Shown here piece after piece: positions 1-64,000 of a stretch of 64,000 nucleotides of DNA (its first letter is position 1; the number at the start of each line of letters is the position of its first letter). Made by a program: the position numbers and the translations under genes. The stretch spans positions 45,442,880 through 45,506,879 of the forward strand of contig CM055103.1 in NCBI GenBank assembly GCA_029204225.1. The letters run 5' to 3'. This DNA is from Diphasiastrum complanatum (Eukaryota > Streptophyta > Lycopodiopsida > Lycopodiales > Lycopodiaceae). The notes under the pieces are model-generated. The model worked only from the letters and a program-made list of their open reading frames with translations, made no database searches and was not told the origin of the DNA.

Positions 1-5
1 TTTTT

Positions 6-639
6 TGTGAAATTTCACACATGAGGGAATGCCCTAAAGTGTGTGAATGATCTCCTAAGCAAGCTTATGCACAATGCTAGATTGAATTCCAAGATCTAGA
101 TAAAAAAAATAAGGCGTAGAGGCAAAGATAGATGCATATGTTGATAACCAGAGTACATACACTTGAAACAAAGTGATCCTTGAAAAAACTAAGTATAATT
201 AAGCTATTCTCCTACCAAGATTGACACCCTTGGCAGAGAGAGAATAGAGATAATTCAAAATTAGGTAGAGAGAGAAACAAGCAAATGTCACAATACAAAG
301 GTTTGACTCAAAAACTCAACATACATAATGATCATAAGGAGAAGTACATATAGAGTTTGTGGAGATCCCTCCTTGCATGCTATTGGACCGCTAATCATAG
401 CCTCTTAAATTCTATTCGACCCCTAATCATAGCCTCTTCAATTCTATTGTACCCCTAACGAAGATCTCTTGTTTCCTATTGGACCCCTTGACCAAGGCCT
501 ACTCTTTGACTTCATCACTCATAAAATTACATTATCACAAGTGTCAAAATCCTATTCATATGCCTCTCTAGCTCAAGATTGCATCATAGCTCACTTTTGG
601 CTCAATAGAGGCATTACATGTGGATTTTGCCAATTTGCC
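6..639 (-). repeat. 3' LTR, truncated
   Basis: This is homologous to 1820-2430 and begins with the palindrome TGTGAAATTTCACA. Homology stops near 639, where gag sequence begins, so about 180 bp of the LTR and all of pol were lost in one deletion. A minisatellite of roughly 33-bp units (core CCCCTAATCATAGCCTCTTC) lies at about 385-480. Confidence 0.8.
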
Positions 640-1075
640 ATTGATTTATAGATCCTCCAATACAAGCAAGCTCCCTATGAGTATCTTTCACTCTCAACAC
701 ATAATTAGTGGCACTCTCATCACTCTTTTGAGAACTTTGGAAGATTTGATTTCTAAGAGTGAGGAGCCTAGAGGTATTTTTGGCTTCATAAATAGCTTTG
801 AGAGTATCCCAAGCTTGTTTGGCCGAGTTGCAATCACCAATCTCTTTCAAAATCTCATTAGAGACATCAATCTTGATAAGGTGCAGAGCCATCCTAGCTC
901 TCTTCTTGTACGTTTGTACTTCTTGAAGGACTTGAGGCTCCTCCTCAATCCCAAGTACAATATCCATCACATCTTGGAGTGTTAGAATGGACTCCATCTT
1001 CAACTTCCAAATAGAATAATTGGAAGTGGAAAGCCTTTCACAAGGCTCCAATAGATAGAAACCCATTGAGGCCAT
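614..1075 (-). pseudogene. Copia gag N-terminal fragment
   Basis: The reading frame starts at an ATG (1075) and encodes the N-terminal part of a plant Copia gag: an MASMG start, SIWKLKMESIL, a DAWDTL-like segment (QAWDTLKAIYEA) and LTLRNQIFQ. Similar residues occur in the gag at 39684-40760. After about 145 codons the frame runs into LTR sequence and ends, so the zinc knuckle and everything downstream are missing. Gag normally forms the virus-like particle around the element RNA; this fragment is too short to do so alone. Confidence 0.85.
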
Positions 1076-1806
1076 GATCTTGTGAAGGCTTCTTGTGAAT
1101 TGGACAAAAAAGTGTTGCTCTCTCTCTTATTATAGGACTCAAAGAGGGTGTGCTACCAATTCCTATGCAAGATCTTGCAACAAATTGTGAGGAATTTCAC
1201 TAGCTCTACCAATCTCTACCAAACAAGATCAAAATCTCTTCAAATGATTGAGTATGGGCAAATTGAGGACCAAACACACTTAGCACGTGTGAAGTACACT
1301 TAGAAACCAAATTTGACTTGAATACAATGATTTTGTATGAAACAAATTGGCAAAGATCTCAAAACATTGCCTAAATCTCAAGTAGGCAGCATTGGCAAGC
1401 ATAGAAGTGTGATTTTTGATCAAACAAGCAGAAGAGAGTCATAAATAAAAGTGTCCAACCAGGTTGGGTGCCCTACCCACCTTGATTCAATTGACTATAA
1501 CTTTTGATTGGGAGATCCAATCACTATGAAGTCAATTGCTACACAAACTAGACTCAAATAGCTTTCAAACTAGCTATCAAGCATCAGATTTGGCTCACAT
1601 GATGAGACTGAATTTTGCTATCCTTCACACATGTCTGAGCAGGGAAATCCATACAATATCATAAATGTTTCAATCCTTATGATAATGAACCATTTTGATC
1701 AAGAAATGCTTGAGATAGCATGGGAGATGCAAACAAGTCTCTCTAGATCTAGATTTTCAACAAGTTTTTGGAACGTTGGATGAAACAAGCATCAAAGGCT
1801 TAGGTA
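1076..1806 (-). other. Leader (5' untranslated) region of the Copia element
   Basis: This stretch lies between gag and the primer binding site. It is similar to the leader at 40790-41138, including a CACGTGTGAA motif and the GCCCTACC tract. No coding frame was seen. Confidence 0.6.
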
Positions 1807-1819
1807 GGCTCTGATACCA
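1807..1819 (-). promoter_or_regulatory. Primer binding site, initiator tRNA-Met type
   Basis: The plus strand reads GGCTCTGATACCA, the reverse complement of TGGTATCAGAGCC, directly abutting the LTR end at 1820. This is where reverse transcription of the minus-strand transcript would be primed. Confidence 0.9.
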
Positions 1820-2606
1820 TGTGAAATTTCACATGTGTGGGGATTCTCTAAAGTTTGTGAATGATCTCCTAAGCAAGCTTATGCGCTTGTTGATGGATGC
1901 TAGATTGAATTCCAAGATCTAGATCAAAAAACTAAGGCATAGAGGCAAAGATAGATGCATATGTTGATAACCAAAGTACATACACTTGAAACAAAGTGAT
2001 CCTTGAAAAAACTAAGTAAAATTAAGCTCCTCTCCTTGGGTAGAGAGAGAGTAGAACTAATTCAAAATTGGGTAGAGAGAGAATGTTAAACAAGCAAATC
2101 TCACAATACAAAGGTTTGACTCAAAAACTTAACATACATAATGATCATAAGGATAAATACATATAGAGTTTGTGGAGATCCCTCCTTGCATGCTCTGGAC
2201 CCCTAATCATGGCCTCTTCAATTATACTCGACCCCTAATCATAGCCTCTTCAATTCTATTGGACCCCTTGACCAAGGCCGACTCTTTGACTTCATCACTC
2301 ATCAAATTACATTATCACAAGTGTCAAAACCCTATTCATATGCCTCTCCAGCTCGAGATTGCATCATAGCTCACTTTTGGCTCAATAGAGGCATTACATG
2401 TGGATTTTGCCAATTTGCAATCTATGCCAATTTTTGGCCCTATCACAACTCTACACAAAGAAGCTTGACATAAAAACTTTATGAAATTCCTAAAGCTATG
2501 ATAACCTATTTTACACATGTGGGAACATGCTCCACACATGTGAAATGTACTTCACAAACATAAAAGACATGAAATTGCCAAGCTAGATTTTTGTCAATTT
2601 TTCACA
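1820..2606 (-). repeat. 5' LTR of the Copia element
   Basis: The LTR runs from TGTGAAATTTCACA (a perfect 14-bp palindrome at the PBS side) to TTTTTCACA at 2606. It holds the same minisatellite as the left LTR, at about 2190-2275 with fewer units, and CACATGTG-type palindromes near 2515-2545. Confidence 0.8.
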
Positions 2607-2611
2607 TTTTT

Positions 2612-2940
2612 GACGGCATTTTCTATACTCAGAGGCATGTCCTGATTTTGTCAATCTTTTAGCCCATGTTGGGCCTATTAGTTAGAAAGGTGCCATTTTT
2701 TAGTGTGTTGACAGCCCATGCATGTTGGGGCTTTTAGTATATGTATAGTTTTCTCTTTGTAAACAATAACTTTTGTTGTGCCATCTTTGAGAGCTTGTGA
2801 GGAGTGGCTATGCTGATTGATTCTTGTGATATCTGTACTAGATTCTATAGGAATTTCAACTCATATCTCGAATACTAAGATGTAATTAAAGCACTAAAGT
2901 GCATCTATATATGACATGATGAGCAAACTAAGGAGTCCTA
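2612..2940. other. No gene recognised
   Basis: AT-rich sequence without a coding frame that I recognise. It may be the edge of another decayed element. Confidence 0.3.
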
Positions 2941-3645
2941 TTATCCATTTGAATGACACATGGACATCAATTGAAATGTGTTGTTTGATGACATAGATTT
3001 GTGAAAAGGATAAAAATAGCAAAGATCTATCTAAGATCCCTATTGAGGATGAAGTTGAGCAACCACGTCAAATTGCAAAAGAGAAGAAGTTGAAGGATGT
3101 GGTGCCCCTCCAATTGATAAATGAGATGGAGGAAAAATAACTGGTCTAGATAAAGAAAAATCGAGATTGCAGGTAGGAAGCGCAAGGGGGAAGATATACC
3201 TTGGAATACCTCCTCATCTTGTAGTGATGCACCTCAACATAAGCTAACAGATGACATAGTCTAGCGAAAAGAGAGAGCTACATCAATCCACATGAGAAAG
3301 GAGAAAGCTTGAGAGATTCTAATTAAATATCATGTTTATGAGTAACATTATTCAGTCCAAATAATGCATAAAGAAGCCAAATATGATGAGATCTAGAAAT
3401 GCAAGAGGAGATAGACTCCATCAAGCATCATGAAACATGGGAGATAGTTAATTTTTTGAGGGTAATAAGAACATTGGCAACAAATGGGTGCTCAAGACCA
3501 AACAAAAGAGGAGACGTCATGAATGGGCATGCACAAAGTAAGGACATGGACTATGATGAGGCAATTGCTATCGTAGCTTAGAGGAATACCCTTAATATGA
3601 TAATTGCATTGGTAGCTATGTTTGGATGGAGCCTGTATCAAATGT
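2941..3645 (+). pseudogene. Copia reverse transcriptase, N-terminal remnant
   Basis: The sequence near 3398-3450 encodes MQEEIDSIKHHETWEIVN, the usual start of a plant Copia RT domain. Around 3588-3642 the same strand encodes NTLNMIIALVAMFGWSLYQ, the segment that normally precedes the first catalytic aspartate (QMDV). Frameshifts and stops separate the parts. The region upstream of 3398 is a probable integrase-RT linker but is poorly preserved. Homology breaks off at about 3641 and resumes at 4671. Confidence 0.8.
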
Positions 3646-4670
3646 TAGAACATTAATTCCACTTCAAATCCCATTCAATCCATTTGCCTGTGTATATGTT
3701 ACCAGCTATTCCTTTCAGGTATCCACAACAGAGTCTTAGATATGGTTATTTACTCAAGAATCTGATGCAAATGAAGAACTTGCAGAAATACATGCAAGTT
3801 TGAGACAGGTTCATCTACACTACACAAAATCAACCGAATCAGTCAAAGGAATGCCAAAGAATCACCACTCCGAGAATCAAATCCTTCAATAGTCAATGAT
3901 CCTTTGATAGTCGACAATTCCTCGACTCAACAATCCTTTGATAGTTGACAGTCAACATTGTCAACTCGACACTATTTGGAAGATGCTCGAACTTAATGGC
4001 TACAACTCAAGTCTCAAGGACTATTATTACTACTAGTGAACGGGACTTCATGCCCGCTTCACTATATGAACAACCTAAAGATTGACGTATAATAGACTAA
4101 CTGTGTTGTGTATATATATAAAGTTAGATGCACAAATACATATACAAGGAGCCTAGATGTATTGATCTATCAGATCACATGTATCGCAACAGTAATGTAT
4201 TTGTTGAGATGCCTACCACTATCGTCCAGTTCTAAGTTGTTCTTCTAGGCCTATAAATTGATAAGTAGATTTTCTTCCAAAAATCTCATGAACATTCGCA
4301 CAACTTTAATATACTATGTGCTCTTCAATTACTATGTGATTATTTGAATGATTATTGTTATTTCTGCTTTTGATTGTGAATCAAATACTCCTTATTCTCC
4401 TTGTGTGTCTCATCAATTGAGTTGAAGTGCAGAATCATGATTAGAATCATGATTGTCCTTGATGCCTTTGAAATATGTACCTATGGTTGTCTAAGACAAC
4501 TGCTGACTCATTGATTAATCGATTGGTTCTATTGTGATAGATGATTCTAAACATGGTGCTCTTTTATTATGGATCTAGAGTAGTGCCAATCTAACATGAT
4601 AGTCTAATAGTATCGTCCGACGCTTCGGACTATTGCCCATCATGAACTTCCGTGTTTCACACCTTCCAAT
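3641..4670. mobile_element. About 1.03-kb insertion inside Copia RT (possible solo LTR)
   Basis: RT homology stops at TATCA (3636-3640) and restarts at TATCAGATGGAC (4670 onward), so the block between is foreign. It contains a TATA-like stretch (TGTATATATATAAAG, near 4108-4122) and no long frame. The flanks share ATCA(A/G)ATG. I could not define matching TG...CA ends with a 5-bp duplication, so solo LTR is only one possibility. Confidence 0.5.
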
Positions 4671-5410
4671 ATCAGATGGACCTAAAATCAAGGTTTTTGA
4701 ATGGGGACCTTGAATGGGGACCTTGAAGAGGCGGTTTTAATGTAGTAGCCAAGTAGATTCATTGTGACAAGCACAGAGGACAACATATGTAAGTTGAAGA
4801 TGGCCTTATATGGGTTAAAACAAGTGTCTTGTGCTTGGTATAGTTACTTTGATGAGTCTGTGTTCTCTAGGAGCTTGGTACACGTTTCTTTAGATTCCAA
4901 TCTTTATTATTTTTGCCCTCTAGAATCACTCTAGTTGTACTATACATAGATTATTTTGTGATTGCAAATAATGTTGTGGAGCTGATTAGGGCAATAAAGA
5001 TAGATTTGTCTACTAGCTTTGACATGATAGGTTTAGGTCTTATGCACTACTACCTTGGGATAGAGCTTTGGCAAAATATTGATGCTATTGCACTCATGCA
5101 AATGAAGTTTGTGAATGGAATTCCTAAGTGTTTTAGGATGAGTGATAGCAAACCAATCTCTACACCAAATGAAGTTGATAAAAAGTTGCCTAGTGAGGAT
5201 GAGAGTGATCTAGTGGATGCAACATTATTTCTTCAACTAGTTTCATGCTTCACTTATCTAATTACCACATGACGTGACATTAGTTATGTTGTTAGCCTAA
5301 TTAGTCAATTTATGACAATACCTAGGTAGGTGCATTGGAAAGCTAAGAAGAAGATTATTTATGATGTTAAGGGCACAACAACTTATGGCTTGAGATTTGA
5401 GAGACAACAC
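4671..5410 (+). pseudogene. Copia reverse transcriptase C-terminal and RNase H start, decayed
   Basis: This continues the RT remnant. A QMD-like segment with FLNGDL is at 4672-4720. The open stretch 4913-5272 carries VLYIDYFVI, where the family has YVDD, followed by LGLMHYYLGIE and STPNEVDKKL, the standard end of Copia RT. Around 5281-5360 the frame encodes ISYVVSLISQFM, the RT-RNase H junction. The active-site change (second Asp to Tyr), frameshifts and stops make it inactive. Confidence 0.85.
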
Positions 5411-6781
5411 TTTTGCCTCTTGCTTTTTGACGAAATTTTCAGCCTTTAGAAAGCTAAAAATTTGTACTTTCAAAAATCTGATTTTTGAGTATTTTAAGCA
5501 AAGAAACCAAAAATTTTAGAAAGCTTGGAAGAATTAACATGTTGAATATTTCTTGGTATGTTTTTTGTATAATTCGAATGCAGTTTCACTTTCAATTTGA
5601 CAGTTTTGTATTTGTGCTTTCAAATTTATGAGCCATGATTGTTTCCCATTTTTTATGGCCATTAAGTAGGCTGTCTTTTTGGCGTAAAAAGGAAAATACG
5701 GTGTGCAAACTATTGTCTCAATTCTTTAAGTGCTGCTAACCGTATGTTAACAATTGTATGTTAACGTTTGAGCCTAGAATCTAAGCAAAAGCTGTCATTT
5801 GGCTAATTAAACTCTCAATAAGCATAGCATTAGTAGCAGGTGTGGCAGATTATTGTGTAAAAACATGATGCTTAATAATCCGGAATGCGTCATCACTGAA
5901 AAACAGAAATATCGTGAAGGTCACCTTTCAAGTGCCCTTCATCCAATCTCCATAAAAGACGTTGATGTCTCTGCTGAATTCCAAACAATTCTTTAAATAG
6001 ATTTTCTTAATGTTTTCTGACAATTTTTCATTCGCAGGCAGCCCGTCCAACTGCATCATCTTGCAGCTACCGACACTACACCTGCCCAATTCTGGAAACC
6101 TGTCTGCCGATCTTTCTTCAATCCTGTTTCACTGCAACGCCACCTAATCTCGTCAGTGACACAATGATCAAGCAAGGTTCAGGTTTTTATGTATACATTC
6201 ACCAGAATTTACAAGGCAGAGATGGAAGAGGTGCCCGTCATGACAAATTAAAGGGCTCGCCGGGCTCGCCCTTGCAATTTGTTCAGGCCCGTTATATAAT
6301 ACTTTCAAGGTTCTATTCACTTTTTTCTGTAACCTAAAAAAGTGAATCAACTAGAAACTAAAGAACAACCTGTAAGACATTAAATTTCCTGCAAAAGCTT
6401 TTTTGTTTAAATTCAGATTGTGTTTTTATGTGTTTTTCAGATTGTGTTTATGCCAAGAATTCATGGAAAAGTCACAGAACATAGCTGTGCTGAATTAAAT
6501 AAAAGAAAGTTTTGTTGTAGAAGGTGGTTGGAAAACTGCCAGAACGTAGAACTACCCTGCTACAGCCGCTATCAACCTTCTTTTACTGATTGCTAAGCTT
6601 TACTAAAGCTTTTGATTAATCAAAACTTGGTAAACCTTCAGATAATCTAAAGAGTTGTAAAAAAACCCTGAAACCTACAAGAAGGAAGTTCTAAAAACAA
6701 GTAACCCTCCAAGCAGACCTGCAAAAGAAATGTGGTAACTTTTTTTTGGCAGTACTAGAGGCGCACTACAGGGTGCAGGCG

Positions 6782-6783
<2 letters not shown>
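5411..6783. other. No gene recognised
   Basis: Low-complexity, AT-rich sequence with only short frames. I see no domain, RNA gene or clear repeat boundary. Confidence 0.3.

Positions 6784-6848
<65 letters not shown>
6784..6848. repeat. Compound microsatellite (CT)17 (AC)15
   Basis: A perfect CT run at 6784-6818 passes directly into a perfect AC run at 6819-6848. Confidence 0.98.
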
Positions 6849-6850
<2 letters not shown>

Positions 6851-7437
6851 GCTACATGTTTTTGGTTGACCTGCAGGGATCAACGCGAAGGAGGCCCTAG
6901 GCTCGAGCTAGCTGATCAGCTATCAGGGAGGCCCAAGCTGGCATGGAGAGATGATTATTTTTTCTTTTTTCGTAATGCAATTCTAATGGCCATAATCAGT
7001 TACTTGTTTCCTTGTTTCCGATATTTTTAAGGTAGTTGTTTAGTGGTAAACTGATTTGTTGTATTGAATTGTCATGTGCCATACCTCTCAATCCAAGCCA
7101 AGGAAGCTAGGGAATGAATGGCAACCACCACACCTATGTTGAAGAGAACCAAAGATTAGCGATTGAACCACAAGCCACCACACGGCTCATATCAAAGTGA
7201 AGCTCAAAAGGAGATGAATTCTAATGGAAGATTAAGAGTACATGGATTCATGTGATGGGGCACATGAGACCTAACAAGATCAAGATCCTAAGGCTCAAAT
7301 TCACAAAGGAGGAAGAGGAGATGGAGATCCAAGTTATCTCATTGCAAATGAGCCAAAAGGTTCCAAAAGTGATGTCTATTGTCTACTTATAGACACATGC
7401 TTTAGCTTAACTAAACATAACTATCATGAGAGATAGC
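6849..7437. other. Pre-insertion flank, no gene recognised
   Basis: Unique-looking sequence up to the target site of the LTR element that starts at 7438. No recognisable coding frame. Confidence 0.3.
7433..7437. repeat. Target-site duplication ATAGC (left)
   Basis: ATAGC directly precedes the TGTGAAA start of the left LTR and recurs at 13144-13148. Confidence 0.93.
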
Positions 7438-8302
7438 TGTGAAATTTCAGAGAAATAAAGACCAAGAATGGATCTACATCAGATCCTCAAGAGGTTTTGG
7501 AAGCTAGATTACATGATCTACTAATCAACCAATGATTAGATCTAGAATTAGATCAATTCCCCATCAAAAATCTAGCAAGAACAACAAGCAAATGATTAAA
7601 CTTGAGACCTACTGCCTTCACACGTGTGAAGAACAGTACCTGTACGGAATTACAGCAGAGAGTGAAGTACACAAGTGTTAGAAAGCAATAGAACCATAAA
7701 ATCACAACACAAATATGAGAATACTCAAGATATGCCTCCAAAACCAAGATCTTGCCTCATTGATTTCTCAAAGTGGATCCATCATGGATTAAATACAAAA
7801 ATCATCATACTCTCTCTCTAAGACACTTCCAGCACGTGTGAGACAGGTCATAGTGCTTATCCATATCCACTTTGGCTAAGATTCCATTAATTTGCCACAT
7901 CATCATTGGTGGCTAGTGTTGACCTTCTAGATTCCTACAAATTAGGAGATAGGTCCTACAATCTAGGAGATTTGACTTTTGACATGTATGAAATCTATAT
8001 ACAATGGATCTGAACTTTCTATATGATATTTCACACGTGGGAGACCACTCCTACCCATGTGATATAGCATTTTCTACCACTAGAATGGTGCCAAGTGTCA
8101 TAATACTACTAAACTAGTTTTTGGCCAATTTAGCCACTAGTTTCCAATTTAAATGATATGTACAACATTTATGATCTATCTAAATGACTTAGGCATAGAT
8201 TTCACACGTGGGAACAGGCTCCACACATGTCTAATGATGATAGGTACAAGTCATTATGGTATTTACAAGATTTAACCAAGTTAGCTTTTGCCAATTTTAA
8301 CA
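7438..8302 (-). repeat. 3' LTR, 865 bp
   Basis: It begins TGTGAAATTTCAG and ends TTTTAACA on the plus strand. It contains the 16-bp palindrome CTTCACACGTGTGAAG at 7616-7631 and further CACGTG copies near 7834 and 8035. Confidence 0.95.
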
Positions 8303-8311
8303 CTCCTCCTC
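8303..8311 (-). promoter_or_regulatory. Polypurine tract
   Basis: The minus strand reads GAGGAGGAG directly before the 3' LTR, the expected place for plus-strand priming. Confidence 0.8.
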
Positions 8312-8419
8312 AAAACTAACTTGATACATCTATGGTACATCTATTTACAACACTTAAGGCTGATCATTGCAGGTTCATAGGTGTGAAGATCAGCCAATGA
8401 GTTTGATGAAGATCCAAGA

Positions 8420-10258
8420 TCACCATATCCATGATAGTGCCTCCTTGATGTTGACTTCTTTGATGAACTTGAGAGCTTTGCACCACTTGATCACTTTTTC
8501 CATTGATTTGTTCCATCCTTGAAACATATGGTTGATCCAAAAGCTCAAAAATAGCTGAAATTCCATGAGAAAATAAAGAGTCCTTCTTGACTCATAAGGA
8601 TCACAAAGATCCAACATCATGTTACCAAGATCTCGAGAATTTGGCTCATCAACATTGGCAAGACTATGCATGCTATAATAACCAAGAGTTCGCATCATAT
8701 CTTCATGCTTGATTTCCATTCTAATCTCAGATCTAATGAGGCTAAATACTTTATTATGGAGATAAGTGTCCTTAGAGGATGATTCACTTACTCTCATAAA
8801 GAGTTTACAATTTGCCTCAATACATGAAAAAAGACAAATTTTCATACTATGAATGAGCAAATCACTCTTGCTCTTGCAAGATTCAAGAGCATACATTTGA
8901 TGAAATAACCATTTGCTTTCTAATTGATCTAAAATCAATTTGAAATCATTAAGAACATCAACTATGTTCTCAAGAGAGACACCATACTCAACTAGTATTG
9001 CTTTACTCCAACTTTGAGTTGCAAAAGTCTCACCAAAGCAAATTGATTCACCAAATGACATATGAGAAGAAAGCATAAGATCTATACCACTTGAAATGTG
9101 CTCCTCTTTCCCTTGAAATGTGAGCCATATGAGCTCAACCATGTCTCTTGATATTCTTCTTGGAATCATAACTTGAGAAGGACTCTCCTCCTCAATCCTT
9201 GGCACACTTGAACCTTGAGATGACTCCTTAAGATCAACTTCTTGGTGCTCCTCCTTGATGAAAATCCGAGACCTCCATGTCTCATAATGATCACAATAAA
9301 CATGACCATACATTGTGCACTTTCTATGATCAACAATATTACTTATGCTAGAACCATAAGTCCAAAAATCACCACAACTTGACATGATTTTTCTAATATT
9401 GAAATCAAGAACTATTTCCATCTCAATAAGGCTAACTACTTGCTTATGGATATAAGTGTCCACTTTGGATGCTTCACTTATTCTCATAAGAAGTTTACAA
9501 CTTGCCTTTAAAATTGAAAATTTACAACTTTCAACATTATGAATGAACACATCATTCTTGATCTTATTGAAACCAAAAGAAAATACATCATGAAGACATT
9601 TCCATTTCCTTGTCTTTATACTCAATGTAAGTTTACAAGGAAAACATGCTTTGCTATCTATTAAGGCATCACACTCAACTAGTATTGCCTTAATCCACAT
9701 TTGAGATACAAAAATCTCTTCAAAGCAAAATAGTTCTTCAAAAGATGTCATGAGAGCATAAATGGAACTATTTTCATTTTGTGATTGCTCCTCCTTAATT
9801 TTGCTTGGTTTCTCTTGGATCATAACAATAACTTTGAACTTATCCAAAGTTCCAAACAAAATGCTTTCCAAGAACATGAAATAAATCCAAGTGACATTCA
9901 TGAAAGAAACATCTTTCTTTGCATCTTGAACCAAACAATGCACTTCCAAATGAAAAACTTCTAGAGGTTTGAAATGTGTGGTGATGGATTTTTGAAGACA
10001 ACTCTTGTAAGTCCTTGTGAGACTCCAAGCCTCATGCATCTTTCCACAAAGGAAACACATTTCCTTAGATTTGTCCTTCTTGCCTTTGCATTTTGCACTT
10101 GAATCTCCATCCTTCACCTCGGCCCCCTTGCTTTGGTTCTCCTTGGATGGATTGGTCTTCATTTTGTAGCATCTTGAGACAAAATGATCTCTCTTGCCAC
10201 AAAGGTTGCATTTAGGATCCTTACTTGCCTCCAATAGGTTGCCACCTATTGATGCCAT
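8420..10258 (-). CDS. Gag-derived zinc-knuckle protein with duplicated module, unknown function
   Basis: The only long ORF of the young LTR element, in its sense orientation and just before the 3' LTR: 612 codons without a break. I start it at the ATG at 10258 because MASIGGNLLEA matches the gag start of the related element (MASMGFYLLEP); an open stretch upstream lacks an ATG in a better context. Residues 17-30 form a CCHC zinc knuckle (C-x2-C-x4-H-x4-C); a second Cys cluster at 68-74 is incomplete. The usual gag core between start and knuckle is missing. The rest matches no family I know. It contains two related modules, about residues 165-335 and 395-565, offset by 230, with anchors such as WIKAILVE/WSKAILVE and CKLLMRISEAS/CKLFMRVSESS. 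It may be a novel gag or RNA-binding protein, or captured host sequence. Confidence 0.75.
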   Translation of the reverse strand: MASIGGNLLEASKDPKCNLCGKRDHFVSRCYKMKTNPSKENQSKGAEVKDGDSSAKCKGKKDKSKEMCFLCGKMHEAWSLTRTYKSCLQKSITTHFKPLEVFHLEVHCLVQDAKKDVSFMNVTWIYFMFLESILFGTLDKFKVIVMIQEKPSKIKEEQSQNENSSIYALMTSFEELFCFEEIFVSQMWIKAILVECDALIDSKACFPCKLTLSIKTRKWKCLHDVFSFGFNKIKNDVFIHNVESCKFSILKASCKLLMRISEASKVDTYIHKQVVSLIEMEIVLDFNIRKIMSSCGDFWTYGSSISNIVDHRKCTMYGHVYCDHYETWRSRIFIKEEHQEVDLKESSQGSSVPRIEEESPSQVMIPRRISRDMVELIWLTFQGKEEHISSGIDLMLSSHMSFGESICFGETFATQSWSKAILVEYGVSLENIVDVLNDFKLILDQLESKWLFHQMYALESCKSKSDLLIHSMKICLFSCIEANCKLFMRVSESSSKDTYLHNKVFSLIRSEIRMEIKHEDMMRTLGYYSMHSLANVDEPNSRDLGNMMLDLCDPYESRRTLYFLMEFQLFLSFWINHMFQGWNKSMEKVIKWCKALKFIKEVNIKEALSWIW

Positions 10259-10438
10259 GATGAGGAAGTAAAACTTTGTGATATGACTTTTCAAAATGTA
10301 ATTTGTGACTCTCAAGAAACTAGATTTGAACACATTCAACAATCTAGAAGGATCTACACAAGACAAATTTTGAATCATATCTCTTTTCAACCTAGTCAAT
10401 TGGAAACTAATTTTTGCTTTGATCACTAAGACCAAAGC

Positions 10439-11680
10439 ACTCTATCAAATCACAAAAATCAGATTCAAACACCCCTATTGGACTCAACAAACACCAATGA
10501 CTCTTTCTTTTGAGAGTTGGAATGGATTTGAAAAGATTTGACTCCTAGATTTTTCTTTTCTCTTGACTAGTTCACTCAACTTTTGATATTCTTGAACAAA
10601 GGATGGGTTTTGTTTCAAATACTTGAAAATCAAACTCAATCACTTCTTTTGGACTCACTCTTGACCCAAATAATCTCACTCTTAAGATTTTGATTGAATT
10701 TGATTTGATTCGACAACAAATTAAACCACTAACTTTCACAAAAAAAAAATGATCTACACTAGATCACATAAACTTGACATGTATACTTGATTCAAACACA
10801 CAAAGATCAGATCCAATCACGCCTTTTGGAATCCTCTTGACCCAAATAATCTCACTCTTGAGATTTGGAATGGACATGAAATGGTTTGATAACAATCTAT
10901 GTCAATAATTTTTCACCAAGCTTAAAAATTAGACATCTAGAGATTCACAAAGATCCCAACCATGTATGAACACTCAAATATGGACTCCTCCTTGTTCTAT
11001 ACTCCCAATGGGATCACAACTTGACCCTCACCCTCTCACAAAGAAAGTTGAATTAGAACTTATTTGAGTTTCATACATACAATGTCAAATTGTGCTCAAA
11101 AATTGAATTCATTCACCCCTATTGGACTCCACCAAGTACCAATGACTCTACCTCTTTAGAGTTGGAATGAAATTCAAAAATGTGATACTTCTCTCTCACT
11201 AAGATATGTGCTTACAAAGAGCTAATGCCACTTAGCAAGATTTGATCACAATGAAGGAGACAATTTTTCCACCAAAGTCAAGAAATGAGTTACTAGAACT
11301 TGCCCTCTACAAAGGAAGGAACTCTTAGGATTTTTGGATCAAACACTACACATGTGACTTACACACCTCTATGACTCTCTTTCAAGCCAAACAAAACTCA
11401 ACTCTTTGAGTAGGAGTGGAACAATGTGACTTAGATCTCAAAAATCACTTCTAGAACTCTCCAACAATGCTTATCACTTGTATTGGTAGATTTTGCCTTT
11501 ATGAGTGTTTGTGCTCTAGAAATTCACTTAAGATTTCACTTGGAGGACTTATCCAAGGCTGACTTCTAGCACTTAGATGCTTCTAGTCTCAACCCTTTCA
11601 CTCTTGAACACATCTAGAGTGAAGATACAATGGATTTCAATCTCTTCCCTTGCAAATCACTCCTTAATCTATGGTTTTTG
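10439..11680 (-). repeat. Degenerate tandem repeats in the element leader
   Basis: A block with the theme CACNCCTNTTGGACTC, then AATCTCACTCTTGAGATTTGGAATGGA, recurs at about 10471, 10637, 10814, 11110 and, weaker, 11370. The units are unequal and diverged. The region lies between PBS and ORF and carries no long frame. Confidence 0.65.
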
Positions 11681-11829
11681 GCAATCTTTCACTCTCAACT
11701 TTAATGCACACCCAAAGCATATGAAGATCAGCTTTAATGTACTGTAATAAAGATTCAAATCATCTATATGATTGATCTATACCAAGAACAAATCAAAGGA
11801 ATAGAAACAATGCATTACAAAGCTTGAAA

Positions 11830-12260
11830 AATGCACTAGTTGACTAGTTTTGGGTGTATGAGGCATTAAATGCACCAAAACTGAATTTTATTGCTCATAA
11901 CAGGTTATGTACGGCCTCACACGTGTGGTAAGTACACATGAAGCCCACAAAAATATTTGGTACAAATATAATGATTCTATCTATCTATTCAAACTCGCTA
12001 CCTCAAGATTAGCTAGTTTCCAAAAAACCTGCTAGTTTGGGTGTATGAGTAAGATATAGCATCAAACTGAAAAATATAGCTCCAAAACTGGTACTGTACG
12101 TCCTCACACGTGTGAAGAGTAACCCTTCATCCCACAACCAAGTTTGATGCACAAATATCAAGGCTAACTAACTCTTCAAACTCGCCCACTCAAGATTAGT
12201 GAGTTTTCTCAAAAAACTTGCCAATCTGGGTGTTGTTTAGATCAATGCTTTAATCTCTTG
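11830..12260 (-). repeat. About 187-bp repeat units with CACACGTGTG in the leader
   Basis: Two clear units and a partial third share TTTGGGTGTATGAG, AAACTGAA and GTACG-CCTCACACGTGTG. The palindrome CACACGTGTG sits at 11918-11927 and 12105-12114, 187 bp apart. Confidence 0.65.
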
Positions 12261-12265
12261 TACTT

Positions 12266-12278
12266 GGCTCTGATACCA
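12266..12278 (-). promoter_or_regulatory. Primer binding site, initiator tRNA-Met type
   Basis: GGCTCTGATACCA on the plus strand, the reverse complement of TGGTATCAGAGCC, abuts the right LTR without a gap. Confidence 0.95.
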
Positions 12279-13143
12279 TGTGAAATTTCAGAGAAATAAA
12301 GACCAAGAATGGATCTACATCAGATCCTCAAGAGGTTTTGGAAGCTAGATTACATGATCTACTAATCAACCAATGATTAGATCTAGAATTAGATCAATTC
12401 CCCATCAAAAATCTAGCAAGAACAACAAGCAAATGATTAAACTTGAGACCTACTGCCTTCACACGTGTGAAGAACAGTACCTGTACGGAATTACAGCAGA
12501 GAGTGAAGTACACAAGTGTTAGAAAGCAATAGAACCATAAAATCACAACACAAATATGAGAATACTCAAGATATGCCTCCAAAACCAAGATCTTGCCTCA
12601 TTGATTTCTCAAAGTGGATCCATCATGGATTAAATACAAAAATCATCATACTCTCTCTCTAAGACACTTCCAGCACGTGTGAGACAGGTCATAGTGCTTA
12701 TCCATATCCACTTTGGCTAAGATTCCATTAATTTGCCACATCATCATTGGTGGCTAGTGTTGACCTTCTAGATTCCTACAAATTAGGAGATAGGTCCTAC
12801 AATCTAGGAGATTTGACTTTTGACATGTATGAAATCTATATACAATGGATCTGAACTTTCTATATGATATTTCACACGTGGGAGACCACTCCTACCCATG
12901 TGATATAGCATTTTCTACCACTAGAATGGTGCCAAGTGTCATAATACTACTAAACTAGTTTTTGGCCAATTTAGCCACTAGTTTCCAATTTAAATGATAT
13001 GTACAACATTTATGATCTATCTAAATGACTTAGGCATAGATTTCACACGTGGGAACAGGCTCCACACATGTCTAATGATGATAGGTACAAGTCATTATGG
13101 TATTTACAAGATTTAACCAAGTTAGCTTTTGCCAATTTTAACA
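12279..13143 (-). repeat. 5' LTR, 865 bp
   Basis: This is the same length as the left LTR and reads as identical to it, including the palindrome CTTCACACGTGTGAAG at 12457-12472. It should carry the promoter of the minus-strand transcript. Confidence 0.95.
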
Positions 13144-13148
13144 ATAGC
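13144..13148. repeat. Target-site duplication ATAGC (right)
   Basis: ATAGC follows the ACA end of the right LTR and matches 7433-7437. Confidence 0.93.
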
Positions 13149-13234
13149 TAGTCTTTTTTAAGCCTTACCCCCTTGCTGGATCGACCTTGCAAATGTTTGT
13201 TTGTCCCGCAATGAACTTTCCCGCATCGACATTG

Positions 13235-13235
<1 letters not shown>

Positions 13236-13328
<93 letters not shown>
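13236..13328. repeat. Microsatellite (CT)46
   Basis: An uninterrupted CT run of 93 bp. It lies about 130 bp upstream of a LINE fragment on the same strand. Confidence 0.98.
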
Positions 13329-13330
<2 letters not shown>

Positions 13331-13455
13331 CCTCAATGGCGACCCCTCCTCAGCACTCGTTGATTGGGAGCCTACCCTTCCCTTTTTAGCATTTCTCTGT
13401 TCAGTATCGAGGCTACCTCTCTTTCTTCTCTTACTATTTCAATACGCACTAGGCC

Positions 13456-13953
13456 TTGTCTAATCCTCTTGCACTCTGGCGTAAGAGGTTTGTGACTGTT
13501 CGTTACATCCCCGTGGGCAAGCTTAGATGTCTTGCTTACCGAATTGTCTCTAGATCTCTCCCTCTCCGTGCCAAGTGGCCCTTCCCATCAGATCGCCTCT
13601 GTCCAGTTTTCCAATTGGAGGCTGAATCTCTTGAGCATCTATTCTTTAATTGTCACAAGAGCCTTTGGGATGACTTTTCACAGTTGACCCCTCCACCGCT
13701 GACTATTTGCTCTATTTTGTTGGGTGATTCACAGATTGTGGACCATGCTAGTCTCACCTTTTGGCATGCCTATAGGCTATCGATACTCTTGAAGATTTGG
13801 ACTTCTCGGAACCAGCAGATCTTCGATGGCACTACGTCTCCTCTTTCGGTTGCTATGTGCTTTCAGTTTGCTCTGCATCTATTGCTGATTTGGCATAGGC
13901 TATATGACTTCCATCTCAAGTCCCATGAGGTGATGACACGTCCTAAAGTGTAG
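13456..13953 (+). pseudogene. LINE reverse-transcriptase zinc-binding (zf-RVT) fragment
   Basis: An open stretch of about 165 codons encodes the C-terminal zinc-binding region that follows RT in plant L1-type LINEs. The diagnostic part is a cysteine followed by ESLEHLFFNCHKSLWD, then an IWTSRNQQIFDG segment typical of the end of these polyproteins. There is no good ATG, and RT and endonuclease are missing, so this is a 5'-truncated copy, the usual outcome of target-primed reverse transcription. The frame ends at a stop near 13953. Confidence 0.8.
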
Positions 13954-15902
13954 GGACACAAAAATGCAAGTGATGCATCAATTCCAAAATCCTCATCTTA
14001 TTGGCTTTTGAGCCCCAATCATATTGAGAGGTGCAAATCATGAGGTCCAATCATGTGAAGAGATCATCACATACTTTTTAGAGCAAGAACTCAAGCTATA
14101 ACTATATGGAAGTGAGCTCTCATTGTACTTTCTCTCTCTACCCAAGAGCTCATGTTTATTCTATCTCTACCCGAGAGTAGGGTGCTTTCCTCACTCTAAA
14201 ATCTTGATTAACACTTGGTTTTTTTCATGGATATGCATGAAACTTGCTTGTTTGTGATGGATGATTGAATTTTGTGTTCAAGAGCTCTTGCCTAGAATCA
14301 AGTCTTGTTTGATAGCTCACTAAAATCCGAGTTGATCAAGAATGATTTGGTAGTGTGCAAACTCTCATGCATTTAGGTCGTGGTAGATCTATTCAAGGTC
14401 CTTAGATGCACATATTTAACAAGGTCTAACTACATATTCATTGTCAACAAGTCCATGATTTGATCTTTAGTTCAATTTTGCTAGACATTGGTTTGTATAT
14501 CAGATAGATAAATTTTATTTACAACATCATTGTCCACAATTTATAGAGAAGTTGTCACTTATGGGCTAAGGTGAATCTTATCATGTTGAGATGAGAACAA
14601 TAAAAAACAATCTCTCCTTCTTTACTACTAGTATTTTTGCAAATACGGTCAATTGATGTATTTTCTCATACAAGTCTATCACAAATTGTGATACTCCAAG
14701 AAGTTTGTTTTTGTTGCAAAATCCACTTCAACATATGCATTTTAGAGCTTCTTCATCAATTTTTACATCTTGTGACATATCATTTAAGACACTTTTTTAT
14801 CAATAGGGGACAATTATGGGTAGGTGTTTAGAGCATTCTATTTTTCCACCAAAACATGATCTCACTATCAAATCTGATTATTAGAGAAATATACTACTAT
14901 AAATGAACGCAAAAGGGGGCATCCAATGAAGTAAGAAGAGTAATATTGCATAGAGATTGATAGTCTCCCATTATGTGTTTGCAAGATTTAGTACAAGATC
15001 AATAGAGCATGACAACCATTTTGGATCCTGATGAGATCTAGGCTACTAAAGAATAACACTCACTTTGGTATAGCAGGTAAGAGAACACATCATACATCGG
15101 TGACTAGAGTCATTATAGCAACTTTGGTCCCTTGAATGGAATAAGCAACGTAATTGGATATGGAGCAAACTTTCTTATTATTTAACGCTAGTAAAAGCCA
15201 CTGAATGTTGTTCAATTATTGTGTTGCATTTGGGTAACAAATTAACTCCATTGAAAGCTTGTTTCTTCTCATGGTGAGTTCAGCATTCTAGCATTCCAAC
15301 GTAGCAAGTTCATGATAGTAAGCAAGGCAAATGGATTTCCCTTTAAACCCACTCTAATGCCTCATTTGAAGTTGGAAAAACAAGTCTTACTTGTTTCAAA
15401 TGTATTAAAATTATTTCCATACTTTGTTGGACTCTAGTTTGTACGAAAGTATAAAATTGTATGTTTTCCTTGCACTCAAATCTACAAGCTTTGATATCCA
15501 AGTTTTCAAGCTTTGAAATCAAATTCAATCTGCCATTAGCATCATTCCCTTCATATTCACATAAAAAGTTTTGGCAAATTTGGAGGATCCTTTGGAGAAT
15601 TTGTAGTTGGAATTGTTGATTTCCATCCTATCTCGTCACCTTGATTCAACCTGTCTCTAACATTGCTAAGGGTCTGACATATTATAAATTCTATAATTCC
15701 ACATAGAGGCCCCTTTTTTTAAAAAAAAACTTGTAAGTCCTTTGTGTTAAGTTTTATTCATAGAACACAGGAGGCATGACTACTCATGCTACCATGGTGT
15801 CCCCTAAGCTTATCAAGAACTTGATAGCATGTAGCCTTCATGAAACTATAGAAAGGGCCAAAATATTGGTAGGGTAACTTCCATAATATTTTGGCACATC
15901 AT
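13954..15902. other. No gene recognised
   Basis: AT-rich intergenic sequence. The part near 13990-14200 has short tracts reminiscent of the LTRs further left (CCCCAATCAT, TCTCTCTACCC) but no clear element ends. Confidence 0.3.
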
Positions 15903-16160
15903 GACTTGAAACTTCTTTCTAGGTGTTCTCAAACTCTTGGGGATAACAAAAGATATGTGAGAAGGTTTTTCAAGAAAAGTTATGAAACTTCTGGGAATAA
16001 CAAAAGATATGTGAGTGAGAAGATTTTTCAAGACTCGAAACTTCTTTCTAGGACACTAGGTTGAAAAGTTCTCAAACTCCTGGGAATTACAAAAGATATG
16101 TAAGTGTGAGTTTTTCAAGAAAAGTTCTGAAACTTCTGGGAATAACAAAAGATATTAAGA
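15903..16160. repeat. Two-copy tandem repeat of about 129 bp
   Basis: Units start at 15903 (GACTTGAAACTTCTTTCTAGG) and 16032 (GACTCGAAACTTCTTTCTAGG). Each holds two copies of a shorter motif around CTTCTGGGAATAACAAAAGA, giving four in all at about 15927, 15977, 16068 and 16122. Confidence 0.85.
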
Positions 16161-18328
16161 GAGAGATCCGACCATCAGCTCTAATGTGAAGAAAAGCACT
16201 AGAGAGCTAAATTGCCAAATGTTTATTTTGTTGCAATTGAGTACACTTGTAGGATTCGGAAGAAATTTGAAAAACATACTGCCTTCAACGAGGAGGCAAA
16301 TATGTGCGAGGAGCGTGTTGCTGACATAAAAGCTCATGACTGCCTATGTACTCTATCGAACACCTTATGAAAGTCCTTTACGTCAAAGCCTTCAAGCCTC
16401 CACACCAAGTCATGAACTTTCAGCTATGATTGTGACTAAGATGGCATGACGGAGAAACAATACAGAAGCTTTGCGTAAACCCCACAAACCTTGCCCTTCA
16501 AGGAAAGAAAGTTGGCATGCATAAGTACGAACAAATATAAGCTGGAAATAATTAACAAAAAACGTATCACTAGCCTGATAAGCAATTTCAGAAGCCCCAA
16601 TAAACGACCACTAAATTCTGGGCACTGCTAAATTAGACTACATACAAACATAGCCTCCCACCTTTAAGTCCCCATACAATATATCCTCTCAAATTGTACC
16701 CAGCTCTTTGACAGTATGATCAATTATACCATATATCAGATGATACTAATGTGAAAAACTCAGAAAAGGAGGAAACATGCCCATTCCCAAAATCTGAAAC
16801 CATAGTAAATAACGTATTTGGCTAACTGCTATAATATCCCTGTTGAGGTGATCAGGAATAAGAGAAGTTGCATGTTGGATATATAAAACAAAACTATGCC
16901 CCAACTTATCCTTGAAACTTCACAGATTAAGGAGCTGAACCTCTCACTTTTTGAAAAGTGAAGTACATACACTATGAAGAAGGCTAGCATGAAAAGCCAA
17001 GCAGCCTGAATCTAGTTCCTATTTTCAACCAAAGACTCTATGTTAGATTCAGAAGTCAAATGAAATCAAGTGATTATTTCCCCAGGTCCTTCTTTTGTTG
17101 ATTTCATCAGTCGAATGGAATCAAGTAATTAATCTCTTGTTCATCAAGCAATGCTATCAACTATGTAGTTATCTCAGCTTGACAATAAAAAGCAAATTAG
17201 AAAAGGTAGCTGGTCTGCACCACTATAAATAAAAATGTTTAGCACGACCAAAGTCGATGTAACTTTGATGATTATCTCAAGGCAGAACAGCATATCTTCT
17301 ACTCCAGTATGAAAATACAACAATTTCAAGTTTACGATCTTCAAGCATAATCTGAAAGATGCCAAATTCTTATTTTGACTTTCTATGATTTAATCTCTGA
17401 ACTTTCAGGATCAATTCCACCATTTGTGAGATCCAATGTTGCATCCGTGCACATATGGACCTCAGTATGTATGCATGGAGGATGCACGGACGTACGTGTA
17501 TCCATACGCTAGTGCATACAGTTACAAAAGCAGGTTATACAATCCATAAAAAACACTGCTGCCACTACAGTTGCTGAAGTTGGATGTATGAATAAGGTCG
17601 ACACCACCTAATGTTATCCATCTATTGCACGTTACACTCTGTTGCATGTTGTACAATGTATTTCACTCACATGATCAATCTTGGAAATACAAGCTGATCA
17701 TTTCATATTTCAGAGTCTTCCAAATCGAAACACAGATTGATAAGTCAACGCTTTAGAACCAGATGACAGGGTTAAACCATAATAGCAGGAAGTAAGATAG
17801 TTGATATCCACAATGCAAAAGCATGAAAAGTGTGGGTTGCAGCATAGTGGTACCTTAAAGATAGAAGAATTACTCAAATCAGTAGGTGGTCTAAAAAACC
17901 TATACTTGCACATACAACACACTTGCCAGCATTTAAGAATCATTTTTATCCACACGATTCGAGATTTCCTTTTGAAACCATGCACAGTAACAGAAACTAA
18001 GATTTTATCTCTGTTGTTCCATCTGTTCTAGAAAATATGATCAAGTTTTGTAATGTGTGCATTCTCAGAAATTCTACATCGAATCCCATCATCATAAATC
18101 ATCAAACCTCCTGATGAAATAGCTAGCTCACAAGAACTAAAAAGTCATGTGGTTGGAGAATCATATACCCACCAATGAACTGGAAAATGGCAGGGCTTAA
18201 ACGCTAGCCAAAGCAGGAACAACTTCTTGCATGTCTTTGACATAGACAGCTAGAAAAATTAGAAGGGCTAATCTACCTCCCTAGACACTTCATCAATAAT
18301 CTCCGAACCAAGTATTTCAAAACATAAT
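16161..18328. other. Downstream region of SKP1-like gene, no other gene recognised
   Basis: The minus-strand 3' untranslated region of the SKP1-like gene must begin at 18328; its end could not be placed. No other coding segment was recognised. Confidence 0.35.
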
Positions 18329-18502
18329 TTACTCAAAAGCCCATTGATTTTCTCGCCGTACTTCCTCTTCCTCCTCTGGTGTGAAGTCATTCTTGATGTT
18401 GAAAGTTTTACGAATCTCTTCTGGTGTCTTTCCCTTGATCATATCAGCAACTGTTTGGCATGTTAAATCCAGCAAACTTTTGATATTTAGATAATTTGCA
18501 GC
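18329..18502 (-). CDS. SKP1: SKP1-like protein, exon 2 (C-terminal 57 residues and stop)
   Basis: The minus strand reads an acceptor TTTACAG and then codons for [20 protein letters not shown], continuing through [19 protein letters not shown] to the terminal ENQWAFE and a TAA stop at 18331-18329. This is the Skp1 dimerisation domain, the part of SKP1 that binds the F-box and ends in WAFE in almost all family members. It completes the protein begun at 26343: the last codon of exon 1 and the first of exon 2 join in phase 0, giving LFDLIL-AANYLN exactly as in the family. The total is 155 residues, the normal SKP1 length. I found this exon by looking for the missing C-terminus; it is too short to stand out as an ORF. 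Confidence 0.96.
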
Positions 18503-20676
18503 CTGTAAAAAAAATATATGACCATGTTAGGGAGAATTGTGAAATTTTAAAACAAGGAAACTTCCTACCACATAGATCAATATCCAAGTTTCACCATTTT
18601 CCGGCTTGCCTAGATTGTCAAAATTCACACATAGTAAGCTTCAAATGAAAAACCAAAGACTAGCTTTTCCATAAGGGTACGATTCTGACCACAAGAATGA
18701 CTCTCAGTTCCTACTCTCAAAAGCATTCCACCTATGTTTCTTGTTATATGAATGGATCACCTACTACGTCAACCACATGTCACCGCATCAATAGATTTGT
18801 TTTGTCCAAAAATTGATGAACCTCTAAGCTTTGAAACACTAACTTACTATACAACTGTTCAAAACTACCAATAAATGCTTCTCTGATCATGTCCAATACA
18901 ATTAGCATCAAAAGGCGGCTTGAAGAAGTGTGCGAACAACAAAGCAGAAATAACAATGTTATGTCTAGCTATGGAGTTTATCCAGAGAGTTTCAACCATC
19001 ACTTCATCAAATGCTATGATATCCGTACTCACTTTGACAGCACCCAAAAGTAGGTGCAGGTCACATGCACTAACATTTCCTGATTTATAGCTTTCATATG
19101 ACCAACGTTTCTATTACTTCTCAGACATTCTTGCTATGAAGCAATTGAGAACATTCAAATGAGACCTAACTTCAAATGCATAAGAATCTGTATAGGTGTT
19201 ATGTATAACAAAGGAGACGTGCAATCTTCAACCCTATGGTGTCCAACCACAATTTCTTAAACCATCAACTTCATCATGCATGCATGGACCAAATGCCACC
19301 TCATTCCTACTCACATTATTAACACCCTAAAGTAGGTGCAAGTTACATGCACGAACAAATGTCCACAGTGCCATTCATACATTTGTACAACGACCAATAT
19401 ATTGAGTTTCTATCACTTCTCTGAGGTAAAGGGCAGACTCAGTCACGATGAAGGCTAGCACTAAAGAACAAATCCAATCAAATAAAGTCCCTACTTCCTC
19501 ATAGAAAATATAAGGAAAACTTCAGCTTGCTCACACCCTAACTAAAAAGCATAGCTGGTGGGCGAAAAGCACCACTGAAGAAGGATTAGGACAAACCAAA
19601 ATCTATGAAGACATGTACCACCATCTGAGACGACAAGCATTCCAAAACGTAGTGAAAAATAAGGATTTCTTATGTTTAGATTTCGGTAGAGGTAATGTTC
19701 CAAGGGGTAGTTGGGAGCTCAAATATAGTACTTAAGAAATGCTTGAAACAGGTGCTTAAAAGACAATACAAACCATAGTTGCAGCGAATCGCAATTCGCT
19801 GTCAGAATCGTTGTAAAAAAAAAAACAAGAATATACTAATTTTTGGGCGGCCTCCTTGCGGCCAGAATCGTGCTACTAGAGGAGGTAAACTTTTTTTGGG
19901 GGAGCTATAGGCGTCCGATCTTCGCATGTGGATAGTCGGCAGCATCTACTCGACGATACGGAGGTGGTGTGCACAGTGCCAGGGGGATCTGAGCTTCGTG
20001 GAGAGCAAAACGATCAATTTTTGATATTTGGTAAGTGTAGGCTTGATTTTTTGCAAGTGGTGACATTGAGCTGTAGGCAACCAAATCAAGCGTAGGTTGA
20101 CTCTAGACCACCTTTCTTCATGCCCACGGTGATTCCTATGGAGTCAGTTTCAGCCGTTACGGCATGCCTAGCAAGATTTGAACACCAAATTCCAAAAGCA
20201 TGTGTATTTTTGCCACTTTCACAAAATGACTTGTGGGCAACCGATTTAGGGGATGTCTGAGCCTAGAATGCATTTCCACATGCCTGCAGAGACTCCTGTG
20301 ACCTCCGTTCCACACGTCTTCGTCCGTATTACAAATTTCAATTTCCATGCCCTAATTCCATGGTTTTTAGAGTTTAGGCGTGGAGCATCGTGCAAGCATC
20401 TGCCAGGGGCGTGCTGCACTCCTTTATGCCTACACAGACTCCCGCGCTAACGACAGTCATCCGTTATCGCTCATACTAAAATAATTCTATCCCACGCCCT
20501 AATCCCATGTGTTTTTTGGCACTTGCTATGATGTGTGAATTGGAATCATTGTGATGTATGCTCTGATATTTTGAGCTCTATTTTAGCTTGGTAATGTTGT
20601 TCAATGCAGTGTATTTTCTTCTACTGAACGTTTGCTTGCTTATTTTTGTTTGCAGGTTTGATCTCGTGTTGATACG

Positions 20677-20940
20677 ATGCCAGTGCGGGGCCGAGGCCGT
20701 TGGGCCGAGGTTGAGCTTACCGAGGGGGGTGTGGCTACACACCATGGCTTAGAGACCCGCAGATGGAGATGCTTGCATTGCGGTGGTCACTTCACAGGAT
20801 CACTCACCAGGGTTAGGGCTCACTTACTGCGGGTAAAAGGGCTAGATGGGCAGGCATTGGGCATAACTGACTGCCCTAGGATTTCTGAAGAGGAGATGCA
20901 GAGGTTGTCTAGTATGTACGGGCCCGATGCGGCATCATAG
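20677..20940 (+). pseudogene. hAT transposase, BED zinc-finger exon
   Basis: The frame from ATG 20677 encodes 87 residues. Residues about 30-53 read WRCLHCGGHFTGSLTRVRAHL, a BED finger with the C-x2-C pair and a following His. BED fingers bind the transposon ends. The frame closes at 20940; a low-complexity Gly/Thr-rich stretch follows before the next conserved block. Confidence 0.75.
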
Positions 20941-21189
20941 GGTTCTAGACACGGACAGGTAGCAGGAGCAGCTACAGGCTCACAGGCAAGGCTCACAGGC
21001 AGGCAAGCAGGGCCTACCACGGGTGCAGGGCCTAGTACATCACGGGCAGGGCGTGGTACAGGTGCAAGGCCTAGTACATCAAGGGCAGGGCATGGTACAG
21101 GTGTAGGGCCTAGTACAGCACGTTCAGTTCCATCCGCAACAGCAGGGCTTGATTCAGAGCCACGAGCATCAGATGAGCATGTTGGATCA

Positions 21190-21630
21190 GTGGCAGCGAG
21201 TCCTTCTCGTCCCTCCTCTTCTTCGACAGCAGATGCACCACATGCTTCGACAAGTCCTGCCAGAGAGAGTGACATCCCTCCAAGACGATCATACACACCC
21301 ACAGATCAACCATCCATTGGGCATGCTAGACAACGAGCGCCATATATACAGCAGAGAGGGTTTAGGCCCAAACAACAAACCCTTGATCGATGCGGGTGGC
21401 AGAGAGAGCGGCAGGCTCGATGCACTCAACTTGCTGGCCAATTCTTTTACAAGTGCGGCATTCCTTTTGCTATTGTTGACACTTGGGTGTTCAAGGAGTT
21501 CTGCGCACAGATGGCGGCCGTGGATGCTACATGGACACCTCCCGAAACGAGAGGCACTGCGAGGCAGGATGCTTCGTCAGGAGGAGACCATTTCGCGGGA
21601 GCTGGGTTCCATTCGCTCAACTTGGAAGAC
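21190..21630 (+). pseudogene. hAT transposase, middle exon with frameshift
   Basis: One frame reads FFYKCGIPFAIVDTWVFKEF and CAQMAAVDATWTPP, a usual hAT segment before the catalytic core. Near 21540 homology moves to another frame (ALRGRMLRQEETISREL, then TWKT) that leads to the donor GTAAGT at 21631. One frameshift therefore breaks the exon. Confidence 0.8.
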
Positions 21631-21722
21631 GTAAGTTCTTTGTCTTTATAAACCCCTTGCATGTGTTTAGGGTTTACAGGTGGCGCAATTTTTGCATGTG
21701 GCTAAAGGGTGTTTTGTGGCAG

Positions 21723-22058
21723 GTATGGATGCATGATATTGAGTGATGGATGGAACAACATTCGTCGGCGATCCGTCATCAATATCTTGGTTTCTTGCCA
21801 GCTTGGCACAGTATTCCTACATGGAGTGGATGCCACTCGAGGTGGTGGAGCCATCGCAGCCGACTTCATATGGGAGCATGTTAAAGATGTTATTGTTGAC
21901 ATCGGGGTGGAGCACGTGGTTCAAGTTGTCACGGACAACGTTGCAAACTGCAAGCAGATGGGCGAGATTATAATGAGGGAGCACCCTAGCATTGTGTGGA
22001 CACCCTGTACTGCACATTGCAACGGTGCACTGATTATTGTAATTTGTCTGCTGCAGGA
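21723..22058 (+). pseudogene. hAT transposase, DUF659-like core exon
   Basis: After an AG acceptor at 21721-21722 the frame joins the previous exon in phase and reads YGCMILSDGWNNIRRRSVIN, then VDATRGGG, VVQVVTDNVANCKQMG and WTPCTAHC. These match the first half of the hAT catalytic core (DUF659 family) closely. The frame ends with a likely donor or decay near 22025-22058; the next segment restarts at GWDEISKIWEARWDYFHRP. Confidence 0.88.
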
Positions 22059-22260
22059 TGGGACGAGATCTCGAAGATATGGGAGGCCAGATGGGACTAC
22101 TTCCACCGACCCATCCATGCCATAGCCCACATGTTGCACCCCTTGTGGCGCTCTACCCGGGAGAGGGACGATCGGGAGCTACACCGGGGATGGGTGGAGT
22201 ACACGGAGTGGCCCGGACCGAGTACGCGTGAGAAATCGCTTGGTAGCCTGAATACTGCAG
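22056..22260 (+). pseudogene. hAT transposase, linker exon
   Basis: After CTGCAG the frame encodes ISKIWEARWDYFHRPIHAIA and HMLHPLW, the conserved stretch before the insertion domain of plant hAT transposases. It decays after about 50 residues. Confidence 0.75.
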
Positions 22261-22399
22261 TAGTGTACTCATGACTAGTGTGTGAATTCGCGGGGACTTA
22301 CACGTGCCATGTTTTTTCTTCTGCCAACAGGTCCGATGTTGGCTAACATTGCACGCCAGTTGAGCGCTTCCAGTTTCCTTTCGATGGAGAGCAGAGTCG

Positions 22400-22665
22400 A
22401 CGGAGGGAGGATCAGCTGAGGCCCGTTACATGGTGGTGCATCCACGGGCGCAACACAGGTGACCTGCGGCGATTGGTCGAGAGAGTCCTTGCACAGGACT
22501 GTTCAGCATCCGCTTGGAGCGGAATTGGAACACATGGGCCTCGTATCACACGCAGAAGAGGAGGAACAGGCTATCTATCGAGCAGTGTAGGCAGTTGGTG
22601 TTTGTGAACACCAACGACCGTATGTTGAGGCACACACGCGAAGAGGGACAGATGCTCGAGGTGAC
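22400..22665 (+). pseudogene. hAT transposase, C-terminal dimerisation region
   Basis: The frame reads LRPVTWWCIHGRNTGDLRRL, then QDCSASA and, after one frame change, ERNWNTWASYHTQKRRNRLS. This is the hAT dimerisation motif. The same block on the minus strand at 24995-25190 reads LRPVSWWSNFGVDVPKLHRL, so the two transposons belong to related families. Downstream, 22770-23060 is an acidic tail with stops. Confidence 0.85.
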
Positions 22666-23299
22666 CCACATTATTACCCCTTGTTTCTTGCTATGCTTTG
22701 ACGAATTGAATTGCTTTCGAAATATGCAATGAATTGCAAAATACTTGCCTGACAACAATGTATTGGTTGCAGGTGAACCCTAACACTTTCTTGGTGGATT
22801 TGGCAGCTGCTGCTCCTCGGGCACCACCCACGCAGGAGGAGATGGATGATGAGATCCATAGACTTCTATAGACAGGCACAAGCTGACGCACGGGATTTAC
22901 GACGGCAGAGGAGGGACATGATGAGGGCTCGGAGGGTGGAGAGGAGCTCGAGGTTGACTATGAGGAGGAGGAGGAGTGAGTTGAGGGGAATACGGAGGAG
23001 GACGAGGAGATGGGGGCGGAGGCACAGGGGGGATGACTTGGCTGACCTGCTGGTGGACCCTGATGTGGAGACAAAGGAGAAGCCAAACATTCCTGCATGT
23101 AGGCCTAGAGGGAGACCTAGAGGTTCTGGGAGGGGGGAGCTAAGTTCACTTTTTGTAGCCAGGAGTGGAGCATCACAGGCAACTAAGGTTACACCCCGAT
23201 TCGAACAGGTCAATTCGAACCGATTCTTTGAGGTTCAAAACGTCAGGCCAGGTTCGAATCGGAAAACGGTTCGAACCTGTTTTTTTCATTCTTCAAAAA

Positions 23300-24276
23300 A
23301 AAGTCATATATTCACTATACATACTACAGATACTTAATAGTTAAACAATTTTCCTCTAAATTTACAGATATCAGGATAATCAGATCTCTTGTGACCTGTC
23401 GTATCAAGACAGAATGACCCAAGTTTAAGAGAACTGCAGTAAGTTGTAACTTGTAACCATATCCTAGGTACAAGGATCTGCCAAGTGCTTGCTAAAGAGA
23501 CTCGGGACTGTGGAGTTGGAACTTGTTACTTGACACTTGGAACTTAGGGCTTAGAAATTAGGAGCCTGGAGTATAACTGAAATTTGAGCTCAGAGGCTAG
23601 AGCTGAATCGTGATAATAGTTATTAGTGACTACTAACTAGTGACCACTGACTAGTCTGATACAGTGATATGGATAATGGCCGCTACTAGCTAGGTAGAGT
23701 CTAGAGTCTAGACCGTACTACGTAGGTACTAGGACCATAGATTGTAATTTTGTTTCAAAGTTGAAAGTTGAAGTTCAAACTTATTTGCAAATTGCAATGT
23801 CGAGATTGGAGAAAAGAATAAACAAGAAGGTTATGACAATGTTTGAGAAAGCCAAAAAATTTAGGTTAGAAACTTAGATTTATCTGACATCTGTCATCAT
23901 CATTCGTCATTCAACATTGAACATTGAGCATTCTATATGTAACTACTAACTACTAACATAATACATTAAATACCAAAATCAAAATTGTAAAACTTTAAAG
24001 TTTAAACCATTAGTAATTAGATAATCGACTAACAAACTGCAATTAACTTCAAGAATCAGAAACTTCAAACTAGAATCCATAATATATCATGATTCATAAC
24101 ATAATAGTAAATACATACGCCAGGTGCCTCATGAGTCCGGTCACCAATGTATTGCCACATGCGACATGTCTGATGATAAATCATGATGTGTACACTATAA
24201 ATAGCTCAAGAGTCAATGCTCATCTAGTGACATCTACAGACTACAATGATCTAATGTACAATGAGCAGTGAGCACT
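23300..24276. other. Intronic sequence, no gene recognised
   Basis: Very AT-rich with many short direct repeats (ACTAACTAGTGACC-like). No coding frame recognised. Confidence 0.3.
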
Positions 24277-25735
24277 CTAAGCTCTCCTACGCCTAAGTCT
24301 CCTCCCACTCGCTGGTGTTGTGGAGCCTGCTGTGGCCTCTCGAGTGGCAGGCTCAGCTGCGAAATCCTCATCAGAGGGAGGTATGATGCCCCTCAACCTC
24401 ATCCCCGCCCTCCTCGGACTCCTCATCCACATACTACTCCTCTGAGGACTCTGACCCTCACGATGCCTAAGACTTAAACTCATCCTTGTCGTCAGGAGCT
24501 GCTACCCTCTCTTGCCCTCCTCCTACGCTCTGCTCGAATGACAGGTCCTGCACAGTGCACACAAAGAGGGACAAACGTGTTATTGCCAACAAATTAGTAA
24601 ATTACAATAATTAGTTCAAACTTCGAAAATTTAATTCAAGACCTTAGACAATCCTAATTTCTCAACTGCACTCTGCATGGCCTCCTCATGGAGGAATGCG
24701 TACACGTCCTCCTCTGACTGGTCTCTCGGTGGCAACTCTGGAACCTTTGCCACATCGATTAGATCGGGATTAACCTACGCACATGTCACAATGCACATTG
24801 AAACCAAGAAAAAATTGGAGGGCCGACAAAAGTTAAAATTTAGCTACAGTCTACTATGATCTATTTAGTATCTACTAACTAGGTCCTGGGATGATGGATC
24901 ACATGTTAGAATTTAAAAATTATAATTTATGGCTTACAAGTTACTTGGATAGGCTCTGCGGTGGTCTGCAGTCTACCCAAAAGTCTCAAGTTGGTGTGTA
25001 CGTACACCAACCTCGATTCCTCTTCTTCGTGTGAATCAAGGAATGGACACTCCAGTCTCTCTCACAAGCGACTGCAGTGCAGTCCTGTGAGAGAATCCTG
25101 ATGGCAAGGCGATGCAATTTGGGGACATCAACCCCAAAGTTCGACCACCATGACACGGGACGTAGCTGGCCTGAATCACAATTCAAGGGGCAGTTAGTAC
25201 TTACTACTAGCAAGTTGCAACCAAGTTCCAACAACGAGATAGGCTATACATCATTTGCCATGTGCTCCATCAAAGCTCGAGGCATATCTACAGTGAAACC
25301 AATCAGATACAGGCTAAAGGCTCTCCTCTCAACCATAGGCCTCAAAGCAAAGCCTCCTCGTGTCCTCATACCACAGTACCCTCATGCATAGCACAATCCC
25401 CTTGCCCTAGCTTGTAATCAAGTACATAATTGAAAGTCTTCTCTCCCAAGCTCTCTCTATATAGGCCATAAATCTATGTATAGCCAAGGGCCAATGTCAT
25501 TAAGGGCACTGATTCTCAATGGTAGGTGAACAAAGGCCAGTCCTCAACAACCTGCTGGAACTCCTTTGATCCAGGACCAATGCAGTTGTGTACAATCGGG
25601 GACATAGCACCCTGTGGGATTATTAAGTCACATAAGTCTTTCTGTACTGCAGATAGATAGGATACTTTATAAAAAGACTTCCAAATGCAGCAAATTAAGC
25701 GCAGTCGGCTCTCCACCAAAGAGAACATGCAGGAC
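24277..25735 (-). mobile_element. Second hAT transposon remnant, opposite orientation
   Basis: The minus strand at 24995-25190 encodes LRPVSWWSNFGVDVPKLHRL and CTAVACERDWSVHSLIHTKK, the hAT dimerisation region. Downstream, 24640-24780 encodes VNPDLIDVAKVPELPPRDQS, matching the equivalent exon of the first element (VNPNTFLVDLAAA...), and 24277-24540 gives an acidic and Arg-rich tail. Upstream, 25240-25735 gives short frames (for example FYKVSYLSAVQKDLCDLIIP) in the place of the preceding core region, less certain. The N-terminal half and ends were not found. Confidence 0.75.
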
Positions 25736-26049
25736 CCGTTGAACCAATCGAATTAAGCCTATATCATCTCCAAATTATAATGAAACAAAAATGTCAAACC
25801 TAAACTTGCAATAAACGCAACTAAAGTACATATAAGGCTAATTAGCACAAATCCCCGGAAACAGGTCGAAGATGCAAAAGAGATCAATTACACATGCAGA
25901 ACCTAACAAGCTCTTCAGGTCCGATGAAAGAATCCAAAATCAAGCAGACCCTTAGCGCAGTTCATAACAATCCTCCAAATAAACCTAAAAATTCAAGTCC
26001 AGAAACTCAAACCCCAGCTAGCCAACATTCAAAAGCTGGAAGCACAAAC

Positions 26050-26343
26050 CAAAATGAGATCAAACAGAGTCGCTTGATCGACTTTGACAAAATCCGCATC
26101 CCAGGCCTTGACGTCCTCCTCCGGAATCGCCTGTTCATCACCAGATTTGTGCAGGTCCACATGATACTTACAGTATTCGATAACCTTGGCGAGTATCTTG
26201 CTTGTGACATTAGGAAGAGGGACGGCACTGTCTTTGCCGGTATCCTCGATCATATTCTTCACGGTCTGAGATTCGAAGGCGACTGCTTCATCCACCTCAA
26301 ACATATGACCATCAGAGCTCCTCAGCTCTACTTTCGAAGACAT
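26050..26343 (-). CDS. SKP1: SKP1-like protein, exon 1 (N-terminal 98 residues)
   Basis: SKP1 is the adaptor of SCF ubiquitin ligases: its N-terminal POZ fold binds CUL1 and its C-terminal helices bind F-box proteins, in cytosol and nucleus. Exon 1 starts at the ATG at 26343, giving [20 protein letters not shown], the typical plant start; the frame stays open upstream but that part is not SKP1-like. Residues 1-62 are the POZ domain ([10 protein letters not shown] near 55-64), followed by the acidic linker and [18 protein letters not shown], where the dimerisation domain starts. The exon stops at TTG|GT (26050/26049) and continues at 18502 in phase 0. The 155-residue product is intact and looks functional. 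Plants have many paralogues; which one this is cannot be told. Confidence 0.96.
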
Positions 26344-26830
26344 ATCTGCTCCGCCTGTCTTCCTTCTTCTCCTTCTCCTCCTCCTCCTCACAAAAAAAAA
26401 AGGGCGAAAGAAATGAATGGAAAAAGCAGATGGATCGGAAGGCAATATATAATAGAAAGAAAGAGGGAGCAGTAGCGAGGCGCCTGTGACCACTTGGATC
26501 TTTGCCACGTGGTATAAAGCCACGTGGATTCTTTTCAGTGGTTGGTTCAAAAACGTGGCAAAATCTTGACGGTTATGACGCATGCTAGCCAAAAGCAGAT
26601 GGTTGGGATGCCAAAAGAGGGAGTGATGATAGGGCTTGTGGGCACGTTCCTATGTGAGGCCTCACCACTTGGATTTTCGCCACGTGGAATGATTCCACGT
26701 GCAATCTTGTTAGAGGTTGATTGGAGAAACTGGCAAAGGAGAGGCCAAAAGCAGCGGTCTTTTCTAGTCTAGGCTTGGCAACTCTATTTCTGCCATGTGG
26801 ATCCTTTTCAATGGTTCGTCTTGTGTAAAT
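26344..26830 (-). promoter_or_regulatory. SKP1 upstream region with paired G-boxes
   Basis: A TATA-like stretch (TATTATATATTG on the minus strand) lies at about 26443-26454 and a CT/GA-rich leader at 26365-26400. Further upstream are four CACGTG cores: 26506-26511, 26521-26526, 26681-26686 and 26696-26701. They form two pairs, each with a 15-bp start-to-start spacing, inside a duplicated block of about 175 bp (CCACTTGGAT... and CCAAAAGCAG...). A weaker third block at 26785-26830 has GCCATGTGG. G-boxes bind bZIP and bHLH factors in plants; function here is inferred. Confidence 0.65.
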
Positions 26831-28320
26831 TAAAGGAGAGATTGGATAAAAGAGGGACTAAGGAGGAGAAAGTTGGAAGAGGGGGACCCCTGCATCTTGC
26901 AGGCACTGCTCATTTTGGCCCCAGCTTAATCACAGCCAGACATTTTTCTTAATTTAAAAAATTAATTTTTTACTCACAGAAACCTAGGTCGTAGGGCCTT
27001 CCTAATAGGAAGGACCCGATAGTGCAAAGGCTCGAGGTCATCGGGCCTTCGCTCATGTAATTCCAACTAAATTTGTTCTTATTCATACTCTAATGGCAAT
27101 TCCATTTAGAATAGCTTTGTACCAGCAGCTGGCAGACAAAGATTCTGTCCTCGGAGGTGCTAGCAAAATACAAAGGAAAAACGAAGAGTTGGAATGATGG
27201 GCACAAATTATTCCAGGCCTGACTAGTACGGTATTCTTCATTGTAGTATACTTGCCACGTGAACTATTTTCAATAGTTGACCTTTAGAAAGTGAAAAAAC
27301 TCTTTGGCAAGCTTCGTTATGTGGCTTATCATATTCTTACCCGCTTGCTAAATAGCTAGCTGTTACATGTTTTCACTATGCTTTCCATTTTCTAGTTGGT
27401 ACTTAATTATGATGGACTACCTCCCTAGGTGTTGTGCACTTGCTCCTTTTAATCTTTTTCAATTGATGTACTATCCCTTTGGGATGAAGACTTATCAGCT
27501 TATGTAGCTTTACTTATGTACTATACATTTGTGAAAATATTTATTAAGTTTGGCCACTCAATTACCTTCAAACTTTGACACTAGATTCAGTTATGGTAGT
27601 TAGAACGGTTATTGACAGCCGCGAGGCTATAAAGAGCCTCTCTACTCAGTTACAAAGATGAAATATATTGACAAATGAAATGTTGAGGGCCTTAATACAT
27701 TGTATGATCATGTCTCATGCTGTCTTTCTGCTTATTATTTGCGAGATTATGCTTATGTTGTTGTGTGTTACGTGCAATCTCTATGGTTCAATTAATTGTT
27801 ATGGAATACAACGTGATGAATGCGCATTTCAGTACATAGATTTGCTGATCTTAATAAGACTGCAACAAGCATTTCAGGGATTCCTATACAGTACAACTAT
27901 ATGTTTTCTGATTTGATGAGTAGAATGCTCGGTGGTGTTGATCCTCCAATTCATTTGCAAGATTGGCTTAACTACTAATTCGAACCATTACTCATATAAT
28001 ATCGAAAGTATATGGATTCATTGGCATGGCTTGTGTAATTACTAAGAATCTAATTCGAGTCAGCACCGATCATGCAAAGCTATATGCATGAGATAATCAG
28101 AGTTGAAACTTTGTGCAAATTGAATAAACGTTTAAACTCTGAAGAATGGGCAGTGCCCATCTGTTGATGACCAATTAATCAACTATTTCACTACATAAGA
28201 CATTTTCACTCTCTCAATCATAGTTCCATGTTTTTGCAAAATGTTGTCTGGACGAAATCCTAACATTTCACATGATGTGGAACTGGAGTCTGCATAGAAA
28301 TTAGGAGGACTGTCGTAAAA
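26831..28320. other. No gene recognised
   Basis: Intergenic. A single further CACGTG lies near 27256. The hairpin-like GGGCCTTCCTAATAGGAAGG is at about 26996-27015. No coding domain seen. Confidence 0.3.
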
Positions 28321-29018
28321 TGTGGGGATGACCGGCAGCGGAAGCTCGAAGCTTTGAGCGTAAGCGTGTAGGAACCGAAACGCAACAGTTAGCAGCAGAA
28401 ATATTCAAGAAGAATGATTCATACAAATTGCCCAAATGAACAATATAGTAGTGAGACAAAAATTGCACTCTGATTGATATCAACAATGGTACAATGGTTT
28501 GAAGTAATAACTTCAGCTTGCTGAGCGTGATAACGCTGGCTATAGATAACTCTGATTGAAAAAGAACACTTACATAGCTTGATTCAACTAGTATATATAT
28601 TTACAAGTGTCGAGAGACAAATATCTTATAAGCCTTAAATGCCATTTACTTCAGTTTTGTATATGTACAAAGTTGATAACCGCCTTTATGATATTTGGTT
28701 GTCCAGCTATTTTTAGGGTTGATGATAAGTTGGCGACGTCGGTCTGCCAATGTAGGAAAAACTCGAAAAACCCGAAGGTGCCCTTAGACTGAAGGAAGAA
28801 AAAAGTGCAAAAAAGGCGAAGGTGGGCCTGAAATGGATTCCAAGGCATTCTGGCCACTGTGTCGCATTTTTCGCGAAGGTGCCTTAAAAAACGTTTAAGG
28901 CACAAAATATCTCAAAGGAAAAAAATGTGAAAGTCCAAAAACACGTAGTCGGACTTCAGTTTTCAGGATGCTCATTACTGGAACGATTTGTTTAAGACTG
29001 AGCATAAGAAATCTAACA
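28321..29018 (-). repeat. 3' LTR of Copia element
   Basis: On the plus strand it runs from TGTGGGGATGACC to AAATCTAACA, with TG...CA ends, 698 bp. The right end abuts a clear purine tract. A TATATATA stretch at about 28591-28600 may be the promoter TATA. No second copy was found in this window. Confidence 0.8.
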
Positions 29019-29030
29019 CTCCCCCTTAAT
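29019..29030 (-). promoter_or_regulatory. Polypurine tract
   Basis: The minus strand reads ATTAAGGGGGAG immediately before the TGTTAG start of the 3' LTR, the classical plant Copia configuration. Confidence 0.9.
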
Positions 29031-29835
29031 GTGGATCCTGAAAAACCTTGATCTTCAGATTTAACATATCGTTAAATCTGAGATGTTGCTCTTTTGATAG
29101 AGCCTTTGTGAAGTAATTTGTTGCCATGTAGTTTGTTTTGCAGAAATCCAATGCTACTTCCTTGCTATGCACTTTCTCTCTAAGGTAATGAGATCTGATT
29201 TCGATATGTTTGCTTCGAGAGTGAAATCTCGAATTGAGAGATAACGCTATTGTGCTTTGATTGTCACAATAGATTGTTGTAGAAAGTGTTTGTGCAAGGT
29301 TGATGTCTGCAAGCCGTTGCCTTAGCCAGATCGTCTCTTTGGTTGCATTTGTGGTAGCCATGTATTCAGATTCCGTTGATGATAATGCAACTGAGGTTTG
29401 CTTCCGGCTGTTCCATGAGATTGGGCCTTGGTTGTATAAAAATACAAATCCAAAAGTCAATTTTCTGGTGTCGACATCTCCTACCCAATCCGCATCTGTG
29501 TAGGCTTCAATGATGTTGGCAGTGTGGCTGCCTCCGTAGTAGATGTTGAGAGTTTTCGTTGCTTGGATGTACTTCATGACCTTTGTTAGTGCTTTCCAAT
29601 GAGTTAAGCCTGGATTTGACAGGAACTGGCTAAGTGTACTGATCGAATATGCAAGGTCTGGTCGTGTGCACATCATTGCGTACATCAGTGAGCCGATGAT
29701 GGATTGAAACGGGTAGCGCTTCATCTCTTTCTTTTTTGCCTCAGTTTGAGGAGACTGTTCCTTTGATAACTTTAGTCCAGAGTCAAGTGGAAAGTGACTT
29801 GGTTTGTAGTTGGCCATTCCATACTTTTCCAGCAC
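29026..29835 (-). pseudogene. Copia RT end and RNase H
   Basis: A 269-residue open stretch. It starts in the RT thumb (YGMANYKPSHFPLDSGLKLS), continues through IIGSLMYAMMCTRPDLAYSI and enters RNase H with AYTDADWVGD, SWNSRKQTSVALSSTESEYM and IYCDNQSTIAL, so the catalytic Asp-Glu-Asp positions are present. It ends with KALSKEQHLRFNDML close to the 3' LTR, the normal polyprotein end. The domain alone is well preserved, while the rest of pol is broken. Confidence 0.93.
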
Positions 29836-30576
29836 ATTGTTGAGATATCATTGCTGACTGATAAAAATCAGTGTATTGGGTCGATCTCATTGGATTTGGA
29901 TTCAGAGACAATAGTGGGATGGACCCATGTCATCATCTTGTATTCCTGGGCCAGCATGCATTTTGTATCCTTCATCAGATTCAGATTGTTACTGAATAAG
30001 AGTGTATCATCTACATAGAGAATGATGATGATGAAGTAATCTGATACAGATTTGAAGTAGACATTCAGTCTGCCAAGTTTGGAATAAAACCATTCTCTAT
30101 CAGAAATGCGTTGATCTTTTGAAATCATGACTATTTCAGCCCGTAGAGTGCCTTGTGGATTTTGCATACAAGGTGCTGATGCTTGTCGTTGAGTTCGTAT
30201 CCCTCTGGCTGTGTTATATAGATTTTCTCTTTGATGGTTCCATTGAGGAAAGTGGTTTGGACATCCATCTGGTGGACTTTAAGATCTGTTGCGGCTGCAA
30301 AGGAGAGGAGTAGGCGGATCGAAGCATGTTTGACAACTGGACTGAAGGTTCTGAATAATCAAGATCTGGAATCTGGGAAAAGCCTTTGGCGACTAGCTTG
30401 GCCTTGTAACGATTTAGCCTTCCTTCAGCGTCGTACTTCGCCCTGAATATCCATTTGCATGGAATTGGGTTTCGGTCATTTGGAAGCTCAGTGACTGTCC
30501 ATGTTTGATTCTCCATCAGATAATCAAATTCGGTGTCCATCACTGCTTTCCACTGGTCATCATCAGGAGTAGACAT
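29836..30576 (-). pseudogene. Copia reverse transcriptase, frameshifted
   Basis: From 30576 the frame gives WKAVMDTEFDYLMENQTWTV and YKAKLVAKGFSQ, the RT start. It then shifts frame near 30370 to read FSPVVKHASIRLLLSFAAA and QMDVQTTFLNGTI. A later piece at 30010-30035 carries ILYVDDTLLFSNN with the intact YVDD catalytic motif. At least two frameshifts and several stops disrupt the domain. Confidence 0.9.
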
Positions 30577-30580
30577 TGCC

Positions 30581-31051
30581 TCAGAAACAGTGTTTGGTTC
30601 CTACACATAGAGGCTGTGTGGACCTGTTCGACCTTCTGGGTTGAACTTCGGTCCTCTGATGTGGGTTGACTCGTTGAGGTTCTGACTCATTTTCGTGAGT
30701 CAGTGTCGATATTCTACAGTTGAATCTCTGGATCAAAATTTGGTTGCTCGATCCTTGGGTCGGATTTATCAGCAGCTTTTCCCTTGTGGTCGATGAACCG
30801 ATCTTCCATAAAAATGACATCTCTACTGGTGAATGCCTTCTCGGTATCCAAATTGTAGAGCTTGTATGCCTTGTGGTCTGGGGAATAGCCGATGAAAATC
30901 GTTTTCTTGTTTTTATCATCTCAGATGCTTCTGATTTATTGTGAATAAAATAGACTCTGGCAAATTTACTGTAATTATCAATAAAGGTAATGTAATATTT
31001 CGGGCCTCCTACTGAGATCACATTGAAAGTTCCACAGATGTCAGAATGCAC
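30581..31051 (-). pseudogene. Copia integrase core, internally deleted
   Basis: The frame starts with MHSDICGTFNVISVGGPKYY and ITFIDNYSKFARVYFI, the beginning of the rve core with its first Asp. After SEASEMIK it jumps, in another frame, to the C-terminal region (IFIGYSPDHKAYKLYNLDTE), so most of the catalytic core, with the remaining Asp and Glu, has been lost. The tail leads into the RT linker. Confidence 0.85.
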
Positions 31052-31113
31052 TAACTCCAGAATCTTGGTCGTTCTGTAGGAGTCTTGACAAAAGGAGTGC
31101 GTGACATCTTACC

Positions 31114-31515
31114 CTACAGACATGCATCACAGGTCATCGAACTGGTTGCATTCGATATGCTCACCCCTGTGATTGCTCCATGATGGCTTGCTTGATATAG
31201 TGCCATTGAATTCATATGACATAGTCTCTTGTGCCATGGAGTATCTAGCGAATCATCATGAGTTTGATGCACTTGATCAGCAGGCAGACGTACCTTCAAG
31301 TGATACAGATTGTCTTTTCTTCTACCTTGAGTGATCAGAGTACTAGTACTTGCATCAACAACGTTGCATGCTTCGTCTGAGAACGTTACATACATCCCTG
31401 CATCAGCTGAGTCTTGCCACTGATAGCAAGTCCTGCTGCAGTGTAGGGACAAACAAAATATCTTTGAGTCATCTGTCTCTGTCATTTGTGTTGAGCCACA
31501 GGGAACCAATACCAT
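31114..31515 (-). pseudogene. Copia GAG-pre-integrase domain
   Basis: The frame encodes NLYHLKVRLPADQVHQTHDD, then TPWHKRLCHMNSMALYQ and a CDACL zinc-binding end, the HHCC-like module before integrase. Degenerate, with frame changes toward the protease. Confidence 0.85.
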
Positions 31516-31840
31516 TCACTTGATGTTTTGATCCATCTCCAAGAACGATAAATCTTGATGAATCTGCACTTCGAAAATCAGACATGATTCGGCTTGATGT
31601 AACGAAGTATGAGGTAGCTCTTGAATCAAGGATTACCTCCTGTGTGTCAAGTGTTGACACTGCACATATGTCTGCACAGATGTAGGCGGTCGAATTACCA
31701 TGATTCAATCTTTTTTTGCCCATCTTTAAGCTCAACATAAGACGCATTATTATTGTTCTCCTATCTGGTGAGCTGATTTGTTTCTTGGGTTCAAGCGGCA
31801 GTCCATGGCTGCATGACCCTTCTTGAGACAGTGGATACAC
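31469..31840 (-). pseudogene. Copia protease, active site altered
   Basis: The frame contains VILDSRATSYFVTSSRIM where the family has D-S-G-A-T, so the glycine next to the catalytic Asp is replaced by Arg. It continues FIVLGDGSKHQVNGIGSLW. Inactive as written. Confidence 0.85.
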
Positions 31841-31902
31841 TCAATTTTCAGATTAAGCCAACACGAATCGACAATATGTCCTTCGTGTTTGCATCTCACG
31901 CA
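31798..31902 (-). pseudogene. Two tandem CCHC zinc knuckles of Copia gag
   Basis: The minus strand encodes CVRCKHEGHIVDSC and, seven residues later, CIHCLKKGHAAMDC, each a perfect C-x2-C-x4-H-x4-C knuckle that binds element RNA. Upstream gag sequence fades out by about 32100. Confidence 0.88.
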
Positions 31903-32100
31903 TGTCTTCTTGTCTCCCTTTGTTGTTTCGACATTCCTTTATTCTTCCATTTGCCTTTGCTGGTTCCTTCGGCTTGTTGATCACGATCTTGCTTTCGATC
32001 TGAGTCCCTCCCTGCTCTCGAGCCTCAACTTCTTCTCAAATCTCAACAATTGCCTTTTCAAGTGTCATTGTAGAAAAGCAAAACGAAGCAATATGAAGAG

Positions 32101-34640
32101 AAAGCATTCGCGAATAAATCAGTGCACGTGGAATTCAGATATGATTGTTGGTCACTACCGGCTATATCATTCCTACAATTCTCTAGAATGTAGACAGACT
32201 ACTGATCTATGTTATAGATTATTATAGCATTCAACAAAAAAAACCAATGTGAGGAATTGAATAAACAAGTGAATCAGATACACGAATAGTAGCAGACAAA
32301 TATTCATTCGAGATCATACAATCATTCAAAATAATATGCGCATAATTGCTACAATATTATTTATTAATCTTCTGATTTCAAGCAATGTGCGACAGATCCA
32401 CATAGTGCATTGGCGTGAGAGAAATACAATTCTCTCATGAATAATGTCTCGCTTACTAGCGGAATTCTGGATCTGCTGATCCTCTTACAAAATTGTCTCG
32501 CTCACATGCAGCAGACATGTATTCAGTATATTTTCGTATTACAGTATTATGCATCAAACAAAAAGTATGTAGTTCACGAACCTTTTTGTGTCGCGTCGTG
32601 TAACTTCCTGATCCGAAAGATTAAACATATACAACTAATCACGAATTACAAGAGTGGCAGATTAGCCACGTTCTAGAGTACTTCTGCTGATGTCATGATA
32701 TCTGATCAAATACTTGTACCCCATGGTACTTGGCTAATCTTCTTGGTCCTTTGTGGAGCATGAATGATTTTGTGTTGCGAAACAATTTCATGTCGTGTGT
32801 CACGAAATTGTTAGTGAACAATTTTGTTTCGTGTGTCTTTTCTGTCAAAATCAAGGTGGAGAGTTAGCAAGGCTTTGGCAATAGAAACATTTTGTTTCTT
32901 CAGGTACAGCAAGATTGATGCCTACTTTCATTAGAATATGATGAGTGTTTTCTATTTTGTTGTTCATAAGGTCTTGAGAATTATAATTGGATCATAGATT
33001 TTCTTTGGTAAGAATAGAAAATATCATTCAAAATCTATCTGTGAGAGTAGAAATGTGAGGTATAGCATGAATATTTGCTTGAAAAAAAAATCTACCTATT
33101 ATTTAAGGGAGTGAATAGGTTTTTATGAGAATGAGATGTATTCACAATGTGAATGATAAAGATCCAACTTTTAGAATAGGTTGCATTGCACGCACTACAT
33201 TATATGAAGACCTAGACACAAAGCTGAGAAACTGCATTCATATCTTGTTATGACAATGAAGATTGCATCAACATTTCTCAACAATGCATGGTTTTGATGA
33301 TGGGCATCACATTATGATTTGATGGGAGTGGGAGCATATTTTCTTCAAACACGGGTTGGATGTAATGCATGATTTTTATTCTGGATAAAGACAATGTTGC
33401 TGAAAGATCTAAAGGTTGAATCAATGGCCTTTGGATTCATGTTGTTGAATAATAATGGTTGGCATCACACTATATTGTGTGCTGAGCCCATTAATTGACG
33501 AAAAAAACCTTGAAATGCTGAAAAGATGAAAATATGGCTAAATCAATGGCTTTATGATACAAAATCAAATGTCAAAGACTATTCCCTCTGTTCGCGGAGA
33601 CACTTCGCATTTAAGTGGGGGGAAACATGTAGTGCATTTTTCTGGTCAAAATTTTAAAATGTTAACAACTACAATCATTGATGCTGATTTTCTAGAAGAA
33701 AATGTGCTAGATGTATCTCATGTGCACAAAATCTGCTATTATGCCACTTTTTACTGATATACGAATACGGCCATGTTAAAGAGTAGCTATAAAATTCTAT
33801 GGCAGGTTCAAATGTATCAAGTCGTCAAATGACAGTTATATCAGAAGAATTAGAGCTATTTTTAAGACTTTACTATTTTTAATAAGTTTGTTAAGTAGCA
33901 ATACTTATAAGTGACTCTGATGGACAAAAATATCTATAGTTGTTAATGGCCATTGTTTGCCATGTTGTAATTGATCACTGTATCTTATTTATATCATGAT
34001 TAATAAAAGATGCCCAGGTACCTTTAAGGCACTGACTTAAGTTTCAAGGAAAGGTCCAAAGGCTAAGGGTCCTGCAAACAACGACAATCAAAGTTCAGTT
34101 CAAGACAAAGACAACCAATCAGAGAAAAAACAACAATTTCTAAGAAGATCATTGATGACAATTGAGAACTTCAAGCTGCGACCAAGTAATGAAGTAACAT
34201 TACTTTACAAATTAATAAGCTCTTGAAAAAAAAATCGAAGAATTCGAATTGGTCAGCTACTGATAGAGTTAAAGCCATGCTACCAAAATGGCATTTGGAA
34301 TTGTAAATCAATGTAGTGTATGTCTCTACGGAAAATGAGGGACTAAAACATTTCATTACAAATGTTGGAATCATAATGGGACGAATGGATCTGAATACCA
34401 ATGATTAAAGATTTTGAAGGAATTGTCTTGGTAAGGCCAAAATAGTATATAAAGGTCTTTGTATCAATATGAAAACTAGAAAACCTTATTGAAGGCATTT
34501 TTTTCCTTCAATAAAGTTCAGTTATGAAGAAAAGATGATTCAAATGGTCGGTGGAGCAATTTTCATTATGGGCTATTCCGTGCTTCTGAAATCAACCAAG
34601 TTACTATGGACATGTGTCAAATGGATATGAAATTTTTCAT
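32101..34640. other. No gene recognised
   Basis: AT-rich sequence without recognisable domains. A small hairpin with AACAATTTC/GAAATTGTT arms lies at about 32784-32815. TATATAAAGG (about 34448) followed by AATAAAG (about 34517) looks like a transcription unit or LTR end, but no LTR borders were defined. Confidence 0.3.
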
Positions 34641-36536
34641 AAGGATTGGTGAATTTGGATTTAGTGGATGGGATTCAATGGAGAATGAAAGATGTTGGTG
34701 TTTTCAAGTGGAATGGAAATGAACCATTTTCTCTCAACAAGGAGAAGAAGAAGGAAGGATTCAGGAGGAATTCATTCATTCGTTCGAGTGTAGAAGAGAG
34801 CTCTTGTTTTCTTGGTTATGAACAGAGATCATTTTCTAATGTTCTGGTGATGAAGAGAGGCAGGGATTCACCTGCTCCATTCTCTTCCTTAATGATTTGC
34901 TATGATGTTTGTTGATTCTGGAGTATGATCATGGGAATACGAGACCTTTCATTCAGATCTGTGTGCTTTTGTCTTCTAGTTAAACACTGATCAGACTGTC
35001 ATTCCTCTCTTTACATGCGATGGATAACCAATCATCTCTCTCTCTCTTTTTCTGCGTTGGACAAACTTACCTCTTTCTGTCTAAATGCGTTGGACAGGCT
35101 TTTATCACTCTTTATCTGTCAACGCTGGACAGACAAACTTTGGACAGATCATTCTCCCACTCCTTTGCATTGCAACCAGTGCTCTTTGATCTTTTTCTTT
35201 TACATACCTCTCTCTCTCTCTCTCTCTCCCTCAGAGTCGCTGCCCTCCATCTCTCTCCCTCACCATTCCCTGTCCGCCTGCGCATTTGCTCTCCATTTGC
35301 CTGCAGCCACAGATCTACCCCTCTCCCTCTCTACCTCACGGCCAGCGCTACCATCTCTCCCTCATCCGATTTATTTGTTGCTATCCCTCTGTCCCCCTTA
35401 TCGTCCGATCTTTCTCTGTTTCTGTGTACGTCTCCTTCCTCCTCCAACGACCCCCCCTTCCTATATCTTCTTGTTCCCAAAAGTTTTGGTGAAAAGACGA
35501 CCGTCAAAGATAGAATGGAAACCGTAATCTGGCAACCAATTATGTGGGCTACTGAAAAAAGATGCAGAGTGACTCCAACTGTGGAAGACATGACTTTTCT
35601 GAAGGACCCTCCTTGAAATTTAAGTCAGAGCATAAGGATCTGAGGTGAAATCATTTACTTTTTAATTGTATTTTTTTGGTTTAATCATTTGGTTAAGCAT
35701 GTAGACCGAGTTTTTCAGTTATTATGAATACTAAGTATCTGTTTTTATGAATTTGAAAAAAAAAAATGGATTTATGTGCTCATACTGAATTTATAACCCA
35801 TAGTATACAATAAATGGTATGTTTTTACAGTCTAATGAATTACAAATTTACCTTCTGCTGTAAAAACTCCAAAAAATAAAGAACAATTAGATTCTGTTTT
35901 TATATTGGAATATTATACATGCTTTTCAAGAGTTAAACTTATTAAGGATTTTCAAATGGCTATAACTTCTAATCCGTAACTCGGATCCGAATAGTCCAAA
36001 AAGGTAAATTGATCTTTAAAACTCATAGAATTCAGTTAAATTGAGAAAAATGACTTTTAAAAAAAATTTATCATAAATTTCTCAGTTTGAGTGATGTGTA
36101 ATGCTTAAGAAATATACTTAGCATGATAAATCAGCTATTGCTAATCCATTGAAAAACATGGAGAAGCTATCGCTCAAAGTGGTTGAAAAACACCATTAGA
36201 GCTATATATATATATATCATATATTTCCAAAACCACATACATTATCATGATAAAACCAGTGAAAAAGATGGTCAAGCTTTCGTAGATAAATCATGGCAAT
36301 TGCATCAAAGATTGAATAAAATTAAGTTTGCTTGATTGGAGAGAATACAAGAATTAGTAAATGAAAAACATTTATATAATTGAAAAGAATATTTGAGATG
36401 GATTACTTATGAGGTGAATGGGTTCAAACTTAAGTTACTTTCTAGTATAATCTATGACAATATTTGAACTAGAAACCTAATGATTGGCTTTATAATCATA
36501 CCAAAACCCCGCTATAGTGTTATGAGAGTGAGTTAT
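34640..36536 (+). repeat. Tandem segmental duplication, copy A
   Basis: This is collinear with 36690-38670: a GA-rich start (about 34735-34830), a CT-rich block (35030-35470), CTATATCTTCTTGTTCC at 35461, AAGTCAGAG...GAGGT at about 35622-35648, and a closing block of about 390 bp at 36136-36528 that is roughly 93-95 percent alike by eye. Open frames in the CT-rich block are compositional. Nothing resembles a known protein. Confidence 0.75.
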
Positions 36537-36689
36537 ATTAATATAGTCGGTTTTAAAAACTATAGTCGGTTTTGAAGAAATTGCCCTTCTCGTAGTCGTT
36601 AGAGACGGTTACACCATGGAGTACAAGATGATTCGAAGCCATCAACCTATCAATTGACACTTGTCAATTGAACTTCAAAAGTTCTATCA

Positions 36690-38670
36690 AATGAAGTAAA
36701 TTGAATCCTATGAAGGGGATTCACTGGAAAATTACAAGAGGATGGTGTTTGGAAGTGAGAGGTTGGAAACTGCTCTCGTTCTCTCTCTCACTCACGAGGA
36801 AGAGGAAGGGAAGAAACATTGAGAAACATTCTTACATTCTGGCATTGGGAAGAGAGGAGAGTTTCTTATTTTCTGGGTGGTGAGCAGAGCATGTTCATTC
36901 AATCTCTGAGCATATAATTTTATTCCTACATATTGGTGAGCAGGGAGTGATTCACAATCTCTGAAGAGTGAGAGCATTGCTTCTTTGCTGGATGTGAGAT
37001 GATAGATCAACGCTCATTCTGATTTTCTTGAAAAGAAGATTCATGTAGACATTTTTATGGAAAGCAAGTTATTGCTAATCCTACTGCTTCTACATAAAAT
37101 ACTGGTGGAGACGGCTGCTCCTAATGCCATGACGTGCTGCGTTCTCCATCTGTCTGCACTCCTACCTACCTCTCGTCCACTGATCAATCTGCATTTTTGA
37201 ACACACACACACACGCTGCCCTCTCTCATCGCTCTTTGTCCGCCTGTGCATCTGCTCTCATCTGCCTACAGCCGCAGATCTACCCCTCTCCCTATCTCCC
37301 TCACGATCGTGCTACCTCCCTATTCTCATCACCCAATCCTTCTTCAAGGTCAGCGCTCCCTGGCACTCCCTCACCCGAACTCTCTACCTGACGCGATCTC
37401 TCTCTCTCCGCCGATCTGTCTCCCTTCTTCCTTCAGCGACCCCTCCTTCCTATATCTTCTTGTTCCAAAATTTTTAGTGAAAGAGATGACCCGAAAAGTG
37501 ACAATGGGAACCACCAGTGTGAAAGGAATTTTGTGCATTTACAGAAAATATTCAAAGTGACTTTGAAACAATGAAGATATTAAAGAACCGGATGCCTGTT
37601 GAAGAAAAGACCTTAGCCTATGGACAGTCTCTTGAAACTTAAGTCAGAGTAAAAAGACTGAGGTAATTTTCATTGTTCATCTCTGTTTTTACTCATGTCC
37701 TAAATCACTTCATAATACAAATAGAAGATGAGTAAATGTTATTCTGTGTATTATTTCAATGACTATCTGGAATTCAAGAATGGGAATATGATTAGTCTAT
37801 GTATACTAAATGTGTAATGCAGTAAGAGATGACTAACGGATTTACCTTCTGCAGTAAGAATTATAGTTTTACAGTCAGCAATAATTCACTGATTTACTGT
37901 CTGAGGTAAAAAATAGTCAACATAAAATAGATTTCAGTCTCTGTTTTGGTTTACAAAATATGCTTTATGCTTAACAAACATAATGGAAATTTACAAGCAC
38001 AATAAATGTTATTCTGTGTATTATTTCAATGGCTATGAATGGAATTCAAGAATGGGAATCTGATTAGTCTATGTATACTAAATGTGTAATGCAATAAGAG
38101 ATGACTAACGGATTTACCTTCTGCAGTAAGAATTATAGTTTTACAGTCAGTAATAATTCACTGATTTACTGTCTGAGGTAAAAAACAGTCAACATAAAAT
38201 AGATTTCAGTCTCTATTTTGGTTTACAGAATATGCTCTATGCTTAACAAACATAATGGCAATTTACAAGCACAATAAATCCCATATTGCTAATCCATTGA
38301 AAAACATTGAAAAGCTACCGCTCAAAGTGGTTGAAAAACACCATTAGAGCTATATATATATTATATATTTCCAAAACCACATACATTATCATGATAAAAC
38401 CATTGAAAAAGATGGTCAAGCTTTCGTAGATAGATCATGACAATTGCATCAAAGATCGAATCAAATTAAGTTTGCTTGATTGGAGAGAACACAAGAATTA
38501 GTAAATGAAAAATATTTATATCATTGAAAAGAATATTTGAGATGGATTACTTATGAGGTGAATGGGTTCAAACTTAAGTTACCTTCTAGTATAATCTATG
38601 GCAATATCCGAACTAGAAACCCAATGACTGGCTTCATAATCATACAAAACCCCGCTATAGTGTTATGAAT
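36690..38670 (+). repeat. Tandem segmental duplication, copy B
   Basis: Second copy of the unit at 34640-36536, offset by about 1965-1990 bp in its first half and 2148 bp at its end. The extra length is explained by an internal 270-bp tandem duplication at 37737-38278. The minus-strand Copia element begins at its right edge. Confidence 0.75.
37737..38278. repeat. 270-bp tandem duplication
   Basis: TGTTATTCTGTGTATTATTT starts at 37737 and again at 38007. The two copies run to about 38006 and 38278 and differ at only a few positions, so this duplication is younger than the segmental one around it. Confidence 0.92.
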
Positions 38671-38978
38671 ACTGTTAAGTAACACACCAAACGTACCACA
38701 CCACCTCCATCACTTCTAAGAATCTTGATTTTGTATGAAAATTGTTTTTCAACTAGAGCTTTGAACTTTAGGAAATAGTCAAATACCTTAGACTTTGAAG
38801 CTAGAAGATATACCCAAGTAAATCTAGTGAAATCATCAATGAAAGTTACAAAGCAAGTAGCATCACCCTTGCTCTTTGAAGATGAGAAGTGCACATCCGA
38901 GTGTATGAGCTCTAATGGATGTGTAGTCTTGATAGATGACTTTGAAAAAGGCTTCTTATGAGACTTAGATATGGCACA
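38655..38978 (-). pseudogene. Copia integrase core, N-terminal part
   Basis: The frame reads KTTHPLELIHSDVHFSSSKS, TCFVTFIDDFTRFTWVYLL and YKIKILRSDGGG: the first two catalytic aspartates of the DDE triad are visible. The domain ends at the truncation near 38655, before the Glu. Confidence 0.9.
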
Positions 38979-39300
38979 AGCCTCTAAAAAGTTGAAAGTA
39001 GAGTTTGCACATGATCATTGCCTTGTGAAGGATATGAATCAGAAGTTCAAGGTCATTGCGAATGGTACAAGAGAGCCCAACCAAATTGTACATGTTGAAT
39101 GCCACAAGCAACATATCTCATCCATTCCATCGCAAACTGAACTGTGGCATAATAGACTTGGTCATTTGAACCTAGGAAGCCTCAGTTTGATGAGGAAATG
39201 TCATGTGCCAAATTTAAGCAATTAGCAATTACAATGGAAGTAAAGCTAAGAGCAAGAAAAGTACAAAGCATTCAAGATAGCATATCCATAGAAAGCTAGA
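38979..39300 (+). pseudogene. Plus-strand Copia GAG-pre-integrase fragment inserted in minus-strand Copia
   Basis: In the opposite strand to its surroundings, 38985-39222 encodes HDHCLVKDMNQKFKVIANGT, then ELWHNRLGHLNLGSLSLM, the GAG-pre-integrase signature of a different Copia lineage. The flanking minus-strand frames would join across it (GDPC before, ACAISKSHKKPFSKSS after). Only about 80 codons are present, with no LTRs. Confidence 0.85.
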
Positions 39301-39702
39301 AACACAAGGATCTCCATAGAATGAGATAAGGTTAGGCAAGCCAATAACTTTGGCTTTCTTGACCATGGACACCATAGAACTATGGTTAGGATGCCCCAAC
39401 CTTCTATGCCATAGTTCCTCCAAAGACATATGAGAAGCAAAAGCACTATCACAAAAGTTAGCATATTCTTTGGGATCAAGTTTGTAGATTCCACCATATC
39501 TAGACCCACATGCAAGGATCTCATCATGCTTCTTGATTGTACATGTATCAACATTGAAATTCACATCTAGTCCACTATCAAACAATTGTCCAACACTAAT
39601 AAGATTTTTTGTTAACTTGGGAACAAAAAGTACATTAGACAGAGAAAGAACTTTTGAGGAAGAAAGCTTTAAGGGAATGGTCCCTATGCCTTCATAGCAC
39701 AC
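39246..39702 (-). pseudogene. Copia protease end and GAG-pre-integrase
   Basis: The minus-strand frame gives LSNVLFVPKLTKNLISVGQL, typical of the protease end, and EELWHRRLGHPNHSSM with GLPNLISFYGDPC, the GAG-pre-integrase. Its start overlaps the end of the gag frame in a different phase, so a single frameshift near 39690 separates them. Confidence 0.92.
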
Positions 39703-40760
39703 TCATGATCATTTGTTGTGTAGATGGACTTCTTGGCTCCTTCATAAGGTGACATAGATGAAAAAGAATGCTTGGAGCTACATATATGTGAAGAAGCTCC
39801 ACTGTCGATATACCACGAACCATCCTTCTTGAAAGGTGATGAAGAAAAACTCGAGACCATAAGAGATCCCTCTCCATCACTTGCATGAGCATCTTCCTTC
39901 TCGTCATTAGAAACGTTGGCTTGCTTGAATTGACTCTTCTTCTTGAAGCAATTGGTGGCATAATGCCCCTTCTTGCCACAAAAGAAACACTTGATGTTTT
40001 TCTTCTTCTTCTTGGATGTGGAAGCTTGAGAGGACTCATCCTCTTCTCCTTTCTCCTTGGAAATAAGATTGTTCTTGCTTGAAGAGGATTGGTGTTGATT
40101 CTTACTGCTTGTCTTGTACTTGTCTTTGGTAAACAGAGCTTCACCATCAATGTTGAGAGACAGTCTCTCCATTTTCAAGAGTTTATACTTTTGTCTTGAT
40201 TCTTCAGAAATAAGCGCACTTTGGAGTGCTTCCAAACTTGGTAGCTCCTCCTTAATGGCATAACTCTGAACAAGGTTGTCATATTCCTCCTTTAGCCCAT
40301 TAAGTATGACTTGAACAAGTTCATTTTGGTTGATGGAGTCTCCTATGCATGACAATTCTCTATGGAGGTCTTTAACTCTCATTACATAAGCTGAAGCACA
40401 TTCATCACTTCTCTGTACACTTTGAAAAATTTGGTTTCTTAGTGTTAGAAGTCTAGAAGTATTATTTGCCTCATAGATAGACTTGAGAGTATCCCAAGCA
40501 TCTTTGGCATTAGTACAAGCACCAGTTTCTCTTAAGATGTCATTTGAGACATTCATCTTAATATAATGCAGAGCCATCCTAGCTCTCTTTTGTTACTTTG
40601 GAATTTCTTGAGGAATTTGTGGTTCTTCTTCAATGCCAAGTACAATATCCATCACATCTTGTAGTATTAAGACAGATTCCATCCTAACCTTCCAAATTGA
40701 GTAATTGGAGGTTGACAATCTTTCACTTGCTTCTAATAGAAAGACACCCATTAAAGTCAT
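39684..40760 (-). pseudogene. Copia gag and start of protease, one internal stop
   Basis: The probable start is the ATG at 40760 (MTLMGVFLLEASERLSTSNY). The frame carries SIWKVRMESVLILQDVMDIV and reaches an in-frame TAA at about 40594, then reads on in the same frame from KRARMALHYIKMNVSNDIL to LTLRNQIFQSVQRS. A CCHC knuckle, CFFCGKKGHYATNC, is at 39989-39948. The protease start WYIDSGASSHIC, with the intact DSGA, is at about 39815. One nonsense codon and one frameshift are therefore the only clear lesions in gag-protease, making this the least decayed Copia gag here. Confidence 0.93.
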
Positions 40761-41138
40761 AAAGAATGATGGAAATAAAACAAGATGGATGTCTCACTAA
40801 CTTGACAATCTCTCTAAAACAAGATTTGAATCATCAAAAAAGATGAAGTATGGAAAAAGTTACGGTTCTCTGAATTTCACACGTGTGAAATACTCCAAAA
40901 ATGTCAAATTGACTCAAATACAATCTATTTGTATGAAACAATTTGCCTAGAACCTATAAATTTTGTCTAAATCACATATAGATGAGATTGTTCAGCTTCT
41001 GGATGATTTTTGTGATCATTCAAGCAATAAATGACATGTACACATGATTTGCCACAGGTCTAGGCGCCCTACCTACAACTCTTCAAAATCTTATAACTTC
41101 TGATTGGCTTATCCAACTGTCATGATTCAAATTGCATC
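40761..41138 (-). other. Copia leader region
   Basis: Similar to 1201-1560. It contains the 18-bp palindrome ATTTCACACGTGTGAAAT at about 40873-40890 and GCGCCCTACC near 41074. The PBS and LTR expected further right are replaced by the plus-strand fragment. Confidence 0.65.
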
Positions 41139-41353
41139 AGTGTGTTGGTCTAACAAAGGTGAAGTATGTCAGAGAGTTGCTGCACAAGTTTAGGTTGCAG
41201 GATTGCAAGCCAGTGAACACTCCTATTGATCCAGATAAAAAGCTTTCTAAGCTTAACAAATCAAAGCCATTTGATGCTACACTGTATAGGCAATTAATAG
41301 GAAGTCTGATTTATCTTACTACGACTAGACCAGATATATGCTATGATGTTTGA
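41132..41353 (+). pseudogene. Copia RT C-terminal fragment
   Basis: The frame encodes KVKYVRELLHKFRLQDCKPV, TPIDPDKKLSKLNK and RQLIGSLIYLTTTRPDICYD, the conserved end of Copia RT. It breaks off at CYDV, where a different, GC-richer sequence begins (TGATAGGGG). Confidence 0.9.
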
Positions 41354-44112
41354 TAGGGGAAAATTCCCGACGGGGGATTGGTCTCACCGGGAAGCCCTAC
41401 AGGGGAAGCGCCCACACTGCCCTTACGCGAATGATTGAGGGATACCGCTTCCAATCCCGAGGGCCATCTCAATCACTCCGCGCTCCCCAGCCGATGAGGG
41501 TTTTCAGTCCCCCAGAGGCACGGCTGTAAGGAGGTTTAACATCATTCTTGATCGTATTAACCCTGTCTTCCCATGAAGTAGCTCTAGGTGAGGGTGATAA
41601 TCCTAGCTCCCTAGCTTCCCTCCCCTAGCTTTTTCCAAGTAGTGTGAACACGTTCTGTCAAAGTTTAGGATCTTAAATCAATCATATGACTGTGCGTGGT
41701 GAAGAGAGTGGTGCTTACCATTTTTGTAAGATGTCTTTGAGCACTCACTCAACAATTTCAAGGCACACGAAATGAAGCTAGTACACATACACCAAAATAG
41801 AAATCAAATGTCATCTCTTGGTTAGTTGTCGTGTAACGTGGGAGTGCCAGTTATACGCGCCGCCTTGTTTGATAGGCGGTGATATTTTGCCAATCGTTAG
41901 GCCTAGATATTTTGCTAGGCAGTTCCTACGGCGAATGTGACTAAGCTGACCCCTAACCGAGGTGGTGTATTCCAACCACGCGCGGTGACAACCCGCTCTT
42001 CTATAAAAAAGAGGTCGATCATGTTGACTCAAGTACACACAAAAATGATTCATTCCCAAATATAATATAAAGCTGGGTTTTGCAACCTAAGCACAATGTG
42101 CATGGTGATTTTAACATTTGATAATTGTGAGCACACAATGAAGAGACATGACTAGCATGCTATATAACCTACTCATCATTAAAACTCATAACAATGCTAA
42201 TGCACACCATAGCCGATGCAATCTTCAAAAGCTGCTAAGTTAGTCATGCAGACGATATTCCAGACCACTTCATATTGCACACACAAGGCCTTAAGAGTGA
42301 ACAAAAAATTGTGCTTTGGAAATGAACCAAGAGGTGTACCTTATGTGAAGGGGAAACTGGTTGCCTAGCAAACCGCTGAGTCATGAGTTCAAGCACGTCT
42401 TGTCGATTGGCTGGTGAGGTCCTTCTTAATTCACTTAATTCTCAAACTTGTCCATACACATCGGCTTCAAGGCAGGATAGGGACTTCACGAGGCAACGTC
42501 ATGAGGTCCATCCTGGGAGGTGGTGCCTTGGTTGGGTGCGTTGGAGCTGGGCAATTCTGACAATCTGCTGCTTGGCTATTCGTTCTTTTGTTTACTTGGT
42601 GCTGAGACCTATGGCTTTCTTCTGATCAATGGTAAGCTCAAGGATCGCTGCTACTATCTGGGAAAAGCAGGTGGGACTGCCTATACTTCTTTTCATGGTA
42701 GAAACATTCTAATCTACACAACATATCTACATCCACAATGCCATTGCTCCCAAGTGGTATTCTACTCACAGTAATCATTCTACTTAATGAAGACACTCCA
42801 CACACATTCTTACACACAATGGAGACTACCCCTCTCTCAACGTCTATTCCACAGATTTGCACATAAGGAGGATGGTAGTTCAACCATTCAAGCACTCCTC
42901 TTTCACACAATGATTATGACAACAAGTTTCCTTCAAGAGAAAAATGGGCACTTAATCGTCACAAAGAGATGATAGTCTCATAATAGGTGGATGCCACCCT
43001 TCTCTCACACCACTCCCACAAATTTGTCATCCTCAAATGTTCTCTCTCATTCATGGGAACTACCATCAACCTCTCTCACATGAACGACCTATTTTCTCAA
43101 CTCTCTTAACTAAAAAAACTCTCTTCATTCCCCTTTATCAGCTCCCAACCAACAACTTTTTTCAACTCACGTGACATACAACCAAAAGTTTTCCCTCATC
43201 ATCTCTCTCTTCCACATTCATTCTCTCCATTTTATGGGCATTTCCAAACCCTCCCCTTCATAGTGCCATCTTGTCATTTTTCACACCCTTCATGCCCTTA
43301 CTGCCATGTGTCCTACTCCCCTTGGAGAGGTACCCAAGCATTGATGTCAGAGGTGACTTGAGGTGACACCCATCCTTTCCAAAGATAGTATGAATCTTAG
43401 GTGTACTGAAGTACCGTGTGTGAGCCACCTCCCTTTATGGCATTTGTGGGTGATATAAATAGTAAGTACTTCACTTACTTACCATTCTTAATTGAGTTGT
43501 CCATGTGGTCAACACCTACTATGTATAGGAAAGATATTTTTAGTAAGTGAGTGTAACTCCCTTTTGGCAATTTTTCTTGTGTGCTCATGGCCCATGGTCC
43601 GTATCGTCGGCGTTGGTTCGTTGGGGTGTCAATCAACACATTGCCTTGAGATTTTTTCCCTCTTGCCCATACTTTGCCATTACCAGCTCCATTGTCCCGC
43701 AATTTCTTTGCCATATCCGTGAGTCGATTTTTTCCCTTGTCATAGTTGCTCTGACGTGCGCAATTTTCAGCGGGGCACTCATGACTTGGGGTTTCTTCAA
43801 GGCAATCGATTCCCTGGAAAACACAGTAGGCAATTTTTTCATCAATAAAAGTAACAGAGTACATTGAAAATTTGCTCGGCCATGCCGGCTAGTATAATCG
43901 GGCCAATTCTAAGGCCGTAAACTATTATGGGCCATTTCGAAGGCCTCAAAATTTGCTCTAGCCACATTTTGGACGGGCTGGGACCCCTATCTATAGGCAA
44001 CTGTATGCCGATTTACCATTAATAGCCGGGTTTTACATGCCAATTTTTATACAAAATTGTGAAAATCTCTCTAGAAATAGTCCAATTTTTTGTGTGAAAA
44101 TATCGGCTAACA
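41354..44112 (+). repeat. Possible long LTR of a Ty3-type element
   Basis: The sequence changes abruptly inside the Copia RT frame at TGATAGGGGAAAATTCCC and a PBS-like site follows a CTAACA end at 44112. This gives TG...CA ends and a length of about 2.76 kb. A GATATAAATAG box lies near 43450. No second copy is present in the window to prove it, and the large size makes nested insertions likely. Pyrimidine-rich tracts fill 42780-43260. Confidence 0.4.
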
Positions 44113-44113
44113 T

Positions 44114-44131
44114 TGGCGACTTCACTGGGGA
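44114..44131 (+). promoter_or_regulatory. Primer-binding-site-like sequence
   Basis: TGGCGACTTCACTGGGGA resembles the TGGCGACTC(T/C)(G/A)CTGGGGA site found directly after the 5' LTR of many plant Ty3 elements. The matching tRNA was not verified. Confidence 0.55.
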
Positions 44132-44134
44132 GTG

Positions 44135-45488
44135 TGGTCCCCACACAAACGTACTCAGAATGCTCTTGGTGGTGAATCAACTATAGTGGGCTCAGCACCC
44201 TTGCTAGGTGATGCTAACCACAAGGATCTTGTATGGTGTCTTTAATCGCTCTCTTCCCAAAGGCCATTGGTTGAGCCCTTAGGATCCATGTGCAACTGGT
44301 TGGTCTTCACTGCAACATCTTCAAATAAGCTAGTGTCTTCATACTTGCATCAAACCCACCCGTGACTTATGTGGCAAATGCTCCCAACCCATCAGATTAA
44401 AAGGCATGCCCGTCTTAGACCCATGCATGGAGGGATATGCAAATGCAATTCTCAGCATTATTGGTGGGATGACATGGATGCAAGTGATCAGTATCGTGTC
44501 TAATATTATGCCATGTGCGCATGTAAATGCCTCAGAGATCTATCAACTTTAGAGAGATATGATTGATCAGATCTAGGTCTATGAAGTCTCAAAAATTCAT
44601 TCGCAACATGGATATTGAACATCTGAATCTTGTAATTAAATTCCTATCCTCTGATCTGATGAAATCTATACTGCTCATCAAAATATTCCACCTCTGTTGA
44701 TGATCATAGGTCAACTCATAATATCATCGTGTCTCGCAAATAACAAGCCTCGGTCAATTGATCTATATGAAAATCTCAAGTGTAAGTTGTTGGGATCTTT
44801 TGATCGAATCTACATTGTATGATCCGTTAATTGATGTCCACTATGAATGAAATCCATGAATTGAATCTGAATCATGAGCTAGGGGAGATCTAGCTCCATT
44901 TGTGCTTGCCTACTAATCAAATCCAATCAAGTATAAGGAGGAAAGATGTCGGACCTCACAAATGGTTATAGATCCGATTTGGAGTAAGCATCATCAAACT
45001 TTTTTTTTTTTTTCAGTGCCTTATCCATTGGGCAATGGAGTCACTCCCCTCCCCACTACAATGTTTTCATTTCCAAATTTTTCTCTCTAACCCTCCCATA
45101 TGCTTCTATGTCAGTCAACGTATGCCCGCTACAACAATGCACAATGCCCTATGCAGCTCAGAGTATATGCAGAGTGCATGGATATGGGTGCATTCATTCA
45201 AGCTTGCAACAAATGTTTCAAACATATTGTGTCTAATGTGATGCAGGTGCAGTGGTGGTGGGTGCAATATGCTCTTGACTTTTGGATCCCTGATTTCTGC
45301 ACTTCAACAAGTGTTAGTGCATACAGCAACAATAATTTTTTTTTATAATATACAGAATGGAAGAAATTCACCAAATAACAAGATTAGCAAAGCAGAGAAA
45401 TGAACAAATGAAAACGAAACATAAAGTTCCTATTTTCCCTTATCCCATAGGTAAAATCAAGGATAAGGGTGGATTTCCATCACATTGC
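44135..45488. other. Leader-like region, no gene recognised
   Basis: No convincing domain on either strand. A T run is at about 45001-45014. Confidence 0.3.
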
Positions 45489-46715
45489 CTACCCAACATC
45501 AATCTTGTTGTCGGGGTATTCATCTTCTGTTGTAGATCTATCGTGATATATGGAATAGGAGGCTAAATTATTCAGATCTCTGAACTGATGTGGGTGATTT
45601 TGGGGTATGTTTCGGTTCCATGGTACAAATGGAATGTCTGCATTTGTAGCCTGACATATCCTTCCTGTATCATAGGGTTCATTCCCGTTATTTATACCCA
45701 TGGTTGGAGGTACAGTATTCCTCATCTCTTCTATGATTTCTAGTTCATGCCCTTCGTTCTTGATATCAACTTTGGAGATATAGCCTGGCATGTCCTCTTC
45801 CCAATGGAGTATATCTTGGGTTTTTTGGGTATAGTTTTGGTACCCATCCTCACTAGGGTGTATCAAGGTAGTCTTGCTAGTCACATACTCATGTTTTTTG
45901 AATAGGTTCTGTATACCATATGACTCCTCCTGATTAATGTCATCAGGGATAGGTGATTTAATACCTTCACTCTCCAAAATTGCTGGAGTTGGATCTATGG
46001 TTCTGGATCTAGGGGGGCAGTCTATTGGGGTTGTCCATGTGGGTTCGTCTATTTCTGCCCATTCTGAATTGCTATTGTTGTCCTTGTCTAGAGGTACAAC
46101 TTGATCAAGTTGGTCGCTAAACATTGATGGGGCTACCTCCTCAGACTTAGTGTCCTTCTCAAGACTCACCTGCCTATCACTCTCTTGCATCCACACTTTT
46201 CTAGGGGAGTCTGCTCGTAACTCACCTCGGGTTATCGTCAGTACACTCGACCTAGCCTCTTTGGGTATGCGTGGTTTTCCAAAATGTGTAGGGGGCCTGT
46301 TGTCGCTGGTCTCAGCTCGTCTAACCTGAGGGGTGTCATCATGATGCTTAGTCCATAAGTGTACATTTATGTCTGTTTGTATTTCATGATTGACTAGCCC
46401 ATAACTTTGTACTAGATCTGACCCATCCCCTTGTGTCCAACCATGGTCCTCAAAATAATCAAGTGCTTCTTGAGACATCTCAAGATTGATCGACATTCTA
46501 TCCTTATCACATTCTGATTTGGATAATTCTGAGGGTATAACATTTTCATCTGTTTCATATCCTGTATTATAGTGCCACTCTTGTGTACTAGAAGGACTGA
46601 TATAACTTTCGGACCCTTGGTTTGGAGTGTGACAATCTGGCATCATAACATCCCTCTCATGTGTGTATTGTGGTCTTGGTCTTGGGGGTTCAGATGTATG
46701 ATGTAGGTCTCTCAT
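45489..46715 (-). CDS. Unknown acidic ORF downstream of gag-like ORF
   Basis: The frame from the ATG at 46715 is 408 codons. It is in the same frame as the gag-like ORF on its 5' side, separated only by a TGA at 46745-46743, so the two may once have been one polyprotein. The product is hydrophilic and rich in Asp, Glu, Ser, Thr and Pro, with no membrane segment, zinc knuckle, protease or RT motif. I do not recognise it. The length without stops in an otherwise decayed region suggests either recent insertion or selection. It could be the C-terminal part of a long retroelement gag or an accessory ORF; a host gene is less likely given the neighbour. Confidence 0.5.
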   Translation of the reverse strand: MRDLHHTSEPPRPRPQYTHERDVMMPDCHTPNQGSESYISPSSTQEWHYNTGYETDENVIPSELSKSECDKDRMSINLEMSQEALDYFEDHGWTQGDGSDLVQSYGLVNHEIQTDINVHLWTKHHDDTPQVRRAETSDNRPPTHFGKPRIPKEARSSVLTITRGELRADSPRKVWMQESDRQVSLEKDTKSEEVAPSMFSDQLDQVVPLDKDNNSNSEWAEIDEPTWTTPIDCPPRSRTIDPTPAILESEGIKSPIPDDINQEESYGIQNLFKKHEYVTSKTTLIHPSEDGYQNYTQKTQDILHWEEDMPGYISKVDIKNEGHELEIIEEMRNTVPPTMGINNGNEPYDTGRICQATNADIPFVPWNRNIPQNHPHQFRDLNNLASYSIYHDRSTTEDEYPDNKIDVG

Positions 46716-46742
46716 AATATTCAACTCACCCCCTACTATCTG

Positions 46743-47352
46743 TCAACTACTATCTAGGATTGGATTTCTCCTTGCCTGACAGTTAGATGTAGTGACATAA
46801 GCAGCTTCAATAATCATGGCTCTAGATACCGCTTCTTCAAAAGAGGAGACTCCAGATTGGCGTACCACTAATTGTATATTCGGTTGTAAGCCCCTTATGA
46901 AAAAGGTGAGCACCAATTGAGATGATACCTTTGTCATTGTGTGTTCTTGTGGTGACTGCGCTTGAGTTTCAACAGTTTTCAAGGGTAGGAGAGGCGGATC
47001 TCTTGCCGCACTCCTTCCACTATTTGTGGTTGGGCTTGGTTCTCTAGACAGTAGACTGGTTTTATACAATGAAATTTCTATAGCCAGCTCTAGCTCTGTG
47101 TATGAGAATCCATCTAGATCCAATTGCAGGTCCTCAGCTGGTTGTGGTCCAATCTGTGGTTCGATCAAGAGATCTTCTATTATGACGTGTATTTCCTCAA
47201 AGTCTAGGTCTGTTGGGGTAATATCATCTTTTTCAACCACATCCTCATCAAAGATTTCTAAAAACGTGTTGATGGTCTCGGCAAGGTCCTCTTCAGTTTT
47301 AACTTGCCAATGAGATTCATAACTCCATGAGTATATCTTATGAGCAATTTGT
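46743..47352 (-). pseudogene. Retrotransposon gag-like ORF (Ty3 type, tentative)
   Basis: The minus-strand frame is open from about 47352 to the TGA at 46743. No ATG is available at its start; an open stretch with QIAHKIYSWSYESHWQVKTE precedes the part beginning VVEKDD. Near the C-terminus LVLTFFIRGLQPNIQLVVRQ followed by VSSFEEAVSRAMIIEAAYV resembles the conserved end of the Retrotrans_gag domain (F-x-x-GL-x-P and an EAV-x-x-A helix). Zinc knuckles were not seen. The missing start and the TGA suggest a degraded copy. Confidence 0.55.
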
Positions 47353-48035
47353 TATCTTTTTCCCAAATAAATTTTTTCTAAAAACTCTTGTCAAGAAGCT
47401 AATTTCTCAAAATTGAACTAGAGGCTTACTTCAATTGATCCCAAGTAGTTATTGTATCTTGATCAAGTTGTGAATATTGTGTTCAAGGCTACTTTTGTAA
47501 TTACACTCTTGGTAAACTTCTCAGCTTGTCATTCTTATGGCTCTCTTGATTAACAATGACAATTGACCCTCTCAAATCACAAAATATGATTGTCCACATC
47601 TTTGGAGAAGGAATCTTAAAATAATCATATCTAGTTTTATTGGTGATAGCACTAGCAATGCCATGGCTACTAAAGTATCTTTCAAAAGAGCACTTCATGA
47701 CAAATTATTAGATAGTGATCTCTCGATAGTGCCAAGGGGAAATCTAGGAGGAGATATTAAATGATTTTTGACCATTAGAACATCACACTACAATTGTGAA
47801 TCTTTAACTACTCACTTTATAAAGAAAACACTTTCCTATATGCACTCCACTGCAATGATGCCAAAAGAATGAATGTTCAATATAATAGCATAGGTCATAA
47901 ACTATCAAAGTGGTATTGTAGAATAGAAATAAGTAACATCAGGTTAAATGGAATAGATAGCTATGGCGGCTTGAGCTCCCCCCTCCATTAGCACTCTCGA
48001 ATCAACGCACGTGTTGAACCGAAATCAGGTTCAAT
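47353..48035. other. No gene recognised
   Basis: AT-rich, with no recognisable domain. A GC-richer stretch at 47960-48035, just before the next ORF, includes CACGTG. Confidence 0.3.
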
Positions 48036-49092
48036 ATGGCTAGTCCTTCAAGGCCCTCAAACGACAAAGTTCTAGATTTTTTGAATGCCAGTAACATTCC
48101 ATCTGAGAAATTGGAGTATTTTTCAACTATTCTTTTTGCACCTTTTGATATCGATAAGCTAGTTTATGAGAATCATTATAAATCACTTTCTCTCCTTGAT
48201 AATTTTTCTCAGATTATTACTACTCCTGTTAGGGATACAGATAGTTTTTGTTTCGTTCGTTTCATGACCTTGTACTTCCCAACCATCTTCTAAGCACAAA
48301 TATTATAGAAAGTACGCTAACCTGCATGAACATTTTAAGAGAAATATATATTGCGATATCTACAATCGCCTTCTAATCAAAGGTATGACATTTGTCTTTT
48401 ATATATATGTAGAAATTCCAGATGATGAGTCTGTTGTATCTTCTGTTGTTCCCATGATTGAAGCATCTGCATCTGCTCCAGATGATGTAGATGAAACAGA
48501 TAATGATATAGGGGTTGAAGCTGAAGCATCCATGGCTTTAGATTATGAGCAAACTCTCCCTCATTCTATAATCCTCTCTGACTCTCCTCCAACTGTAACT
48601 CCCATTAATCCATTAATTCTACTCGATGTTCCCGTATACTTTATAAATAATGATAGTTATATTTCTTTTAATGATATAGAAGATGTTTTGAATATGAGAG
48701 AGGATGAGGTCCTCTCAATTTTTGCACAACATTTATCAGCATTTTTAACATTATTGATTACGAAATCTGGCAAGGAGGCATTGGAGGCCATAATATCTCT
48801 TTCTCATTATTTGAAAAACTTTTAAAATAATGAGATTTGCATATATCATTCATCTTTTAATCCATATGTTGCCACTATCATTATGGCCATCAAGTCATTA
48901 TCTATTAGTTTAAGAGGCCATACTTACGCTAGAGGAACATATAAAATAGTTTTTGTGAAAAGGGATTTGGCCATTAAAATATTGGGTTATACTGTACATA
49001 CTAATTGTATACTTACAATTGCATTTTCTTCCATCATTTGGATTCAAATCCTGAATGTTGAGCTCTTTGTGAAGATAAGCATGTTGAACTAA
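48036..49092 (+). pseudogene. Decayed gene of unknown function
   Basis: A plus-strand ORF starts at ATG 48036 (MASPSRPSNDKVLDFLNASN). Near 48275 a shift of frame carries it, via SSKHKYYRKYANLHEHF, into the frame open to a TAA at 48825. That same frame then stays open to 49092. The middle part is acidic (DDVDETDNDIGVEAEAS). Together the pieces give about 350 codons broken by one frameshift and one stop. I know no matching family. It might be the gag or an accessory ORF of a retroelement, or a degraded host gene. Confidence 0.45.
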
Positions 49093-49797
<705 letters not shown>

Positions 49798-50117
49798 GTT
49801 TAAAGAGGGTTTCGGCAGCTATGGCCACCGTACTTCAGTCTCTTCTAGCTCCCAATGTGGTCTGTGGCTGATCGTGGCTACTTGTAGGTAGATTGGCTTC
49901 ACTAGGGTGCTTGTAAATCATAATATGGTTTTAGCTTTTTGGAGCAAAATTCAATCTATTTATGAGATTCTTCTTGCATATTTTCACCTCCCTAAGGTCA
50001 TCCTTGTCATGGCCCTAATGGGGGTTTGGACCATTAGGGGGTGCCTTGGCGGACTTAGCCTGGATAGTAGCCGAGTAGGACCATGGGGTCATGTGACCAC
50101 CTCTGCATGCGGTATTA

Positions 50118-50307
50118 GCATGTGTGTTGCATCCTAGTATGGGATAGGATGTACTTGCATTGTGCTATTGCATGGTCTTAGCTACTATGCGGTAGCTAAG
50201 ACCATGCAATAGCACAATGCAAGTACATCCTATCCCATAGTAGCTAAGACCATGCAATAGCACAATGCAAGTACATCCTATCCCATACTAGCAAACAACA
50301 CACATGC
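50118..50307. repeat. Perfect foldback with tandem third arm
   Basis: Arm 1 (50138-50185) is the exact reverse complement of arm 2 (50192-50239), 48 bp each, with a 6-base loop TATGCG. A third copy identical to arm 2 follows at once (50240-50287). Outer flanks 50118-50129 (GCATGTGTGTTG) and 50296-50307 (CAACACACATGC) are also inverted. A transcript would form a perfect 48-bp stem. Confidence 0.96.
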
Positions 50308-51325
50308 TCAGCTGAAATTTATGGCATGCCAAACGGTGCAGTATCCACTGCAAAAAAAATTTGATTTTCTTCGGAAGTTCTTGGCTTTCCACCAACAAGC
50401 TTACTTCTATAGTGTTTCACGTAAAATTCGCTCAAATTCACTGCTTTGAAAAGTTGCAAAGTTCTTCCCTTCTAAGAATCTATGGACAGTCTCAAGTGTC
50501 AAATCTGTCATTCCAATGATGATTTTCCCAGCAACCAAACTCACCGCGAGCAGCCATTCACAGCTTTGATACCAAGTTCACTATTCTAGATTGACAGAAT
50601 CACACAACCACAAAGAAAACATTGTCTACTAGCAAATCCCCCCACCCAGCTATATTAAATTATATGCAATAGAGAAAGAGTACAATATACAAAAACACTA
50701 GGCTTGATAAAGATTAGCCCAACCGTATAGAATCTTGGAGAGAGAAAAAGAACCATAAAGATAAACGGGTAAGGATTGCATTTTAAACTCTAGCTTAATC
50801 TCACAAGAGGAGAGAGAAGACTAGATTCTGAAAATAGAAATCTCAAGGGTGCCACCAATTCAGAGCTAAAGAGTTGTCAATTACTCAATGTAAAGCACCT
50901 CCTATAGTAGTGAGGTTGCCCTAATGTCACTAATTGGCCCAACTGAATCTTGTCCATCCACTCCATATTCAAATCAATCTCCTCCCTTGATCAAGATCAA
51001 TGGTAATGAGACAATCTTGACTAATTTCAAGGCTGTATGTTTCTCTTACACATTAGACCAATAATAAACAAGTGTTTATGCCTCACTTGGAGATTTATGC
51101 ACGACATGCTTTAAATGAGCAACTAGAGTTTGGCCTCCAACAATGGGCCTAGTTATAATTAACTAGTTTTGACACATTATGCCTTACATGGGTCAAGATC
51201 AAAGGCATTACACATCATAATGCCTAGGGTGTTTAAACACAAAATAATGTGTGTGTTTAGCGACATGTCAAAGTAGGAAATGATACAAGATGAGTCTTCT
51301 TGTCAAGTCATTATAGGGGCGAGCA
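50288..51325. other. No gene; possible decayed LTR end
   Basis: GCTTTGATACCA at about 50561-50572 is the reverse complement of a tRNA-iMet-like PBS (TGGTATCAAAGC), and the following 700 bp are AT-rich with GAGAGA tracts as in LTRs. No CA end abuts the site and no second copy was seen, so this is tentative. Confidence 0.35.
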
Positions 51326-51386
51326 AGCTCAGTTGTTAGCTTGGCATCCAAAGTTTCTTTGGTCCCATGAGCTTCAATCTCGGCCC
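51326..51386 (+). repeat. tRNA-derived SINE 5' part
   Basis: AAGCTCAGTTGT matches the pol III box A consensus well, and GAGCTTCAATCTC about 45 bp later is a decayed box B. The intervening TTAGCTTGGCATCCAAAGTT and TTCTTTGGTCCCA are nearly identical to the minus strand at 60419-60470, so two copies of one SINE family are present. Confidence 0.65.
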
Positions 51387-52302
51387 TTGGAAACGAAGAT
51401 GCATTATAGGGATGAGCAGAGAGATCAAGCCATTACTAATTGCAACATGACAAGTCAACCAGAGGACTCACCATTATTTTTTTATAATGTGCCAATAAAC
51501 ATGGATCCACCTTAATGTGTGTTGCAAAAATATTACTGTAAAATTACGTTGAGTTGAAGAATAGACGATAGAGGTTAGTAGGTTCCATCTAAGAGAATTT
51601 TCTACTTTTTGTTTCCACATAAGGTCACTATGAGAGAGGATGAGCCAATGGTTTCTCTAGCATGATAATCTTACTCTCAAAACTATGATGGACTCACGAA
51701 TTTCATTAGAGGACATATTTTTTAGGTTCCATCCAAGAAGGGCTTTGTGTTTCTCGATTCCATCCATAATTAAAGCTATGAATTTTCAAGATTCCATCTA
51801 TATTGAGGGTTTCTTGTTTATAGGGCTAAATATTATAGCCAATCAGACGTTAATGGCATGCTTGGCTGATTTTGCCAAAATTAAGGATGCTTACTTGGCA
51901 CATTTATAGTTGGAATTAGCTAGACAAAAGAGGCCCATTTTGGTCTGCATTAGTGTACCATTCTTCATGCAAAATGGATAGTGCATTTGCCATTAATGTA
52001 ACGAAACTGGCAAGCTTGCACCCCATTAAGAATTCTAATTGGCCATAGTTTCAAACATGCCATAAAGGCCTTTTTCTACCAATATCTTGTATTGTCTTCG
52101 GATCATTAGTGTGTGCAATAGACTATCCATCATTGGTTGTCAAAATGTATATTCCACTAGTTTTAAAAAAAAAAAACAGCAAAAAAAAAAAAAACAAATC
52201 CACACCTTGCATTACATCATAGAAGCATCTATCCCCCTTGACCCTTCCACCATAGGAGGCGGCTGCCCGAGGAGGTAACCGATATAACAGTATAATTGTG
52301 GA
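51387..52302. other. No gene recognised
   Basis: No domain seen. A-rich runs at about 52167-52195 may be a retroposon tail. Confidence 0.3.
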
Positions 52303-52530
52303 GTTGTTTCTCGAGTGATTCTGAACCACTCTCGTGGCGCCCAATACCCCCCATGAGGACATACAAGAGAAACATTGAGGATGCTGACTAGGAAGAAAAT
52401 CTTTGTAACTAAAGTGGGAGTTGCTTCCTCGTGGTTTTGAATCACTCTAGTACGGCAATGCGGACACCCCCCATGAGGACATACAAGAGAAATAACTATG
52501 CTAACTAGGAAGAGCTATAACTAAAGTGGG
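52290..52530. repeat. 120-bp tandem duplication upstream of oleosin
   Basis: CCCCCCATGAGGACATACAA occurs at about 52348 and again at 52468, and the surrounding 120 bp (TTGTTTCTCGAGTGATTCTG... and GTAACTAAAGTGGGA) is repeated with moderate divergence. Confidence 0.85.
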
Positions 52531-52569
52531 ATGAAGGTGCAAGGTGGAAAGCTAAGTTTGATGACACAC

Positions 52570-52882
52570 GCATCCAAGCCGATGCATGTATGACAAGTGG
52601 CAAGCCTCCCCCCATGCACGACGACGTTGCTATATCACTCGTCGTCTTCTCTTCTCCTTTGCTCCACTACAAAAACGCGAGCATTCTCGGTTTCTGTTCC
52701 GATCGCTTGTATTTTATGCAGAGGAGGAGCGATAGATCGATCGATCGAGCAAGGAAGAAAGAGCAAAGAAAGAAGAAGGCGAGCTGGGGGGTGTTGAAGC
52801 AAAGCCGATCAGGAGGATTCTGAGTGGGGCAAGGAACAATCGGTCCCAGAAGCGGCAAGCAGCAGCAGTTGAACATAAGGTG
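52570..52882 (+). promoter_or_regulatory. Oleosin promoter and 5' leader
   Basis: A TATATC stretch at 52631 is the best TATA candidate. Two RY-type cores lie just upstream: TGCATG at 52583-52588 and CATGCA at 52613-52618. RY motifs bind the B3 factors (ABI3/LEC2/FUS3 type) that control oil-body genes. The leader would be about 220 bp. Confidence 0.55.
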
Positions 52883-53461
52883 ATGTCTAATCAGGACAAG
52901 AGGGTCGGTGAGAGGGCGTCCGAGGGCCTTCAGAGAACAGGTGAGAAGGTGCAAGGAGGAGTCCAGAAGGGAGCGCAGAGGGTGATGGGAGATCAGCCCC
53001 AGAAGGTGAAGGAGCAAACAAAAGGGATGATGCAACAGATGAGGGACAAAGCTCCTCTTAACCGCAAACAGGTTCTTGGATTGATCACTCTGCTCACTGG
53101 TGGGACGGTGTTGTTCGTGGGTGGTGGGTTGGCGATAGCAGGAACTATCATCGCATTAATTATTGCAACGCCTATCCTTATATTGGCAAGTCCTGTGTTG
53201 ATACCAATTGGGATTACTTTGTTCTTAGGAACAGCAGGCCTTTTGACAGCGGGAGCTACTGTTCTTGCCTTCCTGTATGCAGTTCGATGGATCTACCGGT
53301 ATTTTACAGGACGACAGCCGATTCGACAGGATGAACTCGAAGCAGCCCGCCAACGGCTGATTGAGACTGCCAGTCAGGTGCAGGAAAGAGCTCGTGAGTA
53401 TGGATCAAACGTCAGTGGTCTTCTACAGTCGGGATCTAAAGAGGCAGCTCCAGGAGCCTAA
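52883..53461 (+). CDS. Oleosin, lipid-droplet coat protein
   Basis: An intact intronless gene of 192 codons; I start it at the ATG at 52883 because the codon before it is a GTG. Oleosins sit in the monolayer of lipid droplets and keep them from fusing. Residues 1-60 are hydrophilic and Gln/Lys-rich, about 64-135 form the long uncharged hairpin, and residues 97-108 are the proline knot, P-x5-SP-x3-P (PILILASPVLIP), intact. A short amphipathic stretch (WIYRYFTG) and a charged C-terminal helix (ELEAARQRLIETASQVQERA) follow. The size fits the universal and seed-type classes; an insertion typical of high-molecular-weight seed oleosins is not evident. Expression would be expected in oil-storing tissue such as seeds, spores or pollen. 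Confidence 0.97.
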   Translation: MSNQDKRVGERASEGLQRTGEKVQGGVQKGAQRVMGDQPQKVKEQTKGMMQQMRDKAPLNRKQVLGLITLLTGGTVLFVGGGLAIAGTIIALIIATPILILASPVLIPIGITLFLGTAGLLTAGATVLAFLYAVRWIYRYFTGRQPIRQDELEAARQRLIETASQVQERAREYGSNVSGLLQSGSKEAAPGA

Positions 53462-54000
53462 GTTCGAAACTATGTTGATGACAATCCAGTTGTGGTTTGT
53501 GGTTGTTGTAGTGAGTATATGTAGCTTAGGGATCTCAAAAGCTGAAGTTTAAAAGTAACACAGATGGAAGTGATGTAAGAAGAATGCTGAGATTTGGGCT
53601 GTTATTCAACTCCTAGGATGTGGTGAAAGTGCATTTGGATGATTTCGGTGTTTTAGACGTCTTAACATCGGTTATTAATCCTGGGTCTCATGTATAAACT
53701 GATACGGTTTCGAATGAATGTATCGATTAAACATTCGATAATGTACAGAGTTTTATGCTGGTAAAGGTCAGGAGCACTGAGACTAATCTTTTTGAGTCGT
53801 CGTTTTAACTTCTCTCTAAGTTCTGAGCTAGTTGTTTATTTTCGGAAGCTATGTACGAAGCTTATGTTAATTCTTTCAAGCCGAGCAATACTCTTGAGAT
53901 GCCAAGGTATGTATGGAGCTTTTGAATGGGTTTAAGGTCTGTATATAGTGAACTGGTGTAACTGGTTTACATTGTCTCCTATCAATAATAAAGCAAAGTT
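53462..54000 (+). other. Oleosin 3' untranslated region
   Basis: The sequence after the stop runs without other features to AATAAA at 53987-53992, a likely poly(A) signal. This gives a long 3' UTR of about 540-560 bases if no earlier site is used. Confidence 0.6.
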
Positions 54001-54045
54001 GTATATGCAATTGTTTTTTTTATCTTTTATTAATGACCATCCAAA

Positions 54046-54068
54046 CCCCCCCCCCCCCCCCCCCCCCC
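54046..54068. repeat. Poly(C) tract, 23 C
   Basis: An uninterrupted run of 23 C about 50 bp after the oleosin poly(A) signal. A second run of 15 C is at 54471-54485. Confidence 0.95.
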
Positions 54069-54085
54069 ATTTGTATGACAATGGT

Positions 54086-56379
54086 TTATTTGACTGTGTT
54101 ATAGTATGATGGGAGTTGGAAGATGAGGATGATTCATAAAACAGCTTCTAAAAATTTATCTTCGTTGTTCTCAATTTGACATCAAATATTGCCTTAGTAC
54201 AGCTTTTGAAGAAGGTTTCATTGCTTATGAAAAATATATTGAAATTGTGTAATAAGTGAAAATACTTTATGTGAAAGGGGGTTAATGAACATCATTTCTT
54301 ATTAGAGGCATTTTCTACCATAATCGTTTGTGAGTAGTCTCTATTACATTTTTATGAATCAAATTTAAAATAATGTAATCTTAATGTACTTCGTTTTCTT
54401 TGACAACTAATGAATACATGTTGTATGGCCCTTGACTATTAAACATGAGGTTGTGGGTTGAATATCCTATCCCCCCCCCCCCCCCAAAATCGACATTAAT
54501 CAAAAAACACACTCTTTTTAGATTGAGTGATAGTTTTATTGATAGAAACTATAGACTAGATTGTTTAATTTGAATCAACAACAAATGTAGAGCCCTTCAA
54601 CTCTATTAAGATTTTGTAAATAGTTGAATAGTTAGTTTTAATGTGTAGTTATAGTAGTCATTGATGACTTTTGATTGATGAATATATGATGTGTTGCTTT
54701 CTTCTTTTACATTGGAAAATATATGGTAAATTAATCAATATAATAGATAGCTTTTAAGAGAAATTTTTGTAATCTCTTGAAGACTTGTATTTTGAAAAGT
54801 ATTCATGACTATGTTCTCAAGTGTTGTGATAATGTATATGATTACATAGTACGTCTGCGTGAATATATATGTAGTAAAATTTCACTTTTGTATGGGTGTT
54901 TTATTTCCAAATGTCTTCTATCTAGAAGAATTTAGAAAAAGTTGTGCAACATGGAGCAAGAAATAAGGTCATATATTCCTCACTATTTTTTCTCTACATA
55001 CTCCATTGTTCACTTGATTGGTATCTTTACATGGAGAATTTAGTGAAAGTTTCTTTGATTATACTATGTATCATGTTTGTTTAGATATAGGATAGGATTT
55101 GTACCTATATAGGATTTAATTTAGTATTTCAATACAAATTTTACATTGAGAGAAATAAACCACTCCTTTGAGTTTGAGTATTGAGGAGTTAACTTGGGAA
55201 GTTTGTAATCATATTTAATTGAGAATAACTATATTCAATTTTCTCCCTAAAATTGGAAATTTGGATTTTATAATAATAATTAGAATGAATAGGAGCGGGG
55301 TGGAGATGAAATAATTGAAGGAATTAAATCATACCAATGTATATAGTGGAAAAATATAATTGTCAACATACAATTGTATTCACAACATTTTACCATACGC
55401 TAATTTCTGGGGGAATTATATCTACAATATGACGTTTTTCTTTTTTATTAGATATAAAGAAGTCAATAACAACCAAAGTTGATCAAGTCCTTTTCATAGA
55501 AGGGGGGATTGGTCAATACATCACAAAAGTAGGATTATTGGCACACCTTGCAAGGGCTAGTTCCATAAATGCCAAGTAGCCCAATGATAGTATTTAACTA
55601 ACGAGCTCTAGTAAATGCATAGCAAATTGAAAACACATAGTAGCCAACCTCAAAAAATTGTATGGTTTTGTATGTCCAAATCTTCCATAGCATAGACAGA
55701 TAGCTTACATACATGGCATAAGGTGAGTGAAGTCCTAGCAATGTGAGTCACCTAACAATATGGAGCAAAGTGTGAGTTGGGGTGAAGTTATCTAATGGCT
55801 AAGCAAATGTGCAAAGTCCACCCATAGACGGTTGTTGTAGTGCAAGAACAAAGTGTGCAATAGTCTCTTCAGGCAATTGCCAAAGAGAGAAAAGGCTATT
55901 AGTAAAGAAAGGCTACTTTATACAGAAGGGGTGTGATTCAAAAATACTGTGGAAAGCAAGATAGTGAAGCGAGCTTGACCTATGTGGATGGAGCGGATGA
56001 TGAAGAACCTGTTGCACCAAATCATAAGAGGGGTTTAGACATAGACCAACAAACACATATCAAATGGAGTTGAAATAAAGCGAGAGGAATGAGCTATAAG
56101 GTGGGTCACATGATATTTAAGAAGGAAAGGTTGGACAGCAGGCTTCCAGCCTGCTAGTGGAGGAAATTAGTTTGAAGCAAGGTGGATGCCGCAGCCCGAA
56201 AAGGTAAGGTCAAGTAAAGTGTGTTCATTAACAAACAAGCTAGCATGAGGTAAGAGTCAGCAAGGAGGGGCATGGATGAGTTGTTGGATAGCTATAAGGC
56301 CCTTGCTTACTGTCAAACAAAGCCTGGGGTGGGATAGAAACTAGGAGAAAGGGGGAAAAGGGAGGAGGTGAAGATGGGT
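54086..56379. other. No gene recognised
   Basis: AT-rich intergenic sequence. GTGGGTTGAATATCC near 54453 looks like a decayed box B before the second C run. No domain seen. Confidence 0.3.
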
Positions 56380-58370
56380 TCATTGAAAAGAAGGGGAGCA
56401 TGGATCAAGTAATGAAAAGGGAAAAGAGAGGCAACATGCCAGATTTTTAAGGATGAAGGACCCCTTCAAGTGAAAGGAGTCCTGAAAGTTGAGAAGTTTT
56501 GCAATAGGGGGCGGAAGGTGAAGAAGAGGAGGAGGATCTACAACCAAAGACGTGTGATAGATGAGAAGAAAGTGCCAATGATGCGAATGGTTGAGGAGAG
56601 AGGAGAGTTGGCGAGCGACAAGAGATTGATTTTTAAGAAGGGGGTCAAGAATGTCGAGGCCGCCATTGGCCATAGGGGCAGTGCAGAAACACCATGGCAA
56701 AAGTGGGTGTTTTCTCGTCCAAAGAGAATGGCAAAGCAACTAAGTAGTCGAGCCGAGGAGAGTAGGACTGTTAACAAAAACAAAAGGGAAGAAAATAGGA
56801 TAAGTGGCAAGGATGTGGTGGATGCCTAGGAAAGTGGTAGAATAACACATGTAGTGGGGATCCTAGAGATCTAGCTTGATGTGAAGGAGAAAGGTGGAGA
56901 CTGAAAGGAGCGCCCAAGAGATGGGTAATGGTTTCATGCAAAATGACCCAAAAGCCCAAGGAGGCCACCCAAGAAGGAACATGAGTGGCAACGATGTGAA
57001 GCCGTAGTTAACGAGAGAGCACGAACAGTAACAAAATTTGGAGAAGAAACGAAGAAGTTGACAAGCGTAACATCGTCAACAAAAAAGTGGTGAGAGAGAG
57101 GGTCCAAGAGCGAATGGATGGGGGTATTAGTGTGAGACATAGTAGCCTTGTGGAGAGCGTGAGAGAGAGGGGCTCAGTGGCAATCACAAAGAAGAGAGAA
57201 AAAAGTGGCTTCCTTGGCAGATGCCACACTAAAGAGAAAAAGGGACAAAGTGGCAGCCATTAAAAAGAAGCCTGGAGGAGGAGGAGAAATAGAGGGTTCA
57301 AAAGGTGGGTGGGGATGCCAAGGGACTTGCAAGAGCGGAAGATGTAGTCCCGGCCTATATAGTTGAAGGCCTTGTCCAAGTCAAGACAAAAGACCATTGA
57401 AGGAGTGGAAAAGTGGGACGAAGTATCAGTCATAGTCCAAACACTCATGATGAAATCCATGATGTTGCATTATTAGAAAAAACCAAATTTCTCACGCGAG
57501 ACGAGAGGGTTTAGATGGGGAAAGAGCACCAGGCCAATATCTTAGCAATAATCTTCTAGGTGGGCAAAATTTTGCCAAGATGAGCAGTCGAAGTTTCTTA
57601 GCCGAAATAAGCTCGATCAACCTCTCTGAGATGCGGGCCGACAAGGTGTCCAAGGAGGAGGCATGAAGGACTACGACAAGCAATCTCGAGTCAAGGTGGA
57701 GCCAGAACTTTATAAAAGAAACTTAGGGATAATTTCATCTAGATTTGGGTCTTGTTGAGAGACAAATCAAGAATGGCCGTGCAACGGGCATCTAAAGAAG
57801 AAGTGATCTTGGGAAGGAAAAAAAAAAAGGTGAACTTTGTGATGGAGAAGGAAGCTAGCTTGTCCTCATGCGGTGGGAAAGGAGAGCCATAAGGATTGTA
57901 AGTGAGAAAAAAGGCTTGGACCATTGTAGAGGAGTAGAAAAGAAAAGCTCAAGCATGAACAAAGGTAGTCTCATGCTTCTGATGAAGGGGTCGAAGAAAG
58001 AAAAGAAAAAGAGGAGCGTAGGTCTCGCTCCTTGAGTCAAATAAGCTTAGAGCATAACATGAGGCTGACTATGGCATGAGCATGAAAACAGAGAGGATGA
58101 ATTGGAAAAGGAGCTCAAAATCAACAAAATCATGGACATCATAGAAAAGCTGCTGAGGCTCAACAATACCAGCAAGAGAGAAGGAAAGGTGGCAAGTCTG
58201 TCCAACTCTGTGAGGTGAGCCACACTATCATCCAGCTTAGTGTAGCAAGTATTCCTATCCACCTTCAACCTTAGACCTAAGCACTTACAAAGCATCAAGA
58301 AATGAAGGATTCTGGAGCTACTCAACATATGACCAGTCATTGTGAGCATTTTCACTCCTATAAACAAATC
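56380..58370 (-). pseudogene. L1-type LINE, decayed RT
   Basis: On the minus strand, broken frames in order encode parts of a plant LINE ORF2. Around 57394-57310 VFCLDLDKAFNYIGRDYIFR and SLGIPTH correspond to RT block with LDLEKAFD. At 57083-57069 FFVDDV corresponds to the catalytic FADD. At about 56676-56620 PMANGGLDILDPLLKNQSLV corresponds to the conserved end of RT (P-K-x-x-GGLG). The part 57700-58370 probably holds the endonuclease-RT linker but is poorly conserved. Many frameshifts and stops; no zf-RVT end or poly(A) tail was placed. Confidence 0.75.
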
Positions 58371-58374
58371 CATT

Positions 58375-59090
58375 CATCTTGGCAATGATAGTATATGATG
58401 GTGAAGGCACTATAAGATTGATGTTCCAACATGATCAGTTCAAACAACTATCAAATGTTTTGCATGTACCTAAACTCTCTACAAATCTATTGTCAATACG
58501 TAGGATTATTGATTTAGGTCATAGAGTAGAGTTTGAGTCTGATCAATGTTAAATTGTCAATAGGACAAATAAGATCCTTGCACTTGGCAAGAGGCATGGA
58601 TACTTATATAGACTAATTCATTGTTATTCAGATACAAGTCAAGCCTTGAATACCTCTATTCTAGTCAATGAGACATTAGTTTGGCACAATAGATTAGGAC
58701 ATTTGAATCATACATCTCTGTCGAACATGTCAAAATAGTCCTTAGCACTTGATCACGACTATTCGACCAATAAAGTCAACCTCCTTATTTGTCATAGCTA
58801 AATTATCAAAAAACAGACTAGGATTAAGACATTACTTTGGAATAATAGATTAGGACATTTGAATTGTTCATCTATGTCAAACATGTCAAAATAGTCCTTA
58901 GCACTTGATCTTGACTATCCAACCAATAAAGTCAACCTCCTTGTTTGTCATAGCTACATTATCGAAAAACAGACTAGGATTCCGTTTAGATAGGCATGCC
59001 TAGATGTTGTTCATTCAAATATATGTGGTCCAATGCAAACTCCATCATTGCTTGTGCAAAGTATTTCATTACCTTCATTGACAAATATTA
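58375..59090 (+). pseudogene. Copia protease-integrase remnant
   Basis: Plus-strand codons give FKQLSNVLHVPKLSTNLLSI, then HGYLYRLIHCYSD and ETLVWHNRLGHLNHTSLSNM, the protease end and GAG-pre-integrase. About 59012-59050 gives VHSNICGPMQTPS, the start of integrase. A 156-bp tandem duplication in the middle repeats the WHNRLGHLN region. Nonfunctional. Confidence 0.88.
58683..58994. repeat. 156-bp tandem duplication in Copia remnant
   Basis: ATTAGGACATTTGAAT occurs at 58693 and 58849, and the following 130 bp (AACATGTCAAAATAGTCCTT, then CAACCTCCTT(A/G)TTTGTCATAG and AAACAGACTAGGATT) is repeated with few changes. Confidence 0.9.
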
Positions 59091-59116
59091 GAGAAGAGCA
59101 TTAACCCAAGTTAATA

Positions 59117-59715
59117 TGTGAGAGGGATTTGGCACCCTACGTGTGTAAGTCCAACCTGATGATCACATAGTTATTTGATTAGTTACAAGTCAATAAGAGA
59201 ACCTTAGGCCTTTTTGCGGGACTTTTAATGTCGCAGGGCCTAAATGTCAAGTTAGGGTCCTCTTCTCTATTATAAAAAGAGACCAACTCGAGTTCCTACG
59301 CATGTTTATGTCCTCATTTCAATAAAGCAAATTGGTTCTCTTCTGAAATGGATTGATGAATGTCCTTGCTCGCTATCACTTTTCCTCCATCTCTCATGCT
59401 TTCTTTGGATTTTGCTAATTGTTGGATCTGATTGTTATTGGGATTGTGTGTTATTATATTTTTTATGAGAGAGAAAGGGAGAGAGAGAGAAGAGTAAGCT
59501 ATCTTGTTGTGGATCGTAGTGTTAATGGATGTAGTGTTAATGTTCAGGGTTAATGGATGTTAGAGTTAGATTTGGATCTTCCATTCATGTTGAAATCTGA
59601 ACTATATTATCGCTCTCATGGGAACGAATCTATGCGTGACAACTAACTTCGTCTCTTTGATGCTAGATTGATTAGATCTTGGATTTAGATTAGGCAAGGA
59701 AAGAGACCCACTACA
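59117..59715 (+). repeat. Candidate 5' LTR of Ty3 element
   Basis: From TGTGAGAGGGATTTGG to CCCACTACA, about 599 bp, ending four bases before the PBS. It contains TATTATAAAAAGAG (near 59271) as a TATA box and AATAAAG (near 59322) as a possible poly(A) signal. The second LTR lies outside the window, so the 5' border is inferred. Confidence 0.6.
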
Positions 59716-59719
59716 TTTT

Positions 59720-59737
59720 TGGTGCCATTGCCGGGGA
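59720..59737 (+). promoter_or_regulatory. Primer binding site, tRNA-Asp-like
   Basis: TGGTGCCATTGCCGGGGA differs at two positions from TGGCGCCGTTGCCGGGGA, the tRNA-Asp-complementary site of Athila/Tat-type elements. Confidence 0.75.
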
Positions 59738-61221
59738 GCTACACCAATTTTTCAGTTTGAAGCATGTTTGTTGGATGGTTAACTTGCATTAGGCATCTTG
59801 TCGTGGCATGAATACTGCATTTAGGGTTAGTTTGGGAGTGATTTTGCTTGATTTGAGTGGATTTTCTTGTTTGAAATCTAATCTGATTGTAGAACATGGA
59901 AAGCTATTTAGATCACCAATCTTAAGATCCATTTGGATCTGAGATATCAGAAAGAACAACAAAAATCAGTCAAATTTGCCAGATTTTGGTCAACAAGAGG
60001 CAAAAAATGTCATTTGAGTTGATAACTTTTTGTCCTCTTACAAGAAACAGCAGAAAAACCGTCAAAAAACACCAAAAAATCACCAAAACCTTAAAAATAC
60101 AGAAAAAGAACCTTCGCCTGATTCACTGTGCATAGGTGTGATTTAGATCTATCTACTGCTAGGTCGGCGAAGAATAATACCAAAAATAGAAGGGTTTTCA
60201 GAGGATCAGTTGGCATATTGCCATATTTTTGCCAAAAAAAAGTCATTTTTTGCAAAAAAAACCAGTATTACTCTTGATCCTTTGCCAAAACCTTCGTCGA
60301 GTTTCCAAAACATTCTATTTATAGTAAAATACTATTTTTGAGTTCGGCGAAGATTCTTCTTGTCCAGATCATAGAAAATCTTGATTTTTACCCTCGCCAA
60401 ACTATAGAAACTCAAGGGGAGGCTCGAACTTGGGACCAAAGAAACTTTGGATGGCAAGCTAACCAACAAAGCCAACCCATTGGGTTGTGAGAAAATAATG
60501 TAGAAGTGACTAGCCAAATGCATGCTATGCTTTCCTTCTTCACCTCTATGGAGAAATGAAGAGCAATTCCAGGAATGAGAGTTTTGAAACAAATTTGTGC
60601 ATGTACATTGAGAACATCTACATCGATCTTGCAGTGGAGCATACAGTCAGGAATGATCTTAATGTCTTCAAGCATTGCACTCCTATAATATTAATACCCA
60701 CATTTGTAATTTCGTTAGATTTTCTCGAAATCTAGCCATACAATGTTGAGTCATGAATGCATTTCAATGTGTGCATTTTCTTGTGTCAGAAACCTTCGCC
60801 AGATTTACCCTAGTTTTATCTATGCCAGATTTTGCATCTGAGAGTTCGGCGAAGGTTATTTCTCTAGAAATTGTCAGAAAAATTGATCAGAGAGTTTTTT
60901 TTTTTTCAAAATAGCACTGTTGAACCTTTGTCGAGCCAATATTTGCCTAGGGAATCTTCGCCAATACTATTTTTAGGTTTTGATTTTCTTAATCAAGTCT
61001 CTGTCAAAATTTGGGTCAAATCTGATACATTTGGATATGGATTCTGATAAATTTTTCATTTTTTGAAAAGTATCGTTTGATTGAATTTCGAAATCTTTTT
61101 CACGATATAGAATTTGATTCTTGAAAAGTGGAATAGATCAAGTAGATCTGATCTGAGATAGTTTTGATTGAAAAATCTAGATCCAATCTCATTGTCTGCT
61201 TGATTTAAATTTGTGAAGATG
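59738..61221 (+). other. Leader of Ty3 element with recurrent CCTTCGCC/GGCGAAG motif
   Basis: A long untranslated leader. A short motif, CCTTCGCC or its reverse complement GGCGAAGG and close variants, occurs at about 60111, 60166, 60291, 60343, 60391, 60793, 60844, 60923 and 60955. A SINE-like sequence at 60412-60490 interrupts it. Confidence 0.6.
60412..60490 (-). repeat. tRNA-derived SINE
   Basis: On the minus strand TGGCTTTGTTGG (60474-60463) fits box A and GTTCGAGCCTC (60429-60419) fits box B at the usual spacing. Between them TTAGCTTGCCATCCAAAGTT and TTCTTTGGTCCCA match the copy at 51326-51386. Confidence 0.7.
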
Positions 61222-61500
61222 GCTACTCCGGGAGGTGCTCCTCAAGAAGTCAATCCTTTTATTGTTAGAAGAGCACACCGGTTGAATCTACCCAAATACA
61301 ATGGGTTACTTGCAAAATGCTATGGATGATGCAATTTGGGAGGAGGATGAAGATTCAGATGATGAGCCGAATATCAGTATGTTGCCTTATACAGCAGGGT
61401 AGACTACTACGACATCCACACTATTGCATCCATGAATGTCAACGCTACTGCAAAACTGATGCTCAATGAGTTCGAGAAACTCGGGAAGAACTAGCAGAAA
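61219..61500 (+). pseudogene. Ty3 gag remnant
   Basis: An ATG at 61219 opens a short frame (MATPGGAPQEVNPFIVRRAH). Homology jumps quickly to an acidic stretch (AIWEEDEDSDDEPNIS) and stops follow, so nearly all of gag has been deleted. Confidence 0.55.
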
Positions 61501-61503
61501 CAA

Positions 61504-62139
61504 ATGGAAAAGTGTTCTTCACCATTGCAGCCACCAAGAAATTCACATATAGATCTGAATGATCAGTTGCATCATCACGAAGAACCCTTCAAGATGACTG
61601 AAACGGAAGCGCTGCAAACAGAACTGCTCATGAATATTTTGTCTAGCAAGATCAATATCTCATTAAGAGAGTTTCTGAAGTTGGTGCCAAAAGCAAAAGA
61701 AGTCTTAGCGCAAACGTTAGCTCAAGCAGAACCAAAATTCCATCAAGAGCCACTTTTTTGTGCTGCATTTGAAGAATCCAATGAAGTACTCCATGTCGGA
61801 GCTGCTTGGGAAAGTGATCAAAAGAATATCACTCTGCCGATACAGCATAGACAATTTCCTAAGGAAGCAGCTGTGATAGATGGCGGTTTAGGAGTTAACC
61901 TGATCTCTACAAAGCTATGTGCAAAATGGGGCCTTACAAAGATCAAGCCTGTGACTTTTGCCATTAAGCTAGCTGATCAAACGTCAGTTCGTCTACCAGG
62001 AATGGTCGAAGATATACCTGTCAGAATTGCAGGAGTACAGTTCATCATTACTTTCGTAGTAATGGACTTACCAGAAGCACCAAATGTCTACAGTCCTATT
62101 GGGACGTCCATGGTTACGAGTTGCGCAAGTAATTCATAA
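61504..62139 (+). pseudogene. Ty3 protease (retropepsin) region
   Basis: A 211-codon frame with AAVIDGGLGVNLISTKLCAK, where D-G-G-L replaces the D-G-G-S/D-S-G active-site loop, then VTFAIKLADQTSVRLPGMVE and ITFVVMDLPEA. Homology continues in another frame at 62084 with VLLGRPWLRVAQVIHNWG, so one frameshift near 62095 separates the two. The upstream 100 residues are a linker I do not recognise. Confidence 0.85.
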
Positions 62140-62569
62140 CTGGGGTACCGAAAAAATCACTTTTGAAAATCGTGAACGTGCAGTCAAAGTTGATCTTGCA
62201 ACTTGGACTATCAAACCAGTGGTCCAAAAAGAGGATGATGATTCATCAACAACGGATCATACTTGTGACCGACCAGAGAAAAATTTGGGAGTTCATTACG
62301 ATTCTCAAACGGATACTATCAACTGGAATGAAGCTCTTGCAACGATTGATTGTACAGTAGGATATATGTGTCAACAAGATAATCAGTTAGATTTGAGCGA
62401 GATTTCATTATTAGATCGAACTTTGGATACACCGATTACTTTTCCATTGAATGCGCTGAATGTAGCTTGGATATCAATGGAACATATACCAGATCCGATT
62501 GAAGATGACCTCATACTTGTGAGTCATGCCTTGACTTATGATGACAATGCAGAACTTACGGATGAGTAG
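62084..62569 (+). pseudogene. Ty3 protease end and linker to RT
   Basis: Begins with LLGRPWLRVAQVIHNWGTEK, the last conserved retropepsin block, and continues as a poorly conserved acidic linker (IDCTVGYMCQQ, HIPDPIEDDLIL) to a stop at 62569. The frame differs from the protease start. Confidence 0.8.
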
Positions 62570-62944
62570 ATTCTAAATCATATGGATCCGCCTAGATTTG
62601 GAGTGCATAATGTTCCTGATGAACCAACAATAAAACCGCCCAAAGCAGTTATATTGAAGGAAGACAAGATCACAGGGTCAATAACGAAGAAGCAAGCCAA
62701 GCAACATTATAATACGGTTCTGAAATGGGAGAATCCTTCTCAAAAGATTGATTCAGTAATGTGCCACCCTTACTGGAAGGCAAAGGGAAATTCGAGGATG
62801 ATTTTACAAGTCAGAACTCTAGCAAGACATCATCGTCTCGGAAGTCATCACATCCACGATCAATTCCTGCTAAGAAGGCTAAGCGAAGATCCAAGACAAG
62901 TCCTTTAACAAAGGAACAAGCAGATGTAGTCTGCTTAGAAAGTA
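62570..62944 (+). pseudogene. Ty3 linker, RT N-terminal half missing
   Basis: Two overlapping short frames (62582-62908 and 62761-62964) show basic, Ser/Lys-rich sequence instead of the expected RT palm and fingers. The usual segments before FGL-x-NAP-x-xFQ are absent, which indicates a deletion of the RT N-terminal half. Confidence 0.6.
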
Positions 62945-63508
62945 ATGTCGTTTGGACTCTATAATGCACCAAGTTCATTCCAAAGAGTAATGCAATTTGC
63001 TTTTAAAGATTATGTACAGAAATTCCTTGAAATTTACTTGGATGATCTGGGAGTCCATAGTACAGATACAGACCACTTGGATCAATTGGAAAAAGTATTT
63101 GAAAGATGTCGCAAATATCAAATTTCTCTAAATTCAAAAAAATGCCAGATATGGGTTTCCCACGGAGTTGTGCTTGGGCATGTGATATCGAGACATCGTA
63201 TTGCCACAGATTATTCTAAAATCAAGATTATTGTGGAATTGCCACCGCCAACAACAATTCATGGAGTTTATGAGTCTATGAGTCATGCGAACTACGATCG
63301 AATTTTTATTATCTTCTTTGCGGATTTAGCACGACCTATATACAAACTGACTATTGTTCCTATTTGGACAGTCGAGACGTTAGAAGCCTTTGAAAAATTA
63401 AAAAAAGCATTAACTTCAGCACCAATACCGTGTTCTCCAGATGGGACGATTGAATTTCATGTTCACACGGATACCTCAAAATATGCCATTGGATCAATTT
63501 TGACGTAG
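62945..63508 (+). pseudogene. Ty3 reverse transcriptase, C-terminal half, and RNase H start
   Basis: The frame gives MSFGLYNAPSSFQRVMQFAF, EIYLDDLGVHS with the YxDD catalytic motif, then KKCQIWVSHGVVLGHVISRH and, after the connection domain, IEFHVHTDTSKYAIGSIL at the start of RNase H. A TAG at 63506 interrupts a frame that otherwise continues. Confidence 0.93.
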
Positions 63509-64000
63509 CCAGGTGATTATAAGAAGGATTATCCTATACGATTTGCAAGCAGACAACTTACAGATCCGGAGAAGAATTATTCAACATCAGAACGTGAGGC
63601 GTTAGCCATGATTTTTTCTGTTGAAAAATTTCGTCACTACCTCATGGAAACGCATTTTGCATTTTATACGGATCATCAGCCGTTACTTTACTTGGTAAAC
63701 AAGATATGCAATACTGGGCGTATTGCAAGATGGTTACTGTTATTGACTGAATTTGACTTTTGAATTGTGGTTCGAAAGAGCAAGCAACATTATCTAGCTG
63801 ATCACGTTTCGCGAATAGAATCCGCACCAGTTAATACTAAAGTGGATGATGAATTACCAGATGCTGCATTGTTCTATGTAGAAGCAGTATTTGAGTGGGC
63901 AGCGGATATTGTTGAGTACCTGATGCTAGGACAACCGAATGACTCTTTGACAAAAGTACAGAAGAGACAATTGATTCATAAGGCTCAACCTTATCAATTG
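63509..64000 (+). pseudogene. Ty3 RNase H and downstream, cut by window end
   Basis: Same frame as the RT part after the TAG. It reads YPIRFASRQLTDPEKNYSTS, EREALAMIFSVEKFRHYL and FYTDHQPLLYLVN, the RNase H core, and ARWLLLLTEFDF before an in-frame TGA at about 63762. It then continues with KQHYLADHVSRIES, the usual end of RNase H. Two nonsense codons make it inactive. Confidence 0.92.

Follow-up and report, generated by a model that had tools for sequence, protein, structure and literature searches.

A recently inserted, non-autonomous Copia-type element of Diphasiastrum complanatum whose single reading frame is probably a decayed gag-pol

What is the single long open reading frame (ORF) of an LTR element that lacks an intact pol domain, and how would such an element move? 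The locus lies in a window of 64,000 nt from Diphasiastrum complanatum (GCA_029204225.1, CM055103.1, positions 45,442,880-45,506,879 of the forward strand), which is the whole stretch of DNA analysed. The initial annotation placed an element at 7438..13143, without stating its strand, and gave it two identical 865-bp LTRs, a perfect ATAGC target duplication, an intact PBS and PPT, and one 612-codon ORF. All of this is borne out. The coordinates are exact, the element is complete, 5,706 bp long and on the minus strand, and base-by-base alignment of the LTRs finds 0/865 differences (865/865 bases identical). Its parts are as follows.

7433..7437, no strand: target site duplication ATAGC, left copy
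7438..8302, minus strand: 3' LTR, 865 bp
8303..8316, minus strand: PPT GTTTTGAGGAGGAG, adjoining the 3' LTR
8420..10258, minus strand: 612-codon ORF with stop (codons 10258 to 8423, stop 8420-8422)
10259..12278, minus strand: leader, 2,020 nt, with 20 upstream ATGs and no long ORF
12266..12278, minus strand: PBS TGGTATCAGAGCC, adjoining the 5' LTR
12279..13143, minus strand: 5' LTR, 865 bp, identical to the other LTR
13144..13148, no strand: target site duplication ATAGC, right copy

We take the PBS TGGTATCAGAGCC to be of the tRNA-Met type, and TATATA occurs at position 302 of the LTR. The identical LTRs, the perfect target duplication, and the PBS and PPT beside the LTRs support a recent insertion.

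Two neighbouring Copia elements in the window provide the closest comparison.

6-2421: element A, the N-terminal part of the gag capsid followed by its LTR
38655-40793: element B, with gag, protease-region and pre-integrase domains, ending within integrase

The 12-base core of the PBS recurs in element A (1808-1819), and the two share LTR ends, with TGAAATTTCACA at one and AAATTGGCAAAA close to the opposite one; the gag start is also alike, as described below. With element B the likeness is a leader palindrome. These shared features support kinship with the Copia neighbours. As element A has only the N-terminal gag part before its LTR, and element B keeps gag, protease-region and pre-integrase domains but ends within integrase, neither can serve as helper as it stands. 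The palindromes had been described as common to all three elements. Three perfect copies of the 12-bp form TCACACGTGTGA lie in the element (7618, 12104 and 12459) and one in the leader of element B (40877); the leader of element A has a degenerate form.

12104..12115, no strand: palindrome TCACACGTGTGA, 12 bp, in the leader; a further copy, with one mismatch, at 11917
12457..12472, no strand: perfect palindrome CTTCACACGTGTGAAG, 16 bp, in the 5' LTR; also at 7616-7631

CACGTG has 10 of its 22 occurrences inside the element. The leader also contains diverged repeats, pairing 12032-12233 with 11844-12044, and several between 10445 and 11185. Its first 419 nt fold near the level of shuffled sequences (z -1.77; 6/100 shuffles at least as stable), and ARAGORN and Rfam at gathering thresholds find no match in the window. 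Whether the 612-codon ORF is translated is uncertain, given 20 ATGs upstream of it.

A chance origin of the ORF is ruled out. When the interior is randomised 500 times with a first-order Markov model, the longest run without a stop over six frames averages 99 codons and never exceeds 173, against 612 codons in the ORF and 673 in the stop-free frame around it, which begins at 10441. No Pfam model attains its cut-off against the ORF, a PDB sequence search with it gives 0 matches, and a scan of viral contigs with the ORF, the element B gag, a reverse transcriptase (RT) piece of the window element Copia C and a Copia RT motif yields no confirmed relative. An AlphaFold prediction from the single sequence is unfolded (pLDDT 33.4), which is weak evidence, as no alignment lies behind it. 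Comparison with the Copia elements of the window is more informative and divides the ORF into the following segments.

10223..10258, minus strand: gag-start-like first 12 codons (DNA alignment to the element A gag start)
10169..10210, minus strand: CCHC zinc knuckle, residues 17-30 (Pfam, Copia NC profile, element B nucleocapsid)
9815..10033, minus strand: degenerate integrase segment, residues 76-148 (tblastn E=1e-4; score 99)
9230..9796, minus strand: duplicated unit 1, residues 155-343
9647..9706, minus strand: weak likeness to the RT start within unit 1, residues 185-204 (hhalign of both units)
8540..9109, minus strand: duplicated unit 2, residues 384-573
8900..9019, minus strand: weak likeness to the RT start within unit 2, residues 414-453 (not significant alone)

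The sequence around the ATG of the ORF aligns with the gag start of element A, ATG on ATG, with a score of 36 that is reached by 0/200 nulls, both for the whole leader (maximum 35) and for the local stretch (maximum 29). Against element B the score is 28, which 3/200 nulls attain. The zinc knuckle matches Pfam zf-CCHC_2 below the cut-off (E=0.0028), scores 8.0-8.1 bits with the Copia NC profile (best of 200 shuffles 1.9) and reaches 75 against the element B nucleocapsid, which 0/3000 shuffles equal (maximum 73). The Pfam gag capsid domain is absent from the ORF, though detected in elements A and B; residues 1-12 pass directly into nucleocapsid, as would result if the gag capsid region had been lost in frame.

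Downstream of the knuckle, residues 76-148 score 99 against the element B integrase (maximum 65 in 5000 shuffles), just above the 97 of the true integrase of Copia C, and the remaining five reading frames of the interior give 31-41. In a ranking of 265 segments from the window it comes second, behind the query. The general Copia IN profile misses it, in the same register, at -3.0 and -1.2 bits (best shuffles 4.3 and 4.5); for the Copia profiles 200 shuffles were made, and these values refer to the ones that HMMER scored. At the DNA level there is no likeness to the element B integrase (54/200 nulls equally good), and the first catalytic Asp is missing. The segment reads as a dead, decayed integrase. 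The initial statement that the interior has no pol domain holds in that no Pfam model attains its cut-off, but not for this decayed remnant. The gag-like start, the nucleocapsid-type zinc knuckle and the degenerate integrase, in the order of a Copia gag-pol, argue against an unrelated gene having replaced pol, and point to descent from a gag-pol Copia element by loss and decay. The ORF would supply no enzyme.

The rest of the ORF is built largely from the two duplicated units. They differ at ~41% of sites (Jukes-Cantor ~0.57) with no third-position excess (84/78/67 differences by codon position over 187 codons). Estimates of dN and dS vary with the alignment: NG86 gives 0.62 and 0.47 on the DNA-led alignment of 187 codons, and 0.53 and 0.58 on a protein-led alignment of 176 codons, where LWL85 gives 0.49 and 0.38. 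At this divergence 9.6 stops are expected and none is seen (0/3000 runs stop-free); the best-conserved 112 codons provide a weaker test (4.6 expected; 30/3000 runs stop-free). The only gap over 567 columns is of 3 nt, and a wider alignment has a 1-nt gap at column 558. In a small control, 2/3 pairs of leader repeats have a gap of a length not divisible by 3, one overlapping pair that aligned onto itself being excluded. Amino-acid identity (58/188) lies close to the means of 52.7-55.9 under a model that rejects stops only (130-367/1000 runs as high), and mean BLOSUM similarity slightly exceeds that of the no-constraint model (8 to 90/1000 runs as high), which may reflect weak amino-acid constraint. 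The duplication is old and in-frame, and its amino acids seem to have drifted in a frame that remained open; that the frame was kept open with no amino-acid constraint we consider an evenly balanced proposition.

The duplicated stretch probably derives from reverse transcriptase. Both units jointly match the RT start in hhalign with a score of 22.7, compared to a maximum of 18.2 in 40 column shuffles. An RT profile in hmmsearch gives 1.6 and 0.9 bits, not above shuffles (to 2.0); one RT of the window aligns to the ORF with a score of 42, which 12/300 shuffles equal, and a PDB search with a window RT piece returns one match (E=0.86), taken as chance. Residues 316-378 resemble a stretch of Copia C (score 61, maximum 52 in 300 shuffles), a likeness that is unexplained.

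We consider it likely that this non-autonomous element of Copia type inserted recently and has a much reduced, decayed gag-pol as its one ORF; a decayed gag-pol origin together with mobilisation in trans is very likely. The initial description of the element as recent, non-autonomous and akin to its Copia neighbours is supported, and we infer that relatives mobilise it in trans, as had been proposed, but with helpers other than A and B themselves; neither a sibling copy nor a helper came to light in the window. The RNA would be transcribed from the LTR promoter and primed by tRNA-Met, and an intact relative of elements A and B would supply the Gag and Pol that package, copy and integrate it. 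Translation through the ORF could help this RNA, either by escape from RNA decay or through a cis-acting or RNA-binding product, and the frame would be retained for the benefit of translation rather than for a particular fold. We suggest only tentatively that selection acts on the open frame itself and not on the protein, the old gag-pol being translatable filler. A Copia lineage devoid of pol would have kept hundreds of codons without a stop through a long divergence. Translation to near the 3' end of the RNA would then avert decay or silencing, or favour packaging in cis.

With similar reserve, the ORF could encode a functional, fast-evolving accessory protein whose duplicated halves have diversified, and which would bind RNA through its zinc knuckle and either help that RNA to enter helper particles or interfere with the helper itself. 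The knuckle is present, the frame is open, dN is at or above dS in most estimates, and conservative changes are in slight excess; identity of the halves at the level of the stop-rejecting model, and to a lesser degree the unfolded prediction, speak against it. Residues 155-612 might instead be a captured piece of a host gene or other non-pol sequence fused to a gag-integrase remnant, as the weak RT likeness and the lack of a significant Pfam or PDB match beyond the knuckle would allow. This is unlikely, since the joint unit profile beats 40/40 column shuffles at the RT start, the RT-like signal sits after integrase, where a Copia RT belongs, and residues 316-378 resemble Copia C.

The direct passage from residues 1-12 into nucleocapsid would suit a recent origin from a full-length Copia element by a single deletion, the product having no separate history. 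The highly degenerate integrase, with no DNA-level likeness to element B, and the old duplication make this very unlikely. The initial annotation had regarded derivation by deletion from a pol-carrying element as an argument against a distinct lineage; descent by loss is indeed indicated, but the decay is old. As the units diverge by ~0.57 while the LTRs differ at 0/865 positions, the defective state apparently predates the latest transposition and was carried through it. Only a single copy of the region is at hand, without reads, and LTR identity might reflect gene conversion or an assembly error in an older insertion; with a perfect target duplication, and PBS and PPT beside the LTRs, we give this the least credence.

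Non-autonomous LTR elements are usually sorted by whether gag is kept, pol is kept or nothing is encoded. BARE-2 keeps pol, and LARD interiors are not known to be coding, unlike the 612-codon frame here, which is far beyond chance. The element has LTRs, a target duplication, a PBS (presumably of tRNA-Met type) and a PPT, as in the Copia superfamily, and its gag start and integrase segment are related to window Copia elements; of the order PR-IN-RT-RH it shows no intact domain, but a degenerate IN segment and a weak likeness to RT, and we regard it as a derivative of the superfamily rather than an intact member. TR-GAG elements, as described in PMC8704663, include Arabidopsis AT5TE33540 of ATCOPIA63, with a 562-aa ORF encoding GAG. 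They are likewise Copia-related, with two LTRs and one ORF of similar length, and are thought to move with the proteins of an intact relative, but they encode GAG, whereas the ORF here has a gag start and a zinc knuckle below the Pfam cut-off, followed by integrase remnants, and no gag capsid domain by Pfam. Elements of the BARE-2 and Tos17 types, named in PMC10552921 and PMC3977881, respectively, are also Copia elements without usable gag that rely on others; pol is kept there, and here it is decayed, with no intact domain by Pfam and an integrase that lacks its first catalytic Asp. By the size classes in PMC6696364, a LARD is longer than 4 kb and a TRIM extends from a few hundred bases to 4 kb. 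At 5,706 bp the element exceeds the TRIM range and resembles a LARD in size, in its retained LTRs and cis parts and in having no usable enzymes. Its fit to TR-GAG, BARE-2, LARD and TRIM is imperfect in every case.

The element combines apparent recent mobility with a defective state that is old, and its long frame has stayed open with no visible constraint on the amino acids. Should sibling copies agree, it would provide a clean system in which to ask whether translation as such, and not its product, decides the survival and movement of retrotransposon RNA.

The element is a complete minus-strand LTR retrotransposon of 5,706 bp, known here from one copy. Base-by-base comparison of its two 865-bp LTRs gave 0 differences, ATAGC is present on both flanks, the tRNA-Met-type primer binding site (PBS) adjoins the 5′ LTR and the purine tract adjoins the 3′ LTR, all in agreement with the initial annotation of identical LTRs, an ATAGC target duplication and intact PBS and PPT. 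The 612-codon ORF that it reported is also present; the longest stop-free run in 500 randomisations of the element interior was 173 codons, and the other five frames across the ORF contain 29 to 68 stops. TATATA occurs at LTR position 302. The features of the window are as follows:

7438-13143, minus strand: whole LTR element, complete
Ahead of the ORF, minus strand: leader of the element, 2,020 nt
10258 to 8423, minus strand: 612-codon ORF, within a 673-codon stop-free frame
6-2421, minus strand: Copia element A, with LTR pair, PBS core, 744-nt leader and N-terminal gag domain
38655-40793, minus strand: Copia element B, with Copia gag, Pol_BBD, gag_pre-integrs and partial integrase core
29029-31938, minus strand: Copia C, with frameshifted pol
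62939-63505, plus strand: Gypsy-like broken element with RVT_1 and RT_RNaseH_2 domains
13236-13328, plus strand: perfect (CT)46 array, 93 bp past the element
13453-13950, plus strand: LINE-like zf-RVT ORF (E=3.4e-5, below cut-off)

Element A is an older deletion derivative. Its LTR pair is 86.7% identical over 466 columns and 91.4% over 222 columns, and its gag domain (Pfam Retrotran_gag_2, E=3.8e-18) runs into the LTR. Element B apparently ends abruptly at ~38658, and its leader contains an 18-bp perfect palindrome, ATTTCACACGTGTGAAAT, at 40874-40891. One piece of Copia C matches RVT_2 (E=7.8e-23), and its integrase core match is weak. The Gypsy-like element extends to the end of the window. 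The segment 36207-36506 recurs in direct orientation at 38351-38650 (94%), 37768-38007 and 38040-38279 form a tandem pair (97%), and from the look of their translations we take the ORFs at 52736-53458 (plus) and 26032-26649 (minus) to be oleosin-like and SKP1-like, respectively.

The ORF begins as a Copia gag. Its first codons align at the DNA level with the gag start of A, ATG on ATG, with a score of 36, which none of 200 local nulls reached (maximum 29). The alignment to the gag start of B, where LLEAS is also found, scores 28 and is reached by 3/200 nulls, so the gag start described earlier as common to A and B holds for A and is weaker for B. A zinc knuckle on the N-terminal piece is below the Pfam cut-off (E=0.0028). 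Residues 13-60 score 75 against the B nucleocapsid (0/3000 shuffles as high, maximum 73) and 8.0-8.1 bits with a Copia nucleocapsid profile (shuffles up to 1.9); hhalign of the first 160 residues, run with no shuffle control, gives E=0.00036 for nucleocapsid and E=0.0034 for integrase.

The interior had been described as lacking any pol domain. This stands in that no Pfam model exceeds its cut-off on the ORF, but residues 76-148 resemble integrase, scoring 99 against the B fragment, with ORF shuffles reaching 65 (n=5,000) and the other five frames of the element interior 31 to 41. With the B fragment as query, the 265 segments of the window that have 60 residues or more place the ORF second, behind only the query itself, and the genuine integrase of Copia C scores 97. 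A general profile built on six Copia integrases, all taken from other contigs, fails to detect the segment (–3.0 bits; shuffles up to 4.3), as does a version with window fragments added (–1.2 bits; shuffles up to 4.5); the best alignment of the general profile has the same register as the B match. A strong score against the window integrase and no detection by the general profile place the segment nearest to the window's own Copia lineage. HSDV of B is HLEV in the ORF and the stretch ahead of TWVY is missing, and judged by the catalytic motif the segment is predicted to be catalytically dead.

The remainder of the ORF is an internal duplication, residues 155-343 (unit 1) and 384-573 (unit 2), in register across 567 columns with only one gap, of 3 nt. 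Profiles were built from eight Copia ORFs, taken out of ten contigs that a motif search had picked up. Against the N-terminal part of reverse transcriptase (RT) in these profiles, units 1 and 2 as a joint profile score 22.7, exceeding 40/40 column shuffles (maximum 18.2), and the match falls at the W..AI..E stretch. With the same profile material, hmmsearch finds no RT signal in the ORF above shuffles. From these comparisons the units likely, though not provably, derive from RT.

The units differ at ~41% of sites (Jukes-Cantor ~0.57), while the LTR distance is below ~0.0035 by the rule of three (0/865), so the duplication would be at least 100 times older than the insertion if rates are alike. 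Differences at codon positions 1, 2 and 3 number 84, 78 and 67 (187 codons). NG86 gives dN 0.62 and dS 0.47 on the 187-codon alignment, and 0.53 and 0.58 on another; on either alignment, the sequences give no clear sign of amino-acid constraint. Identical amino acids occur at 58/188 codons; a model that only rejects stops averages 52.7 to 55.9, and between 130 and 367 of its 1000 runs reach the observed count. Mean BLOSUM similarity is slightly high (8 to 90 of 1000 runs as high). Stops are absent from both units against 9.6 expected, and 0/3000 runs were stop-free (0 to 2 of 4000 in a second run); for the best-conserved 112 codons, 4.6 stops are expected and 30/3000 runs were stop-free. In a small control, the leader repeats of the element, two of three usable pairs have a frame-breaking gap.

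Described non-autonomous plant LTR classes are TRIM, LARD, TR-GAG and BARE-2 (PMC6696364, PMC10552921), none of which the element fits cleanly. Movement of an Arabidopsis TR-GAG with a 562-aa GAG ORF was seen in ddm1 (PMC8704663), and rice Tos17 is active without gag (PMC3977881). Among the matches listed in the open-licence literature, no title describes a non-autonomous LTR element with a long open, unconstrained frame, which is not proof of absence.

The palindromes had also been given as common to A and B; the leader palindrome TCACACGTGTGA is perfect in the leader of B and degenerate in A. The element contains 10 of the window's 22 copies of CACGTG: those at element positions 93, 264, 465 and 677 occur in both LTRs, and the other two lie at 1032 and 1219, with successive spacings through LTR and leader of 171, 201, 212, 355 and 187 bases. 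Folding of the leader is not clearly more stable than that of its shuffles. The palindromes might be dimer or packaging signals or promoter boxes; the recurring CACGTG boxes might be promoter boxes, packaging palindromes or what is left of an old ~190-bp repeat. Since the leaders of the element and of A contain 20 and 12 upstream ATGs, respectively, their lineage may rely on splicing, shunting or reinitiation.

The element has the cis parts for LTR transcription, priming and integration; its proteins must be supplied by another element. The PBS core and LTR ends, which it has in common with A, together with the A-like gag start and TCACACGTGTGA, suggest that the helper is an intact relative of A and B; A and B themselves look broken. 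Such a relative would probably have mobilised the element in trans, and the frame may have stayed open because its translation benefits the RNA.
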